From positions 37,038,635 through 37,102,634 of the forward strand of contig NC_060063.1 of the NCBI RefSeq assembly GCF_020283565.1: a DNA stretch of 64,000 bases, read 5' to 3'. This DNA is from Trifolium pratense. Its lineage: Eukaryota; Streptophyta; Magnoliopsida; Fabales; Fabaceae. The notes beneath the pieces are model-generated. The model was given only the letters and a program-made list of their open reading frames with translations, did no database searches and had not been told where the DNA came from. A program made the position numbers and the translations under genes. Positions 1-64,000 of this stretch are shown here, piece after piece; the stretch's first letter is position 1; every line of letters begins with the position of its first letter.

Positions 1-484
1 CTTATTTTTCACATGTGGTACTTTTGGCTCCTTATGGTCGCCAGTTTGGTCCTGGATTGGTTTTTCTTCGTTGGACCCTCAAAGTCCATCTGACCATTTT
101 CTTCCGTTCGTTGACGCAGCAGGTGGTCGTCGAGCATGATAGTCTTTTTTGTAGCTTATTTGGCTCATTTGTGTTTGGGCTCTATGGAATGAAAGAAATC
201 ATCGCATCTTCAGTAATTTAACAAATATGTTATCTCAACTATTGGACAAAGTTAAAATTGACTCCTTTTAGTGGTTGAAGTCGACGAATGTGACTCTAGT
301 TGCAAACTTACACAGTTGGTGGTCGAATCTCTTGTTATGTTTGGGAATCGACTAATTTTTTTTCATGCTATATGACACTTTGTATAACTTTTGGTAGTCT
401 TTTTCGACACACCTTGTGTTGAGAAAGCTATTTGGTCTCTGATGTATATATGATTCATTTTGGTTTGTTAATAAAAAAAAAAAC
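1..484 (+). mobile_element. LINE 3' remnant (zinc-binding domain to poly-A)
   Basis: This is the decayed 3' end of an L1-like non-LTR retrotransposon that enters from the left edge. The frame running through 21-210 reads FGSLWSPVW, then SSLDPQSPSDHF, then LICVWALWNERNHRIF, which is the zinc-binding reverse-transcriptase-associated region of plant LINEs. Three in-frame stops lie near 140-155. A second stretch (about 235-355) gives the WWSNLLLCLGID type of C-terminal tail. An A-rich tail at 471-482 closes the element. It is non-functional. The recognition rests on motif wording only. Confidence 0.6.
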
Positions 485-549
485 TGGGATTAGGCCCCTT
501 TTGTATCTAAAAAAAACTATATTTTTTTTTTTTTTATAAAATTTATATT

Positions 550-720
550 TACACACTATGTATATAAAGATAATACATGAGTTTTTGTGTGGACTTTTTA
601 TAATACCAACAATATCCTTGATTTTTTTAGTAACAACAAAATTTTTTTATTAACAAACTCACCATAATGTAACAAACAAAAATTTATTAAAAAAATCACC
701 ATAACATAAAAACATATTTT
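550..720 (+). repeat. Dispersed repeat, possible Helitron 5' end
   Basis: The segment starts with an ACTATGTATATAAAGATA-type run and continues into GTGTGGACTTTTTATAATACC and a T-rich, A-rich tract. The reverse complement of a clearly related sequence lies at about 9020-9232, where it begins CTATACTATATATAAAGAGG. A TCTATACTATATATAAAG-like start is typical of plant Helitron 5' ends. No rolling-circle gene or 3' hairpin with CTRR was found nearby, so the assignment is tentative. The rest of 485-870 is AT-rich with poly-A and poly-T runs and no gene. Confidence 0.35.
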
Positions 721-874
721 TTTTTGGAAATAAGGTAGACATTAAAAAAACAAAATATCTTATATTAAGGAGCGGATTGAATATTTAATGCAAGATAAAA
801 AGATAAGTTAGATAGAGGCACCGACATAATATTTAGGTTGTTTGTTGAAGAGGAATTTTAGGTTATTTCAAAGC

Positions 875-885
875 TATATATATAT
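875..885 (+). promoter_or_regulatory. TATA box of the F-box/LRR gene
   Basis: TATATATATAT lies 54-64 bases before the ATG at 939, a normal distance for a plant core promoter with a short leader. No other core element is obvious. Confidence 0.5.
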
Positions 886-938
886 TAACTAGTCTTTTGT
901 TGAAAGAAATAGATAGATACAGTAGATCGGAAGCTGCT

Positions 939-2732
939 ATGGCAATGGCAATGGCATCATCAAGCAGAAAAAGAATGGCGTCGTCAGATATACCCAATGA
1001 TTGCTGGGAGTTGGTGGTATCTAAACTCCTGAACGATAACGAGATCGATAAAGTGGAGGAGCGTAATCATTATTTAGAGACACTATCTATGGTATCAAAA
1101 CAACTACTCTCAATAAGCAGCACTTTTGTGAATACCTTCAAATTAATTTCAAATCCATCATCTCGCCTCTTCCACAGGTTCACAAACCTAACCTCCCTCG
1201 ATCTCTCCACTTTCCACGGCGGCGACATCAACGCACTTCTCTCCCGAATCCCTCCCGCTTCTGTTTCCCGACTCACATCCCTTAACCTCTCTAACCACCC
1301 GACCTTCCCCAAATTAGGGTTACAATCTATTATTCTCAATAATAACAACAACAACCCTACATTCAGATTGACCTCTCTCATCTGTTCAAATATTGCTTCT
1401 CTCAAATTTACTGATATAACCTTCATTGCACATTCCTTTCCGTTTCTCCAACATTTGGATATCAGTTTCGACGGAGGAGGAGACGACGACTGCATCAAGG
1501 AGGATTATAACAATGCTCTAAATCTTGTTGCCAGAAAGCTTTCGAATCTCCTCAAAGTTAATCTCTCAGGTAATGTCTACGTTAATGATTCGTCGTTACT
1601 TGAACTATGTATCAACTGTGAGTTTCTACAAGAGGTGCTTATATTGCATTGCCCTTTGATAACACATGCTGGTATTGCTTTTGCAATACGCCGCAGACCT
1701 AGTTTGAATTCGCTTTCTATTAGTAACTTTAGGGAGGATCCAACACAAATTGATGACTTTACATCCTATTTCATTGATTCATTGGCCACTTTGAAGAACT
1801 TAACTTGTCTTGATTTGTCTTTTTCGGGTATCTCTGATGTGTTGCTTTACTCTATAGCACTTGATCATCTTCCTTTGAGGAAACTTGTTCTCCAAGGTTG
1901 CTATAATTATACTTACACTGGTATCTCTTATCTCTTGTCCAAGCGTCCGTCTCTGCAACATCTAGATCTTCGACACGCAGTGTTTTTGGATGACCAGCGT
2001 TTCAACCACCTCTGCCAATTTTTTGGTGAATTGGTGTCTATTAATGTCGGTTGCTGTGACAAGCTCACCAATTCATCCTTCTTTGCACTCCTTACCAACT
2101 GTCCTATGCTCGCCGAGATCAGAATGGAGTCCACAAAAATTGGAATTGGTCCAACACCGTCCGTGGTGGATTTGGTTGTATACCCTCAAGTCAAGTCTCT
2201 CCATTTGGCTTACAATTCAGCTTTGGCAGACAAACACATCAACATCTTTGGTTTCATGTTTCCTAAATTGCAACTTCTTGATTTGAGCTTTTGCCGTCAC
2301 ATATCTCAACAACATATTGCTATACTATTAAAGAGATGTAATAAGATCAGGCATTTGGAATTTGCCTGTTTCCCACAAGCTAAGCCATTTTCCATCGACT
2401 TTGATGAAGCTTCCAACCTGGAGGTGCTGAACTTGTCGCACTCAACAATTGAAGATGAAGAACTGTATGAAATCTCAAAGTTTTTCCCTCGCCTTCTGCA
2501 ACTCGACCTGGGACATTGTTATGATGTCACGGACAAGGGAGTTGGGCTAGCTGTAGAAAACTTCACACACCTCAGAGAGATTAATTTGCGACAATGTCGT
2601 AAAGTGTCTACTAATATCGTTTCCTCAATGATATTTTCCAGGCCGTCATTGAGAAAAATAACGGCTCCGCCTCATTTTCGCCCCCGTGACTGTGATAGGA
2701 AACTCCTCTTTCGACAATGTCTAGTTTTCTAG
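939..2732 (+). CDS. F-box/LRR (RNI-like) protein, single exon
   Basis: An intact 597-residue protein. The open frame extends upstream to 897, but the first ATG is at 939 and is taken as the start (MAMAMASSSRKRMASSD). Residues about 13-60 form a divergent F-box (DIPNDCWELVVSKLL, then LETLSMVSKQLLSIS). The rest is a solenoid of about 16 leucine-rich repeats of the cysteine-containing AMN1 type, for example LTCLDLSFSGISD, PSLQHLDLRHAVFLDD and LLQLDLGHCYDVTDKG. Proteins of this family are substrate receptors of SCF E3 ubiquitin ligases: the F-box binds the Skp1/ASK adaptor and the LRR binds the target, which cannot be predicted here. There is a TATA box upstream and no intron. A broken paralogue of the LRR part lies on the other strand at 6090-6539. 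Confidence 0.85.
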   Translation: MAMAMASSSRKRMASSDIPNDCWELVVSKLLNDNEIDKVEERNHYLETLSMVSKQLLSISSTFVNTFKLISNPSSRLFHRFTNLTSLDLSTFHGGDINALLSRIPPASVSRLTSLNLSNHPTFPKLGLQSIILNNNNNNPTFRLTSLICSNIASLKFTDITFIAHSFPFLQHLDISFDGGGDDDCIKEDYNNALNLVARKLSNLLKVNLSGNVYVNDSSLLELCINCEFLQEVLILHCPLITHAGIAFAIRRRPSLNSLSISNFREDPTQIDDFTSYFIDSLATLKNLTCLDLSFSGISDVLLYSIALDHLPLRKLVLQGCYNYTYTGISYLLSKRPSLQHLDLRHAVFLDDQRFNHLCQFFGELVSINVGCCDKLTNSSFFALLTNCPMLAEIRMESTKIGIGPTPSVVDLVVYPQVKSLHLAYNSALADKHINIFGFMFPKLQLLDLSFCRHISQQHIAILLKRCNKIRHLEFACFPQAKPFSIDFDEASNLEVLNLSHSTIEDEELYEISKFFPRLLQLDLGHCYDVTDKGVGLAVENFTHLREINLRQCRKVSTNIVSSMIFSRPSLRKITAPPHFRPRDCDRKLLFRQCLVF

Positions 2733-3303
2733 TATTCTGTAAGTGCTTTGTTCGAGCAGTAAGTTTTATGTTTGTTTTATTTGTTGACAATGTGAACTTC
2801 CAATTGATTTATTCTGTTACTGGTAATATCATGTGTATAATAATTGCTATTTTTGAATAATACATTTCATAGTAGAGTTCATAAAATTACTCTGATTTTG
2901 TTACATAGAATGTGAACATTTCTTTTGACGTGCAAAAATGTTGTAGGATCCTCATTCATCTTGGCAGAGCTTTGAAATCTATATTGAGGGATATAACATC
3001 TGATCGCTACGGTAGAAAACCTATTATAATTAGAGGGGTTATTAGCACAGTGTAAGTATATATATATGTCATGTGAAGGGATCCTTTTCTTTGCCTTCAA
3101 GCTAGCTAGACTCTTTATGTTTTGCTATGACCACAATGGTGTTTGCTTGATTTCTGTGTCGTTTTCAACACGTTGTTTGGTGAGTTAACCCTCTGACTTG
3201 TGAGTTATTGTTAAAAACAAAAAAAATTATTGAATCTCTGTAGGTCATCCATATTTTAAATAAGCCTTGCTTAAAAAGGTGCATTTCTACATATCTTATC
3301 AGG

Positions 3304-3394
3304 CTGTGTTGTTTGGTCTTGTGATGGTGTGGTTCTATTTTGTTTTGGGTGTCTTGCTGCGTCGTTTTAATCGTACTGTATTGATTTTAAATGT
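3304..3394 (+). repeat. Direct repeat, copy A (pair with 4220-4310)
   Basis: About 90 bases reading TCTTGTGATGGTGTGGTTC, then TTTTGTTTTGGGTGTCTTGC, recur at 4220-4310 with few changes (for example GCGTCG against GCATCA). The spacer 2733-4870 has no supported gene. The duplicated tract suggests an old local duplication or two copies of an unrecognised element. Confidence 0.6.
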
Positions 3395-4001
3395 CATTTA
3401 ATATAATTTTGTAGATATATATTATTTGATCCTTCTAGGTGTAACTCATGTGATGCCATGGTTTTCATATATAAAACATGTAGTTAGTCATCAGTATTCA
3501 GTATATGTTGGTAAGTGCTAAATGTATATACTTATAATGAATGTTTGGCATATACTTCTTTTTTATATATCTATCTGTCAACAATCACCATTATCCTAGG
3601 CAAGTCGAGTTTTCATTGTTAATTAAGCTTTAAATTAAATATAAGACTCGATCCATATTATCATTGAACCAAAACCTATTAGCACGGACCATGTTGGAAA
3701 AACTTAAATAGAACTTATTAAAAGTAGGTTCCACGAGTTCCTTGTGCAAAGCTTCCTTGTTGCTTGAAATTGAAATTTTGTTAGTGATCATAGTGTTATG
3801 TTTCAATAGCTAACACATTCACCCAAATGCCATTCCAAGTATAGAATCAGATTCCATAGTTGCTTCTGGTAGAGATCTTAGACATGGTTTTATATATTTG
3901 GCGAATAATTATTTGTTTCCTCTTATTTTCAGGATAGGGATGTCTTGTAGCTACTTATGGTTTGAATATGAATGTGCTTCAGGGTGTTTTTTTTCTTCTT
4001 A

Positions 4002-4073
<72 letters not shown>
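4002..4073 (+). repeat. (TAT)n microsatellite
   Basis: About 24 uninterrupted TAT/ATT triplets. An apparent open frame through it codes for polyisoleucine and is an artefact of the repeat. It should be highly length-variable between accessions. Confidence 0.95.
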
Positions 4074-4219
4074 GATTGTTGTTGTTGTCAACCCTTAATG
4101 TATTAAAATCTTGCATAAATTTGCTGTCTTCTGTCCATTATGCAGATTTGTTTGGAGTATCATGTCCATGTGGTTGCCTTCTTGCTATTGGCATGAGAAT
4201 CTCCTATTTCTAGGTATTG

Positions 4220-4310
4220 TCGTGTTGCTTAGTCTTGTGATGGTGTGGTTCTATTTTGTTTTGGGTGTCTTGCTGCATCATTTTAATCGTCCTGTATTGG
4301 TTTTAAATGT
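4220..4310 (+). repeat. Direct repeat, copy B (pair with 3304-3394)
   Basis: Second copy of the 90-base repeat described at 3304-3394. Its open frames are not supported as genes. Confidence 0.6.
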
Positions 4311-4871
4311 TTTTGCAGTGTTCATGTATGTATCTTTGTAGCTAATTATGCATTGTTTAGCCAAAACAAGTTTAGATTATCTGCTTTTTTTTATAGGTTG
4401 AGTATTGTCTAAGATTTGTATCTTGCAGAGTATGGATAAATGTCCACTACATACAATATAGATTCTCTGCATTTTTTAACAGGTTTGAGTCCTAACTGGT
4501 TTAAACTATAATGATTTTATCATACATTTCAAAGAGTACGTTTTACTTCTAGACAAAATTATTTATGTTATAATTCCTTTTTAGTCAATTTGATTCACAT
4601 TATTTCTGTTTCCAATATAAGGATAAAAAAGGTTGTGTTTCCAATAACTTAAGGGAGGTTTGTGTCTATTTTAAAACTAGAGGAAGTGTCTGTGTCATTT
4701 AAAGAAAACTCAGGGGAGGTGAGTGTAGTTTGCCCTTAAATAAATAAATTCATTTATGATTTGTGTTATGTTGATTGGATATCGATTGACTTTCTTTATG
4801 AGAGAAAACTCGTGATTATATCATATAAGGGCCAATTTATGTCCTATTTAAATTGACGTATTTGAATTTAT

Positions 4872-5003
4872 TTTTTATTTTTTTTTTTTTTTGAAGAAGC
4901 TAAATTAGCTCACCCAAATTGGCACCAGAGAGAATTGAACTTCAGAAGAGGAGCACACTCTCAGGTCTCAAGCCAATACCAATACACCAACCCAAGTGGG
5001 TGT
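4872..5003 (-). mobile_element. tRNA-derived SINE (family A), 13-bp TSD
   Basis: Inserted on the minus strand: the plus strand begins with a poly-T run (the A tail) and ends near ACCCAAGTGGG. The minus strand carries a box-B-like GAAGTTCAATTCTC and ends GCCAATTTGGGTGAGC then a T/A-rich tail. Perfect 13-bp target duplications TATTTGAATTTAT lie at 4859-4871 and 5004-5016. A second copy of the same family is at 51698-51824. About 132 bp, typical SINE length. Confidence 0.8.
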
Positions 5004-5063
5004 TATTTGAATTTATCTATTGATCTCAAGTATTTGTAAGACTGTTTCAACGAACTTATAGAA

Positions 5064-5438
5064 GATGTTTTCTCTCCCCACCTCCCGTGAATTTTTTATA
5101 CCCCCAATATTTCAATTTTGCCCTTGCAGAAAAATTCGGTTCGCAGAAACCGAATTTTTACTAGTGCAAATTCAGAGTAAATTTCGATTTTTAGAAACTG
5201 AAATTTGTTTTCAAGGCAAAAAAAAACTTCGGTTTCTACAAACTGAAGTTGTTTTCAAAGGCAAAATTGTACCTTTAGCTTGTTTAGAAAGTATATAAAT
5301 CTCTTTTGTAAGGGTTGAAGTACCCCTAGTACTCCCTTATATTTATATACAACTATTGCTTATCAAAAAAAAAAAAAGGCAAAATTGAAATTCAGGAGGA
5401 TAAAAGATTCAGCTGGGAGGTGGGGGAGAGAAAACATT
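5064..5438. mobile_element. MITE with 9-bp TSD and internal hairpins
   Basis: Terminal inverted repeats of about 55 bp begin GATGTTTTCTCTCCCC on the left and, read inward from the right, AATGTTTTCTCTCCCCC. The 9-bp duplication CTTATAGAA flanks it at 5055-5063 and 5439-5447. A 9-bp duplication points to a Mutator-like (MULE) origin. The interior holds three short hairpins in tandem, the best being AAATTCGGTT/AACCGAATTT at 5132-5157. No coding capacity. Confidence 0.75.
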
Positions 5439-5631
5439 CTTATAGAAACAACTTAATTATGACAGGGTCCATTTAGCTTGGACCAATTCATGTATTGGTC
5501 TAAATTACACCACTTTTTTCCACCTTGGATTAAATCATTCCACCAAATTTTATCATGGTCTAACAACACAAAATTTGACTCATCAACTCTGTATTTGTCT
5601 CTCCTTCCTTCTCTCTCCTTTGCTAAATATA

Positions 5632-6042
5632 GATTGGCTTAATTAGTTTTTTGGTCCCTTAAAGATATTTTAGGTTTCACAATGGTCCCTTAAAGAAAAA
5701 AAGGTCAGGATTGGTCCCTTAAAGACACATATGTTTCTCGATTGGTCCTTTCCGTCAATTTTTTACAAAAAATGTTAGTTTTAGTAAACTGAATTGTGGA
5801 TGTCATTAAGTGTAAGTGGTCCACCAAAAACCTTATTAATTTTTAAAATTTTAACAATTTGAATTTTTTGTTATATTTGGAGTTAAAATTTAACGGGAAG
5901 GACCAATATGGCAAAAATATATGTCTTTAAGGGACCAATCCGGACATTTTTTTCTTTAAAGGACCAATCCGGACCTTTTTTTCTTTAAGGGACCATTGTA
6001 AAACTTAAAATGTCTTTAAAGGACCAATAGACTAATTAAGCC
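5632..6042. mobile_element. MULE-type MITE with 'GGTCCCTTAAAG' ends
   Basis: Both ends carry GGCTTAATTAG followed by repeated TTGGTCCCTTAAAG-like blocks in inverted orientation. Nine-base duplications CTAAATATA flank it at 5623-5631 and 6043-6051. The element is 411 bp and non-coding. Single-ended relatives of the same family occur at 7835-7960 and 34828-34911. Confidence 0.75.
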
Positions 6043-6089
6043 CTAAATATATGGTTCTTTAGAGAATTAATTGCTCAAAAATCAAAAGG

Positions 6090-6539
6090 AATGCCTCTAA
6101 TCACCATTCCTCTGACCAAACTTGTGGATTCTGGTGCTAGCGAAGCTGTGTCAAATTTATCCTTGAGCCTCTTTAAGGCATTCAGAAAACTCCGTTTGAA
6201 TCTTACTAAAAGACTTGATTTCTGCTTGGTTAATCTACCATGGACGGTGTTGGACCAATTCCAATTTGTGAGCAAAGGACAGCTGGTAAGGAGTGCAAGG
6301 AAGGATGAATGAATCGGTGAGCTTGTCACAGCCGCTGACATTAATAGACACCAAACCTGCAAGGAATGTACAGAGTTGATTAAAAAGCCGATCATGCAAA
6401 AAGTTTGCACGTTGAAGATCTAGATGCTGCAGAGATGGACACTTAGACAAGAGACTAAGAGTAGAGATACAGAATAGTTATAATTGTAGCAATCTTGTAG
6501 AATAAGTTTGGTCAAGGAGGCGATTGAAGTGCTAGAGCC
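6090..6539 (-). pseudogene. F-box/LRR pseudogene fragment
   Basis: On the minus strand the frame reads LSKCPSLQHLDLQRANFLHD, then FLAGLVSINVSGCDKLTDS, closely matching residues of the intact gene at 939-2732 (SKRPSLQHLDLRHAVFLDD and GELVSINVGCCDKLTNS). Frame changes occur around 6290-6310 and stops lie in the upstream part (about 6440-6540). Only the middle of the LRR domain is present. The 5' side is cut at 6540 by the Harbinger-like element. It is a relic of a local, inverted duplication of the F-box/LRR gene. Confidence 0.8.
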
Positions 6540-6542
6540 TTA

Positions 6543-8135
6543 AGGTCCGTTTGGTTAATAGAAGAGATGAAAGGGGAGGGATTTTAATTGAAGGGAGGGA
6601 AGAGGAGCGGAGAAATTTTAATTATTTATGTGTTTGGTTTAAAATAGAAGAGGGGAGAGGAGGTAAAGAATTTCGACTACAAATATGTTAATATGTTTGA
6701 TTCGGAGGAGGAGGGGAGAGATTATTAAATTAATTTATTTTTTTATCCTTATAATCTTATCACAAATTCACTTTCATGAACAATTGAGCAGAACATGAAA
6801 ACTCGATTAACAAAAAAAAAAAACTGTGATAACTCAATAACCAAAAACTCCATAAATAATGAAACACAAAAAATTTAACAAAAAATTCATTGTTAAAAAA
6901 TATTAAAGCACTTCTAATACATTACAATAAAAAGAATAATTATAAAACAGTATATTAAAAATAAAAATAAAAAACAAAATGGTTAGAAAATTACTGTACA
7001 AAATAATAGAAAACATGTTTGTTACCAATGTTATAAATGAATAAGCTTAAGTAACAATGCTTAAAAAAATTAAACGTAACAAAAAAAATTGAAAACATAA
7101 GAAAAAATGTATTCGTGTAAGGTATAAAAAATATTACGATATAAATATCAAGAATTAGCACAAAAAGGGTTGCATTGGATATTGAAAGTACATATGTAAC
7201 AAAATGATTTGGAAAAAAAATTAGAAAGTTGCAAACATAATTTTTTTTTTGATATTTTAAAATAATTATGAGGACAATTATGTCAACATAATTAAAATTA
7301 GGGGCACGCTAAACAGTGTCACCAGAGCACTTGTTAAGCATAAAAAAAACTAAAAAAGGAAAGTAAATGATAAAGTTAATGTTAGAAAGATAATTTTTTT
7401 TATTAATGTTTTTAATGTATTAAATGCACAAGTTTCAAAGGAAAACTTCTATATTATTATGTTTGGAGCACATGATAGGATATTGACAGGATAGGATAAA
7501 CAGTTGGATAAGGATATGATAGGATACTGATAGGATAAACACTAATCCTATCATGTGTTTGGAGCACACATGATAAAAAATATGATAGCATTATGTTATC
7601 ATATCATGTGTTTAGTGCAACTTAATATTGACAATAAAAAGGGCACGTTTAATTTGGTGCGCAGGATATGATAATGACATGATATGATATAAAGCAGGAT
7701 AAGAATAAGATATGATATAAGAAGGATAGCAGTTATCCTATAATGCGTTTAATGCACACGGGATAACAAACATGATAATTGTCATATCATGTTTTTAATA
7801 TATACTCTCGCATAATAATATGATAAAATATAGGCTTAATTGCACATTTGGTCCCTTGTCTTTATTTTAGGTTTCAAGTTGGTCTCTTATCTTTTAAAAG
7901 TTTCAAATTGGTCTCTTATCTTTTCTTTCGACTAACGCTGTTAGATGTAGACACGTGGCAAACAAAAATTGGGGTAAGGAGGAATTTTGCTCCTCTCCTC
8001 CCACCTCTAAAAATTGAACCAAACACATTTAACTAAAAATATTTCCTCATATTCCTTGAAAAATTTTGTCAAAAAAAATAATATTTCCTCACATTCCATC
8101 CCATCCTCTCCAAAAACCGCCAACCAAACACACCC
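6543..8135. mobile_element. PIF/Harbinger-like non-autonomous element (composite)
   Basis: Ends AGGTCCGTTTGGTT (left) and, inward from the right, GGGTGTGTTTGGTT. TTA is present on both sides (6540-6542 and 8136-8138). This is the target site and end style of PIF/Harbinger MITEs. The interior is AT-rich and without a transposase. It contains nested material: a GATAGGATA-rich stretch at about 7455-7830 and a single MULE-MITE end at 7835-7960. The flanking G/A-rich and C/T-rich subterminal blocks (6560-6720 and 7985-8120) are roughly inverted copies of each other. Confidence 0.6.
7835..7960 (+). mobile_element. Single-ended MULE-MITE relic ('TTTGGTCCCTT' end)
   Basis: GGCTTAATTGCACATTTGGT, then repeats of CAAGTTGGTCTCTTATC, matches the terminal blocks of the MITE at 5632-6042, but no inverted partner end is seen. 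It is nested inside the Harbinger-like element. Confidence 0.5.
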
Positions 8136-8304
8136 TTAAGCATCCAATCAATAACGGAGGTCGGTCTATTTCTTTAAATAGAGCAGATCAAGAGTTTTTT
8201 TATAAGCTTATTTAGCTAAAAAAAGTCGGACTTTAGGCCATTAAAAAAGTGTTTTAGATCTACTAGACCGATCTATTTAAATAAAGTCGAATTATATTTC
8301 TACA

Positions 8305-8345
<41 letters not shown>
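8305..8345 (+). repeat. (ATT)n microsatellite
   Basis: About 13 ATT triplets. The surrounding 8136-9420 contains no gene that I can support. It holds AT-rich repeats and a GGGCTTGACAAAGCTAGCTC-type dispersed repeat near 8745-8790. Confidence 0.9.
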
Positions 8346-9019
8346 GTCTTAAAAAAACTATTATTATTATATATTAAAATTCGCACGTTGATTAAATTAT
8401 AAATCTATTAGCTTTTTTTTCAGTATAGTTTAAGTTTATTAATTCGTTGTGTAAAAAAAAAGTTTATTAATTCGCATTAATTTTTCACATATATAAATGT
8501 ATTATTATAAACTAAAACTGAAATATGATGTCATATGTAGTCAAATTATTTAAAATATCATGTTAAATATATAAAAAAAAAGTTAAATCTCATTAGTTTA
8601 TTAGTTCATTAGTATATTTAAAAATATATATAATTATTTATTTAAATATGTTCATATGAAATAAGTTTTTAAACATGTTCATAGGCCATGTTAGGCTTTC
8701 AAAAGGCCAAACATAGACCTAAGAAATAAGCCTATATGACTAACCACAAGTCGGGCTTGACAAAGCTAGCTCGGCCTAGCCCATTCCAAACCCTAATTAT
8801 ATTAGTGCATAGACTCACATTCAAAATTGTATACACATGAAAGTAAAGGTTCTCCGAGTTATGGCTAGACTCACACTTTAAAACGTGGAGAAGTGTAAAA
8901 TATGTGGTTGGAAATCTAAACCCCTAATACTATCTCTCAATCTCTCATATCAAGTGAGTTATACTCACTAGCGGGCCAGGCAGGCGCGGAACTAACTTAT
9001 GTAAAAAAAAAAAGTTACG

Positions 9020-9262
9020 TCTTATGTTACGGTGAGTTTGTTAATAAAAGATTTTTGTTGCTAAAAAAATGTGTCTTATGTTATGGTGACTTTGTTAATA
9101 AAAGATATTTGTATATTTTTATTGCTACTAAAAAAAATCAAGGGTACAGTAAAAAAAATCAAGAGTATTGTTGGTATTATGAAAAGTCCACGCCAAAACT
9201 CACGTATCCTCTTTATATATAGTATAGATATAGAAGTATAGATATAGATATAGATATAGATA
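9020..9262 (-). repeat. Dispersed repeat, possible Helitron 5' end, plus (ATAGAT)n
   Basis: The minus strand reads CTATACTATATATAAAGAGG, then GTGAGTTTTGGCGTGGACTT, matching the plus-strand repeat at 550-720. TATAGA/TAGATA repeats at 9222-9266 sit at its outer end. Inside is a direct repeat of about 60 bp (TTATGTTACGGTGAGTTTGT at 9023 and TTATGTTATGGTGACTTTGT at 9074). Confidence 0.35.
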
Positions 9263-9420
9263 GATAGATGTACCATAGAGATAAAAAAATAAAAAAATTC
9301 ACCTCAATTTTCCTAGAGGTACTTGGTTCGAAACTTGACATTAAAAAAAAAAAAATACAATTTGTATATCATAATTTATCGGTAAATGTTAACCCGGGTC
9401 AGTTACACTAGTTATATACA

Positions 9421-9693
9421 TACTACTCCGTCCCATAATATAGGCAAAAAAAATATTTTCACACTTATTAAGAAAAGTAAAATATGATAATTTCAAGGTT
9501 GACTTTTTGTGTGTTTGTTGAATAAGTTTCATGGGAAGATGTAAAAACAGTTTTTATTGGTTATTGATTATGGGGAAAAGAAGAGAGAGAGTAAATTAAG
9601 TAAAAGTTTATCTTGAAAATGATAAAAGTTAGTTTTTTTTGCTTATAATTTGGGACATGAAAAAGTGATTTTTTTTGCGGGACGGAGGGAGTA
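9421..9693. mobile_element. Stowaway-like MITE (Tc1/mariner)
   Basis: Ends TACTCCGTCCCATAAT on the left and GGGACGGAGGGAGTA on the right, the well-known CTCCCTCCGTCCC terminal repeat, each bordered by TA (target duplication). About 270 bp, AT-rich, non-coding, with an inverted CATAATATAGGC / GCTTATAATTTGGG subterminal pair. Confidence 0.8.
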
Positions 9694-9698
9694 CATGC

Positions 9699-10813
9699 TG
9701 TTGGAACAAAATTGATTTAAAAATGTTTGCCCCTAAATCTATTAAGGTTTTGATGATAACAAAGTATTAATAAACAATTGGAAGGACTAAAAATTTAATT
9801 TAAGTGTGCAGATATTAGCTTAAGATAAGCTCTGAGTGAAGCTCAGAAGATTTGCATTCAGAAGTTTACAAGCGCTCAGAAGATGTTGAACTTCAGAAGT
9901 TACAACCTTCAGATGATGAAGTCGTCAGAACTTCTTAAGTGTCCAAAGCTTCATCAACCTCTGAAGATTTTCTTGAAGTCTGTGAAGATTCTCTTTTGCG
10001 AGTCAACTCTTCTACCAATGAAGAAAATGACCTTTCAAGCTTGATCAGAACAGCTACTCTCATTTTGTCTGTCCACTCTTGAGAACGTGGGACATCAGAC
10101 TTGTTAGCTGAATAAGGAAAGTCTTCTCTGCACATGGTCAAAGTATCTGAAACTCTTACTCAGTTTTAGAAACAACCAAACTGCATCAAGACAAGTTGCT
10201 TGAAGACAAAAGGCTATCTACTTCAACGGTCATTTCTGCAACGACTCTTTTCTAGCTGGATCAGTTGTATTAAAACAACAAGATTATCTAGGATTTAACA
10301 CGCGCTGAACAAACTCTGAATTTTGTGTATACAAGCTCTGAACCTCTGATCTAGTGTTTTTGCACTTGTAGTTCAAATACTTTGTATTCATTGTATTTGC
10401 TCTGTTAGGTTCTTCTAAGAGCAGTTGTATTCTTTCAATTATTTACTATCTCTTGTACTTGAGGAAACTTAAGCTTGTGTGCTTAAGTGAGAAGTCTTAA
10501 GCTTGTGTGCTTAAGTGAGAAGTCTTAAGCTTGTGTGCTTGAGCATTGTTGTGAAGTCTCTTGCTTGTGTGCTTGAGCATTTGTAATCTTGTGTGATTAT
10601 AGTGAACTCCCTTGGAAGTGCAAGGGGACTGGACTACTCTCGTTTTGTGAGAGGAACCAGTATAAATTGCTTGTGTGCTTTCTCTCTCTCTTTATCTTGT
10701 TATTACTTGTGTTATTTATCCGCTGCTAACGTAGTTAAGTTAAGAACTTTGAAAAAGTTTTAACTTAGCTAAAACACAATTCAACCCCCCCTTCTTGTGT
10801 TTTCACACCTTCA
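9699..10813 (+). mobile_element. Probable solo LTR of a Copia (Sirevirus-type) element
   Basis: Begins TGTTGGAACAAAATTG and ends CTTGTGTTTTCACACCTTCA, a TG...CA pair of about 1.1 kb, with the C-rich TTCAACCCCCCCTTCTTG block near the end that is common in legume Copia LTRs. Flanks CATGC (9694-9698) and CATGG (10814-10818) could be a decayed 5-bp duplication. No internal retrotransposon genes follow. It contains a tandem repeat of 28 bp, AAGCTTGTGTGCTTAAGTGA plus GAAGTCTT, at 10471-10557. An alternative is the 5' LTR of a derelict element, because TGGTACC follows it as a poor primer site. Confidence 0.55.
10471..10557 (+). repeat. 28-bp tandem repeat inside the solo LTR
   Basis: Two exact 28-base units (10471-10498 and 10499-10526) followed by a degenerate third, each carrying CTTGTGTGCTT. 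Further CTTGTGTGCTTGAGC-like partial copies run to about 10580. Confidence 0.85.
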
Positions 10814-10845
10814 CATGGTACCTCAATTTTGAAATCAATCAAATC

Positions 10846-11815
10846 TGTTGGATATTTGAATTGGCTTAATTTTGCTAAAACAAATATACTAACAAGATGT
10901 TGGAAAACATGTTACAACATCATATTTATTCAAGGAAATCTCGCGCATTTATGAGAGCATCTGCTATTTATGGAAATCAACTTAAAGAGCACGCTCAATG
11001 GAGATTTGATCTGATCAGGAGCTTTAAGGATAAGACAAACTTAATGGAATAGCTGGATGACTTATCCTATCATATAAAGTCCTTTAAACACTTTTGGAAA
11101 GTCTTGATATATCCTTAATGAAGATTGAAAAAGTATCAGATCATCCTTTATGATTCTCAAGGAGCGTCTGAGCATTTGTGAAGAAAGAGGAGCGTGCCTA
11201 ATCATTATATATATGAAGACCAAGCTCAAGACTAAGTATCTCAATTGAAAAATATTAGTTCACATATTGAGTCTTTGTTGAGTCTTTTATTATTTGATTG
11301 TAATTCTTGCTTGTGGATTCTATAACACGAGCTAAGAAGTAAGTTTATTAGTTTAAGGTTACTCCTAAGCTTTGAAGTACGGAGTTTACCGTGTGTGATT
11401 CACTTGAAGCTTTTAAGCAAAAGTGAAGTGTTGTCTTGGCAAGTTGTCGCCACATCTTTCCCAACATTGTATAATCAACACAGGTTGTGTTGTGTGAGTG
11501 GAAGTGAGATGGGATCTCATGTCTAGGAGTTCCTAGGCAGAAGTTGCATGAGTAGTGTCGAGGTTATAAGGCGTAAACCAAGGGTTTGCTGGAGGTCTTA
11601 GTAACTAGAGCTATTAGTGGATTTCCTTCCTGGATTGGTATCCCCCAGAGTAGGCAGTTGGCTGAACTGGGTTAACAATTACTTGTGTCATTTATTTATT
11701 TTCTGTCAGTTTTTATATGTTATATAAGATGTGCCAACAATAGAAAACAACACTGTTCACAAAGTAGTTGTTGGGACATCTTAGGCAACATCATTCTAGT
11801 GATACCAGAATTTCA
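10846..11815 (+). repeat. 5' LTR of the Sirevirus
   Basis: 970 bp, TG...CA, preceded by AAATC. It supplies the promoter (U3) and RNA start. A TATATATATGAAG box at 11207-11219 is a plausible promoter TATA, and the R/U5 boundary is not resolvable by eye. The minus-strand open frame inside it is identical in the 3' LTR and is not a gene. Confidence 0.95.
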
Positions 11816-11817
11816 AT

Positions 11818-11829
11818 TGGCATCAGAGC
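11818..11829 (+). other. Primer binding site (initiator tRNA-Met)
   Basis: TGGCATCAGAGC, two bases after the 5' LTR. The classical plant Copia site is TGGTATCAGAGC, complementary to the 3' end of initiator tRNA-Met. One base differs (C for T at position 4). Confidence 0.85.
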
Positions 11830-11884
11830 AGGCACCCTGTTCTGTTATTTTGGGTGAGCTCCAGGGAGAGTACTTTCTGGTACA

Positions 11885-14800
11885 ATGGATAAAGAAGGAG
11901 GGTCAGTGTCTAAACCCCCCTTACTGACAGGTCCTGAGAACTATGATTATTGGAAATCTAAAATGGAGGCTTTCATTAAATCAATTGACAGCAGGACATG
12001 GAAGGTTGTATTACGTGGATGGGAACCACCAATGGTTCTTGACAAAGATGGTAATAAAACTGATGTTAAGAAGCCACATGATGAATGGACAAAAGATGAG
12101 GATGATCTGGCACTTGGCAACTCCAAAGCCTTGTATGCAATTTTCAATGGTGTGGATGCTAACATGTTCAGGCTTGTAAAGAGATGTATTACTGCCAAGC
12201 ATGCCTGGGAAATTCTGAGAAAGGCTCATGAAGGAACATCTAAAGTAAAGCTATCTAAGCTTCAGATGCTCAAAACTAATTTTGAGAATCTCAGAATGAA
12301 GGAGGAAGAAACCATCCATGACTTTCAGATGAATGTGCTTGACTTTGCAAATTCGTTTGATGCACTTGGAAAACCTATCTCAGATGAGGAGCTAGTTGGA
12401 AAAATACTCAGATCTTTGCCTAAAAGATTTGATATGAAGGTGACAGCCATTGAGGAGGCTCATGATCTCTCAAGCCTAAATTTAGATGAACTCATAGGAT
12501 CACTTCAGACCTATGAAATTGGTTTGAACAGAAGGAATGAAAAGAAAGATAAGAATCTAGCCTTTGCTTCAAAAAGTGCTGCTGATGATTTACAAATTGA
12601 ATCTGAAGGTGAAGAAAGCTTAGCTGAGTCTATGGCTATGCTTGGGAGACAGTTCAACAAGTTGATGAAGAAAGTGGATCAAAGGCACAAGCCAAATGGT
12701 CGATTCAACAACAACAAACAGTCCAGCTTTCAGAAAAAGACAAATGAAGATGAAAGAGGAGTGAAATGCCACGAATGTGAAGGTTTTGGCCATATCAGAC
12801 CTGAATGTCCAACCTTTCTAAAAAGGCAAAAGAAAAGTCTTGTGGTTTCATGGTCTGATACAGATTCAGAGGAGGAAGAATCTGCCAAATTTGTTAATGT
12901 TTTAACAGGAGTCTGTGTATCTGACTCAGAATCATGTGATGAGGAGGTAACTTATGAAGAACTAGCTGCTACTTACAAAGATCTTCATAGTAGAAGTATA
13001 GAAGTTTGCAAAGCATTGGAGAAACAAAAGAAGATCAATGGCAAACTGCAAGCTGAGAGAAATGACTTACTCATGAACATTAATAATCTCAACATTAAGG
13101 TTGAAGATCAGAGTAGTCAAATTCAACAGTTGGAAATGGAGAAGTCTAACCTCCTGTGTAAAGTTGCTGAACAAGGTGAAGAAGTGACCAAGTTAAATGC
13201 TGACTTGGATCAAGTCACAAAAGTGGCTAAAATGATGACCAAAGGTACTGATGCCTTTGAGGAAATGTTACAAAGACAAAACTACGGGAAACCTAAGCCC
13301 ATTGGTTTTGAACATGAAAGAGTAAAGCAACAGATGAAGTTCAACAATGCCACTATACATACTCCAATCAACAACACGTTTGTGTCAGGAGGATTGTCGC
13401 AACATCTTATGGAACATCCTGTGCCCAGGTTCTATAACTGGACATGTCATCATTGTGGAAGGAAAGGACATATTAGGCCTTTCTGCTATAGACTGCACGG
13501 ATATCCAAGGAGAGTTCATCAAGAATTCTATACTCCTGCCTTTCCTAATGTTACAACAAGACAGGAATGGAGAGAAAAGAAGAAGATCACAGGTCTAATA
13601 GCTCATACATCCTTGAGAGCTTCTTCAAGAGAAACATGGTACTTTGATAGTGGCTGTTCTAGACACATGACAGGTGTTGAACACTATCTTGAAGACTTGA
13701 AGTCATATGCTACCAGTTTTGTAACCTTTGGAGATGGAGCCAAAGGAGAGATCAAGGGAGTTGGTAAACTTGCAAACCATGGCTTACCAAAGCTTGATAA
13801 TGTGCTGCTTGTAAAAGGGCTTAAAGCTAATCTAATCAGCATAAGCCAACTTTGTGATCAAGGCATGAAAGTTAACTTCACAAAAGCTGAATGCCTAGTT
13901 ACAAACGAGCAAGGAGAGCTGTTGATGAAAGGAGTATGGTCAAGAGACAACTGCTATCTCTGGATCCCTAAAGAAGAAGATGTACCAACATGTCTTATTA
14001 GTAAAGAAGATGAGGTAAAGTTGTGGCACCAAAAACTTGGCCACCTGCACCTCAAAGGGATGAAGAAGGCAATAGCTAAAGAGGCAATCAGAGGTCTTCC
14101 AAAACTCAAAATTGAGGAAGGAAGTATATGTGGAGAATGTCAAATAGGGAAGCAGACAAAGATGTCGCATCCAAAGTTGCAACATCTTACCACAACAAGG
14201 GTTCTAGAATTACTGCACATAGACCTGATGGGGCCAATGCAAGTGGAGAGCCTTGGAGGAAAAAGGTACGCGTTTGTCATGGTAGATGACTTTTCAAGGT
14301 TCACATGGATTGAATTTCTAAAAGATAAATCTGAAAGTTTTGATGCATTCAAAGAACTTTGTCTTCAACTCCAAAGAGAAAAGAACTCTGCTATTGTTAG
14401 GATACGAAGTGATCATGGTAAAGAGTTTGAGAATGCAAGCTTTCTTGAATTCTGCATCTCTGAAGGAATCAAGCATGAATTCTCAGCTCCAATCACACCT
14501 CAACAAAATGGTGTTGTTGAGAGGAAGAACAGGACAATACAAGAGTCAGCCAGAGTGATGTTGCATGCAAAACATCTTCCATATCAATTCTGGGCTGAGG
14601 CTATGCATACTGCTTGTTATATTCACAATCGTGTCACACTCAGAACTGGAACTTCTACTACACTATATGAACTGTGGAAAGGCAGAAAACCAACTGTCAA
14701 ACACTTTCATGTGTTTGGAAGTAAGTGTTATATCCTATCTGATAGAGAGCACAGAAGAAAAATGGATCCTAAAAGTGAAGAAGGATTGTTTCTTGGATAC

Positions 14801-15160
14801 TCAACAAACAGCAGGGCCTACAGAGTTTACAACCAGAGAACTAAGGTAATAGTAGAATCTATCAATGTTGTGATAGATGATTTGACATCTGCTAAAACAT
14901 CTGATACTGAAGATGATGTTGCAACAACTTTGCCAACATCTGAAGAAGCTGTAGCAGAAAAGGAATCAGATTCAGATGATGAATCAACCATTCCTACACC
15001 TCGCCCTGTGAGTAAAGTTCCTTCAATAAGAATACAGAAGAACCATCCCAAGGATCTCATCATAGGAAATCCTAACCAGGGAATTGCTACAAGAAGGACA
15101 AATGAAGTGGTTACTAATTCATGTTTTGTCTCAAAGGTTGAGCCTAAAAATGTAAAATAG
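11885..15160 (+). CDS. Sirevirus Gag-protease-integrase (pol part 1)
   Basis: A 1,091-residue frame from ATG 11885. Gag: UBN2-type region (PENYDYWKSKMEAF, then YALFNGV-like ALYAIFNGVDANMF), zinc knuckle CHECEGFGHIRPEC at about residue 295, a coiled-coil-rich stretch at about 350-460, and a second knuckle CHHCGRKGHIRPFC at about residue 520. Aspartic protease: WYFDSGCSRHMTG at about 585. Integrase: zinc part WHQKLGHLHLKGM...CGECQIGK, then the D-D-E core with LLHIDLMGP, IRSDHGKEFENA and QNGVVERKNRT (about 780-880), and the GKEKR-like FLGYSTNSRAYRVYN. The frame stops at TAG 15158-15160, and the same reading frame continues at once into reverse transcriptase. In relatives a sense codon stands here, so this is probably a nonsense mutation. 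The base after it (G) gives no leaky context. Confidence 0.92.
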   Translation: MDKEGGSVSKPPLLTGPENYDYWKSKMEAFIKSIDSRTWKVVLRGWEPPMVLDKDGNKTDVKKPHDEWTKDEDDLALGNSKALYAIFNGVDANMFRLVKRCITAKHAWEILRKAHEGTSKVKLSKLQMLKTNFENLRMKEEETIHDFQMNVLDFANSFDALGKPISDEELVGKILRSLPKRFDMKVTAIEEAHDLSSLNLDELIGSLQTYEIGLNRRNEKKDKNLAFASKSAADDLQIESEGEESLAESMAMLGRQFNKLMKKVDQRHKPNGRFNNNKQSSFQKKTNEDERGVKCHECEGFGHIRPECPTFLKRQKKSLVVSWSDTDSEEEESAKFVNVLTGVCVSDSESCDEEVTYEELAATYKDLHSRSIEVCKALEKQKKINGKLQAERNDLLMNINNLNIKVEDQSSQIQQLEMEKSNLLCKVAEQGEEVTKLNADLDQVTKVAKMMTKGTDAFEEMLQRQNYGKPKPIGFEHERVKQQMKFNNATIHTPINNTFVSGGLSQHLMEHPVPRFYNWTCHHCGRKGHIRPFCYRLHGYPRRVHQEFYTPAFPNVTTRQEWREKKKITGLIAHTSLRASSRETWYFDSGCSRHMTGVEHYLEDLKSYATSFVTFGDGAKGEIKGVGKLANHGLPKLDNVLLVKGLKANLISISQLCDQGMKVNFTKAECLVTNEQGELLMKGVWSRDNCYLWIPKEEDVPTCLISKEDEVKLWHQKLGHLHLKGMKKAIAKEAIRGLPKLKIEEGSICGECQIGKQTKMSHPKLQHLTTTRVLELLHIDLMGPMQVESLGGKRYAFVMVDDFSRFTWIEFLKDKSESFDAFKELCLQLQREKNSAIVRIRSDHGKEFENASFLEFCISEGIKHEFSAPITPQQNGVVERKNRTIQESARVMLHAKHLPYQFWAEAMHTACYIHNRVTLRTGTSTTLYELWKGRKPTVKHFHVFGSKCYILSDREHRRKMDPKSEEGLFLGYSTNSRAYRVYNQRTKVIVESINVVIDDLTSAKTSDTEDDVATTLPTSEEAVAEKESDSDDESTIPTPRPVSKVPSIRIQKNHPKDLIIGNPNQGIATRRTNEVVTNSCFVSKVEPKNVK

Positions 15161-16672
15161 GCTCTCACTGATGAGTTCTGGATAGAAGCCATGCAAGATG
15201 AATTAACTCAGTTTAGAAGAAGTGATGTGTGGGATCTTGTTCCTAGACCCAATGGTGTTAATGTTATAGGCACAAAATGGGTGTTCAAGAACAAGTCAGA
15301 TGAAAATGGTGTTGTAACAAGAAACAAGGCAAGATTAGTGGCTCAAGGGTACACTCAGGTTGAAGGACTTGATTTTGATGAAACATTTGCGCCTGTAGCA
15401 AGACTAGAATCTATTAGGCTACTCCTCGGTATAGCATGCATCTTCAAATTTAAGCTGTACCAAATGGATGTCAAGAGTGCCTTTCTAAATGGGTACTTGC
15501 ATGAAGAGGTTTATGTGGAGCAGCCAAAAGGTTTTGTAGATCCTGCCAATCCTGATCATGTGTACAAGCTGAAGAAGGCGCTTTATGGATTGAAACAAGC
15601 TCCAAGGGCTTGGTATGAGAGGCTGACAAATTTCCTTGTTAGTCAAGGATACAGAAAAGGAGGCCATGACAAAACCTTGTTTGTCAAAGAACAAGAAGAG
15701 AAGTTGATGATTGCCCAAATTTATGTTGATGACATAGTATTTGGTGGAATGTCTGAAAAGATGGTGCAACATTTTGTACAACAGATGCAATCAGAGTTTG
15801 AAATGAGTTTGGTGGGTGAGCTAACATACTTCCTTGGTCTGCAAGTCAAACAAATGGAAGACACCATATTTGTCTCTCAAAGCAAGTATGCGAAAAATAT
15901 GATCAAAAAGTTTGGAATGGACACTGCAGCACACAAGAGAACACCAGCTGCTACTCATCTAAAGCTAACCAAAGATGAAAATGGCATTGATGTTGATCAA
16001 AGCCTATACAGGAGCATGATTGGCAGTCTATTGTATCTTACAGCCAGTAGACCAGACATCACCTTTGCTGTGGGTGTTTGTGCAAGATATCAAGCCAAGC
16101 CAAAAATGAGCCATCTTGTACAAGTCAAAAGGATTCTGAAATATATAAAGGGTACCAGTGATTATGGGATTCTGTATTCCCAGACCAAGAACTCAACTTT
16201 GATAGGGTATTGTGATGCAGATTGGGCTGGAAGTGCTGATGATAGAAAGAGCACTTCAGGAGGATGCTTCTTTTTGGGTGATAATTTAATCTCATGGTTC
16301 AGCAAGAAGCAGAATTGTGTGTCTCTATCTACTGCAGAGGCTGAATACATTGCTGCAGGTAGCAGTTGTTCCCAGCTAATGTGGATGAAACAGATGCTGA
16401 AAGAATATAATGTCGACCAAGATGTTATGACATTATATTGTGACAACTTGAGTGCAATTAATATATCAAAAAATCCAGTTCAACACTCAAGAACCAAACA
16501 TATAGACATCAGGCATCATTTCATTAGAGACCTTGTTGAAGAAAATTGTGTGGAACTTAAGCACATTGGTACAAGTGAACAGCTAGCTGACATTTTTACA
16601 AAGGCGCTTGATGCTAATCAGTTTGAATTTTTAAGGGGCAAATTGGGAATTTGCCTGCATGAAGATGCATAG
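15161..16672 (+). CDS. Sirevirus reverse transcriptase-RNase H (pol part 2)
   Basis: Direct in-frame continuation of the gag-pol frame after the amber codon; the first ATG is at 15191. RT motifs: [64 protein letters not shown] and the catalytic IYVDDIVFG (about 15720). RNase H motifs: [39 protein letters not shown] and [11 protein letters not shown]. All catalytic residues seem present, so apart from the stop at 15158 the polyprotein looks functional. It ends at TAG 16670-16672, followed by CAGTTA, and the frame stays open into the env-like ORF. Confidence 0.93.
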
Positions 16673-16678
16673 CAGTTA
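16670..16678 (+). promoter_or_regulatory. Leaky stop codon context UAG-CAGUUA
   Basis: The pol stop TAG is followed by CAG TTA, fitting the UAG-CAR-YYA readthrough signal known from tobacco mosaic virus and shown to work in soybean SIRE1. The downstream env-like ORF is in the same frame, with no further stop in between. This arrangement is expected to give a minor gag-pol-env fusion product. Confidence 0.85.
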
Positions 16679-19114
16679 CAGCAGTTGAGGCGTGCAAAAG
16701 GAAACCGTTTTCTCTCCCATCAATTAATGCACGCTAATTTAGGGAAATCATTACAAACTTCCCTTAAATATGTCATCACACGCATTCAATTACTTTTCTC
16801 CCAAAATCTAGCTTTTGTTCGTAAACCCTATTCTCACACTTCTCTCATCAAACTCCATCTGTTCATCTTCTCCAACTTCAAAAACCTTCATCCAAACATG
16901 TCTGAATCATCACAAACTACTAAGTCCGGCCGTTCTACTCGATCAAAAGCAAAAATCGAACCATCGAAGATCATCAAAGACGCCGTCCCTGTTACAATTG
17001 TTCATGCTTCCAAATCCAAAACTCAATCAAGTGTTGCTGAGAAGAAGGTAAAGGGAAAATCAGTTGAAAAGATGAAAGCTCCAAAAGTAAGTGACGATAC
17101 TTCCCCTTCTATTGATAAATCTGGTAAAGGAAGTTCTAAGAAAAAGAGAAGGGATTATAAGTCTAGAATTCCTCTTTCTATGTCTGATCTGGTTTTTGAA
17201 TCGAATGTTAAAACATCTGAGCAAACAACTGAAGTAGAATCTCAGAACCCTAAATCTGTGTCTGAAGTTGTTGAAACACTTATTTCAATTGCTGGTAACC
17301 CTAATCAAGATAATTTGGGATCTGATGCTGAGAAGAGAGATCTGAATAATATGCCTGTTGATACTGAGATGGAAGACACTCCTACAGAGGTTGAGCCTAA
17401 TATTGCTGAGAAATCACCAACAATTGCTGAAATGGTGGCTGAAAAATCAACCCCTGTTGTTACTGAAGAAGTTGTTATGAAGGATGTTGAAACATCCTTG
17501 AATGAGAATGAAGAAGTTGAAACTGCTACTGCTGAGGAAGAACCTGTGAAGGAAACTGTTGCTGAAAAGGATGTTGAGACAACTGCCACAACATCTGAGT
17601 CCACAGATGAAGAAACTGGAACTGCTGATGAGGGTACTTCTGATAATGAAGGGGACACTCAATCTGAAGAAAGTAACCAGTCCATCCCTACAGATGAGCA
17701 AGAGATTGAAGCTGACAAGCCTGCAGAAGCTGAGAAAGAAAAGGATGTAGTAGATGTTGATGATTATGTCACCACCAAGACTGCTGTAAAACCAACTGGT
17801 GGTATAACAAAAAGGTTGAGAAGCTGTACAGGGAAGGCTGTGGCCACTGCAAGCAAGACTCCTGCACCAAGAGTGAAAACAAAAGGTGTTGGACCTGTAA
17901 AAGGTTGGAGTAAAGTTCTATCACCTCCTGGCAAGAAGAAGGAGACACTGAAGAGAAAGAATGAGTCATCCAGTGACTCAGATTATGATGCTGCTGAAGA
18001 TGTTGCTAACATCTCATCTCCAAACCCTAAGAAGGCTACTATTAAGAAGGTTCCTCAAGGAATTGAAGAAGCCCCCTGTGATAACATCTCCTTCCATCGT
18101 GCTGCCTTTGCACTGAGATGGGACTACATTTACCAAAGGAGATTGGCTGTTGAAAGGGAACTGACCAAAGATGCTCTCAAATGTCAAGACATCTTTGACT
18201 ACATCAAGGAAGCTGGTCTGATGAAGACAGTCTGTGACTTTAGTCCCTGCTATGAGCTGCTGGTGAAAGAGTTTCTTGTGAACATCCCTGAAGAATGTGA
18301 TAACCCACTGAGCAAGGACTACCACAAAGTTTTTGTCAGAGGTAAATGTATCAATTTTTCTCCTGTAGTGATCAATAATTACTTAGGAAGATCTGTAGAA
18401 CCTAAGGCTGAATTAGAGGTTGCTAATGATGTTGTGAGTGCTGAAATAACTGCTGGTAAGGTTAAGGTCTGGCCCACAAAGAAGCTGATACCCACTAGTA
18501 AATTGAATGTCAAATATGCCATCCTCAATAGGATAGGGTCAACAAATTGGGTGCCAACCAAGCATGCAACCAATGTTGCTACAAACCTGGGTAGATTTAT
18601 ATATGCTGTAGGAACCAAGTTTGACTATGACTATGGGACCTTTATTTTTGATCAAACCATTAAGCATATTAGATCAACAGCTGTGAAGATGCCAATAGCA
18701 TTTCCATCTTTGCTATGTGGAATTATCTTGGCGCAATACCCGGACATCAAGGTTGTGACTGACACACCTAAGAAGAGGGAATCTGGCTTTACTTTTCATC
18801 ATAAGCTATTTGGTAATCACAATGTTACTGATCATGTTGGGACATCTGGTGCTGGAGCTGGTGTTATGACCAAAAAGGAGATTATTGCTGGTTTAAAGGT
18901 TCAATGTCAGGAAATAGATAAACAGCAGGCTGAGCTTGAAGAAAGGAAGAAATTGTTCTTGCAGATGATTGAAGGATTGGAAGCTGATGAAATACCTGTC
19001 AAAGCTAGTGCAAATGTGACTGCTACAGGTGAACAAAACAATGCAGATGAGGATGAAGGTTATGCTACTGCTACAGATGAGGATGAAGCCTCTGACAGTA
19101 GTGATGATGAATGA
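16673..19114 (+). CDS. Sirevirus envelope-like ORF
   Basis: In frame with pol across the leaky stop; without readthrough the first ATG is at 16898 (MSESSQTTKSGRSTRSKAK), giving about 738 residues. N-terminal third: basic, then very acidic and Glu/Thr/Val-rich low complexity (about 17180-17760), with a Lys-rich section at about 17800-18060. C-terminal half: a globular domain (CDNISFHRAAFALRWDYIYQ, then FLVNIPEECDNPLSKDYHK, KHATNVATNLGRFIYAV and FPSLLCGIILAQYPDIKV) of the type annotated in plant databases as a putative plant transposon protein. A coiled coil precedes an acidic tail. I see no convincing membrane anchor, so a true envelope role is unproven. The frame is intact. Confidence 0.82.
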   Translation, partial: QLQQLRRAKGNRFLSHQLMHANLGKSLQTSLKYVITRIQLLFSQNLAFVRKPYSHTSLIKLHLFIFSNFKNLHPNMSESSQTTKSGRSTRSKAKIEPSKIIKDAVPVTIVHASKSKTQSSVAEKKVKGKSVEKMKAPKVSDDTSPSIDKSGKGSSKKKRRDYKSRIPLSMSDLVFESNVKTSEQTTEVESQNPKSVSEVVETLISIAGNPNQDNLGSDAEKRDLNNMPVDTEMEDTPTEVEPNIAEKSPTIAEMVAEKSTPVVTEEVVMKDVETSLNENEEVETATAEEEPVKETVAEKDVETTATTSESTDEETGTADEGTSDNEGDTQSEESNQSIPTDEQEIEADKPAEAEKEKDVVDVDDYVTTKTAVKPTGGITKRLRSCTGKAVATASKTPAPRVKTKGVGPVKGWSKVLSPPGKKKETLKRKNESSSDSDYDAAEDVANISSPNPKKATIKKVPQGIEEAPCDNISFHRAAFALRWDYIYQRRLAVERELTKDALKCQDIFDYIKEAGLMKTVCDFSPCYELLVKEFLVNIPEECDNPLSKDYHKVFVRGKCINFSPVVINNYLGRSVEPKAELEVANDVVSAEITAGKVKVWPTKKLIPTSKLNVKYAILNRIGSTNWVPTKHATNVATNLGRFIYAVGTKFDYDYGTFIFDQTIKHIRSTAVKMPIAFPSLLCGIILAQYPDIKVVTDTPKKRESGFTFHHKLFGNHNVTDHVGTSGAGAGVMTKKEIIAGLKVQCQEIDKQQAELEERKKLFLQMIEGLEADEIPVKASANVTATGEQNNADEDEGYATATDEDEASDSSDDE

Positions 19115-19267
19115 TTTTGTAATCTGTTTAATATTTTACTGTACTTTGTTTTTTGGTTTGTGGGTGTATTTGTGCCCTGGATTTTAGCACCTTCTGAGTG
19201 CATGGTCTGTACTTTTAATTCTGCACTTTGGATACTTAACTTTCCTGTTTTGGCACATTTTGTGGCT

Positions 19268-19748
19268 AAAAAGGGGGAGTAGTACTTTGATTTGTTTGTT
19301 TCTGCTACATGTTGTTGTGTCTTTTGTTATGACATGTTTTTAAGTAGCAGTAAGCAAGTATTCAGGGGGAGTAAAAATTTTTTACCCTGAGATGATGCAC
19401 AAGCTGATGAAGTCAGGGGGAGTTTGCTACTGAATGGATGCTGCCCTGATTGGACGAACATGTGCTAGAAGATGTGCTCCCATATGTCACAACACCTTTG
19501 ATGACATATGACATATGATATATGTTTTGCTCTGATACCACGTTTTATTTTGCTCGAGGCTAATTGATGATAACTCCGCTGCTGCTGCCTCTGATGCATA
19601 TATTTTCACCTATGTGAAATTTTGTTTAAATGATGCTCTAACATTCCTTCTTTTGTGTGACCATGGTGATTTGAAGGATTGCGCTTTTTATATCTCTCAA
19701 AGGTAATGGCCTGAAATTGTTTTAGCCAAAAATTGCCAAAGGGGGAGA
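19268..19748 (+). other. Multiple polypurine tracts upstream of the 3' LTR
   Basis: GGGGGAG recurs at AAAAAGGGGGAG (19268-19279), CAGGGGGAG (19373-19381), CAGGGGGAG (19414-19422) and AAAGGGGGAGA (19738-19748); the last abuts the 3' LTR and is the functional plus-strand primer. Repeated polypurine motifs in this interval are a known hallmark of Sireviruses. Confidence 0.85.
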
Positions 19749-19749
19749 T

Positions 19750-20719
19750 TGTTGGATATTTGAATTGGCTTAATTTTGCTAAAACAAATATACTAACAAG
19801 ATGTTGGAAAACATGTTACAACATCATATTTATTCAAGGAAATCTCGCGCATTTATTAGAGCATCTGCTATTTATGGAAATCCACTTAAAGAGCACGCTC
19901 AATGGAGATTTGATCTGATCAGGAGCTTTAAGGATAAGACAAACTTAATGGAATAGCTGGATGACTTATCCTATCATATAAAGTCCTTTAAACACTTTTG
20001 GAAAGTCTTGATATATCCTTAATGAAGATTGAAAAAGTATCAGATCATCCTTTATGATTCTCAAGGAGCGTCTGAGCATTTGTGAAGAAAGAGGAGCGTG
20101 CCTAATCATTATATATATGAAGACCAAGCTCAAGACTAAGTATCTCAATTGAAAAATATTAGTTCACATATTGAGTCTTTGTTGAGTCTTTTATTATTTG
20201 ATTGTAATTCTTGCTTGTGGATTCTATAACACGAGCTAAGAAGTAAGTTTATTAGTTTAAGGTTACTCCTAAGCTTTGAAGTACGGAGTTTACCGTGTGT
20301 GATTCACTTGAAGCTTTTAAGCAAAAGTGAAGTGTTGTCTTGGCAAGTTGTCGCCACATCTTTCCCAACATTGTATAATCAACACAGGTTGTGTTGTGTG
20401 AGTGGAAGTGAGATGGGATCTCATGTCTAGGAGTTCCTAGGCAGAAGTTGCATGAGTAGTGTCGAGGTTATAAGGCGTAAACCAAGGGTTTGCTGGAGGT
20501 CTTAGTAACTAGAGCTATTAGTGGATTTCCTTCCTGGATTGGTATCCCCCAGAGTAGGCAGTTGGCTGAACTGGGTTAACAATTACTTGTGTCATTTATT
20601 TATTTTCTGTCAGTTTTTATATGTTATATAAGATGTGCCAACAATAGAAAACAACACTGTTCACAAAGTAGTTGTTGGGACATCTTAGGCAACATCATTC
20701 TAGTGATACCAGAATTTCA
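19750..20719 (+). repeat. 3' LTR of the Sirevirus
   Basis: 970 bp, nearly identical to 10846-11815, followed directly by AAATC (20720-20724). Confidence 0.95.
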
Positions 20720-20775
20720 AAATCGCATACCACTTTCTCGTCTCCCTCCTTTCTTCCCCGAAAACAAAACACAGT

Positions 20776-21024
20776 ATGGACCCTAGGGATATTCAGAAAA
20801 GTGATGAATGGTTTCGTCCTGGTTTTGGGGAAAGATTGAATCTGAACCATGAGCATCCAACTTATAGGATGTTAGACATCTTGGCGGAAGGTGTTCAGGC
20901 GGAAGGTCTTCTTCGTCAAATGCCTTTGACAGAAGAGGAACGGAACGCTATTCTTGGAGCTCCGGTGATCGCACCGCCGGCTGCACCAGCACTGCCGGCG
21001 GTGGCACCGCCAGCGAATCCCTAG
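20776..21024 (+). CDS. Small hypothetical protein, 82 aa
   Basis: I do not recognise this family. The ATG follows a pyrimidine-rich leader (CTCGTCTCCCTCCTTTCTTC) and an A-rich ACAAAACACAGT context typical of plant starts. The protein starts MDPRDIQKSDEWFRPGFGER, has a charged middle (AEGLLRQMPLTEEERNA) and an Ala/Pro-rich tail (APPAAPALPAV). The local G+C content is higher than around it, which supports coding. The Sirevirus inserted 56 bp upstream, probably in the promoter or leader, so expression is doubtful. It could also be the first exon of a longer gene, or part of a transposon-captured segment, because broken exons of two other genes follow. Confidence 0.45.
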   Translation: MDPRDIQKSDEWFRPGFGERLNLNHEHPTYRMLDILAEGVQAEGLLRQMPLTEEERNAILGAPVIAPPAAPALPAVAPPANP

Positions 21025-21040
21025 ATTTGTACACAGAGGA

Positions 21041-21072
21041 GATGAATTTACAACTGTCGTTGTAAATTCATC
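21041..21072. other. Perfect 14-bp hairpin after the small ORF
   Basis: GATGAATTTACAAC / GTTGTAAATTCATC with loop TGTC, starting 17 bases after the stop codon at 21022-21024. It could fold in a 3' UTR RNA. A footprint of an excised element is another possibility. Confidence 0.7.
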
Positions 21073-21339
21073 GTCCTTTTAACTTAATTTTGGTAACTTT
21101 TCATGTCCTTTCTTGCATACTCATTCTCTTATCTGTTGCATTGCATACTCAAATATTCTTATCTGTTCTTGTAAATTTCTTGTCCGTTCTTGCATACTCA
21201 ATGAAAACGCATGAGATCGGTGGAATCTCCGTTCAACTGCGTTCCTGTTTGAAACCTAGAAATTTCGGGTTCGAGAGTATTTTCGATTCGTTTTTTCTCA
21301 ATTGAAACATTAATTTTGACATCATATAACATAAAGAAA

Positions 21340-21461
21340 GAAAGATTTTATGCTTGTTTTATGCTCATAATTATTACCACTAGAACATTAGAACTATGAA
21401 GAAAGATTTTATGCTTGTTTTATGCTCATAATTATTACCACTAGAACATTAGAACTATGGA
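21340..21461 (+). repeat. 61-bp tandem duplication
   Basis: Two head-to-tail copies (21340-21400 and 21401-21461) of a unit beginning GAAAGATTTTATGCTTG and ending ATTAGAACTATG, with almost no divergence. Confidence 0.9.
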
Positions 21462-21538
21462 GAAAGTGCTTGTTTTATCCATCTATTTTCAACAATATTG
21501 GGATATTTGCTAAGTTCTACATGTGCAGGTAATTGGCT

Positions 21539-21938
21539 AGTCAACGTGGTTTTCTGAGTATCTTTTCCTGGAGAGAAGTTGGGCCAAGGATGAAAACACA
21601 TTGAAAGTAAGTGTTACTAAATTTTACCTGGAGTATTATTTTGTGTCATGCCCATAATAATTAAGAGATTTCATTCTTGTGGTTGTTATAATGTTTTTTT
21701 TTTTCTTACTTGTGCATATAGTTTCCTCTCTTACTGCACAATCATTCTGATTAAATTTGGGAATCTCATTTGAATGTTTCATCAGCTTATTTGCTGTCAG
21801 GTATAAAGCGGTTGAGTGATTTCCCTCTTCCTTTTTGGTTGGCTCTCTTCGTAGAAAGAACACATTTTACAAATGTCAAACTATTAGCTGCTCATGAATA
21901 TGCAACCTCCACTGGATTGCCTGTTCCTAGAAACTAAG
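21539..21938 (+). pseudogene. Lysophosphatidic acid acyltransferase (LPAT2-like) exons, broken
   Basis: Two exon relics with splice borders. Exon A (21539-21606) reads [29 protein letters not shown] and ends at a GTAAGT donor. A TAG replaces a Trp codon. Exon B (21801-21938) reads [20 protein letters not shown] and on through [19 protein letters not shown], then loses the following residues. These are conserved blocks of plant 1-acyl-sn-glycerol-3-phosphate acyltransferase, which makes phosphatidic acid in the ER membrane. The EGTR substrate-binding motif is here ERTH, so the protein could not work even without the stop. Upstream exons with the NHX4D box are absent. Confidence 0.82.
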
Positions 21939-22094
21939 GTGAAATATAATTTTTGTATTCTTTACTTACCATTATCAATGATGGTATCTGTTGTTTTATT
22001 GTAGAGAACCTCTGTGAGCACTCATGGTTATTTTGTTTCTTTAAAAACTGATATATATTGTCAACAAATTATTATCTGCAGCTGAGATAACACT

Positions 22095-25000
22095 TGTCAT
22101 ACCCCATTTTTTGACCGATCGATTTTTTTTACGTTTTTAGATGGTTTTTTTCTTACATCTGCAGACCTTAATCCCTGACACCATATAAATAGTGCATTAA
22201 ATGCACAATTTCCGCGACAAGTTTCAGCTGCAAGATTTCTACAATCTGATCATTTTCAAATTTCTCCCATTCACTTTCAAACTAATTCCTACATTGCATA
22301 AACCCTAGAAAATGACATTTTTACCCTTAATCATGTTTTTTTTCATTTTTCACATTTTTATTTATTTTTGGTAATTCATTTAATTTGTTTTAATTCATTT
22401 TCATCACACACGAAAATCCCAAAAAATTCCTAACATTTTTCTTCTCATTTGAGGCCTAGAAACATCCTTTTAATTACAGCCCATTTCACCACACCATGTG
22501 ATTTCATTTGAACCAAAATCACAAAATATATCATAAAACAAAAACTCTAAACTACCCTTTTCTTGCTCTCCAATTCAATCCAATCTAAACCTAATTTGTC
22601 ATTATAAATAACACCCTTCACTGATGAGAGAGAAGGAGGACGAAATTCAGATCAAAAAATCACCAAACAACAACACATTTCTCTCATTTTTTCACCCTTT
22701 TCTTTGATTTTTCAAAACCCATTCAAACCACCTTCAAACTTGAATTTCTACAATCCACTAGCTTCTAACAACTTCCAGTAGCACAAAACAATCATAAAAC
22801 ACAAGCTCTAACCCATAATTCAGGTGAACCAAATGCTCAAAAACATCCAAAAAAAGATTGAAACGATTCTGGAGTTCTAGGCCACTATTTCACGTGATTT
22901 TTGTCGCTCTATGCTCCTGGAGACGTTCTAAAGCTTTCCCACAGACCCAATCAACCCAGTTCGCATTATTTTTCGTACCCAAAATTTTCATCTCAAACTT
23001 TATCTCATCATATTTCAACTTTCGGGCACTTTTGGAAGAAAATAAGGGTAGATTCGTGATCTACGAAGAATTCCGAGCAATTTGGTATATTTGGTTGCAA
23101 TTTTCAGTCACTATTTGAATCGCCGGCGAAAGGACCACCGTGCCGGAATCGGCCTGCTCGCCGGAGAAGAAGGTGTTTCCGGTTCTGTTTTTTTTATTTT
23201 CTTTTGTTTCCAGTTTAAATTTAAGCCATCTGATTGATCAAACGGACCAGATCTGTCCTGATTTTTTTTTAAATATTATCCATCTGATCAATCAGATGAC
23301 CCAGATATAAGATTGTTACTGTGTACCCTGTTTAGCTACTGCATTGGATTATTTTTGTTTGACTGTGAATTTTTGTTTGACTTCGTTGATGGGCCTTGGG
23401 CTTGGACTAGGCTGACTGTTATTTGCACCCCGCTTCTAATACGTTTTAATATTTGCACCCCCTGCTGCAACTTAATTTTAATTTGTTTTTAGCTTATTTT
23501 AAGAGTAGCTTTTCATTTCAATGACTTTTCTAAGTCATTTTGAACAAAATTAAGCTACTAAGATTTTAATTAGATTTTAATTTAATTCAATTGATTATAT
23601 TATGTAATTAATGGCTCTTTAATTTTATTTTTGTTCAAAGCTTATGAAATAAGTGCTTTTGGCATAAGTTGTTTCTTTTAGCCTTGTAAAGCATGATATT
23701 GAAGCTTGAACTAACTCACTAACATATCAAAATGTTACACCATTTTAATTAATTGTTCTTTTTTAATTTTGTTTTGTTATTCACAAGCTTATGAGATAAG
23801 TGCTTTTGGCATAAGTTATTCTTTTAGCCTTTTAAAGCAGGACGTTGAGGCTTGACTAATTCACTAACTTATTAATCCTTTAACTTATATTCATTATCAT
23901 GTTTTTTTTACTTATGTCTATTTTAATTATAAATTCCTTGATGCTTTAATATTCATTAATTTCATGCAAATCATTTCATCTCATGTTCATCCTGTGACAT
24001 ACTTAATTCCATGCATTTAAGTTTTATTTCTATCTTCACCAATGTTGTATTGTGTGCTATTTCCTAATTTTGGGTTGTATTGTGTGTTTATGGTTTTCTT
24101 AATTATGTTATTCATTTATTTTTGTTTTTGGACTTAGAATGTAATTAGGATTTAAATGTAATTATAAATGAGAATTTGCATTGCATTCTTGCATTCATAT
24201 CATGTTTACTTCATTGCAAGGTTAGAATGTAATTAGGTTTTATAATGTAATTGCATTGCATGCATATTTATTTCGCTTTATATATATTATGGTTAGTTTA
24301 GGAGATGGATCCTCATTTTGATCCAACGTCATTATGAGGTCCATCGCGCGTAATTAGATCGTCGCGTTAAAATCAATCAATCGCGTTTTTTTAAAATTTG
24401 AGGTCAAAACCTCTTTTTGATGCGCAAAAACTTTTTTCACTCTTCTTCAAAATTGAGGTCAAAACCTCTTCAAAACCAAAAAACATTTTTCTTTCAAACA
24501 TCAACCTTTCAAAAGCCACAAAAACATTTGCTTTTTTTTTCAAAACCTTTTCCAAAAACACCAAAAAAATCTTTTTGTCATCAAACATTTTCAATACAAA
24601 AGCACTTGGATTTCAAACCAAAGTTGCATTTTCAAACTCAATCAATCAAACTTCTTTTCTTTTCTTGAACTCTTGGATTTTAAACCAAGTGGTTTCATCA
24701 CACTCTTTTCCTAAAAACCTTGGACTTCAAACCAAGAGACTCTTATCATTCAAACCATTTTCACAATAAACCTTGGACTTCAAACCAAGCAAGCGCGTCT
24801 TTTTTCTAAATCAAACATCAATCAATCCTAATCATTTAGACTTTCTTTCACCAAAACTAAAATTAACCAACCTCACATTTTATGCCACTTTGGCTTTTTC
24901 ATCTTTAAAACCTTTTTCAAAACCATAAAAAACAAACCAACAAACAAATCGACTTTTACCCCGAACTACGGTGGTTTGATCCCTCGGGTACGTAGGCATG

Positions 25001-25348
25001 AGACTTGTCTCTCCAATCAAATAAAATCAACAAAAACATTTTCCCCTTTTTTTCTTTCTTTAAGCATTTTTCATTATCACTTTAATTCTTATACGTTTTT
25101 TTCAAAAGCAATTAAAATAAAGCGCGTAGATAGAATAAAAACAAGAGGTTCCTATAGAGTACTATAGATACATAGGGTGCTAATACCTTCCCTTCGTATA
25201 ACTAACCCCCGAACCTTGTTCTCTAAAATAAATAGGGTTTTTTCGAACTTTTTCCCTTTCCCTCGGATAAAATTAAAGATCGGTGGTGGAATATCAAATT
25301 GCGATTCGAAGTTAATTAATAACTCGATATCCAAAAATCACCGCGACA
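22095..25348 (+). repeat. Left Ogre-type LTR (plus orientation)
   Basis: About 3.25 kb, beginning TGTCATACCCCATTTTTTG and ending ATCACCGCGACA, followed by GAAA and the primer site. Very long LTRs, of several kb, are typical of Ogre/Tat elements of legumes. The TCAATCGCG and GTACGTAGGCATGAG blocks occur in the last kb. Open frames in it are not supported as genes. Confidence 0.85.
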
Positions 25349-25352
25349 GAAA

Positions 25353-25371
25353 TGGCGACTTCACTGGGGAC
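25353..25371 (+). other. Left primer binding site (tRNA-Arg type)
   Basis: TGGCGACTTCACTGGGGAC, four bases after the LTR end. Ogre elements use a TGGCGACTC...GGGGA type site, assigned to tRNA-Arg. Confidence 0.75.
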
Positions 25372-26077
25372 AACCAAGCGGGTTGAACCTAACTTGTTTT
25401 AAATTACTATTTTCGCGCTTTTATTCTTTTGATTGTAAATATTTGTATATATATACTTGGGTTTGCTCTGAGTGGTGAGATAAGTCCTAACCCGGGCTTG
25501 AGCGACACAATAAGATAGGACGGGGTGAAATCATAGTGACATGTCCAGAGTAGTCTGGATTATGAAGCACATGTGATAAGATCCCACTTGGTGGAGGCCT
25601 CATGACGATAGTACTCGTTGTCATGAAAAGTCATGATGATGGTATTATTTTCAATGTGAGTGTCCAGAGAAGCCGAGAACCTTTAGAATCACCTTTAACC
25701 CATCTTGGCCTTTTCTAGGACGTAGTGCGGTGGCTAAATCAAGAGTAGTCTTGAGATTAGTCGTCACGCGAAACTACACTCAAACGAGATTATCCCGTGG
25801 ATGTTATCGGAACGAGAGTAGTCCCGTAACCCGGTAATGTCCATAAGACGGTCAATGACTTTGGGAACTTTGTAGAACCCGTAATGCAGGTACAAGTAAA
25901 CCCTAGTACTTACCATATGGGAGGGCTTTTACCCTTAAACTCCATCATTATGTATCCCAACCTTCCATTTGTGCATTGAATCATTGTAACATAATCATGC
26001 ATCCATGCATTCATTTCATCATAAGAAAATCTTTTTTCGAAGGACCTAAGAGAGTTATTTTGTAAACATTACAGATT

Positions 26078-26515
26078 ATGGACCTAAAGAAAAGGAACAC
26101 TAAGAAGTATAGTTTCAAGGAACCAAACCTTTCCCGACTAAGAGAGCTAGGAGCTCTAGTTCCATTCCCCGAAAATTTCCAAAAGCGATATGGGAAACTT
26201 TTGAGCATCCTCAATACAAATGTTGAAGAGGGAATTCTTAACACACTCATCCAGTTCTATGATCCAATTTACCACTGCTTTACTTTTGTCGATTATCAGT
26301 TGGTTCCTACCCTAGAGGAGTATTCTTATTGGGTTGGTTTGCCGATCTCCGAAAAGATACCTTATACCGGTTTAGAAGAATCTCCTGCACCTTCAGTTAT
26401 TGCAAATGCTCTTCACTTGAAGACTTCGGACATAGTCTCCAATCGCACTAAAAAGGGAGGATTTCAAGGATTGACCTCTAATTTTTTATTCGGGAAGGCA
26501 TTTTTGTTTGAATGA
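26078..26515 (+). pseudogene. Ogre ORF1 N-terminal fragment (left arm)
   Basis: 145-residue frame beginning MDLKKRNTKKYSFKEPNLSR, with LGALVPFPENFQKRYGKLL, YHCFTFVDYQLVPTLEEYS and WVGLPISEKIPYTG. This is the start of the extra ORF1 found 5' of gag in Ogre elements (a DUF7745-like protein, usually several hundred residues, function unknown). After GKA (26499) the sequence enters the asymmetric centre and the frame ends FLFE-stop. The leader 25372-26077 between primer site and ORF1 is non-coding. Confidence 0.8.
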
Positions 26516-26558
26516 TAGAGACATCTCTGGACCAGATACACTGGGGATGACTGATCAA
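26500..26558. other. Asymmetric centre (loop) of the palindrome
   Basis: 59 bp without inverted symmetry, joining the two ORF1 fragments at the same base (GGGAAGGC | ... | GCCTTCCC). It contains GACATCTCTGGACCAG and ATACACTGGGGATGACTG. It is the junction where the copying switched strands or where two molecules were joined. Confidence 0.85.
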
Positions 26559-26980
26559 GCCTTCCCGAATAAAAAATTAGAGGTCAATCCTTGAAATCCT
26601 CCCTTTTTAGTGCGATTGGAGACTATGTCCGAAGTCTTCAAGTGAAGAGCATTTGCAATAACTGAAGGTGCAGGAGATTCTTCTAAACCGGTATAAGGTA
26701 TCTTTTCGGAGATCGGCAAACCAACCCAATAAGAATACTCCTCTAGGGTAGGAACCAACTGATAATCGACAAAAGTAAAGCAGTGGTAAATTGGATCATA
26801 GAACTGGATGAGTGTGTTAAGAATTCCCTCTTCAACATTTGTATTGAGGATGCTCAAAAGTTTCCCATATCGCTTTTGGAAATCTTCGGGGAATGGAACT
26901 AGAGCTCCTAGCTCTCTTAGTCGGGAAAGGTTTGGTTCCTTGAAACTATACTTCTTAGTGTTCCTTTTCTTTAGGTCCAT
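26555..26980 (-). pseudogene. Ogre ORF1 N-terminal fragment (right arm, inverted)
   Basis: Inverted duplicate of the left-arm fragment, 141 residues, identical except at the PEDF/PENF position. It terminates two bases after the palindrome border (GKA-stop). Confidence 0.8.
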
Positions 26981-27678
26981 AATCTGTAATGTTTACAAAA
27001 TAACTCTCTTAGGTCCTTCGAAAAAAGATTTTCTTATGATGAAATGGATGCATGATTATGTTACAATGATTCAATGCACAAATGGAAGGTTGGGATACAT
27101 AATGATGGAGTTTAAGGGTAAAAGCCCTCCCATATGGTAAGTACTAGGGTTTACTTGTACCTGCATTACGGGTTCTACAAAGTTCCCAAAGTCATTGACC
27201 GTCTTATGGACATTACCGGGTTACGGGACTACTCTCGTTCCGATAACATCCACGGGATAATCTCGTTTGAGTGTAGTTTCGCGTGACGACTAATCTCAAG
27301 ACTACTCTTGATTTAGCCACCGCACTACGTCCTAGAAAAGGCCAAGATGGGTTAAAGGTGATTCTAAAGGTTCTCGGCTTCTCCGGACACTCACATTGAA
27401 AATAATACCATCATCATGACTTTTCATGACAACGAGTACTATCGTCATGAGGCCTCCACCAAGTGGGATCTTATCACATGTGCTTCATAATCCAGACTAC
27501 TCTGGACATGTCACTATGATTTCACCCCGTCCTATCTTATTGTGTCGCTCAAGCCCGGGTTAGGACTTATCTCACCACTCAGAGCAAACCCAAGTATATA
27601 TATACAAATATTTACAATCAAAAGAATAAAAGCGCGAAAATAGTAATTTAAAACAAGTTAGGTTCAACCCGCTTGGTT

Positions 27679-27697
27679 GTCCCCAGTGAAGTCGCCA
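27679..27697 (-). other. Right primer binding site (inverted)
   Basis: Reverse complement of the left site (GTCCCCAGTGAAGTCGCCA on the plus strand), at the mirrored position. Confidence 0.75.
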
Positions 27698-27701
27698 TTT
27701 C

Positions 27702-30700
27702 TGTCGCGGTGATTTTTGGATATCGAGTTATTAATTAACTTCGAATCGCAATTTGATATTCCACCACCGATCTTTAATTTTATCCGAGGGAAAGGGAAAA
27801 AGTTCGAAAAAACCCTATTTATTTTAGAGAACAAGGTTCGGGGGTTAGTTATACGAAGGGAAGGTATTAGCACCCTAAGTATCTATAGTACTCTATAGGA
27901 ACCTCTTGTTTTTATTCTATCTACGCGCTTTATTTTAATTGCTTTTGAAAAAAACGTATAAGAATTAAAGTGATAATGAAAAATGCTTAAAGAAAGAAAA
28001 AAAGGGGAAAATGTTTTTGTTGATTTTATTTGATTGGAAAGACAAGTCTCATGCCTACGTACCCGAGGGATCAAACCACCGTAGTTCGGGGTAAAAGTCG
28101 ATTTGTTTGTTGGTTTGTTTTTTATGGTTTTGAAAAAGGTTTTAAAGATGAAAAAGCCAAAGTGGCATAAAATGTGAGGTTGGTTAATTTTAGTTTTGGT
28201 GAAAGAAAGTCTAAATGATTAGGATTGATTGATGTTTGATTTAGAAAAAAGACGCGCTTGCTTGGTTTGAAGTCCAAGGTTTATTGTGAAAATGGTTTGA
28301 ATGATAAGAGTCTCTTGGTTTGAAGTCCAAGGTTTTTAGGAAAAGAGTGTGATGAAACCACTTGGTTTAAAATCCAAGAGTTCAAGAAAAGAAAAGAAGT
28401 TTGATTGATTGAGTTTGAAAATGCAACTTTGGTTTGAAATCCAAGTGCTTTTGTATTGAAAATGTTTGATGACAAAAAGATTTTTTTGGTGTTTTTGGAA
28501 AAGGTTTTGAAAAAAAAAGCAAATGTTTTTGTGACTTTTGAAAGGTTGATGTTTGAAAGAAAAATGTTTTTTGGTTTTGAAGAGGTTTTGACCTCAATTT
28601 TGAAGAAGAGTGAAAAAAGTTTTTGCGCATCAAAAAGAGGTTTTGACCTCAAATTTTAAAAAAACGCGATTGATTGATTTTAACGCGACGATCTAATTAC
28701 GCGCGATGGACCTCATAATGACGTTGGATCAAAATGAGGATCCATCTCCTAAACTAACCATAATATATATAAAGCGAAATAAATATGCATGCAATGCAAT
28801 TACATTATAAAACCTAATTACATTCTAACCTTGCAATGAAGTAAACATGATATGAATGCAAGAATGCAATGCAAATTCTCATTTATAATTACATTTAAAT
28901 CCTAATTACATTCTAAGTCCAAAAACAAAAATAAATGAATAACATAATTAAGAAAACCATAAACACACAATACAACCCAAAATTAGGAAATAGCACACAA
29001 TACAACATTGGTGAAGATAGAAATAAAACTTAAATGCATGGAATTAAGTATGTCACAGGATGAACATGAGATGAAATGATTTGCATGAAATTAATGAATA
29101 TTAAAGCATCAAGGAATTTATAATTAAAATAGACATAAGTAAAAAAAACATGATAATGAATATAAGTTAAAGGATTAATAAGTTAGTGAATTAGTCAAGC
29201 CTCAACGTCCTGCTTTAAAAGGCTAAAAGAATAACTTATGCCAAAAGCACTTATCTCATAAGCTTGTGAATAACAAAACAAAATTAAAAAAGAACAATTA
29301 ATTAAAATGGTGTAACATTTTGATATGTTAGTGAGTTAGTTCAAGCTTCAATATCATGCTTTACAAGGCTAAAAGAAACAACTTATGCCAAAAGCACTTA
29401 TTTCATAAGCTTTGAACAAAAATAAAATTAAAGAGCCATTAATTACATAATATAATCAATTGAATTAAATTAAAATCTAATTAAAATCTTAGTAGCTTAA
29501 TTTTGTTCAAAATGACTTAGAAAAGTCATTGAAATGAAAAGCTACTCTTAAAATAAGCTAAAAACAAATTAAAATTAAGTTGCAGCAGGGGGTGCAAATA
29601 TTAAAACGTATTAGAAGCGGGGTGCAAATAACAGTCAGCCTAGTCCAAGCCCAAGGCCCATCAACGAAGTCAAACAAAAATTCACAGTCAAACAAAAATA
29701 ATCCAATGCAGTAGCTAAACAGGGTACACAGTAACAATCTTATATCTGGGTCATCTGATTGATCAGATGGATAATATTTAAAAAAAAATCAGGACAGATC
29801 TGGTCCGTTTGATCAATCAGATGGCTTAAATTTAAACTGGAAACAAAAGAAAATAAAAAAAACAGAACCGGAAACACCTTCTTCTCCGGCGAGCAGGCCG
29901 ATTCCGGCACGGTGGTCCTTTCGCCGGCGATTCAAATGACTGAAAATTGCAACCAAATATACCAAATTGCTCGGAATTCTTCGTAGATCACGAATCTACC
30001 CTTATTTTCTTCCAAAAGTTCCCGAAAGTTGAAATATGATGAGATAAAGTTTGAGATGAAAATTTTGGGTACGAAAAATAATGCGAACTGGGTTGATTGG
30101 GTCTGTGGGAAAGCTTTAGAACGTCTCCAGGAGCATAGAGCGACAAAAATCACGTGAAATAGTGGCCTAGAACTCCAGAACCGTTTCAATCTTTTTTTGG
30201 ATGTTTTTGAGCATTTGGTTCACGCGAATTATGGGTTAGAGCTTGTGTTTTATGATTGTTTTGTGCTACTGGAAGTTGTTAGAAGCTAGTGGATTGAAGA
30301 AATTCAAGTTTGAAGGTGGTTTGAATGGGTTTTGAAAAATCAAAGAAAAGGGTGAAAAAATGAGAGAAATGTGTTAAATGTGTTGTTGTTTGGTGATTTT
30401 TTGATCTGAATTTCGTCCTCCTTCTCTCTCATCAGTGAAGGGTGTTATTTATAATGACAAATTAGGTTTAGATTGGATTGAATTGGAGAGCAAGAAAAGG
30501 GTAGTTTAGAGTTTTTGTTTTATGAGATATTTTGTGATTTTGGTTCAAATGAAATCACATGGTGTGGTGAAATGGGCTGTAATTAAAATGATGTTTCTAG
30601 GCCTCAAATGAGAAGAAAAATGTTAGGAATTTTTTGGGATTTTCGTGTGTGATGAAAATGAATTAAAACAAATTAAATGAATTACCAAAAATAAATAAAA

Positions 30701-30961
30701 ATGTGAAAAATGAAAAAAAACATGATTAAGGGTAAAAATGTCATTTTCTAGGGTTTATGCAATGTAGGAATTAGTTTGAAAGTGAATGGGAGAAATTTGA
30801 AAATGATCAGATTGTAGAAATCTTGCAGCTGAAACTTGTCGCGGGAATTGTGCATTTGATGCACTATTTATATGGTGTCAGGGATTAAGGTCTGCAGATG
30901 TAAGAAAAAAACCATCTAAAAACGTAAAAAAAATCGATCGGTCAAAAAATGGGGTATGACA
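27702..30961 (-). repeat. Right Ogre-type LTR (inverted)
   Basis: About 3.26 kb mirror copy of 22095-25348. It ends at the element border with GGGGTATGACA, directly followed by ACACT. Confidence 0.85.
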
Positions 30962-31275
30962 ACACTATTCGAGGACAATATCGTTGTTTACAAATTTGTG
31001 CAAGACGTGCATATCTTCGTCACTGGTGGTGATGATGAGATGAGCTCATTTTGTCATCTGTTCTACCAGGCTTCTTTGACGCAGTCACCCTTTTTGCTGA
31101 GGTATTTATGGTTGTACTTTGTTAATTATTTTGTATCAAAATTTAATTGAAAGTCAGGTGGGTATTTACTCATATATGTGTTCCTTTTACTGGAACAATG
31201 TTAACAAAAGTGAGGCACTTGAGAACATTCTTTATGCCTTGCCTAGATTGTTGATGGAGGCTATGTATATATTGG

Positions 31276-33236
31276 GTATGTATGTATGTATTTAGGAATT
31301 TGCCTGTTCCTCACTGTGAAAAGTTGCATAACTCTTTATTTCGGCATGGATATGCAATATGTGTACCATCCACTCAGTTTTATGTTATTTAGAATTGATT
31401 GAGTGTTTTTTAATGGATTGAAATACTTTTACTTTTATTATCATGGCTTTTTATTGAGTGTTGATTATGTTGAGCTGCAAACAGTTTTTATAAATCCCTT
31501 TGTCTCATGTTATATTTCTGCTTGACAAATTAATTAGCAGTGTGCGGGAAGTTTTCTATGAATGAGATAAGAGAAATTACATATGTGCTTCCTGTACCAG
31601 GATTTATGATATATTTATCCACTGATGTATAGGACATGGTTACTTGTTCACATGATTATTGTATTTTTATCAAACATTACACCTCTAGTTTATGCCATTG
31701 AAAGTGGATGTCAAATTTAGCTCTAAATAGTGAAGTTCATTTGACAATCTAAATTTTGTAAAGGTGTATTGCTTAAGTGAGTTCTACTTTTCATATTCAC
31801 ACGTATGCCTTCAACAACAACATTCTCATTTCTTCATGCAGATCTAATTTGTTTATTTAAATATTTGTTATTAATAATTTTAATGGCATGCTTCAGTAAT
31901 ATGCTTTCTGTTTGGATATTAGGAACTCTTGGGATATGTTAATTATGTTTGTATTCTATTAGGATATTAGTGAACTCTTAGGGTAAGTTATGTTATTTTG
32001 CTTTCTGTTAGGATTTTAGGAACTCTTAGGGTATGTTAATTATGTTATTTTTGAATTCTGTTTTGTAATTTTGTAGTTATGCGGTTGTGACTTATTATAT
32101 TTGTTGTTGGTTGAACCATAACATATTTACTTTTAACATATTGTGCTGTTTCTCTGTCCGTTTTTTATGTCTTGTTCTTTCCATGCAGCAAAAGCGACTC
32201 CATGGATATTGTTTTCTTGGCTTGAGGAGTTCTTGTATCAGTTGCTCATATTAATTCCTCGGGATGTATAATATACTTTAGGAGTAACAACCCTTGTCAC
32301 AAGTGGAATGCTACATTAGTTTCTGCCAGTCAAGTGCCTCACATTGCTGACCTTACTGTGATTTTTTTGTTGATAAATATGCATAAAAATGTTTCTTATC
32401 ATTGAGGGGGATGTTTGGGTGGGATTATCTGTTATGCTATAAAGAGTTCTCAACAGTGGAGAAGATGGCAGCAACTAATTGCACGAGTCATGAGTATCCG
32501 TAGTAGGTTCTCGCAAGTTCATGTATCGGGCTTATAACACGCTTGTGGGTAACAACTTAAATACAGTTGAAGTATGCTTATTACACGTTTGAACAAAAGC
32601 TATTGCAGCATTCAAATGAATGAATATTCTTTCTTGTGAGGAAGCCATGCATTTGACTTGAATTTGTTTTTTTGTTATAGTTATGTGTATTGTTATTCTT
32701 TTTTAATCCGGGTCTTGATAATCGCTTAATTTACGCGGTTAGTGATAACTAACCATGATGCAAATATGAGCATACTTGTAGTCTGTCCTCCTTGTTGAGG
32801 TAAATGAAAATCAAGGGAGTAGGTAATGATAAGCTGGCATAGATAGAATTCTCCAAAATACAATTCTGTTATCAAACTTTTCTCTAAAGCAATGAATTAC
32901 ATTTTCAAACTTTTGGGAACTTAGTAGTGGATAGTGGCAAAACAGACAAATTCAAATCAAGTTCAAGATATTATGTTGAAATATTAAGAGTTTGAATATT
33001 GTTTATAATTACCTAATAATAGTTTGATGCAAATGACTGAACACTAATTCATCATCTATAACAATATATACACTCATAAGTCATAATCCTAAATAAATAA
33101 GAAAATAGATATGTACCAAAGAAAAATAATAAGAAAATTGATAAAATAATAATATGAAAATGAAGTTTAATCCTTAAAACCAGATTCATGATACATTGCA
33201 TAACCAAATTTAGCACAACAATGAATTGTGTCTAAA
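31276..33236. other. Gene-poor spacer with an imperfect tandem repeat
   Basis: AT-rich spacer without a supported gene. At about 31905-32045 a unit of roughly 60 bp (GGATATTAGGAACTCTTGGG, then ATGTTAATTATGTT) is repeated three times with changes. The stretch 32515-32590 (ATCGGGCTTATAACACGC, then GGTAACAACTTAAATACAG) recurs in diverged form at 34448-34525. Introns or 3' UTR of the coatomer-derived segment may be included here. Confidence 0.5.
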
Positions 33237-33251
33237 ATCTAAATAGCTAAC

Positions 33252-33360
33252 CAATACATTGTACTCAAGTGGTTAACGAGGTTCTCTTAGGATGAATCGT
33301 TCGGGAGAATCCGAGTTCGATTTCTAGTGGAAATAATTCTTGGTTAGATTTTAATTATTT
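33252..33360 (+). mobile_element. tRNA-derived SINE at the WUN1-like stop codon
   Basis: 109-bp insert with an A-box-like CTCAAGTGGTTAACGAGG and a B-box-like CCGAGTTCGATTTC, flanked by 15-bp duplications ATCTAAATAGCTAAC (33237-33251) and ATCTAAATAGCCAAC (33361-33375; one change). The right duplicate holds the last codons and the stop of the minus-strand gene, so the protein was not altered. Confidence 0.7.
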
Positions 33361-33362
33361 AT

Positions 33363-33803
33363 CTAAATAGCCAACACAAGTCCAGGAAATGATTGTAGAT
33401 CACGAGGTTGACTCTTCCACAATATCATACTATCTTGCTTATGATCTTTCCACCTCGATGGCCTCAAATCTCTCACCACAAGGCATGTATTGAAATACTC
33501 TCTAAATTGTGTGATTAATCCATTTTTCAATGTCCAAACATGAACCCAATAATCTTGTCCTTCCCACCCTTCAGTTATCACACAATCATGAATTGAAGTG
33601 ACACTTCTTGGCTCAAATTTAAACCCTTTTTTGTGATCTGTTTCCCCTGTTAGCACCTTCATCATATGTTGACATTGTGGTGGACCATGAAACCAATACT
33701 CAAGATCACTTGCTAGTAATTTGGAAACCATTTCCATTGTTCCTTGACCCAAAAGTGCTTTGTAGAGCAGTTCAACTATAGAATTGTTTTGCATTTCAAC
33801 CAT
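33363..33803 (-). CDS. WUN1/SAG20-like protein (NTF2-like fold)
   Basis: 146 residues, intact, single exon. Residues about 5-115 match the wound-induced protein WUN1 / senescence-associated SAG20 family: VELLYKALLGQGTMEMVSKL, DLEYWFHGPPQCQHMMKVLT, FEPRSVTSIHDCVITEGW, YWVHVWTLKNGLITQFREYF. This is a SnoaL/NTF2-like alpha+beta barrel. The family is induced by wounding and senescence in plants; its biochemical role is unknown. The start at 33803 (MVEMQNNS) is preferred over the inner Met because a TATA box lies 35-43 bases upstream. A SINE lies immediately beyond the stop, so its sequence forms the start of the 3' UTR. Confidence 0.88.
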   Translation of the reverse strand: MVEMQNNSIVELLYKALLGQGTMEMVSKLLASDLEYWFHGPPQCQHMMKVLTGETDHKKGFKFEPRSVTSIHDCVITEGWEGQDYWVHVWTLKNGLITQFREYFNTCLVVRDLRPSRWKDHKQDSMILWKSQPRDLQSFPGLVLAI

Positions 33804-33837
33804 ATGGTATATTTTTTTGATGTACTCTTAACCCTTT

Positions 33838-33846
33838 GTATTTATA
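33838..33846 (-). promoter_or_regulatory. TATA box of the WUN1-like gene
   Basis: TATAAATAC on the minus strand, 35-43 bases upstream of the ATG, implying a very short leader or a start slightly further in. Confidence 0.55.
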
Positions 33847-34249
33847 TTTTGAGACAATAGAGTTATAAGGAATAAATAAAAGAGACAGTGCCTTTGTTGC
33901 CATTCTCAACTCAACCCTAGATACTAAGAAAGGAAACAACATAACTCCTAATAAAAACAGAATCATAATTACTATGAAAATATGCTAACATACATAACTA
34001 CCAAATATACAAATAAATTAATAATGCACTTAGAGCAAAACTTGGAAACTACATGATAATTTAAGAAATTAGTGGCCATTTTCGTGTAGTATTATGGAGT
34101 AGTCAATTAAGTAGAGTATTAATAGTTTTACCAAAAAAAAAATAGAGGAACCTGACAAAACTTTAGGAGACCATTGAGAAATGTTTACACTAATAGTTTT
34201 ACTGGAACTTTAATTTTTTTGGGCAATAAAGAGGGCCTAAATCTAAGAA

Positions 34250-34440
34250 AAAGTGAAAGAAAAATGTAACAAAAAATTAAACCGGAGGAGTAAAAACGCC
34301 AAGGGTCACCACTATCACACCCTTCATATTAACAAGAGCATCAGCACAACTGTTAGCTTCATGAGACGAGTGACAAATGGTCAAAGTTTGACCTCCCATT
34401 CCATTTGATTGATTCCAAGTTATATTAATCAACCTTCATC
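34250..34440 (-). pseudogene. RNase H-like (RVT_3) retroelement fragment
   Basis: The minus strand reads INITWNQSNGMGGQTLTICH, then SSHEANSCADALVNMKG. The HEANSCADALV part matches the C-terminal REANxCADALA motif of LINE-type RNase H domains. It is short and isolated. The remainder of 33850-34830 shows no gene. Confidence 0.45.
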
Positions 34441-34827
34441 CCTCAAGCGATGAACCGGGCTTGTAATAATCTTGAGTATAACAACTTATATTCAGTTGAA
34501 GTATATGCATTGCTTATTACACTATTGATAAAATAAAATAGATATAAAAATGACTCTTTATTTAAAAATCAAACTTTTTGGTATCTATTTTTATATTTGT
34601 TGCAATTTTAGTCATAACTCATATTTTTTCTCTAAAAGTGTTGATTTTTGACGTCCTCAAAAGTGATTTATTGTCTCAAACATTAAATTTAAAGATGAAA
34701 TATCACGTTTGAGACCAAAATTCTTCCTTTTTGGCATTAAAAGTCACCGCTTTTAAGACAAACAAAGAATTAGGACCAAAATTGCAACAAGTATAAAAGT
34801 AAAGGACCAAAGTTCAATTAATAAAGA

Positions 34828-34911
34828 CTTAATTGTACATTTGGTCCCTTATGTTTATTTTATGTTTCAAAGTGTTCTCTTATGTTTTAAAAGTTTCAAG
34901 TTGGTCCCTTA
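34828..34911 (+). mobile_element. Single-ended MULE-MITE relic
   Basis: GACTTAATTGTACATTTGGT, then TTTCAAGTTGGTCCCTTATG: the same terminal family as 5632-6042 and 7835-7960, without a visible partner end. It is followed by the LTR-like block at 34912. Confidence 0.5.
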
Positions 34912-35297
34912 TGTAGGAAGGTTGGCCGCGCCAGATTGAAGATCAAGTGATGCGCAAGAAAGGTTCACTTGGAAAACAATGAAGATTTAATTTTGCTATA
35001 TTTTAGAAAGATTTAGTGAAGATTTAATATTTTAGCTAGATTTATTATTTTTATATTTTAGCAAGATTTATTATTTTTATTTAGCTAGGTTTGTTATTTT
35101 TATTTTTACAATCTTTTAGAAGATTTGTTATTTTTATTTTTCACCACTATTTAAACCAAACTATTGTAGCCTTGAAAGACAACCTTTTCTCAAATTAGGT
35201 GGATTCCAAATTACTCTTTCTGGTGGATTCCGGAACCTTTATCTAAAAGGATTACCGCTTGCTTTTCCTTTACGCTTCCCTACTGCGTCAGTTTGTT
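34912..35297 (+). repeat. LTR-like block upstream of F-box copy 1
   Basis: TGTAGGAAGGTTGGCCGCG to CCCTACTGCGTCA, with repeated ATTTGTTATTTTTATTT blocks, a possible TATA (CACTATTTAAACC) and GGTGGATTCCGG repeats near its end. The composition and TG...CA ends suggest a solo LTR, but no target duplication was found. It is absent from the equivalent place before F-box copy 2. Confidence 0.4.
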
Positions 35298-35414
35298 AGA
35301 AGTGTTTGAGTTTATAACGTACAGCTTTTAACATTTTTATCATTTTTTATTTACGCTATTTCAAGACGCTATTTCTTATTATTATTTATTATTTTGAGCA
35401 GATAGGCATAGATC

Positions 35415-37052
35415 ATGGCTGGTAAAATCTCATCAACAGATGTGCATAAAATCCAAAGACATAATGTGGATGATATGATTAGCGACTTACCCGAGGGCGT
35501 TCTTCTTCATATTCTTTCTTTACTCCCTACCGAAGATGTTGTAAGAACTTCCGTATTAGCAACAAAATGGAGACACTTGTGGACCTACTTATCCGTCTTT
35601 GATTTTAAAATTCCATATCCTCTATATAATAAGTCAAAAGACCAAAATCAGAATTCAGTAAATTGTCTCTTAGATCTAGTTGGAAGACTACTGCGAAAAT
35701 CTAATTGTGTAGAAAGGCTCTCCATTGACATATTTGTAATTGGTGTTGATGGAGATAAAGTTAGTTCTTTAATATCTTCTGCTTCGAAGCACAAACTACA
35801 ATATCTTAAACTTTCACTAGGTGTTCCAATTCCAAATGATAAGTTTGCGTTACCCCATTGTTTCTCGGCATTTGAGTCATTGAATGAACTTTGTTTAGGA
35901 CTCAGGTTCACTCTTTGTATTCCTAGTGATATTTGTTTCCCTAGTCTGAAGAAATTAGTAGTTTCAGATGTTGAATTTGCAAATGAGGAGTCGGTTCAAC
36001 AACTTTTCTCTGGGTGCCCTGTCTTACAAGAGTTGACCTTGTACAATTGTTATTGGGAGAATATAGAGCAGATCAATATTGCAATTTCCACATTAAGGAA
36101 GTTGACCATCTATTTCGACCCTTGTTGTGTAGATGATGAGGATGATGAGATGACAGTCATGATTGATGCTGTGAATCTTTTATCTTTAAGTTGCACATGC
36201 CATGCAGCAATACGATTTATCCCTGTTAACTTGACCTCCATAGTTGATGCGCATGTTCATCTTGAGGATTACAGTCAACTTGTACCTGTACTATATGTTG
36301 CTCATTGTATATTTGAGCTATTGAGTGGACTTAATAATGTCAAATCTCTCGATATAACAAATGATACTCTTGAGGTATGATTGAGTATTTTTTCATCATC
36401 TTCATTTTTGTATATATTGCATTGGATAATGCCTAATGTGAATGTTACCTTTAGTTATCGTTGTATATTTTCTCTCTATCACAATACTGAATGTTGTTTT
36501 GTTTCATTTACTAGTGTCTTATTGACCGTACAGAGGTTGACCTCAATCTCCTTCCCACATTTCACAATTTAACACATCTTTGTGTGTATAATTTTACTGA
36601 CGAGTCTACTGCTACTAGTGGAGTATTACCTGATATTCTCCGAAAGACTCCTAAACTGGAAGTTCTTTATATTCCTACTGTGGTACATTTTACATTCTGC
36701 ATCAGTGCTTTTATTTGTCATGTTTCAATGCTTACAATAATATTATTTCTGAAATTTGATATGTTTCGTGATTCTTATTTAGGTACGTGAATACTTGGTT
36801 GGTGAAGATTCGTTATTGAACTCATTGCCTTGCTGCTTAAAATCCTCTCTCAAACGATTATGCATTTTATATTTTTCTGGAGATGAAGATGAAATTGAGT
36901 TTGTTAGGCTTTTCTTAAAAAATGCCCCATTTTTAGGGGAGATCCAGTTATTCTGTGTGAGATCTTTATTAGCTAATGTGGAGAAGGTGGCTGATATCCA
37001 GGACCAGTTGCAATCTGTACGCCCGGGAGCATGTGTCATCAAATTTTTGTAA
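35415..37052 (+). CDS. F-box/LRR/FBD-type protein, copy 1 (3 exons)
   Basis: Exons 35415-36374, 36515-36682 and 36783-37052, all GT-AG and phase 0, giving 465 residues. Residues about 16-60: F-box (NVDDMISDLPEGVLLHILSL, then LPTEDVVRTSVLATKWRHLW). Residues about 90-400: LRR of the plant FBD/LRR class (VERLSIDIFVIGVDGDKVSS; GCPVLQELTLYNCYW; LPTFHNLTHLCVYNF). The C-terminal end (RLFLKNAPFLGEIQLF, then CVIKFL) is an FBD-like tail. Expected role: substrate receptor of an SCF ubiquitin ligase, target unknown. Copy 2 (46568) is almost identical, so this is a recent segmental duplication. The intact F-box, correct splice sites and full length support function. Confidence 0.85.
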
Positions 37053-37172
37053 ATCTTCTTTCTTTTCTTTTCTTTCATTGTTTTCTTATGCCTGCTATAT
37101 GCTTTTCTTATTTATATATCTTTTCACAATATACCTTAAATTGTCCTTCAAATCTATTTTGGGCAGGCAGGA

Positions 37173-37730
37173 ATGGCTCAGCACAAAGACAGTACAATCT
37201 CCTGGCCAAATTTAGATAATGTGGGTGACATGAAAAATATGATGAGCAACTTACCTGGAGACGTTCTTCTTTATGTTCTTTCTTTTCTCCCTACCGAAGA
37301 TGCTGCAAGAACTTCCATATTCTCAAAAAAATGGAGGTACTTGTGGACTCACTTATCCATCTTTCATTTTGAAGATACAAATCAAATTGCGTTGAGAGGC
37401 TTTGCATTACAATACATGGAACTATCGTCGATATAGACAAAGTTAATTCTTTTGTATCTTTTGTTTGAAGTACAAAGTCTAAGATCTTGAACTCTCCTTA
37501 GTAGGTGTTCTAAATGTTTGGTTTGTGTTGCCCCATAATTTCTTTACTTTTGGGTCATTGAATAAGCTACATTTAGATTTTAACCTCACTATATATTCGT
37601 AGTGGTATTTGTTTCCTTAGCTTGATGACATTAGTACTTTCCGATGTTACCTTTGTAAATGAGAAATCAATTTAACGACTTTTCTCTGGTTTCCATGTCC
37701 TACAAGAGGTATTGGGAGAGCAGTAGTACT
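37173..37730 (+). pseudogene. F-box gene relic directly downstream of copy 1
   Basis: 87 codons beginning MAQHKDSTISWPNLDN and with an F-box (MMSNLPGDVLLYVLSFLPTE, then KWRYLWTHLSIF) run to a stop at 37434. Beyond it the LRR half is still readable but broken (LPHNFFTFGSLNKLHLDF-type sequence at about 37540, GFHVLQE at about 37700). It is 121 bp from the end of copy 1, a dead tandem member of the same family. Confidence 0.75.
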
Positions 37731-38593
37731 TAACTAAAGATGAAATAAACCTGAAAGTTTTCACCTTCATTTTCATTAATTTCTTCTCTATTTTGTTTTA
37801 GTTTTCATTATTCTCTGCCACTTTTTCGTTTTCCATTGTCAAGTTCAACTTGTTTGCTCATGTATGACAGCTCTGCTTCATTTTACTCAGGAAGTTTAAA
37901 AGGGTGTTAGTTTATTCATGTTTTTTCATTATAATTACCTTATTTGATGTTTATTTTTTGTTATTCTCATAGTTCTTTCTTTACCTTATTTAAATTTATC
38001 TCAATAATCTAGTTTCAATGCTATTTTTTTTTTACTTTGTTTGAAGTTTATTAAAGCTCTATAATTTGAGTATGCAGAGAATTAAAATATTAATTTACTT
38101 TTTAATTATATTTTCAAACGAACCGATTAACTGAACTGAACCAAATAAAAGTAAATCAAACCATATTGTTTGATTTGGCTCTACTTTTGAAAGATACCGA
38201 AAACTAAACCAAACTAAAGTACGTAGATTTATTTGGTTTAAATATTGTTTTTATTAAAAATCGATCCAAATTGAACCGTTATACTCATAGCCTTGCTAAC
38301 GAGTGTCTTTAAAACATTATTGAGGAATCTATAAAAAAATTGACAAATTGGTAAACACCGCCTAAAACTCACTCACAACTATGAAATTTTTGGCTCAAGC
38401 CAAGGCAAAGGTGTCAAAACCTAATGTTATTATATTGTGAGTTAAATTAAACCTTACGGATCTCCTTATTAAATTATTTTTATGTATGTTTTTCTATGTA
38501 TTGATAATTAAAAAATTGATAAAATAAAATAGATATAAATTTCTACGACCGACAATGACAGCGTAAAACACTTTTATACTTACATCTAATCAA
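37731..38593. repeat. Downstream duplicated spacer, copy 1
   Basis: Non-coding. It is matched over about 0.9 kb by 50725-51615 (for example CTATTTTGTTTTAGTTTTCA, then AACTGAACCAAATAAAAGT and AAACACCGCCTAAAACTCAC). This shows that the segmental duplication extends beyond the F-box genes. Confidence 0.75.
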
Positions 38594-38601
38594 ATCACAC
38601 C

Positions 38602-39323
38602 CATGGACGAATCTACTTGAAGGCCAAGTGTGGCCATGGCCACACCAAAATTTTGAAATTTTTTATCCATACATTCATATATTAGGTCTATGTGTATAGA
38701 GTTAAATATATTTTGTCTCCGTGAGTTAACTTGGTTGGTTGAGACAATATAAATTATTCAGGAGTTGGGGTTTGAATCATGAACACTCCATTTATTCACG
38801 TTTAAGGTGAAATTTCTAACCACTAGAAAAAAAATAGTTAAATATGTTTTTGGTCTCTATAAAATAGTGACATTTTAAATTTAGTCTTTACTTAAATTTT
38901 ATTAAATTTTTAATCCTTAAAAAATTACCATGCACTCAATTTTGATCTCTACTGTTAAGAAATTTTTATTTTTGAATGATTATTTCGTAGGTATTTTTTA
39001 AAAAAGGTTCATTTAGAAAGACAAAAAAAGTACACAAAATATTTGATTTATGGGTCATAATTTTCATTACTTTTATCTTGAATTGTTGTCATTTTAAAAA
39101 GTCATATTTAAATACATATCATGTCAAAAAATGATAAATAAAAGAGAAGTACATTTATTTAGTGGTGAGACGGATAATATTATGTGCGAAATTCTAAAAT
39201 GACCAAAAATTTGAGACGAATAAAGTATATCTTTCATACTTTAATTTAACATTGTCATTTAAAACTTTTAAATTAAGCTAATAAATTTTGGCCACAAAAA
39301 AAAAAATCCTAGATTTGTCCCTG
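38602..39323. mobile_element. hAT-like non-autonomous element
   Basis: Ends CATGGACGAATCTACTTG and TAGATTTGTCCCTG are decayed forms of the CAGGGGCGGATCTAC terminal repeat. The 8-bp duplications ATCACACC (38594-38601) and ATCACGCC (39324-39331) differ at one base. TGTGGCCATGGCCACACC lies subterminally. The related region at 51616 lacks the element. A SINE is nested inside. Confidence 0.7.
38710..38835 (+). mobile_element. SINE nested in the hAT-like element
   Basis: 126 bp with TTGGTTGGTTGAGACAAT, a B-box-like GGGGTTTGAATCATG and an A-rich tail, flanked by perfect 10-bp duplications AGTTAAATAT at 38700-38709 and 38836-38845. Confidence 0.65.
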
Positions 39324-39336
39324 ATCACGCCACATT

Positions 39337-40554
39337 TTTTTTTAAAACAAACAAACTTAATTCATATCATTCATGAACAAAGGTTCAATACAAAGAGAGA
39401 TAACATCAACATAATGGTGAGTTGGTGACTAGCCCGAGAAATGACCACTCATGCAAGGGAATTAATGAGCCTCTATATTCGCTTACCACCTTACAAACTT
39501 AACCTCAAAATTGGACAACAATGACAAACTATTCTTTCTTTTTTTGACACAAATGACAAACAATTCTTAATACTATCAATAATGGAACCAAATTATGGGT
39601 CTCCTCCATTTTTTGAATTGATGTCATTAACTAAGGTTTGGGTGTCACTTCCAAAGATGATAAAGTTCCTTCCTTTGTGAGTAGCTAGCTTCACATCATC
39701 TACATAGCCATGCCTTCACCTTCAAGTATTGACATGTTTGAGTTCTACTTGTTGTCTGTGCACCTTGAAACTCTCCATTGTTGTTCCTAATACAGCAAGT
39801 TGTCGATGTAATACCTTGGTGTTCAAAGGACCCTGCATCCACATTGATTTTGAGCCATCCATTGCGAGGCCTTGACCAAGTCGCGTTGTACTTTACCGTG
39901 CGCGTTTGCTGGGTTTGTTTTCATATTTGCTGCGCATCAAACCGTTCCAATTTCGACTTGCACTCCTCTCATCTTGTCTCCATTTCGCCTTCATAAGCAT
40001 TCAGTAACCTTCCCTAACCACATACCTCCCTTCTTTATTCTCATCCCAAATCAATTTATCTTCTCTAAACAGTTTGAAATAATGGCATAGTCATGATAAT
40101 ATTTGCCATATCACTAGATAATAAGCTTTGGATTTTTTACACATCCCATTTCCTTTAACCCTCCACCATACGTTTGTTAACATATAAATTATGAACCTCT
40201 TCAACTTGAGGTGACCTCAACCACTTCCCTTCCTCCCTCCTTAACCACAGCTCTCCCATCACCCTCACCCTACTCCCATCCCCTACCACTCATCTACATC
40301 CCTTCTTGTATTTGTAGATGGAATAAGGTAAATGCTCATAATGTACGATGGGATTGCTTGTAGGACGAATTTAATCATCACTTCTTTCCCGGCTGTTGAC
40401 AAAGATTTACCTCTCCAAGAGTTCATTTTCTTCCACACTCGATCATTTATGAAAAATAAATAGTCTTCTTACTCCTTCCAATCATCGATGGGAACCCTAA
40501 ATAGTTGCCGGTCCCAAGTACATGTCTCAATCCCAAAACTCTTGCAAGTTATCT
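39337..40554 (-). mobile_element. 5'-truncated, decayed LINE (L1-like), minus strand
   Basis: The minus strand reads YLGLPSMIGRSKKTI, then VWKKMNSWRGKSLSTAGKE and FVLQAIPSYIMSIYLIP (about 40525-40330), the same reverse-transcriptase thumb motifs as the LINE at 41498. It then jumps to RNase H: NGWLKINVDAGSFEHQG (about 39880) and a WVKFVRxxANIEAH-type tail (about 39500). A T-rich run at 39335-39343 is the A tail. The duplication GCCACATT flanks it (39329-39336 and 40555-40562), and the equivalent place at 51618 is the empty site. Confidence 0.75.
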
Positions 40555-40739
40555 GCCACATTATTATCACTTTTATAAGTTAGTTTTGAAATATCTACAC
40601 AAATATTTATGATACTACCTTAGTCGCTAATTACAAGACCATATTTGATAAAAATGTACTATTCATTTACCTTGTTTTGACAGTATTTTTTTAATAATAT
40701 ATAAATGTAAATATTACTAGTATATAAGATCTTGTTCAA

Positions 40740-43700
40740 GCCGCCGTTGAAACTTCCTCCTACTGGAAATTCTCAGATCGATGAAACTTCTTAACAACGT
40801 TGCAATTTAGATCGTCGCCGCCGTTGCAATTTCAGTCTTCTCTGAAACCCAACGAGAAAGAACTAATCCACCGATGCATCCCGTACAAGACAACAAAAGA
40901 TCGTCGTCGCCGCCGCTGCAATCTGTAACCCCCACCATCTGTTTCAGTTTTCTTCTCACACTGCCGTCAGTTATCTAGTTCATTGCCTATCGCCGATTAT
41001 TTTATTCACTCCCGCCGCTGCCGTCGCTGTGGAATAGTTCCCTGTTTCCGTTGGTGTCATCGTGTTCTCCCCTAGGGTATATGCTTCTCTCCCTTGTGGG
41101 TGCTTTGATTTTCAATCGTTTAGGTTATGCCTAATCTGATTGCTTTGATTTTCAATCGTTTAGGTTAGGCCTAATCTGATTGCTTGTGTTACTGGTTATT
41201 ATGACTCTGCTTAATGCTTAGAATTGAGGCTGATTTATTCATCCTTGCTGCACTGATTGAATTTCACTGTTTATGCCTGAGCCTTTGATTGTTTCCATCT
41301 ACACTATTATGTGCTTTTCTCTCTAAGCATGGCTGATGTGTATGATTAATTTCCCTCTGGTATGGATAATATGGTCTGGTCTTATTATAACATGTTTTGT
41401 GTCAATTATGGTGTCTGATCTTGGATGAAGATGAGGAAGGAATTGGTGCCATAACCTGGTTCAATTTGTATATGACAGATACTAAAAATAAGGCTAAATG
41501 AGTGTCATTAGTTGGAATTGCCGGGGATTGGGTAACCCGAGTGCAGTTCTTCATTTGAAATACCTCATCTGTAGATATAAACCGGATGTAATGATATTGT
41601 ATGAGACTTTGGTCAACTCAAATAAAACAACTGATTTGCGTTATGAGTTGAGTTTTGATTCTTGTCTTGCTGTTGATCGTGAAGGAAGAAGAGGGGGAGT
41701 GGCTGTTTTTTGGAATAATCATATAAATTGTAATATCACCAATTATTCTTCCAATCATGTTGATATTGAGGTGGTTGATTCAGGTAAGGGGAATTGGAGA
41801 TTAACAGGTTTTTATGGTTATCCGGAAGGTAGTCGTAGAAGAGACTCTTGGAATTTACTCCGACAACTTTCTCAACGATCTAATTTACCTTGGTGTGTCA
41901 TTGGTGATTTAAATGATATATTGTCTTCAGATGAAAAGAAAGGTAGAGCTGACAGAGCAAATTGGTTGATAAATGGTTTTAGAGAAGCGGTGGGAGATGC
42001 TGGTTTATTTGATTTGTTTATGCATGGTTATCAATTCACTTGGTTTAAAAGCTTGGGAACAAATCGTGCGGTTGAAGAAAAATTGGACAGAGCTTTAGCA
42101 AATGATTCATGGAGTCAAAATTTCCCTAATGCTAGATTGGAGTGCTTGACAGCTACCTCATCTGACCATTATCCATTGTGGCTTGTCTGTGAGCCGATTC
42201 AGCCCACTTCTTATGCACCGAGACATTTTAAATTTGAGATGGCTTGGATGGAAGATCCAGAATTTGCTAACTTTGTTCGCAACAGGTGGAGCACATACAA
42301 CGCAAATGATATTACACATAAGCTCGATGCTTGCGCATCAGACTTGTCACACTGGAGCAAGGATCATTTCCATAATTTGCGTAAGCAAATTGACGCCTAT
42401 CACAAGAAACTGGAGCAGACTCGTGGTCATGTAGATGAGACCAATATCAATTACTTCAATGCTTTAAAAAAAAGATTAAATGTTTTACTTTCTCAGGAGG
42501 ACCGTTTTTGGAAACAAAGAGCCAAAACTTTCTGGTACAAGGATGGAGATTTAAACACCAAATTTTTCCATGCAGCTGCTTCTACAAGAAAGAAGGTGAA
42601 TCGAATTGAAGTCTTGACCGATAATAACAATGTTGAGTGCCGATCTCAGGAAGGCATGGTTGCTATTGCTAGAGAGTATTTTTTAAATCTGTTTCAGAAG
42701 CAAAACAGTGCACGTGATGAAGTTCTTAATGCTATCACACCTTCGATAACAGTTGAGGACAACAACCAACTTTCAGCGCCTTTCATGTTTGAAGAGTTTC
42801 GTGAAGCAATTTTTTCCATGGAAGCCGACAAGTGTCCAGGTCCGGACAGTTTCAATCCGGGTTTTTATCAACAGTTTTGGGATATTTGTGGTCAAGAAGT
42901 CTTTAGTGCTGGTTGTTCTTGGCTTAATTCCGGTGTTTTTCCTCCTAACTTGAATTCTACTAACATCGCTTTAATTCCTAAAGGTGATGTTCAAACCACT
43001 ATGAAGGATTGGAGACCAATTGCTTTGTGTAACGTTCTCTATAAAGTGGTAGCTAAAGTTCTTGCTAACAGATTAAAAGGTGTGCTTAATAAATGTATTT
43101 CTGATAATCAATCTGCTTTTGTTCCTGGAAGATCAATTCTCGATAATGCTATGGCTGCAATTGAATTAGTGCATTATATGAAAGCAAAGACTAGAGGCAA
43201 ACAAGGAGATGTTGCTCTTAAACTTGATATTAGTAAAGCATATGACAGGATAGATTGGGATTATCTCAAAGATGTTATGAAAACTATGGGTTTCTCTCAA
43301 AATTGGATATCTTGGATTATGCTTTGTGTTGAGACAGTTGATTACTCAGTGATCCTCAATGGCAACACAGCTGGACCTATCATCCCGGGCAGAGGCTTAC
43401 GGCAAGGGGACCCTCTGTCCCCCTATCTGTTTATTATTTGTGCCGAAGGTTTGTCGGCACTTATTAGAAAAGCAGAATGCAAAGGTGATATCCACGGGGT
43501 TAAAATTTGCAGAAATGCCCCCATTATTTCACATCTTCTTTTTGCAGATGATTGTTTCCTTTTCCTTCGAGCATCTGACAGTGAAGCTGTAATCATGAAG
43601 AATATTCTCTCTACTTACGAAGCTGCATCAAGCCAAGCAATTAACCTGCAAAAATCTGAAATTTATTGTAGCAGAAATGTCTCTCCGGCCATTCAAAACT

Positions 43701-45604
43701 CTGTCTCTAACATTCTAGGGGTGCAACAAGTTCTTGGTACTGGAAAATACCTCGGATTGCCTTCTATGGTTGGGAGAAGTAGAAAAGCCACTTTCAGGTT
43801 TATTAAAGATCGAATTTGGAAAAAAATAAATTCTTGGAGCAACAGATGTCTCTCTCAAGCAGGCCGAGAAATTATGATTAAATCGGTTCTTCAATCTATA
43901 CCTTCATACATCATGAGTATTTTTTTGATTCCGTCCTCTCTTTGCGACGAAATTGAAAAGATGATGAATTCATTTTGGTGGGGCCATAACAAAGAACAGT
44001 CTAAAGGAATCCATTGGCTATCTTTGGAGCGGTTAGCTATGCACAAAAATGCGGGTGGCTTGGGTTTTAAAAGTATTCAAGCTTTTAATTATGCGATGCT
44101 TGGCAAGCAGGCCTGGAAGTTACAAGCTAATCCGGGTAATTTAATCACTAGATTATTCAAAGCTAAATATTTTCCTAGAAGCGACTTCCTTAGCTAAAGC
44201 ATTGGGCACAACCCAAGTTACGTGTGGCGAAGCATTTGGAGTGCAAAATTTATTGTTCGTGGTGGCTATAAGTGGAGTATTGGAACGGGTTATGATATAT
44301 CGGTTTGGGATAATAGATGGGTGTCTGATGGTTCAGTTTTTACAAGACCCTTGCAACTGGATCCAATGTTAAGCTATTTGAATGTATCTGACTTGTTAAT
44401 GGCAAATGCAAAAAAGTGGAATATGCCACTTATTTGCTCTATTTTTTATAACAGTAGTGCAACAAAAATTTCGCAAACTCCTTTATTAGAGTCGGTTGTT
44501 GAAGATAAATTGATCTGGAGACTTGAGAAAAATGGGCACTACTCTGTTAAGAGTGCATATCGTTACTGCATCAATGAAGCAATTGACACAAACTGGTCTG
44601 CAAATCCCGGGTCAATGGATTAAAATTTGGAGAGCTGAAGTTCCGCCAAAAATTAAGAATTTTATTTGGCGATTATGTCGAAATTGTATTCCGACTCGTG
44701 CTCGCCTTATTCAAAAAGGCGTTAACTGTCCTGATATTTGTGCTCTTTGTGAAAATGAACAGGAAAATAATTTACACATATTCCTCTTGTGTAACAATGC
44801 AAAGGAAATTTGGAAAAGTGTTGGATGGTGGAATACTTTGCAAACTCACTTGCAACATAATAATATTACAGACATTATCTTCTCTGTATTACAGGTTTTC
44901 AATTCAGATCAAGTGTCACTTTTCATGGTTTTGTTATGGAGTATTTGGCAACAAAGAAATGACAAGGTTTGGAGAGACAAGGTTGAACCGTTTCAACATG
45001 TACGTGCACGTGCTATCAACTTGCTTACAGATTGGAAAGGTGCGCAGAATCACAAGAACTTGCACTCCCAACAACGACAACATAATACTGCAATTTGTTG
45101 GTCAAAACCTCCAACTGGTCGGTACAAATGCAATATAGATGCATCATTCTCCAAACAGCAGAACAAAGTTGGAATAGGTATGTGCATCCGAGATGATCAA
45201 GGAAGATTTGTTTTGGCCAAAACAGAATGGCTATCGCCCATTACTGATGTCGATATAGGAGAAGCTCTTGGCTTACTCAGTGCTCTCAATTGGGTCCATG
45301 ACCTGCAGCCGGAAAATGTTGATTTTGAACTTGATTCAAGAAATGTTGTCACTAGTTTCCATAGTAAGCATCCTAACATGTCTGAGCTCGGAGATATTAT
45401 TAAGGATTGCGTACGTGTCTATAACACTTATTTTAGAAACTCTCGTATCGAGTTTATTAGGAGACAAGCCAATGAGGTTGCTCATGCCTTAGCAAGGGTG
45501 GCCACATCTCTAGCTAGTTTCCACTTCTTTATTGATGTACCCATATGTATTTGTAACATAGTTAATAATGAAATGCTATAAGTTTTTTTCCTTCAAAAAA
45601 AAAA
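40740..45604 (+). mobile_element. Full-length L1-like LINE with 14-bp TSD
   Basis: Bounded by AAGATCTTGTTCAA at 40726-40739 and 45605-45618, with an A tail at 45595-45606 that overlaps the duplication. It has a 5' leader of about 760 bp, G+C-rich at its start (GCCGCCGTTG; repeated CGCCGCC blocks), with a 40-bp tandem duplication at 41101-41180 (TTTGATTTTCAATCGTTTAG). One large ORF2 region follows; no ORF1 (gag-like) frame is present between leader and ORF2. Confidence 0.88.
41498..45581 (+). pseudogene. LINE ORF2 (endonuclease-RT-RNase H), two lesions
   Basis: Part 1 (41498-44197, 899 codons): AP endonuclease (VISWNCRGLGNPSAV, GDLNDILSSDEKKG, TSSDHYPLWL) and reverse transcriptase (LVHYMKAKTRGKQGDVALKL, LRQGDPLSPYLFIICAEGL, catalytic FADDCFLF, then KYLGLPSMVGRSRKATF). 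TAA at 44195 interrupts the frame, which continues unchanged (GHNPSYVWRSIWSAK) to 44623. A frameshift near 44600 then moves to the frame of 44610-45581: zinc-binding region (VPPKIKNFIWRLC, then CALCENEQENNLHIFLLC) and RNase H (YKCNIDASFSKQQNKVGIG, ANEVAHALARVA). The two small lesions make this copy inactive unless it is trans-complemented. Confidence 0.88.
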
Positions 45605-45674
45605 AAGATCTTGTTCAATTTATTTTGATGAATATTTTCAAAATATTAAATTTTTACTAATATAGAATGACAAA

Positions 45675-45847
45675 TGCTAAATAGTGCCCCCGGGGCACTC
45701 TTTAAGCCCTTAAATAGTAAGTTTTTTATAGAATTTTTATGGAAATACGTAAAGTCAACGCATTGGAAATTGGAGTGTTTAATTTTTTGAATAAAAAGTT
45801 TCTTTTAATGGAATGCTTAAAGAGTGCCCCGGGGGCACTCGTTAGCA
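45675..45847. mobile_element. Small MITE with 32-bp TIRs
   Basis: Ends TGCTAAATAGTGCCCCCGG and, inward from the right, TGCTAACGAGTGCCCCCGG; both continue GGCACTCTTTAAG. It is 173 bp long. CCCCCGGGG-containing ends of this type are common in legume genomes. No clear target duplication was seen. Confidence 0.75.
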
Positions 45848-46379
45848 AGACCCATATAGAATTAGTAATTATTTTCTCTCTCATTGTAAATAGTTTTAGT
45901 GGTGATTGACATTAATACCACCAACTCCCGCAACTACACGATAAAAAGGGGCCGGGAAACAACTGACTACAAACCAGGCGCACCGGTTGGCCAAATACTA
46001 AAAAATAATTGCACTACTAAATTACGGTTCATCTTCTCTTCTCTTCTCTTCATTTTGGTTGATCTTTTCCTTCGTTATGTGAGTGTCGATCTTTTCAGTG
46101 CCAAGGTAATCGCATCATCTTCTCTTCTCTTCGTTTCCGCATCCGAATGAAAGTTTAAATCAATAGGGTTTCAGTATTCATAGAATTGCTTTGCCATGTA
46201 AATTTGCAGGGAATCGAAATTAATCAAAATCCCTATTTCCTACAACACAACTCAAGTGTTTGAGTTTATAATTAGATTAATTAACTTGTTTATTGCATGC
46301 GCCTTTGTTTGATTCCTCTCAACTCACACCTAGCTAGTAGTAGTAGTACTGTTAGTTGAAGTAATCATGAGTGTGAGTG

Positions 46380-46460
46380 TCTGTTTGGTAAGTCCAATAA
46401 GCCAACTTATAGCTTATTGGACTAGCTTATAAGTTTGTTTGATAAAAATGACAAGTGTTT
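46380..46460. repeat. MITE-like block before F-box copy 2
   Basis: GTCCAATAAGCCAACTTATA, then AGCTTATTGGACTAGCTTAT forms an inverted pair. It sits just upstream of the point (about 46454) where the sequence becomes equivalent to 35309 of copy 1. Confidence 0.45.
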
Positions 46461-46567
46461 GAGTTTATAACCTACAGCTTTTAACATTTTTATCATTTTT
46501 TATTTACGCTATTTCAAGACGCTATTTCTTATTATTATTTATTATTTTGAGCAGATAGGCATAGATC

Positions 46568-48243
46568 ATGGCTGGTAAAATCTCATCAACAGATGTGCAT
46601 CACATCCAAGGACATAATGTGGATGATATGATTAGCGACTTACCCGAGGGCGTTCTTCTTCATATTCTTTCTTTACTCCCTACCAAAGATGTTGTAAGAA
46701 CTTCCGTATTAGCAACAAAATGGAGACACTTGTGGACCTACTTATCCGTCTTTGATTTTAAAATTCCATATCCTCTATATAATAAGTCAAAAGACCAAAA
46801 TCAGAATTCAGTAAATTGTCTCTTGGATCTAGTTGGAAGACTACTGCGAAAATCTAATTGTGTAGAAAGGCTCTCCATTGACATATTTGAAATTACTGTT
46901 GATGGAGATAAAGTTAGTTCTTTAATATCTTCTGCTTCGAAGCACAAACTACAATATCTTAAACTTTCACTAGGTGTTCCAAATGATAAGTTTGCGTTAC
47001 CCCATTGTTTCTCGGCATTTGAGTCATTGAATGAACTTTGTTTAGGACTCAAGTTCACTCTTTGTATTCCTAGTGATATTTGTTTCCCTAGTCTGAAGAA
47101 ATTAGTAGTTTCAGATGTTACATTTGCAAATGAGGAGTCGGTTCAACAACTTTTCTCTGGGTGCCCTGTCTTACAAGAGTTGACCTTGTACAATTGTTAT
47201 TGGGAGAATATAGAGCAGATCAGTGTTGCAATTTCCACATTAAGGAAGTTGACTATCTATTTTGACCTTTGTTGTGTAGATGATGAGGATGATTATATGA
47301 CAGTCATGATTGATGCTGTGAATCTTTTATCTTTAAGTTGCACATGCCATGCAGCAATACGATTTATCCCTGTTAACTTGACCTCCATAGTTGATGCCCA
47401 TGTTCACCTTGAGGATGACAGTCAACTTGTACCTGTACTATATGTTGCTCATTGTATATTTGAGCTATTGAGTGGACTTAATAATGTCAAATCTCTCGAT
47501 ATAACAAATGATACTCTTGAGGTATGTTTGAGTATTTTTTCATCATCTTCATTTTTGTATATATTGCATTGGCTAATGCCTATTTTGAATGACTGAATGT
47601 TACCTTTAGTTATCGTTGTATATTTTCTCTCTATCACAATACTGAATGTTGTTTTGTTTCATTTACTAGTGTCTTATTGACCGTACAGAGGTTGACCTCA
47701 ATCTCCTTCCCACATTTCACAATTTAACACATCTTTATGTGTATAATTTTACTGACGAGTCTACTGCTACTAGTGGAGTATTACCTGATATTCTCCGAAA
47801 GACTCCTAAACTGGAAGTTCTTTATATTCCTACTGTGGTACATTTTACATTCTGAATCAGTGCTTTTATTTGTCATGTTTCAATGCTTACAATAATATTA
47901 TTTCTGAAATTTAATATGTTTCGTGATTCTTATTTAGGTACGTGAATACTTGGATGGTGAAGATTCGTTATTGAACTCATTGCCTTGCTGCTTAAAATCC
48001 TCTCTCAAACGATTACACATTTTATATTTTTTTGGAGATGAAGATGAAATCGAGTTTGTTATGCTTTTCTTAAAAAATGCCTCATTTTTTAGGGAGATCC
48101 AGTTAGCTAATGTGGAGAAGGTGGCTGATATCCAGGACCAGTTGCAATCTGTAGGCCTGGGAACCTACGTTGAGGCCTGCTGTGGCCTTGGCCACAGTAG
48201 AATTATCATTTTTAATAGGTATATATACACATATTTTTGTTAA
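46568..48243 (+). CDS. F-box/LRR/FBD-type protein, copy 2 (altered 3' end)
   Basis: Exons 46568-47521, 47670-47837 and 47938-48243 (GT-AG as in copy 1). Nearly identical to copy 1 through F-box (MISDLPEGVLLHILSLLPT) and LRR. Differences: loss of two residues after LSLGVP, and loss of the FCVRSLL stretch in the last exon. After LQSVGLGT (about 48160) the frame runs into an inserted hAT-like element and ends in YVEACCGLGHSRIIIF... at TAA 48241-48243, so about 28 C-terminal residues are transposon-derived and the CVIKFL tail is lost. The protein may still bind ASK1 and its target, but the end is abnormal. Transcripts might alternatively splice over the insertion to the exon at 48852. Confidence 0.75.
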
Positions 48244-48655
48244 CTGTTTTGTTATATTTACATCTCACCGTTACTGTTAATCACAACATTCCATGTGTCT
48301 CGGTGGTAATATGGCTTGGTTTATGATTGAAGTATCCCGTGTTCAAATTTCGCAGGCTGCAATTTTTACTTTTAATTGAATTTTTTTCAAAAAAAATTGC
48401 TAAGTTGTCACCACAAACAATAATAATAAATCAAGAATAATAGTTGTGGTCAATTTTTTTTTTTTAAAAATGAATGGTCAATACATACATAATATTAGAA
48501 AAATCAATTTTCTTAAACATGTAAATGGATGATAGACGATTTTCATCGTAAATGTACCGCATTAAACAATATTATTTCTTATTTTCAATATAATTTAGTG
48601 TAGGATTTTTATGATATTTGGCCACACCATTATTAAATGTCTAGATCCGCCCCTG
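48160..48655. mobile_element. hAT-like insertion in the last exon of F-box copy 2
   Basis: Subterminal TGTGGCCTTGGCCACAG and the right end TAGATCCGCCCCTG match the family of 38602-39323; the left end (ACCTACGTTGAGGCC) is decayed. Copy 1 has continuous exon sequence at this point (CGTGTCATC-like TGTGTCATC follows on the right). The interior contains a B-box-like GTGTTCAAATTTC at 48340-48352. Confidence 0.65.
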
Positions 48656-48851
48656 CTCGTGTCATCAAAATTTTGCAAGTCTTCTTTCTTTTCTTTTCTC
48701 TCATTATTTTTTTCTCTCTTGTATGGACTATGTTTTTCTTATAAGTTTTCAAAAAATAATCTCCAAATTAAACTATGACCTTGTCATGAATAGGAACTTA
48801 GCAATGATTTTTTTAGTCTTAATTTTTATATATTTGTTTTCACTGTTTCAG

Positions 48852-50301
48852 TCCCAGCGACTATGAATCCCCTGATGATGAATCTGATGAGGACGAAGTG
48901 AGTAAAATACTTGCCGTAATTGGCCAAAAATAGTGAACACTTCCTAGTTATTAGTGGCTGTTTCATTGTTAGGTAGAAAGCTTAGAATGCCTTCTTCTAA
49001 TTTTCTTTGTTGTTTTCAGGGTGCAAATTCCGGGGTGTTTCCTGGTGCAGGTAAGAATGGACATGCTCTGACTGATTAATTCCTTTTTTCTCTCATTATC
49101 TTCATCCTACCCTTATTGTCAGTTATTTTTATAAAAGACTTGTGTTATAGATTTTGCTGATTCTAAAATATGACAAATTCAACTTTCTGAACTCAGTGAC
49201 TCTTTGAAAAACTTGAAGCATCAATTTTGAAGATCTCTTTAAAGATCAAGTTGTGAAAAATCAGTAGTTGTGCTTTACTTCTCAGTGGTTTAGAGTGTAG
49301 ACTTTTTCTGTCTTCTGTGATTTTCTGCTACTTATTTAATCATTTGTTTCCTCATTAAGAACATCTGTTGTATCTTTTTGTAGTAGTTGCAGCAAAAAAA
49401 CTATCACGAATGCTACATTTCTTATGAATTTATGTTGGAAAACAAAACCGAAACAAGTTTGCTTAAGTAATTTTTAGAATAATTTTTTTAAGGTTTTGGT
49501 AAATTACTCTTTAATTCCATATACCGCGTTAAACTTCAGGATTTCACCAATATATATTTTTCAGGATTTATGCAGGAGTCTTCTTCTGCTGGTTCTGCCG
49601 CTAGTCCAAATCGATTTGAACAACCTGATACTGTAGAGATGTGGCAACTTTTGAATAGTGAACAACGCAAACAAATAGTGCAGGAAGAGTTCCAACAAGC
49701 ATTTGAGGAGATTATCGAGAGTAGATGGATGGATGAGATGCTCCATCATTACATGTTAATGCTGTCTCCCTTTCTACCTCATTACGACAAACTGCAGATA
49801 CCGCGTATGCAAGAGTCTTCTTCGGCTGTTTCTGTTTCTTCCGCCAATACGGGTCAATCTCAACAGCCTGATATCGAAGAGATGCGGCGACCTTGGAAGA
49901 TTGTGCCGGAATATGTGCAACAAGAGGTTCGGGAGATTATAGAGAGTAAAGTACGTAAGATGGTACGTAAGATGGTGGATGAGGTACTACACCAAACAAT
50001 GTTGATGCCACCAGCGGCAGATGCTGCCTCCCTGTCCACCTCATTATTATCATCTGCAGATGTTGCTTCCGTTTCCACCTCATTATTACCAACAGAAGTA
50101 CTCGCAGCCTCCTCCGTACCAGCATCAATTACCTCCTTACCCTCACCAGTATCAGTATCCACCCCCGTATCCGCAAGCTCACTACTACCACCGGTACTCG
50201 CGGCCTCCTCCGTACCAGTATCATCTACCTCCTTACCCTCATCAATATCAGTATCCACCCCAGTATCTGCAACAAACAGTACTACCAGCCAGAGATGACT
50301 G
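48852..50301 (+). CDS. Repeat-module hypothetical protein, copy 1 (3 exons visible)
   Basis: I do not recognise this family. Exons 48852-48897, 49020-49050 and 49565-50301 join in phase to read PSDYESPDDESDEDE, GANSGVFPGAG, FMQESSSAGSAAS; the splice sites are GT-AG. The start codon lies further 5' or at an unresolved exon; the ATG at 49570 is an alternative start (242 residues). The large exon has two tandem modules of about 80 codons, each MQESSSA.S..., then an (E/D)(I/V)EEM.. helix and a QQA/EVREIIES helix. Its end is Ser/Ala/Val-rich. The F-box gene immediately upstream could be its 5' half, but no clean donor connects them, so a separate gene is equally possible. Confidence 0.5.
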
Positions 50302-51615
50302 AGTATCAAGGATGAATATCTCCTTGGAGGACAAGTTGTGAAAAGCCAGAATCTGTCTCAGTGGCATAGAGTGTAAACTTTTGTCTTCAATGATTTTCTG
50401 GGATTTATTTACTCTTATGTTTACTTCTTTGTTATGTATCATGGCGGATTGAAAAATGTTTGTTAGATCTAATAACATTTGCCCATATCTCTATTTCCAT
50501 CAAGTTATAGTGTTATTATTATGCAAGTATGGCAAAATACATAAAGAGGATGTTGCCAGATTATCTCAAAGAAAGATCCAATGTTACAATGCTTCTGATA
50601 AGCTCAATTATTCAGAAGCACCAAATCAGTCTATGCCCTTTTACCCTACTATTTTAGTCTAGGGTTAAACTCAATATAAACCATAGCCAAAACTCAATTA
50701 TGCATACACTACCACTGAGTGTAACACAAACCTGAAAGCTTTCACCTTCGTTTTTATTTCATTCCTTTCTTTTCTGTTTTCATTTTAATTCATTTCTCCT
50801 CTATTTTGTTTTAGTTTTCATTATTCTATGCTACTCTTTCGTTTCCCGTTATCAAGTTCAAATTGTTTTCTCATGTTTCATAGTTTCTAAAGTTTTGATT
50901 GCGCGCTCTGCTTCATTTAGGAAGTTTAAAAGAATTTAGTTTATTCAAGTTTTTCCATTATAAGATGTTTAGTTTTTGTTATTTTCGGAGTTCTTTCTTT
51001 ACCTTATTGAAACTTATCTCAATAAATCTAGTTTGAATGCTAATTATATTTTATTTTTTACTTTATTTGAAGTTTATCAATGCTCTATAATTTGAGTAGG
51101 CAAACAATTAAAATATTAATTTATTTTTAATTGTATTTTCAAACGAAGTGATCAACCGAACTGAACCAAATAAAAGTAAACTAAATCATATTGTTTGATT
51201 TGGTTCTACTTTTGAAAGACACCGAAAACTAAACCAAACTGAAGTAGATTTAATTGGTTCAAATATTGTTTTTATTAAAAAACGATCCAAACGGAATCGT
51301 TACACTCCTAGTCTTGCTAATGAGTGTCCTTAAAACATTATCGAGGAATCTATAAAAAAAAATAGACAAAGTGCTAAACACCACCTAAAACTCACTCACA
51401 ACTATAAAATTTCTGGATCAAGTCGAGGCAAAGGTGTCAAAACCTAACAATATTATATTGTGAGTTGATTTAAGCCTTACAAATCTCCTTATTAAATTAT
51501 TTTTATTTATGTTTTTTACGTATTAATAAATAATAAATTTATAAAGTAAAATAGATATAAATTTCTACGACCAACAATAACAGTGTAAAACACTTTTACA
51601 CTTACATCTAATCAA
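50302..51615. repeat. Duplicated spacer, copy 2
   Basis: No gene supported. 50302-50640 is the 3' flank of the module gene, repeated at about 52889-53200. 50725-51615 matches 37731-38593. At 51616-51630 lies the intact equivalent of the hAT and LINE insertion sites of the first copy. Confidence 0.7.
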
Positions 51616-51697
51616 ATGATGCCACATTATTACCATTTTTACAAGTTAGTTTTGAAATATCTACATAAATATTTACGAAATAATATTAACTATTGTG

Positions 51698-51824
51698 CTT
51701 ACTTTGGTTGGTCTGACAGTATTGACTTGGGACCTGAAAGTGTGTTCCTCCTTGAGATCTCATGTTTGATGTTCGATTCTCTTTTGTGCCAATTTGGGTG
51801 AACTAATTTTGCTTCTAAAAAAAA
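51698..51824 (+). mobile_element. tRNA-derived SINE (family A), 10-bp TSD
   Basis: Starts CTTACTTTGGTTGGTCTGAC, carries a B-box-like GATGTTCGATTCTC, and ends GCCAATTTGGGTGAAC, a T-rich block and an A tail. Perfect duplications AACTATTGTG lie at 51688-51697 and 51825-51834. Same family as 4872-5003 (opposite strand). Confidence 0.8.
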
Positions 51825-52198
51825 AACTATTGTGTTTTTTTTTATTAAAGAAGGGCCGAAATTAAACTATGACCTTTTCATGACTATGAACCTAATTTAG
51901 TTCCTTCAGATTCGATTATTGGTTAAGCTACAAGGTGTTTGGAACAAGTTTCATGGGAATAAGAACAGTGTTAAATTTAAACTTTTTTTTCAATTTAACT
52001 TAGGAATGATTTGTTTAGTCTTAATTTTCTATATTTGTCTTCACTGTTTAATGAATCCCCTGACGATGAATCTGATGAGGACGAAGTGAGTAAAATACTT
52101 TCCACTAATTGGCCAAAAATAGTGAACACTTCCTAGTTATTAGTGGCTGTTTCATTGTTAGGTGGAAATGGAAAGCTTAGAATGCCTTCGTCTAATTT

Positions 52199-52888
52199 AT
52201 GCAGGAGTCTCTTTCTGCTGGTTCTGCTGCTAGTCCGAATCGATATGTGGATCCTGATATTGAAGAGATTTGGCAACTTTGGAAGAGTGCACATGGTGAA
52301 CAAATAGTGCTGGAAGAAGTGCAACAAGCATTTGAAGTGATTATATTGAGTAAATTAAGTACGAAGGTGGAAAAGTTGATCCAGCAGCAGCAGCAGCAGA
52401 TGCTGCCTCCCTTTCCACCTCCTTACGACCAGCTGCAGATACCGCATATGCAAGAGTCTTCTTCTGCTGTTTCTGTTTCTGCCGCCAGTGCGGGTCAATC
52501 TCAGCAGACTGATATTGAAGAGATGTGGCGACTTTGGAAAAGTAAATATGATCACATAGTGCAGGAAAAAGTGCAACAAGCGGTTCGGGCGTTTATAGAG
52601 AGTATATTACGTAAGGTGGCGGATGAGGTACCACACCAACCAATGTTGATGTCACCAGCGGCAGATGCTGCCTCCCTGTCCACCTCATTATTATCATCCG
52701 CAGATGTTGCCTCCATTTCCACCTCATTACTACCAACAGAAGTACTTGCAGCCTCCTCAGTATCCACCCCAGTACCTGCAAGCTCACTACTACCACCAGT
52801 ACTCGCGGCCTCCTCAGTACCAGTATCATCTACCTCCTTACCTTCATCAGTATCTGCAACAACAGTACTACCGGCCAGAGATGACTGA
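52199..52888 (+). CDS. Repeat-module hypothetical protein, copy 2 (exons lost)
   Basis: 229 codons from ATG 52199, parallel to the large exon of copy 1 (MQESLSAGSAASPNRYVDPD; QESSSAVSVSAASAGQSQQ). Module 1 contains QQQQQQMLPPFPPPYDQLQI. The upstream small exon survives at about 52047-52085 (ESPDDESDEDE with donor GTGAGT), but its acceptor and first codons are deleted. The second small exon and the long intron are missing too, so the large exon now follows without an acceptor. Translation could begin only at the internal ATG. It is probably a pseudogene, though the frame itself is open. Confidence 0.45.
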   Translation: MQESLSAGSAASPNRYVDPDIEEIWQLWKSAHGEQIVLEEVQQAFEVIILSKLSTKVEKLIQQQQQQMLPPFPPPYDQLQIPHMQESSSAVSVSAASAGQSQQTDIEEMWRLWKSKYDHIVQEKVQQAVRAFIESILRKVADEVPHQPMLMSPAADAASLSTSLLSSADVASISTSLLPTEVLAASSVSTPVPASSLLPPVLAASSVPVSSTSLPSSVSATTVLPARDD

Positions 52889-53292
52889 GTATCTCCTTGG
52901 AGGACAAGTTGTGAAAAGCCAGAATCTGTCTCAGTGGTATTGTGTGTCAACTTTTTGTCTTCAGTAATTTTCTGGGATTTATTTAATCTTATGTTTACTT
53001 CTTTGTTATGTATCATGGCGGATTGAAAAATGTTTGTTAGATCTAATAACATTTGCCATATCTTTATTTCCATCAAGTTATAGTGTTAATTCTGTGCAAG
53101 TATGGCAAAATACATAAAGAGAATGTTGCCAGATTATCTCAAAGAAAGATCCAATGTTACAATGCTTATGATAAGCTCAATTATTCAGAAGCACCAAATT
53201 AGTATATGCCCGAGCCCGATATCTTTTTGTAGTAGTTAGAACTAATGAACTATAACCAATGCTACATTATGTTATGAACAAACTGGTGAATG

Positions 53293-53477
53293 AAAGGATT
53301 ATGCAGGAAGTATAACAATTTCAGTAACTAACTCTACTTGCTATTACTTTTATCAATATTCTCTGCCTTTATTCCTTAGCAATTGGTTACATATATAGTA
53401 CTATCTAGTACGAATCCCTAAGGGTACAATAGTACATATTCCAATCATGAGATAATCATTGCTAACTGACTGTGACA
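53293..53477 (-). repeat. Possible short 3' LTR of the gypsy element
   Basis: On the minus strand a TGTCACAGTCAG start follows 36 bases after the pol stop codon, and a CA end lies near 53303 or 53293. This would be a 175-185 bp LTR. No partner LTR or target duplication is available to test it. Confidence 0.3.
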
Positions 53478-53512
53478 TCATCATTAGGCAGGATAGTATC
53501 TAGAATACTCCT

Positions 53513-56005
53513 TCACTTCTTTCCCTTCTTCTTGCGTTGACCAGTGACAAATCCATCCAAGTGTTTGGGCTTCACAATTGTTCTCTTGGGCCTTGATGTT
53601 GATCCACTTTCTATATCATTACTCATAACATCTCCCGGATCATCTAGACACACCTTGTCCTCAAGGTTGAATTCTGGGTAAGTAGTGCAAATGTCTTCAT
53701 AATCTTCCCAAGTAGCATCTTCTGGAAACAGCCCTTTCCATTGAATTAGAACCTGTGTAGTTCCAGCTGAGCTTTCTTCTTTCCAATCTAACACTGCCAG
53801 TGGTTGTATTACAGGTCCGTTACCATATGTTTCTATTGGCATCTCCAATGGTTCAGCAGTCGAATCAAAGCATGGTTTGAGTAGTGAAGCGTGGAACACG
53901 GGATGTATTTTACTAGCTGATGGTAGATCTAGCTTGAAAGCCACCTCTCCAATGGCTTGAGTTATCTTATAAGGCCCATAGAAGCGCTTTGATAGCTTAT
54001 GAATGCGCCTTCCCGCCACTGAATTTTGTCTGTAAGGCCTCAGCTTAACAAAAACTAAGTCTCCTTCCTTGAACTTATGAGGAATACGTTTCTGATCAGC
54101 AATCTCTTTCATAGTTTCCTGAGCTTTCAGCAGTTTTTGTTTGAGTATCTGCAGTATTTCATCACGCTCTACTAGAGTAGCTTCTACTGCTTGTAATGCG
54201 GTGGACCCTGGTACATAATCCACAAGAGCTGGTGGAGCACGTCCATACACCACTTGAAATGGAGAGAATCCTGTCGAAGTGTGTACTGCAGTATTATAGT
54301 GCCATTCAGCCCAATGAAGGAATGAGCCCCATTTTCTTGGTTGATCATGAACAAAGCATCTCAAGTACTGCTGCAATACTTTGTTTACTATTTCAGTTTG
54401 GCCATCGCTTTGAGGATGATAGGCTGAAGACATCCTTAGCTTAGTTCCACTCAAGCGAAATAGTTCCTTCCAAAATTGGCTGAGAAAGATAGCATCTCTA
54501 TCTGAAACGATGCTCCTCGGCATACCATGTAGTTTGCATACCATGCTAGCAAACAACTCAGCTACCCGAACTGCAGTGAATTGAGTTGGAAGTGTGCCAA
54601 AGTGTGCAGCCTTTGACAATCTATCCACCACTACTAGTATGACGGAGTGTGTTTGGTAAGAGGGAAGCCCTACAATGAAATCAAGGGATATGTCCTCCCA
54701 AACTCGTTCTGGAATTGGAAGAGGTTGTAGCAACCCATAAGGAGAGTGTGTGGCAGGTTTTGTTTGCTGACAAATTCCGCAAGCTCTAACGAATTCAGTC
54801 ACATCCTTGCGCATACCATGCCAAAACACATTTTCCTGTAACCGGCCAAACGTTCTATGAATCCCACTGTGACCACCCACCGGAGACGAGTGAAATTCTT
54901 CCAATAATGCTTGCTTGAAAGGAGAATTTGCTGGAACAAATAATTTTCCTTTGACAAACAACAACCCATCTAATATCTCATAGTGAGAAAACTCTTCAGG
55001 ATGTTGCTGAACTTGAATCAGTAACTGTTGAAATTCCTCATCTGAAGTCACTTGTTCTTTGAATTTAGTAAGAAACTCAAAATGAGGTACAGTAATAAGC
55101 AAGCATTGGACCCTGGATAGGGCATCAGCAACCCTATTTTGTGCTCCTGGCTTGTATACAATCTCATACGAATAACCCAACAATTTTGCCAAATAAAACT
55201 GTTGCTCAGGTGTTTGAATTACCTGAGTCATCAGTTCACGCAAACTCCTCTGGTCCGTATGGATGACAAACGTGGTACCCAGCAAATATGTTCGCCATTT
55301 CTTTACTGCAGAAGTAATGGCGCATAACTCACGCACATATGTCGAAGCTTGTAATAGACGGGGACAAAACTCCTTGCTGTAGTAACAGATAGGGTGGTTG
55401 CCCTGAATCAACACAGCCCCCATGCCACTTCCTGACGCATCTGTCTCAACAATGAAAGATTCAGCAAAGTTTGGTAGTCCCAGGACCGGTGCAGTACTCA
55501 TAGCTTGTTTCAAGGCTTCAAATGCCGCTTGGGCTTGCTCGGTCCACTGAAACGCATCGTGTTTAAGCAGCGTAGTAAGAGGTGCTGAAATGGATGAATA
55601 GTGCTTGACAAACTTGCGATAAAACCCAGTCAATCCCAAAAATCCACGAAGTTGTTTCACATTGCAAGGAGTCGGCCAATCAACCATTGCACTAATCTTA
55701 GAAGGATCAGGCCCAACTCCATCAGCAGATACAATATGGCCCAGATAATCAATAGAATTTTGTGCAAACATACATTTCGACCGTTTCAAGCAAAATTCAT
55801 TATCTTTCAGACATTGTAACACAGTGGTCAAGTGTTGTAGGTGAGTCTCAAGTGTAGGACTGTAAATCAAGATGTCATCGAAAAACACTATAACAAAACG
55901 GCGGAGAAATGGTGCAAAAATAAGATTCATGGTGGCCTGAAATGTAGATGGCGCATTACATAGACCAAAGGGCATTACCAGGAATTCATAGTGACCTTGA
56001 TGTGT
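53513..56005 (-). pseudogene. Chromodomain Ty3/gypsy pol, 3' half only
   Basis: About 830 codons in one open frame, entering at 56005 in the middle of reverse transcriptase. RT: THQGHYEFLVMPFGLCNAPS and the catalytic FFDDILIYS. RNase H: PNFAESFIVETDASGSGMGA. Integrase: zinc finger with GGHSGIHRTFGRL and CGICQQTK; core ISLDFIVGLP, IVSDRDAIFL and YHPQSDGQTEIVNK. C-terminus: SKRFYGPYKI, HPVFHASLLKP and a chromodomain (TQVLIQWKGLFPEDATWEDY), placing it among chromoviruses. Gag, protease and the first half of RT are missing, replaced by the truncated Copia LTR. The ORF's first ~14 codons (to 56047) are read through from that LTR. There are no stops in the remaining part, so the truncation is recent. 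Confidence 0.9.
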
Positions 56006-56642
56006 GCAGAGCAAAATAATAACAACGTTAAAATAAATATCAGACACCGAAATTTTACGTGGAAAATCCTCTCAATGTAAGAGAATAAAAAACCACGGGC
56101 AAAGCCAGATAAATCTTCCACTATAAATCAATAATGGGTACACAATAGTCTTCTAGTAAATACTAGGAATACCAATAATCATCACCTAAAGGTGGAATCA
56201 AACAACAACTCAACTTCCACACAAGTGGGTAAACTAACACAACCTAGAGAGAGATTTAAACAACTAGTAAAAACTAGCTAGATGATAGAAACCACTTACT
56301 AAAGTTGTAGCACAAACAAAGTAACTTTGCTACACACTCTTTATCACCTGGAACCAAGAAAATCTCTTCTCTGCTCCTGAAGCTCTCAGTCTCGTTACGG
56401 CTACTGTTGTGTTGTTATATAACACTCACGCTACAGTGTTATATACCACACATATATATATATGTTTTTCTTAAATTAGGGATTAAGAAATCCTTTTTCC
56501 TTCTCACGTGACAATGTCACATGGCACACCATGGGCCAAGCCCATTAGCTTCTAACACCTCCCCTTTTATTCTTTCTTTTCTTTTTATTTATTTTTCTTA
56601 TAATTGGTGTGGGCCCCACTTGGGGAGTGAACCCACCCAACA
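56006..56642 (-). repeat. 3' LTR of the Copia element, U5-truncated
   Basis: On the minus strand it starts TGTTGGGTGGGTTCACTCC at 56642 and breaks off at GCTCTGC (56006), against the full 5' LTR, which continues 95 bp further to CCCCAACA. Confidence 0.85.
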
Positions 56643-56659
56643 AATCTCCCCCTCACGAC

Positions 56660-57841
56660 TCAAGTGGGGAGGGATCGTTCTACCTTGGTAGCCTTCTTTG
56701 GTGCTCTTTTGCCCTTAGGCAATTTCACCAACTTGAATGTATTTTTCTCATGCAAGGAACTTCTCTCTTCTTGCATGGCTTCAAACCACTTTTCTTTATC
56801 AACATCTGTTATAATCTCTTGGTAGTAATCTGTCTCTCCACTATCAGTGACTGTTACATAATCTTTTGGAGGATATCTCTGAGAAACTTGACGCTCTCTA
56901 CTTGACCTTCTCAACTCAGGTTCAACCGATGGCTCAGGAGGCTCCTCTTCAACTGGCTCATCATGATCATGTGTGTGATCATCAGTTACATTCTCATTAT
57001 CTACCTGTACATCTCCCCCATCAACAAGAGTTCCACTGGGAGGTTTGGGCACAACATCAATGTAACTTCTAGCATCAGATTTCTGTTTCTCAGCTTTCTC
57101 AAAGTCTTCAATGGTCTGGTCTTCGAGGAATTTGACATCTCGGCTTCTAACAATTTTCTTATTAACAGGGTCCCACAATCTATAGCCAAACTGTTCATTT
57201 CCATAACCCATGAACAAACACTGCTTTGATTTCTTATCAAGCTTGGATCTTTCATCTCTTGGAATGTGAACAAAAGCTCTGCAGCCAAACACTCTCAAAT
57301 AACCATAAGAGACATTTTTCCCTGTCCAAACTCTATTTGGAACATCACCATCAAGTGGAATAGAAGGAGAAAGGTTGATCAAATCCACTGCAGTCTTCAT
57401 TGCTTCACCCCAAAAGGCTTTCAACAACTTTGAATGAGAGAGCATACACCTACCCCTTTCATTAATGGTACGATTCATTCTCTCTGCAACTCCGTTGTGT
57501 TGAGGAGTCTTTGGAACTGTCTTCTCAAGCTTGATACCATGCTCTTTGCAATACTCTTCAAATGGACCTCTGTATTCACCACCATTGTCTGCTCGAATAC
57601 ACTTCAGTTTCCTTCCTGTTTCTCTTTCAACACTTGCATGTAATTGCTTAAAAGTACCTAGTACCTGGTCTTTAGATTTCAAAACAAAAGCCCACACTTT
57701 TCTAGAGTGGTCATCAATAAAAGTAACAAAATATAAAGCACCACCAAGAGATTTACTATCCATCATGCAAACATCAGTGTGAATTAAATCTAAAATATTC
57801 TGCCTCCTATGAGGACCAGAACTACGAAAGGAAACTCTATG
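56660..57841 (-). pseudogene. Copia integrase core and start of RT
   Basis: 368-codon frame 56660-57766, with an upstream in-frame part to 57841 after a stop in IHTDVCMMD context. Integrase: FVTFIDDHSRKVWAFV, CIRADNGGEYRGPFEEY, KTPQHNGVAERMNRTINERG; then GKNVSYGYLRVFGCRAF and FLGYG-like FMGYGNEQFGYRLWD. It ends at the pre-RT linker (MQEERSSLHEKNTFKLV, then LPKGKRAPK), where RT should begin. The remaining codons run into the polypurine tract (GAGGGGGAGA). The TAA at about 57840 separates it from the protease frame. Confidence 0.8.
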
Positions 57842-58374
57842 TTATTTACCAGAAAAACAATGAGTGCAAATTTTTAAAGGTGTACCTTTTACCGGAAGAA
57901 AATTTTTCTTCGCAAGAATGCTGAGTCCTTTCTGACTCAGATGACCAAGGCGTGTATGCCACAAATCAGTCGATACATCTTCAACTGCGTTCACCTCCTC
58001 CTTGCACAACTTTACAGGCATCCTGTAAAGACTCGTGGGACTTTGCTCCTTTGCTACCACTAAGGAACCTTTGGTGATCTTACATATTCCATCATCACCA
58101 AAGTAAGTGTGATAGCCCTCAATATCTAAGGCTTTGACTGAAATCACGTTTAGACGGATATCTGGAACATGTCTAACATTCTTCAACTGAAGCTTGCAAC
58201 CAATACTAGTTTCAACCGAAACATCTCCCATACCAACAATTTTACAAACTCCCTCATTTCCCATTTTTACCGTACCAAAGTCACCAATGGTATAAGATGA
58301 GAAGAAATCGCTCCTAGGAGTAACATGGTATGAGGCACCCGAATCAATAATCCAAGTTGAATCATGGCTGGCAA
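57842..58374 (-). pseudogene. Copia protease and integrase zinc region
   Basis: The upstream part (58265-58374) reads DSTWIIDSGASYHVTPRSD, the aspartic protease DSG motif. The open frame from 58264 continues with VRHVPDIRLNVISVKAL and the integrase zinc motif WHTRLGHLSQKGLSILAK...CTHCFSGK, ending in TAA at 57842. It is separated from gag by a frameshift near 58378 and from the integrase core by that stop. Confidence 0.75.
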
Positions 58375-58377
58375 GAT

Positions 58378-59271
58378 TTATGGAATCATCATCATCACAA
58401 ATAATGTAGACATCGGTACACTATCATGTGCAACTGCAGAAGTGTCTTTATCACTTTCATTCTCACTATCATCGTATCTTTCCCTTAGTTGATCTCTCTT
58501 GAGCAATCTGCAATATTTCTTTATATGTCCCTCCCTGTTACAATAAAAACAAGTAAATTCTTTTCTGGCTTTTGACTTGCTGCGCCTCTCAGATTTATCA
58601 TGCTTATGGAAATTTTTACTTTGGCTTCTCCCCCGTGACTCTGTAACAAGAGCTTCTGACTGAGTAGGAGAACCAATCAAACCACGCTCTTTTCTTCGAG
58701 CCTCTTCATTAAGCATGCTCTCTTTAACTGTTGACATTACCAGCTTCCCACTTGGAGCTGAGTTTGTCAGTGTCACAACAAGAACATCCCAGTTGTCAGG
58801 CAAAGAACTGAGCAATAATAAAGCTTGCAACTCATCATCCAGCTTAATATCAGTAGCTGTCAACTGATTCACCATGTTCTGAAACACACTCATATGCTCT
58901 GCCATTGACTCACCATCTTTATACTTCATGTTAACCAGCTTTCGAATCAAACATGCCTTATTCTGCACATTCTTCCGTTCATACAATTCTTTCAATTTAT
59001 TCCACATTGTATGACCATTCGTTTCAGCTTCAACATGAGGATACACACTTAAATCAAGCCACTGCCTGATAATAGCCACTGCTTTTCTATTCATCTTCTT
59101 CCAATCAGTATCTGAAGTATCCTTCGATCTAACACTTTCACCCTCAATGGGATCATACAAATCTTTTGTATATAGCAAATCTTCCATGAGAGTCTTCCAA
59201 AGTGTGTAATTGGAAGAGTTCAGCTTAATCATATTCAGCTCTGAATTTTTCTCCATTTTAAAATTGCACAA
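58378..59271 (-). pseudogene. Copia gag
   Basis: 297 codons beginning MCNFKMEKNSELNMIKLN. UBN2-type gag: NYTLWKTLMEDLLYTKDLY, WLDLSVYPHVEAETNG, ADHM-like AEHMSVFQNMVNQL, then LLSSLPDNWDVLVVTL. Zinc knuckle CFYCNREGHIKKYC at about residue 240. The frame ends in a shifted tail (STLFVMMMIP) where the protease should continue, so a one-base lesion lies near 58380-58400. Confidence 0.8.
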
Positions 59272-59287
59272 AACAAATCAACCAAAG

Positions 59288-59300
59288 CTCTAGATACCAC
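59288..59300 (-). other. Copia primer binding site
   Basis: TGGTATCTAGAGC on the minus strand just inside the 5' LTR, matching initiator tRNA-Met with one extra base compared with TGGTATCAGAGC. Confidence 0.75.
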
Positions 59301-59302
59301 TT

Positions 59303-60034
59303 TGTTGGGGAAACCAGACTAAATAGTCTCTTTAAAATGCGGAATTAACTCTCCCAACCACTTGTGCAATTAAATGGGCAACCAGAAAATTCCAAAAGCA
59401 GAGCAAAATAATAACAACGTTAAAATAAATATCAGACACCGAAATTTTACGTGGAAAATCCTCTCAATGTGAGAGAATAAAAAACCACAGGCAAAGCCAG
59501 ATAAATCTTCCACTATAAATCAATAATAGGTACACAATAGTCTTCTAGTAAATACTAGGAATACCAATAATCATCACCTAAAGGTGGAATCAAACAACAA
59601 CTCAACTTCCACACAAGTGGGTAAACTAACACAACCTAGAGAGAGATTTAAACAACTAGTAAAAACTAGCTAGATGATAGAAACCACTTACTAAAGTTGT
59701 AGCACAAACAAAGTAACTTTGCTACACACTCTTTATCACCTGGAACCAAGAAAATCTCTTCTCTGCTCCCGAAGCTCTCTGTCTCGTTACGGCTACTGTT
59801 GTGTTGTTATATAACACTCACGCTACAGTGTTATATACCACACACATATATATATGTGTTTCTTAAATTAGGGATTAAGAAATCCTTTTTCCTTCTCACG
59901 TGACAATGTCACATGGCACACCATGGGCCAAGCTCATTAACTTCTAACACCTCCCCTTTTATTCTTTCTTTTCTTTTTATTTATTTTTCTTATAATTGGT
60001 ATGGGCCCCACTTGGGGAGTGAACCCACCCAACA
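59303..60034 (-). repeat. 5' LTR of the Copia element
   Basis: 732 bp. On the minus strand it starts TGTTGGGTGGG and ends TTTCCCCAACA. It carries TATATATATGTG at about 59846-59857, a candidate TATA region. Confidence 0.85.
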
Positions 60035-61440
60035 CTATCCAAATTGATTTTGGCTGAAGCCGAAAATCAAAGCTTTCACCGCAAATGAATTGATTTTGAG
60101 TCTGAACAGAAATATAACTTTTTACCGTTACCTTGAATTGTCCTTATAATCCATTTATATATCTTTTCACTATATACCTTGAATTGTCCTAAAACAGGAA
60201 CATTTGTGGACTACTGTTGTGCTATGAGGGGGTAATACCGACATTTCCTTAGTATCTTATTTTGATCGATATACATGATATGATTGCTTGTGCCTAAGTT
60301 CTGATATGTGGAGAGGGGAAGAATAAGCCAAATGAATCAAACAGTTCTCAAAAGAATTTGGTGGTGTGCTTGTCTTGTCGAGATATGGCTAAGGCAGCTT
60401 GGTATCTTTCCCCCAATTCTAAAGTAGACAAATGAAGATTTTACATGATTTGTCAATCATATTTGTGCAAGTATGAAAACTAGAATGAAGTTCTCTAGAA
60501 TGACAATTATTGGAAAGCACATGGTTTTGTTTGTTCTTTGGCTTAACTCATGACTTTGACATTATCAGATGAACTGCCCAACATAACTACAGTGCTACAT
60601 ACAATAATGTGGGATGTCATAGGACAAAAATCAATCTCGAAGACTTAAGAGTGCTCATGTCAGATGACACAAGTCTCTTTTAACTTAGCCAAAATTATGT
60701 GTTTGATGCCTGTGGTTTGGATATTCAGTAGCGTTAAACCTCTTAGAAAACGTTTGTAATCCATTTGAGTCCCACAATACTCGATGATATGTAATGACTT
60801 GAAGTCATCATCGACAAACAAACATTTTGCAAAAACGTGATAATTAGATTTCAAAGTCCCTATCAAACATAGGTTTAGGTTTGCTCCATTTACTATCATT
60901 CCATTTATTGTCCATTTAGAAGAAAGATGTCCACAAGTGAAAATTAAGAGATCCACTTTTAATGGGTTTCACTAATTTTCACTTATGTCTACCTCTATCC
61001 TAAATGAAAAACAAAAGGATGAGTGGTTAATGGAGCAAACCTAAATTCATAAAACGCTCCACAAACGGTCAAATTCATCATTGTAGACCGTGCAAAGCTA
61101 CCTCACAGACTCTCCGTCTACTTTCCCTTATCTACTTCCACAAATGGTGGTTGGTTTGGTACATTATTTTCAATTGGTGTTAATTTGGTATTACTTTTTT
61201 GAAAAGGTGGCAATTTGGAAAAATCAATCTCGAAGCGATTGATACATACATAAAAACGGCAATAGTTAATATGCATGGTGCATAAGTTATTCACAGCCAT
61301 CAGATGATTTTACACGTGTAATAATCATAACTGAAGAACTTTCTATTTTTGTTTGCTCAATTTAGGCCACATTTTATATGCGATTCGATCACCGATTTCG
61401 AAAACTAATACCGGAAACATTCATAAAATCGAACGACGAT
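60035..61440. other. Spacer without supported gene
   Basis: No gene or element identified. The stretch 60140-60200 (TATATATCTTTTCACTATAT, then CCTTGAATTGTCC) resembles 37115-37150 downstream of F-box copy 1. The F-box block therefore probably once extended here and was interrupted by the gypsy/Copia cluster. The 98-codon minus frame at 60660-60956 has no recognisable motif. Confidence 0.5.
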
Positions 61441-61640
61441 CAAAACAGTATAAAGAACGTCGAGTTTAGTTGATTATTGAGGGAGAACAAACCGGGTCGA
61501 TGAACCGGGTCGTCGCGACCCGTTTCTGCAGAAAATGGGTGAGGAAGATGATGAGCAGTGACGCGCCTCCACGCCCACTTTCATTGGCGGCGCGTGGGGG
61601 CGCGTGCGGTGCCAAGGAAACTCCAAATATTTTTATTGTT
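61441..61640. other. G+C-rich island, possibly LTR-derived
   Basis: A sharp G+C-rich tract with GCGGCGCGTGGGGGCGCGTG and a short palindrome CGGGTCGTCGCGACCCG at 61506-61522, in otherwise AT-rich DNA. It might be the end of an unrecognised LTR. The 61-codon plus frame through it is not supported. Confidence 0.4.
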
Positions 61641-61914
61641 TTTACAGAAAAATAGTAAATAATTTTCTGTGAATTTTGGGACCAGTTAGGTATTTTTCTG
61701 AGACCTGGAACTATTTTTAGTTAATTAAATGAGGTAAATATGCTTTTATAAATATCAGATATTAATAAAATTTTCCCAAAAATTTATTTATGGTATTTTG
61801 AATTATTTGGAACGGTTGGGGATACCTCACTCTCTCCGATTTTATATCGTCTTAAAAATTTAAATTTATTTCACAATTTTTATTAAGTGTTAAATATGTT
61901 TTTGGAGAACAACT

Positions 61915-62495
61915 CTTTGAAACCATTTCACAGCAAAAATGGTTTCATACTGTTATACACTGAAACCATTAGTCTAGTTAAATGGTTCATGGCGTTATAC
62001 ATCGAAACCATTATTATAGTTAAATGGTTTTATATGACCATTAGTGTCAAGATGTTATACACTGAAACCATTAGTCTTGTTAATTGGTTTCAAGATGTTA
62101 TACACTGAAACCATTTGTCTAGTTAAATGGTTTGATACTGTCATATACTGAAATCATTATTATAGTTAAATGGTTTTATATGAGCATTAGTGCCAAGATG
62201 TTATACACTGAAACCATTAGTCCTTTTAATTGGTTTCAAGATGTTATACACTGAAACCATTTGTCTAATTAAATGGTTTCATACTTTTATACAATGAAAC
62301 CATTATTCTAGTTAAATGGTTTTATAGCGTTATACACTGAAACCATTAATCTTGTTATTTGGTTTCAAGATGTTATATACTGAAACCACTAGTCTAGTTA
62401 AATGGTTTCATAGCGTTATACACTGAAACCATTATTTTAGTTAAATGGTTTCATATGGGCATTAGTGTCAAAATGTTATACACTGAAACCATTGT
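61915..62495 (+). repeat. 43/60-bp minisatellite with internal dyads
   Basis: About 12 tandem units beginning GTTATACACTGAAACCATT and continuing AGTCTAGTTAAATGGTTTC. Most units are 43 bp; three are 60 bp because of an added TATGACCATTAGTGTCA-like segment. Each unit contains the inverted pair GAAACCATT / AATGGTTTC, so it can form a small hairpin. Confidence 0.9.
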
Positions 62496-62672
62496 TATTA
62501 AGTAAAACATCATATAACCATTTTACAAAATCATGTTACATAAAGCAAAAAATCATATAAAGCAATTAGGGTTAGTTTAGTTGAAAAAAATTTGGATAGA
62601 ATGCATGAGATATTTGATTCGATCATTTTTTTATTGTAAAGAAAAATTGATATATATATATATATATATATA

Positions 62673-63751
62673 GGGAGTGTATCCGGTGAGAACTGATAAT
62701 TATTGTGAGAAATGAGAACTATTAATAGTAACCATCAGATTTAATTGACGCATCAGATTAAAATCTTCGCACTCACTTAAAATCCATGTGATTCTATTTT
62801 GTGTATATTAAAATATCTTCCTATATATAATTTTTCCTAATTTATTTCTATAATATTTCCTAATTTATTAATACAGCTCCCTCCTTCTTCATCCTTCCCT
62901 TTGAGCATGGTTTCAAATCGTTGTTGGAATTGTTTCACTGTGTTCCTCTGTTGTGTGGTTTCTGCTAGTCTTCTGGTGTTTTTTCTACATTGTTTTCTGC
63001 TTCTTATTGATATTAAACTCTATCTCAGTGGGCTAAATTTTCATGTGATTTCCCCTTACATCTAAATTATCAATTAATTAATTAATTGAAAGATGTTGAT
63101 ATCTCTAACCCCCAACAAACAATCAGTAGTACCAATTATCATGGACCAGGCTCGTCAACAAAATCCCCTAAGCCATAGACTCATAGAGTAACGCAAATGA
63201 ACCATAAATTTATTGCATACTCACTACCAAATGACAGACCAATTGAAAACTACCTTAAGAAAGAAAAGTGATCACATTTGCCAACTGCATATCCTAAAAA
63301 AATGGTATTTTATGATTGGTAGGTACTAATTTATCAAGAGAAATAAAATGATTGGTAGGTACTTGTAATTATATTCAAGGGCAGGAGCCATTATTTTAGT
63401 GCACAATCAGAAGTTAAATGTTTAACATTAGCGTGTAGTAAATCTTAGTGCCAAGGATTAAGTAAATTTTAGTTGATGCAAAATCAGAACATTTTAAGGG
63501 AAGGATGAAGAAGGGGAAGCCAAAAGAGTGATAAGTTTTGGAGGGAGCTGTATTAATAAATTAGTAAATATTATAGAAATAAATTAGGAAAGATTATATA
63601 TAGGAAGATATTTCAATATACACAAAATAGAATCACATGGATTTTAAGTGAGTAGGAAGATTTTAATCTGATGCGTCAATTAAATTTGATGGTTACTATT
63701 AATAGTTCTCATTTCTCACAATAATTATCAGTTCTCACCGGATACACTCCC
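62673..63751. mobile_element. Long-TIR non-autonomous DNA element in (TA)n
   Basis: 1,079 bp with terminal inverted repeats of about 210 bp (GGGAGTGTATCCGGTGAGAA at both ends, only a few mismatches). It is inserted in a TATATA run at 62651-62672 and 63752-63768, which hides the target duplication. The interior (62890-63500) has no transposase and no recognised gene fragment. Long TIRs suggest a Mutator-like origin. Confidence 0.75.
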
Positions 63752-63774
63752 TATATATATATATATAATCTAGA

Positions 63775-63960
63775 AAAAAATTGGGGGGAAAAAAATTGGG
63801 GACGCGCTAGAAATCTAGGGGAGGAAAAAAAATTTGGGGGGCTCACAAGAAATCTAGGAGAAAAAGGAAAAAAAAACTAGGGGTGCGCTAAGCAAAAGGG
63901 GAGCGCGTAAGTAATGGGGTAGTATATGGGGGGCGCGCGAGTAATGGATTGCCTAATTTT
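63775..63960 (+). repeat. G/A-rich low-complexity tract
   Basis: Strongly purine-biased, with repeated TTGGGG, CTAGGGG and GGGGAGCGCG motifs (for example AAATTGGGGACGCGC and GGGGGGCGCGCGAGTAATGG). It runs toward the right edge. The function is unknown; it may be the edge of a retroelement or a G-rich satellite. Confidence 0.6.
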
Positions 63961-64000
63961 GGGCTTTGGCTGACTTTTAGTGTAGGAAGCAAATATGCTG

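Follow-up and report, generated by a model that had tools for sequence, protein, structure and literature searches.

A palindromic retrotransposon derivative with a U3 end at both of its borders entered the genome of Trifolium pratense in one precise insertion, and its pre-insertion site is known. The window, which is the whole 64,000-nucleotide stretch that was analysed (NC_060063.1, positions 37,038,635 to 37,102,634), contains an inverted repeat of 8,867 bp at 22095-30961. Its two arms, 22095-26499 and 26559-30961, are separated by 59 nt. Reading inward, each arm comprises a full LTR of about 3.25 kb, the bases GAAA, a primer-binding-site-like (PBS-like) stretch, TGGCGACTTCACTGGGGA, a leader and the ATG of ORF1, followed by approximately the first 140 codons of this frame. 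When the unit was compared to its own reverse complement using self-BLAST, identity was 98.8% over 8,899 columns. An earlier note on this DNA had described two facing 4.4-kb arms of LTR, PBS and ORF1 start at 22090..30966; that layout is borne out by the inverted repeat, and the coordinates are exact, including both copies of ACACT. The features are listed in Table 1. Each LTR also contains a 130-bp unit that is present twice, close together (23605-23875, mirrored at 29175-29445), the copies being 83% identical.

Table 1. Coordinates of the palindromic insertion and of the exon that it interrupts, in window positions.
Feature	Position	Strand	Remark
Interrupted exon, left piece (AEIT..)	22081-22094	+	start inferred from preceding AG
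Target-site duplication ACACT, left copy	22090-22094	.	
Left LTR, 3,254 bp, TGTCATACCCC...CACCGCGACA	22095-25348	+	
Left PBS-like stretch TGGCGACTTCACTGGGGA	25353-25370	+	4 nt past LTR
Left-arm ORF1 start, 145 aa	26078-26512	+	DUF7745 (PF24924) profile positions 1-126/341; stop codon inside filler
13 nt, left arm only	26500-26512	+	ORF1 residues FLFE
Centre filler, 46 nt	26513-26558	.	single copy in window
Right-arm ORF1 start	26559-26980	-	DUF7745 profile positions 1-123/341
Right PBS-like stretch	27680-27697	-	
Right LTR, 3,260 bp	27702-30961	-	U3 end outward
Target-site duplication ACACT, right copy	30962-30966	.	
Interrupted exon, right piece	30962-31101	+	25 residues, then frame lost; end at GAG|GT inferred

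A normal element has its U3 end at one border and its U5 end at the other. Here, both outer ends read TGTCATACCCCATTTT inward, and the window contains TGTCATACCCC only at the two outer ends of the palindrome, a single time on each strand. The U3 ends that had been claimed for both sides are thus the same terminus. Immediately outside them lie the two copies of ACACT. The probability that two random 5-mers of the window match is 0.00175, and the places compared were fixed by the element ends. A stronger proof of a single insertion than the ACACT match is the empty site. When the left flank is joined to the right flank minus one ACACT, the result is 29 residues in one open frame across the join, and the reconstructed sequence without the insert is GCTGAGATAACACTATTCGAGG. 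One target-site duplication (TSD), two U3 ends and an in-frame empty site agree with the earlier claim of a unit inserted in one step with a single 5-bp duplication. Two independent insertions are ruled out by the one TSD and the in-frame empty site.

Long palindromes are difficult to assemble, and this raises the question of an assembly artefact or of two haplotypes merged into one sequence. Such an origin is very improbable, as there are 16 difference events between the arms, the arm ends coincide with LTR ends and with the TSD, and neither flank duplicates the other. In addition, both borders are U3 in any case, so that the two-U3 finding is independent of how the interior was assembled.

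The gene that received the insertion is probably, rather than certainly, coatomer-zeta-like. The exon together with the piece that follows it (with X at the frame loss) matches four coatomer zeta-1 sequences in the PDB, with a best E of 9e-4 over 45 residues. The 29-residue exon piece alone gave nothing in the PDB at E 0.001, the only match up to E 10 being a PPR protein (0.52), and neither version of the exon (29 residues, or 29 residues plus the following piece) has a match in Pfam. It is because the 29 residues alone find no coatomer protein and Pfam finds none that the gene name is only probable; the open reading frame across the join does not depend on it. To the right of the insertion the coatomer-zeta-like frame is lost after DDE, which indicates that the gene is defective here independently of the insertion. 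By eye, a likely later exon within 30962-31270 is decayed, so the gene would be a broken copy or a relic.

The centre of the palindrome is asymmetric. ORF1 is common to both arms up to ...FLFGKA, after which the left arm continues for 13 nt (FLFE) before the 46-nt filler begins. To compare this filler to intact ORF1, we used the 151 of 234 ORF1 relatives that align for at least 24 residues beyond the breakpoint, in which the continuation, AFEAIFALLIYG, is conserved (6 of 24 columns above 90%). In three frames the filler scores 0 against this continuation, a value reached by 300 of 300 shuffles, 0 being the floor of the score. Rescored without the floor, its value is reached by 224 of 300 shuffles when read from the left arm and by 233 of 300 when read from the right. 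When all 59 nt of the spacer are scored, the value is reached by 92 of 300 shuffles from the left arm, where the 13 native nucleotides are included, and by 286 of 300 from the right. The test does recognise a control stretch of ORF1, whose score is reached by 0 of 300 shuffles (166 relatives). The filler has no second copy within the window, and translation of the spacer in six frames gave nothing convincing against the 234 relatives: the best two matches were gapped, with E values of 0.056 and 0.078, and the third spans 8 residues at E 0.16.

These results bear on how the palindrome was made. The mismatch between filler and ORF1 continuation means that the spacer is not simply a folded ORF1 loop, unless the parent was already rearranged there. 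A loop of this kind is what is expected if a single plus-strand cDNA folded onto itself in ORF1 and was extended by self-copying to a hairpin, which was then converted, by opening or copying, to a linear palindrome and integrated. This snap-back origin is rather unlikely. In its favour, the inner arms are nearly identical, their roughly 3.4 kb differing by 5 substitutions and one indel, and the 59-nt spacer is short. Against it stand the filler, which differs from the continuation in relatives, and the uneven divergence of arms that it predicts to be identical at birth. Moreover, a hairpin has one open end and would need an extra step before two-ended integration. Since it is the concerted joining of two DNA ends that produces a TSD, a hairpin made by self-priming is less favoured, and the self-priming proposed in the earlier note is less well supported.

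The third route proposed there, auto-integration of one cDNA into another followed by integration of the product, has precedent in Ty1 circles derived in this manner (PMC12786077, citing Garfinkel et al. 2006). It is disfavoured and very improbable. Auto-integration is expected to join an LTR terminus to internal DNA, and the centre has none: when the 8-base U3 and U5 ends were sought on both strands of 26441-26620, no match was better than shuffles, the best having 2-3 mismatches and being reached by 197 to 299 of 300. Its products are, in addition, circles (PMC12786077).

Instead, we favour, with a probability of about 0.6, an origin in which two truncated Ogre-like cDNAs were fused head-to-head before integration and were then inserted once via two U3 termini. 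Both cDNAs would belong to a single Ogre-like family, would have an intact 5' (U3) end and would stop within ORF1, through breakage or incomplete synthesis; they would have been joined head-to-head through the 46-nt filler prior to integration. The host's end-joining machinery may have made the join, or reverse transcriptase may have changed strand and template; the strand switching of the earlier note thus keeps a place beside end joining. Should the second arm have been synthesised by reverse transcriptase, the enzyme probably copied plus-strand DNA starting at the U3 end, since an RNA template would not be expected to end there. Fusion of two truncated cDNAs in this orientation gives directly a linear molecule with two U3 ends. 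Integrase would then have acted on a pair of identical U3 termini in place of its usual U3 and U5 ends. As the LTR starts with TGTC and ends with GACA, U3 and U5 present integrase with the same four terminal bases. Finally, the linear palindrome would have been inserted once into the coatomer-zeta-like exon, producing the 5-bp ACACT duplication. Of this, the layout, the TSD, the empty site and the asymmetric centre with its filler are observed; we infer the fusion before integration, the two parent molecules, the joining pathway and the use of the element's own integrase. On the other side, the parent element could already have carried the filler.

The differences between the arms can be read in the light of this head-to-head fusion. 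Three differing columns inside the TSD were excluded, leaving 16 events, which are 13 substitution events (14 positions, one neighbouring pair being counted as one) and 3 indels. Of the 16 events, ten fall within the outer 1,018 bp of the 4,405-bp arm, the outer-arm variants being located at 22198-23112. For a change point, p as obtained by simulation is 0.015; the binomial value for the same outer/inner split, 0.0009, was computed after the data were seen. Transversions account for 5 of 9 positions in the outer part and 1 of 5 in the inner part. If the arms were identical at birth and the rate is 1.3e-8, the substitution rate used for dating, their divergence corresponds to about 0.11 million years. 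The clustering is modest. It would be expected if the U3-R parts derived from different templates, and it could also be due to chance or to gene conversion between the inner parts of the arms. In Onsen, the majority of LTR recombinants are consistent with the first template switch, in R (PMC5668417).

The palindrome could also have arisen by rearrangement after insertion. Here, replication coming from the right flank of a normal Ogre with ACACT on both sides would have switched template, jumping from U5 to the left U3 at a shared TTGTC, copying the left arm backwards and rejoining in ORF1, with deletion of the remainder. The left border and the hypothetical normal right border would indeed have TTGTC in common, and filler is usual at joins in template-switch repair. 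However, the switch must hit a few bases in an element presumably over 10 kb in length, and a second switch is required, which makes this series of events quite improbable.

The earlier note called the unit an Ogre derivative. This is likely, given the leader ORF, the size of the LTR and the PBS-like stretch, which is putatively complementary to tRNA-Arg. Ogre elements are otherwise recognised by reverse transcriptase (RT) phylogeny and by an aRH between RNase H and integrase; the unit contains no RT or aRH domain. Ogre elements carry an extra ORF upstream of gag, and DUF7745 (PF24924) is presumably a marker of this ORF1. Both ORF1 starts match it in Pfam, with E values of 1.2e-43 (left) and 5.2e-43 (right). 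Among the ORF1 relatives listed (120 of 129 and 120 of 392 matches), those that carry species names are mostly from pea (Lathyrus oleraceus), while others belong to Vicia or Trifolium. The LTR of 3,254 bp with TGTC..GACA ends and the 5-bp ACACT duplication fit a large LTR, TG..CA ends and a 5-bp TSD, features that are unspecific to Ogre. According to PMC9289625, large LTRs are typical of Ogre and its PBS is antisense to tRNA-Arg. The palindrome resembles the Ogre lineage (Tat clade, Ty3/gypsy) in its large LTR, its 5-bp TSD and an ORF close after the PBS-like stretch. It differs in that the unit ends inside ORF1 and lacks gag, protease, RT, RNase H and integrase. The plant mobile domain pfam10536, present in 57% of Ogre elements according to a survey (PMC6317226), is absent from the Pfam matches of the window ORFs. 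Among viral contigs, 19 pattern matches to the element were obtained, none of which was confirmed as a relative; plasmids gave no match, and Rfam gave 0 matches at gathering scores.

Complex insertions with one TSD are known, and those are head-to-tail; the inverted U3-U3 form was not found in the literature searched. Four such insertions have been described and were explained by a model in which two RNAs are co-packaged (Sabot and Schulman 2007, PMC1950507). The Angela, Squiq and Opie insertions of that study are like the palindrome in that the cDNA of more than one element entered in one insertion with a single 5-bp TSD. They have three LTRs, one of them internal, and two core regions, in head-to-tail order according to the text (PMC1950507). 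The palindrome, in contrast, is head-to-head, with two LTRs, two U3 ends, incomplete internal regions and filler at the join. It therefore shares with template-switched complex insertions the single TSD around a multi-part element, whereas in place of an internal third LTR and two complete cores it has two inverted LTRs and incomplete cores. No inverted two-U3 case appears in the available portions of PMC13317346, PMC12786077 and PMC7215508, and none with a single TSD was found among the listed titles and abstract beginnings of the mostly open-access literature on palindromic or template-switched LTR elements.

If the head-to-head fusion is right, the locus is a chromosomal record of a plant Ty3/gypsy-type integrase pairing and joining two U3 ends in planta. 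It would mean that misassembled cDNAs can enter the chromosomes whole, could show how cDNA copies misjoin and how long hairpin-forming loci originate, and would provide a route, without nested insertion or later rearrangement, to long inverted repeats, which may start RNA silencing. As the arm divergence makes the insertion young, the parent elements and the empty allele may still exist; if they persist, the origin models can be told apart.

With both of its LTRs directed inward, the palindrome could give rise to long double-stranded RNA. Arabidopsis EVD lines have been searched for LTR hairpins without success, and one antisense nested EVD insertion was found as a possible silencing trigger (PMC11624286). 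That insertion and Mu killer, cited there, are like the palindrome in having inverted transposon sequence and potential hairpin RNA. The EVD case is a nested insertion (PMC11624286), whereas the palindrome was seemingly made before insertion, in one step. Mu killer silences Mutator, and the palindrome could likewise be a natural trans-silencer of its own family. From the LTR orientation we would suggest such a role tentatively. The wider proposal, that head-to-head fusion with U3-U3 integration is a recurrent one-step route to inverted repeats and that this locus could trans-silence its own family via long double-stranded RNA, is speculative and rather doubtful.

Other elements surround the palindrome in the window. 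To its left, a Ty1/copia element at 10841-20725 has LTRs (10846-11816 and 19750-20720) that are 99.8% identical and AAATC on both sides; it carries gag/integrase and RVT_2 ORFs and, after pol, an extra ORF at 16685-19114 that matches Pfam Transposase_32. To its right, an F-box/LRR gene region is duplicated in direct orientation (35300-37028 and 46453-48162, 95.8% identical), with a LINE-like element (41498-45581; Exo_endo_phos, RVT_1, zf-RVT and RVT_3) between the copies. The nearest named relatives of an F-box gene of the window, from Trifolium, are 81-82% identical over its length. At 53513-60034, a chromodomain gypsy pol ORF (53513-56047, minus strand) adjoins minus-strand copia pieces, which include 637-bp direct repeats that are 98.4% identical. 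Finally, short tandem-like repeats, 78-85% alike and in overlapping registers, occupy 61937-62493.
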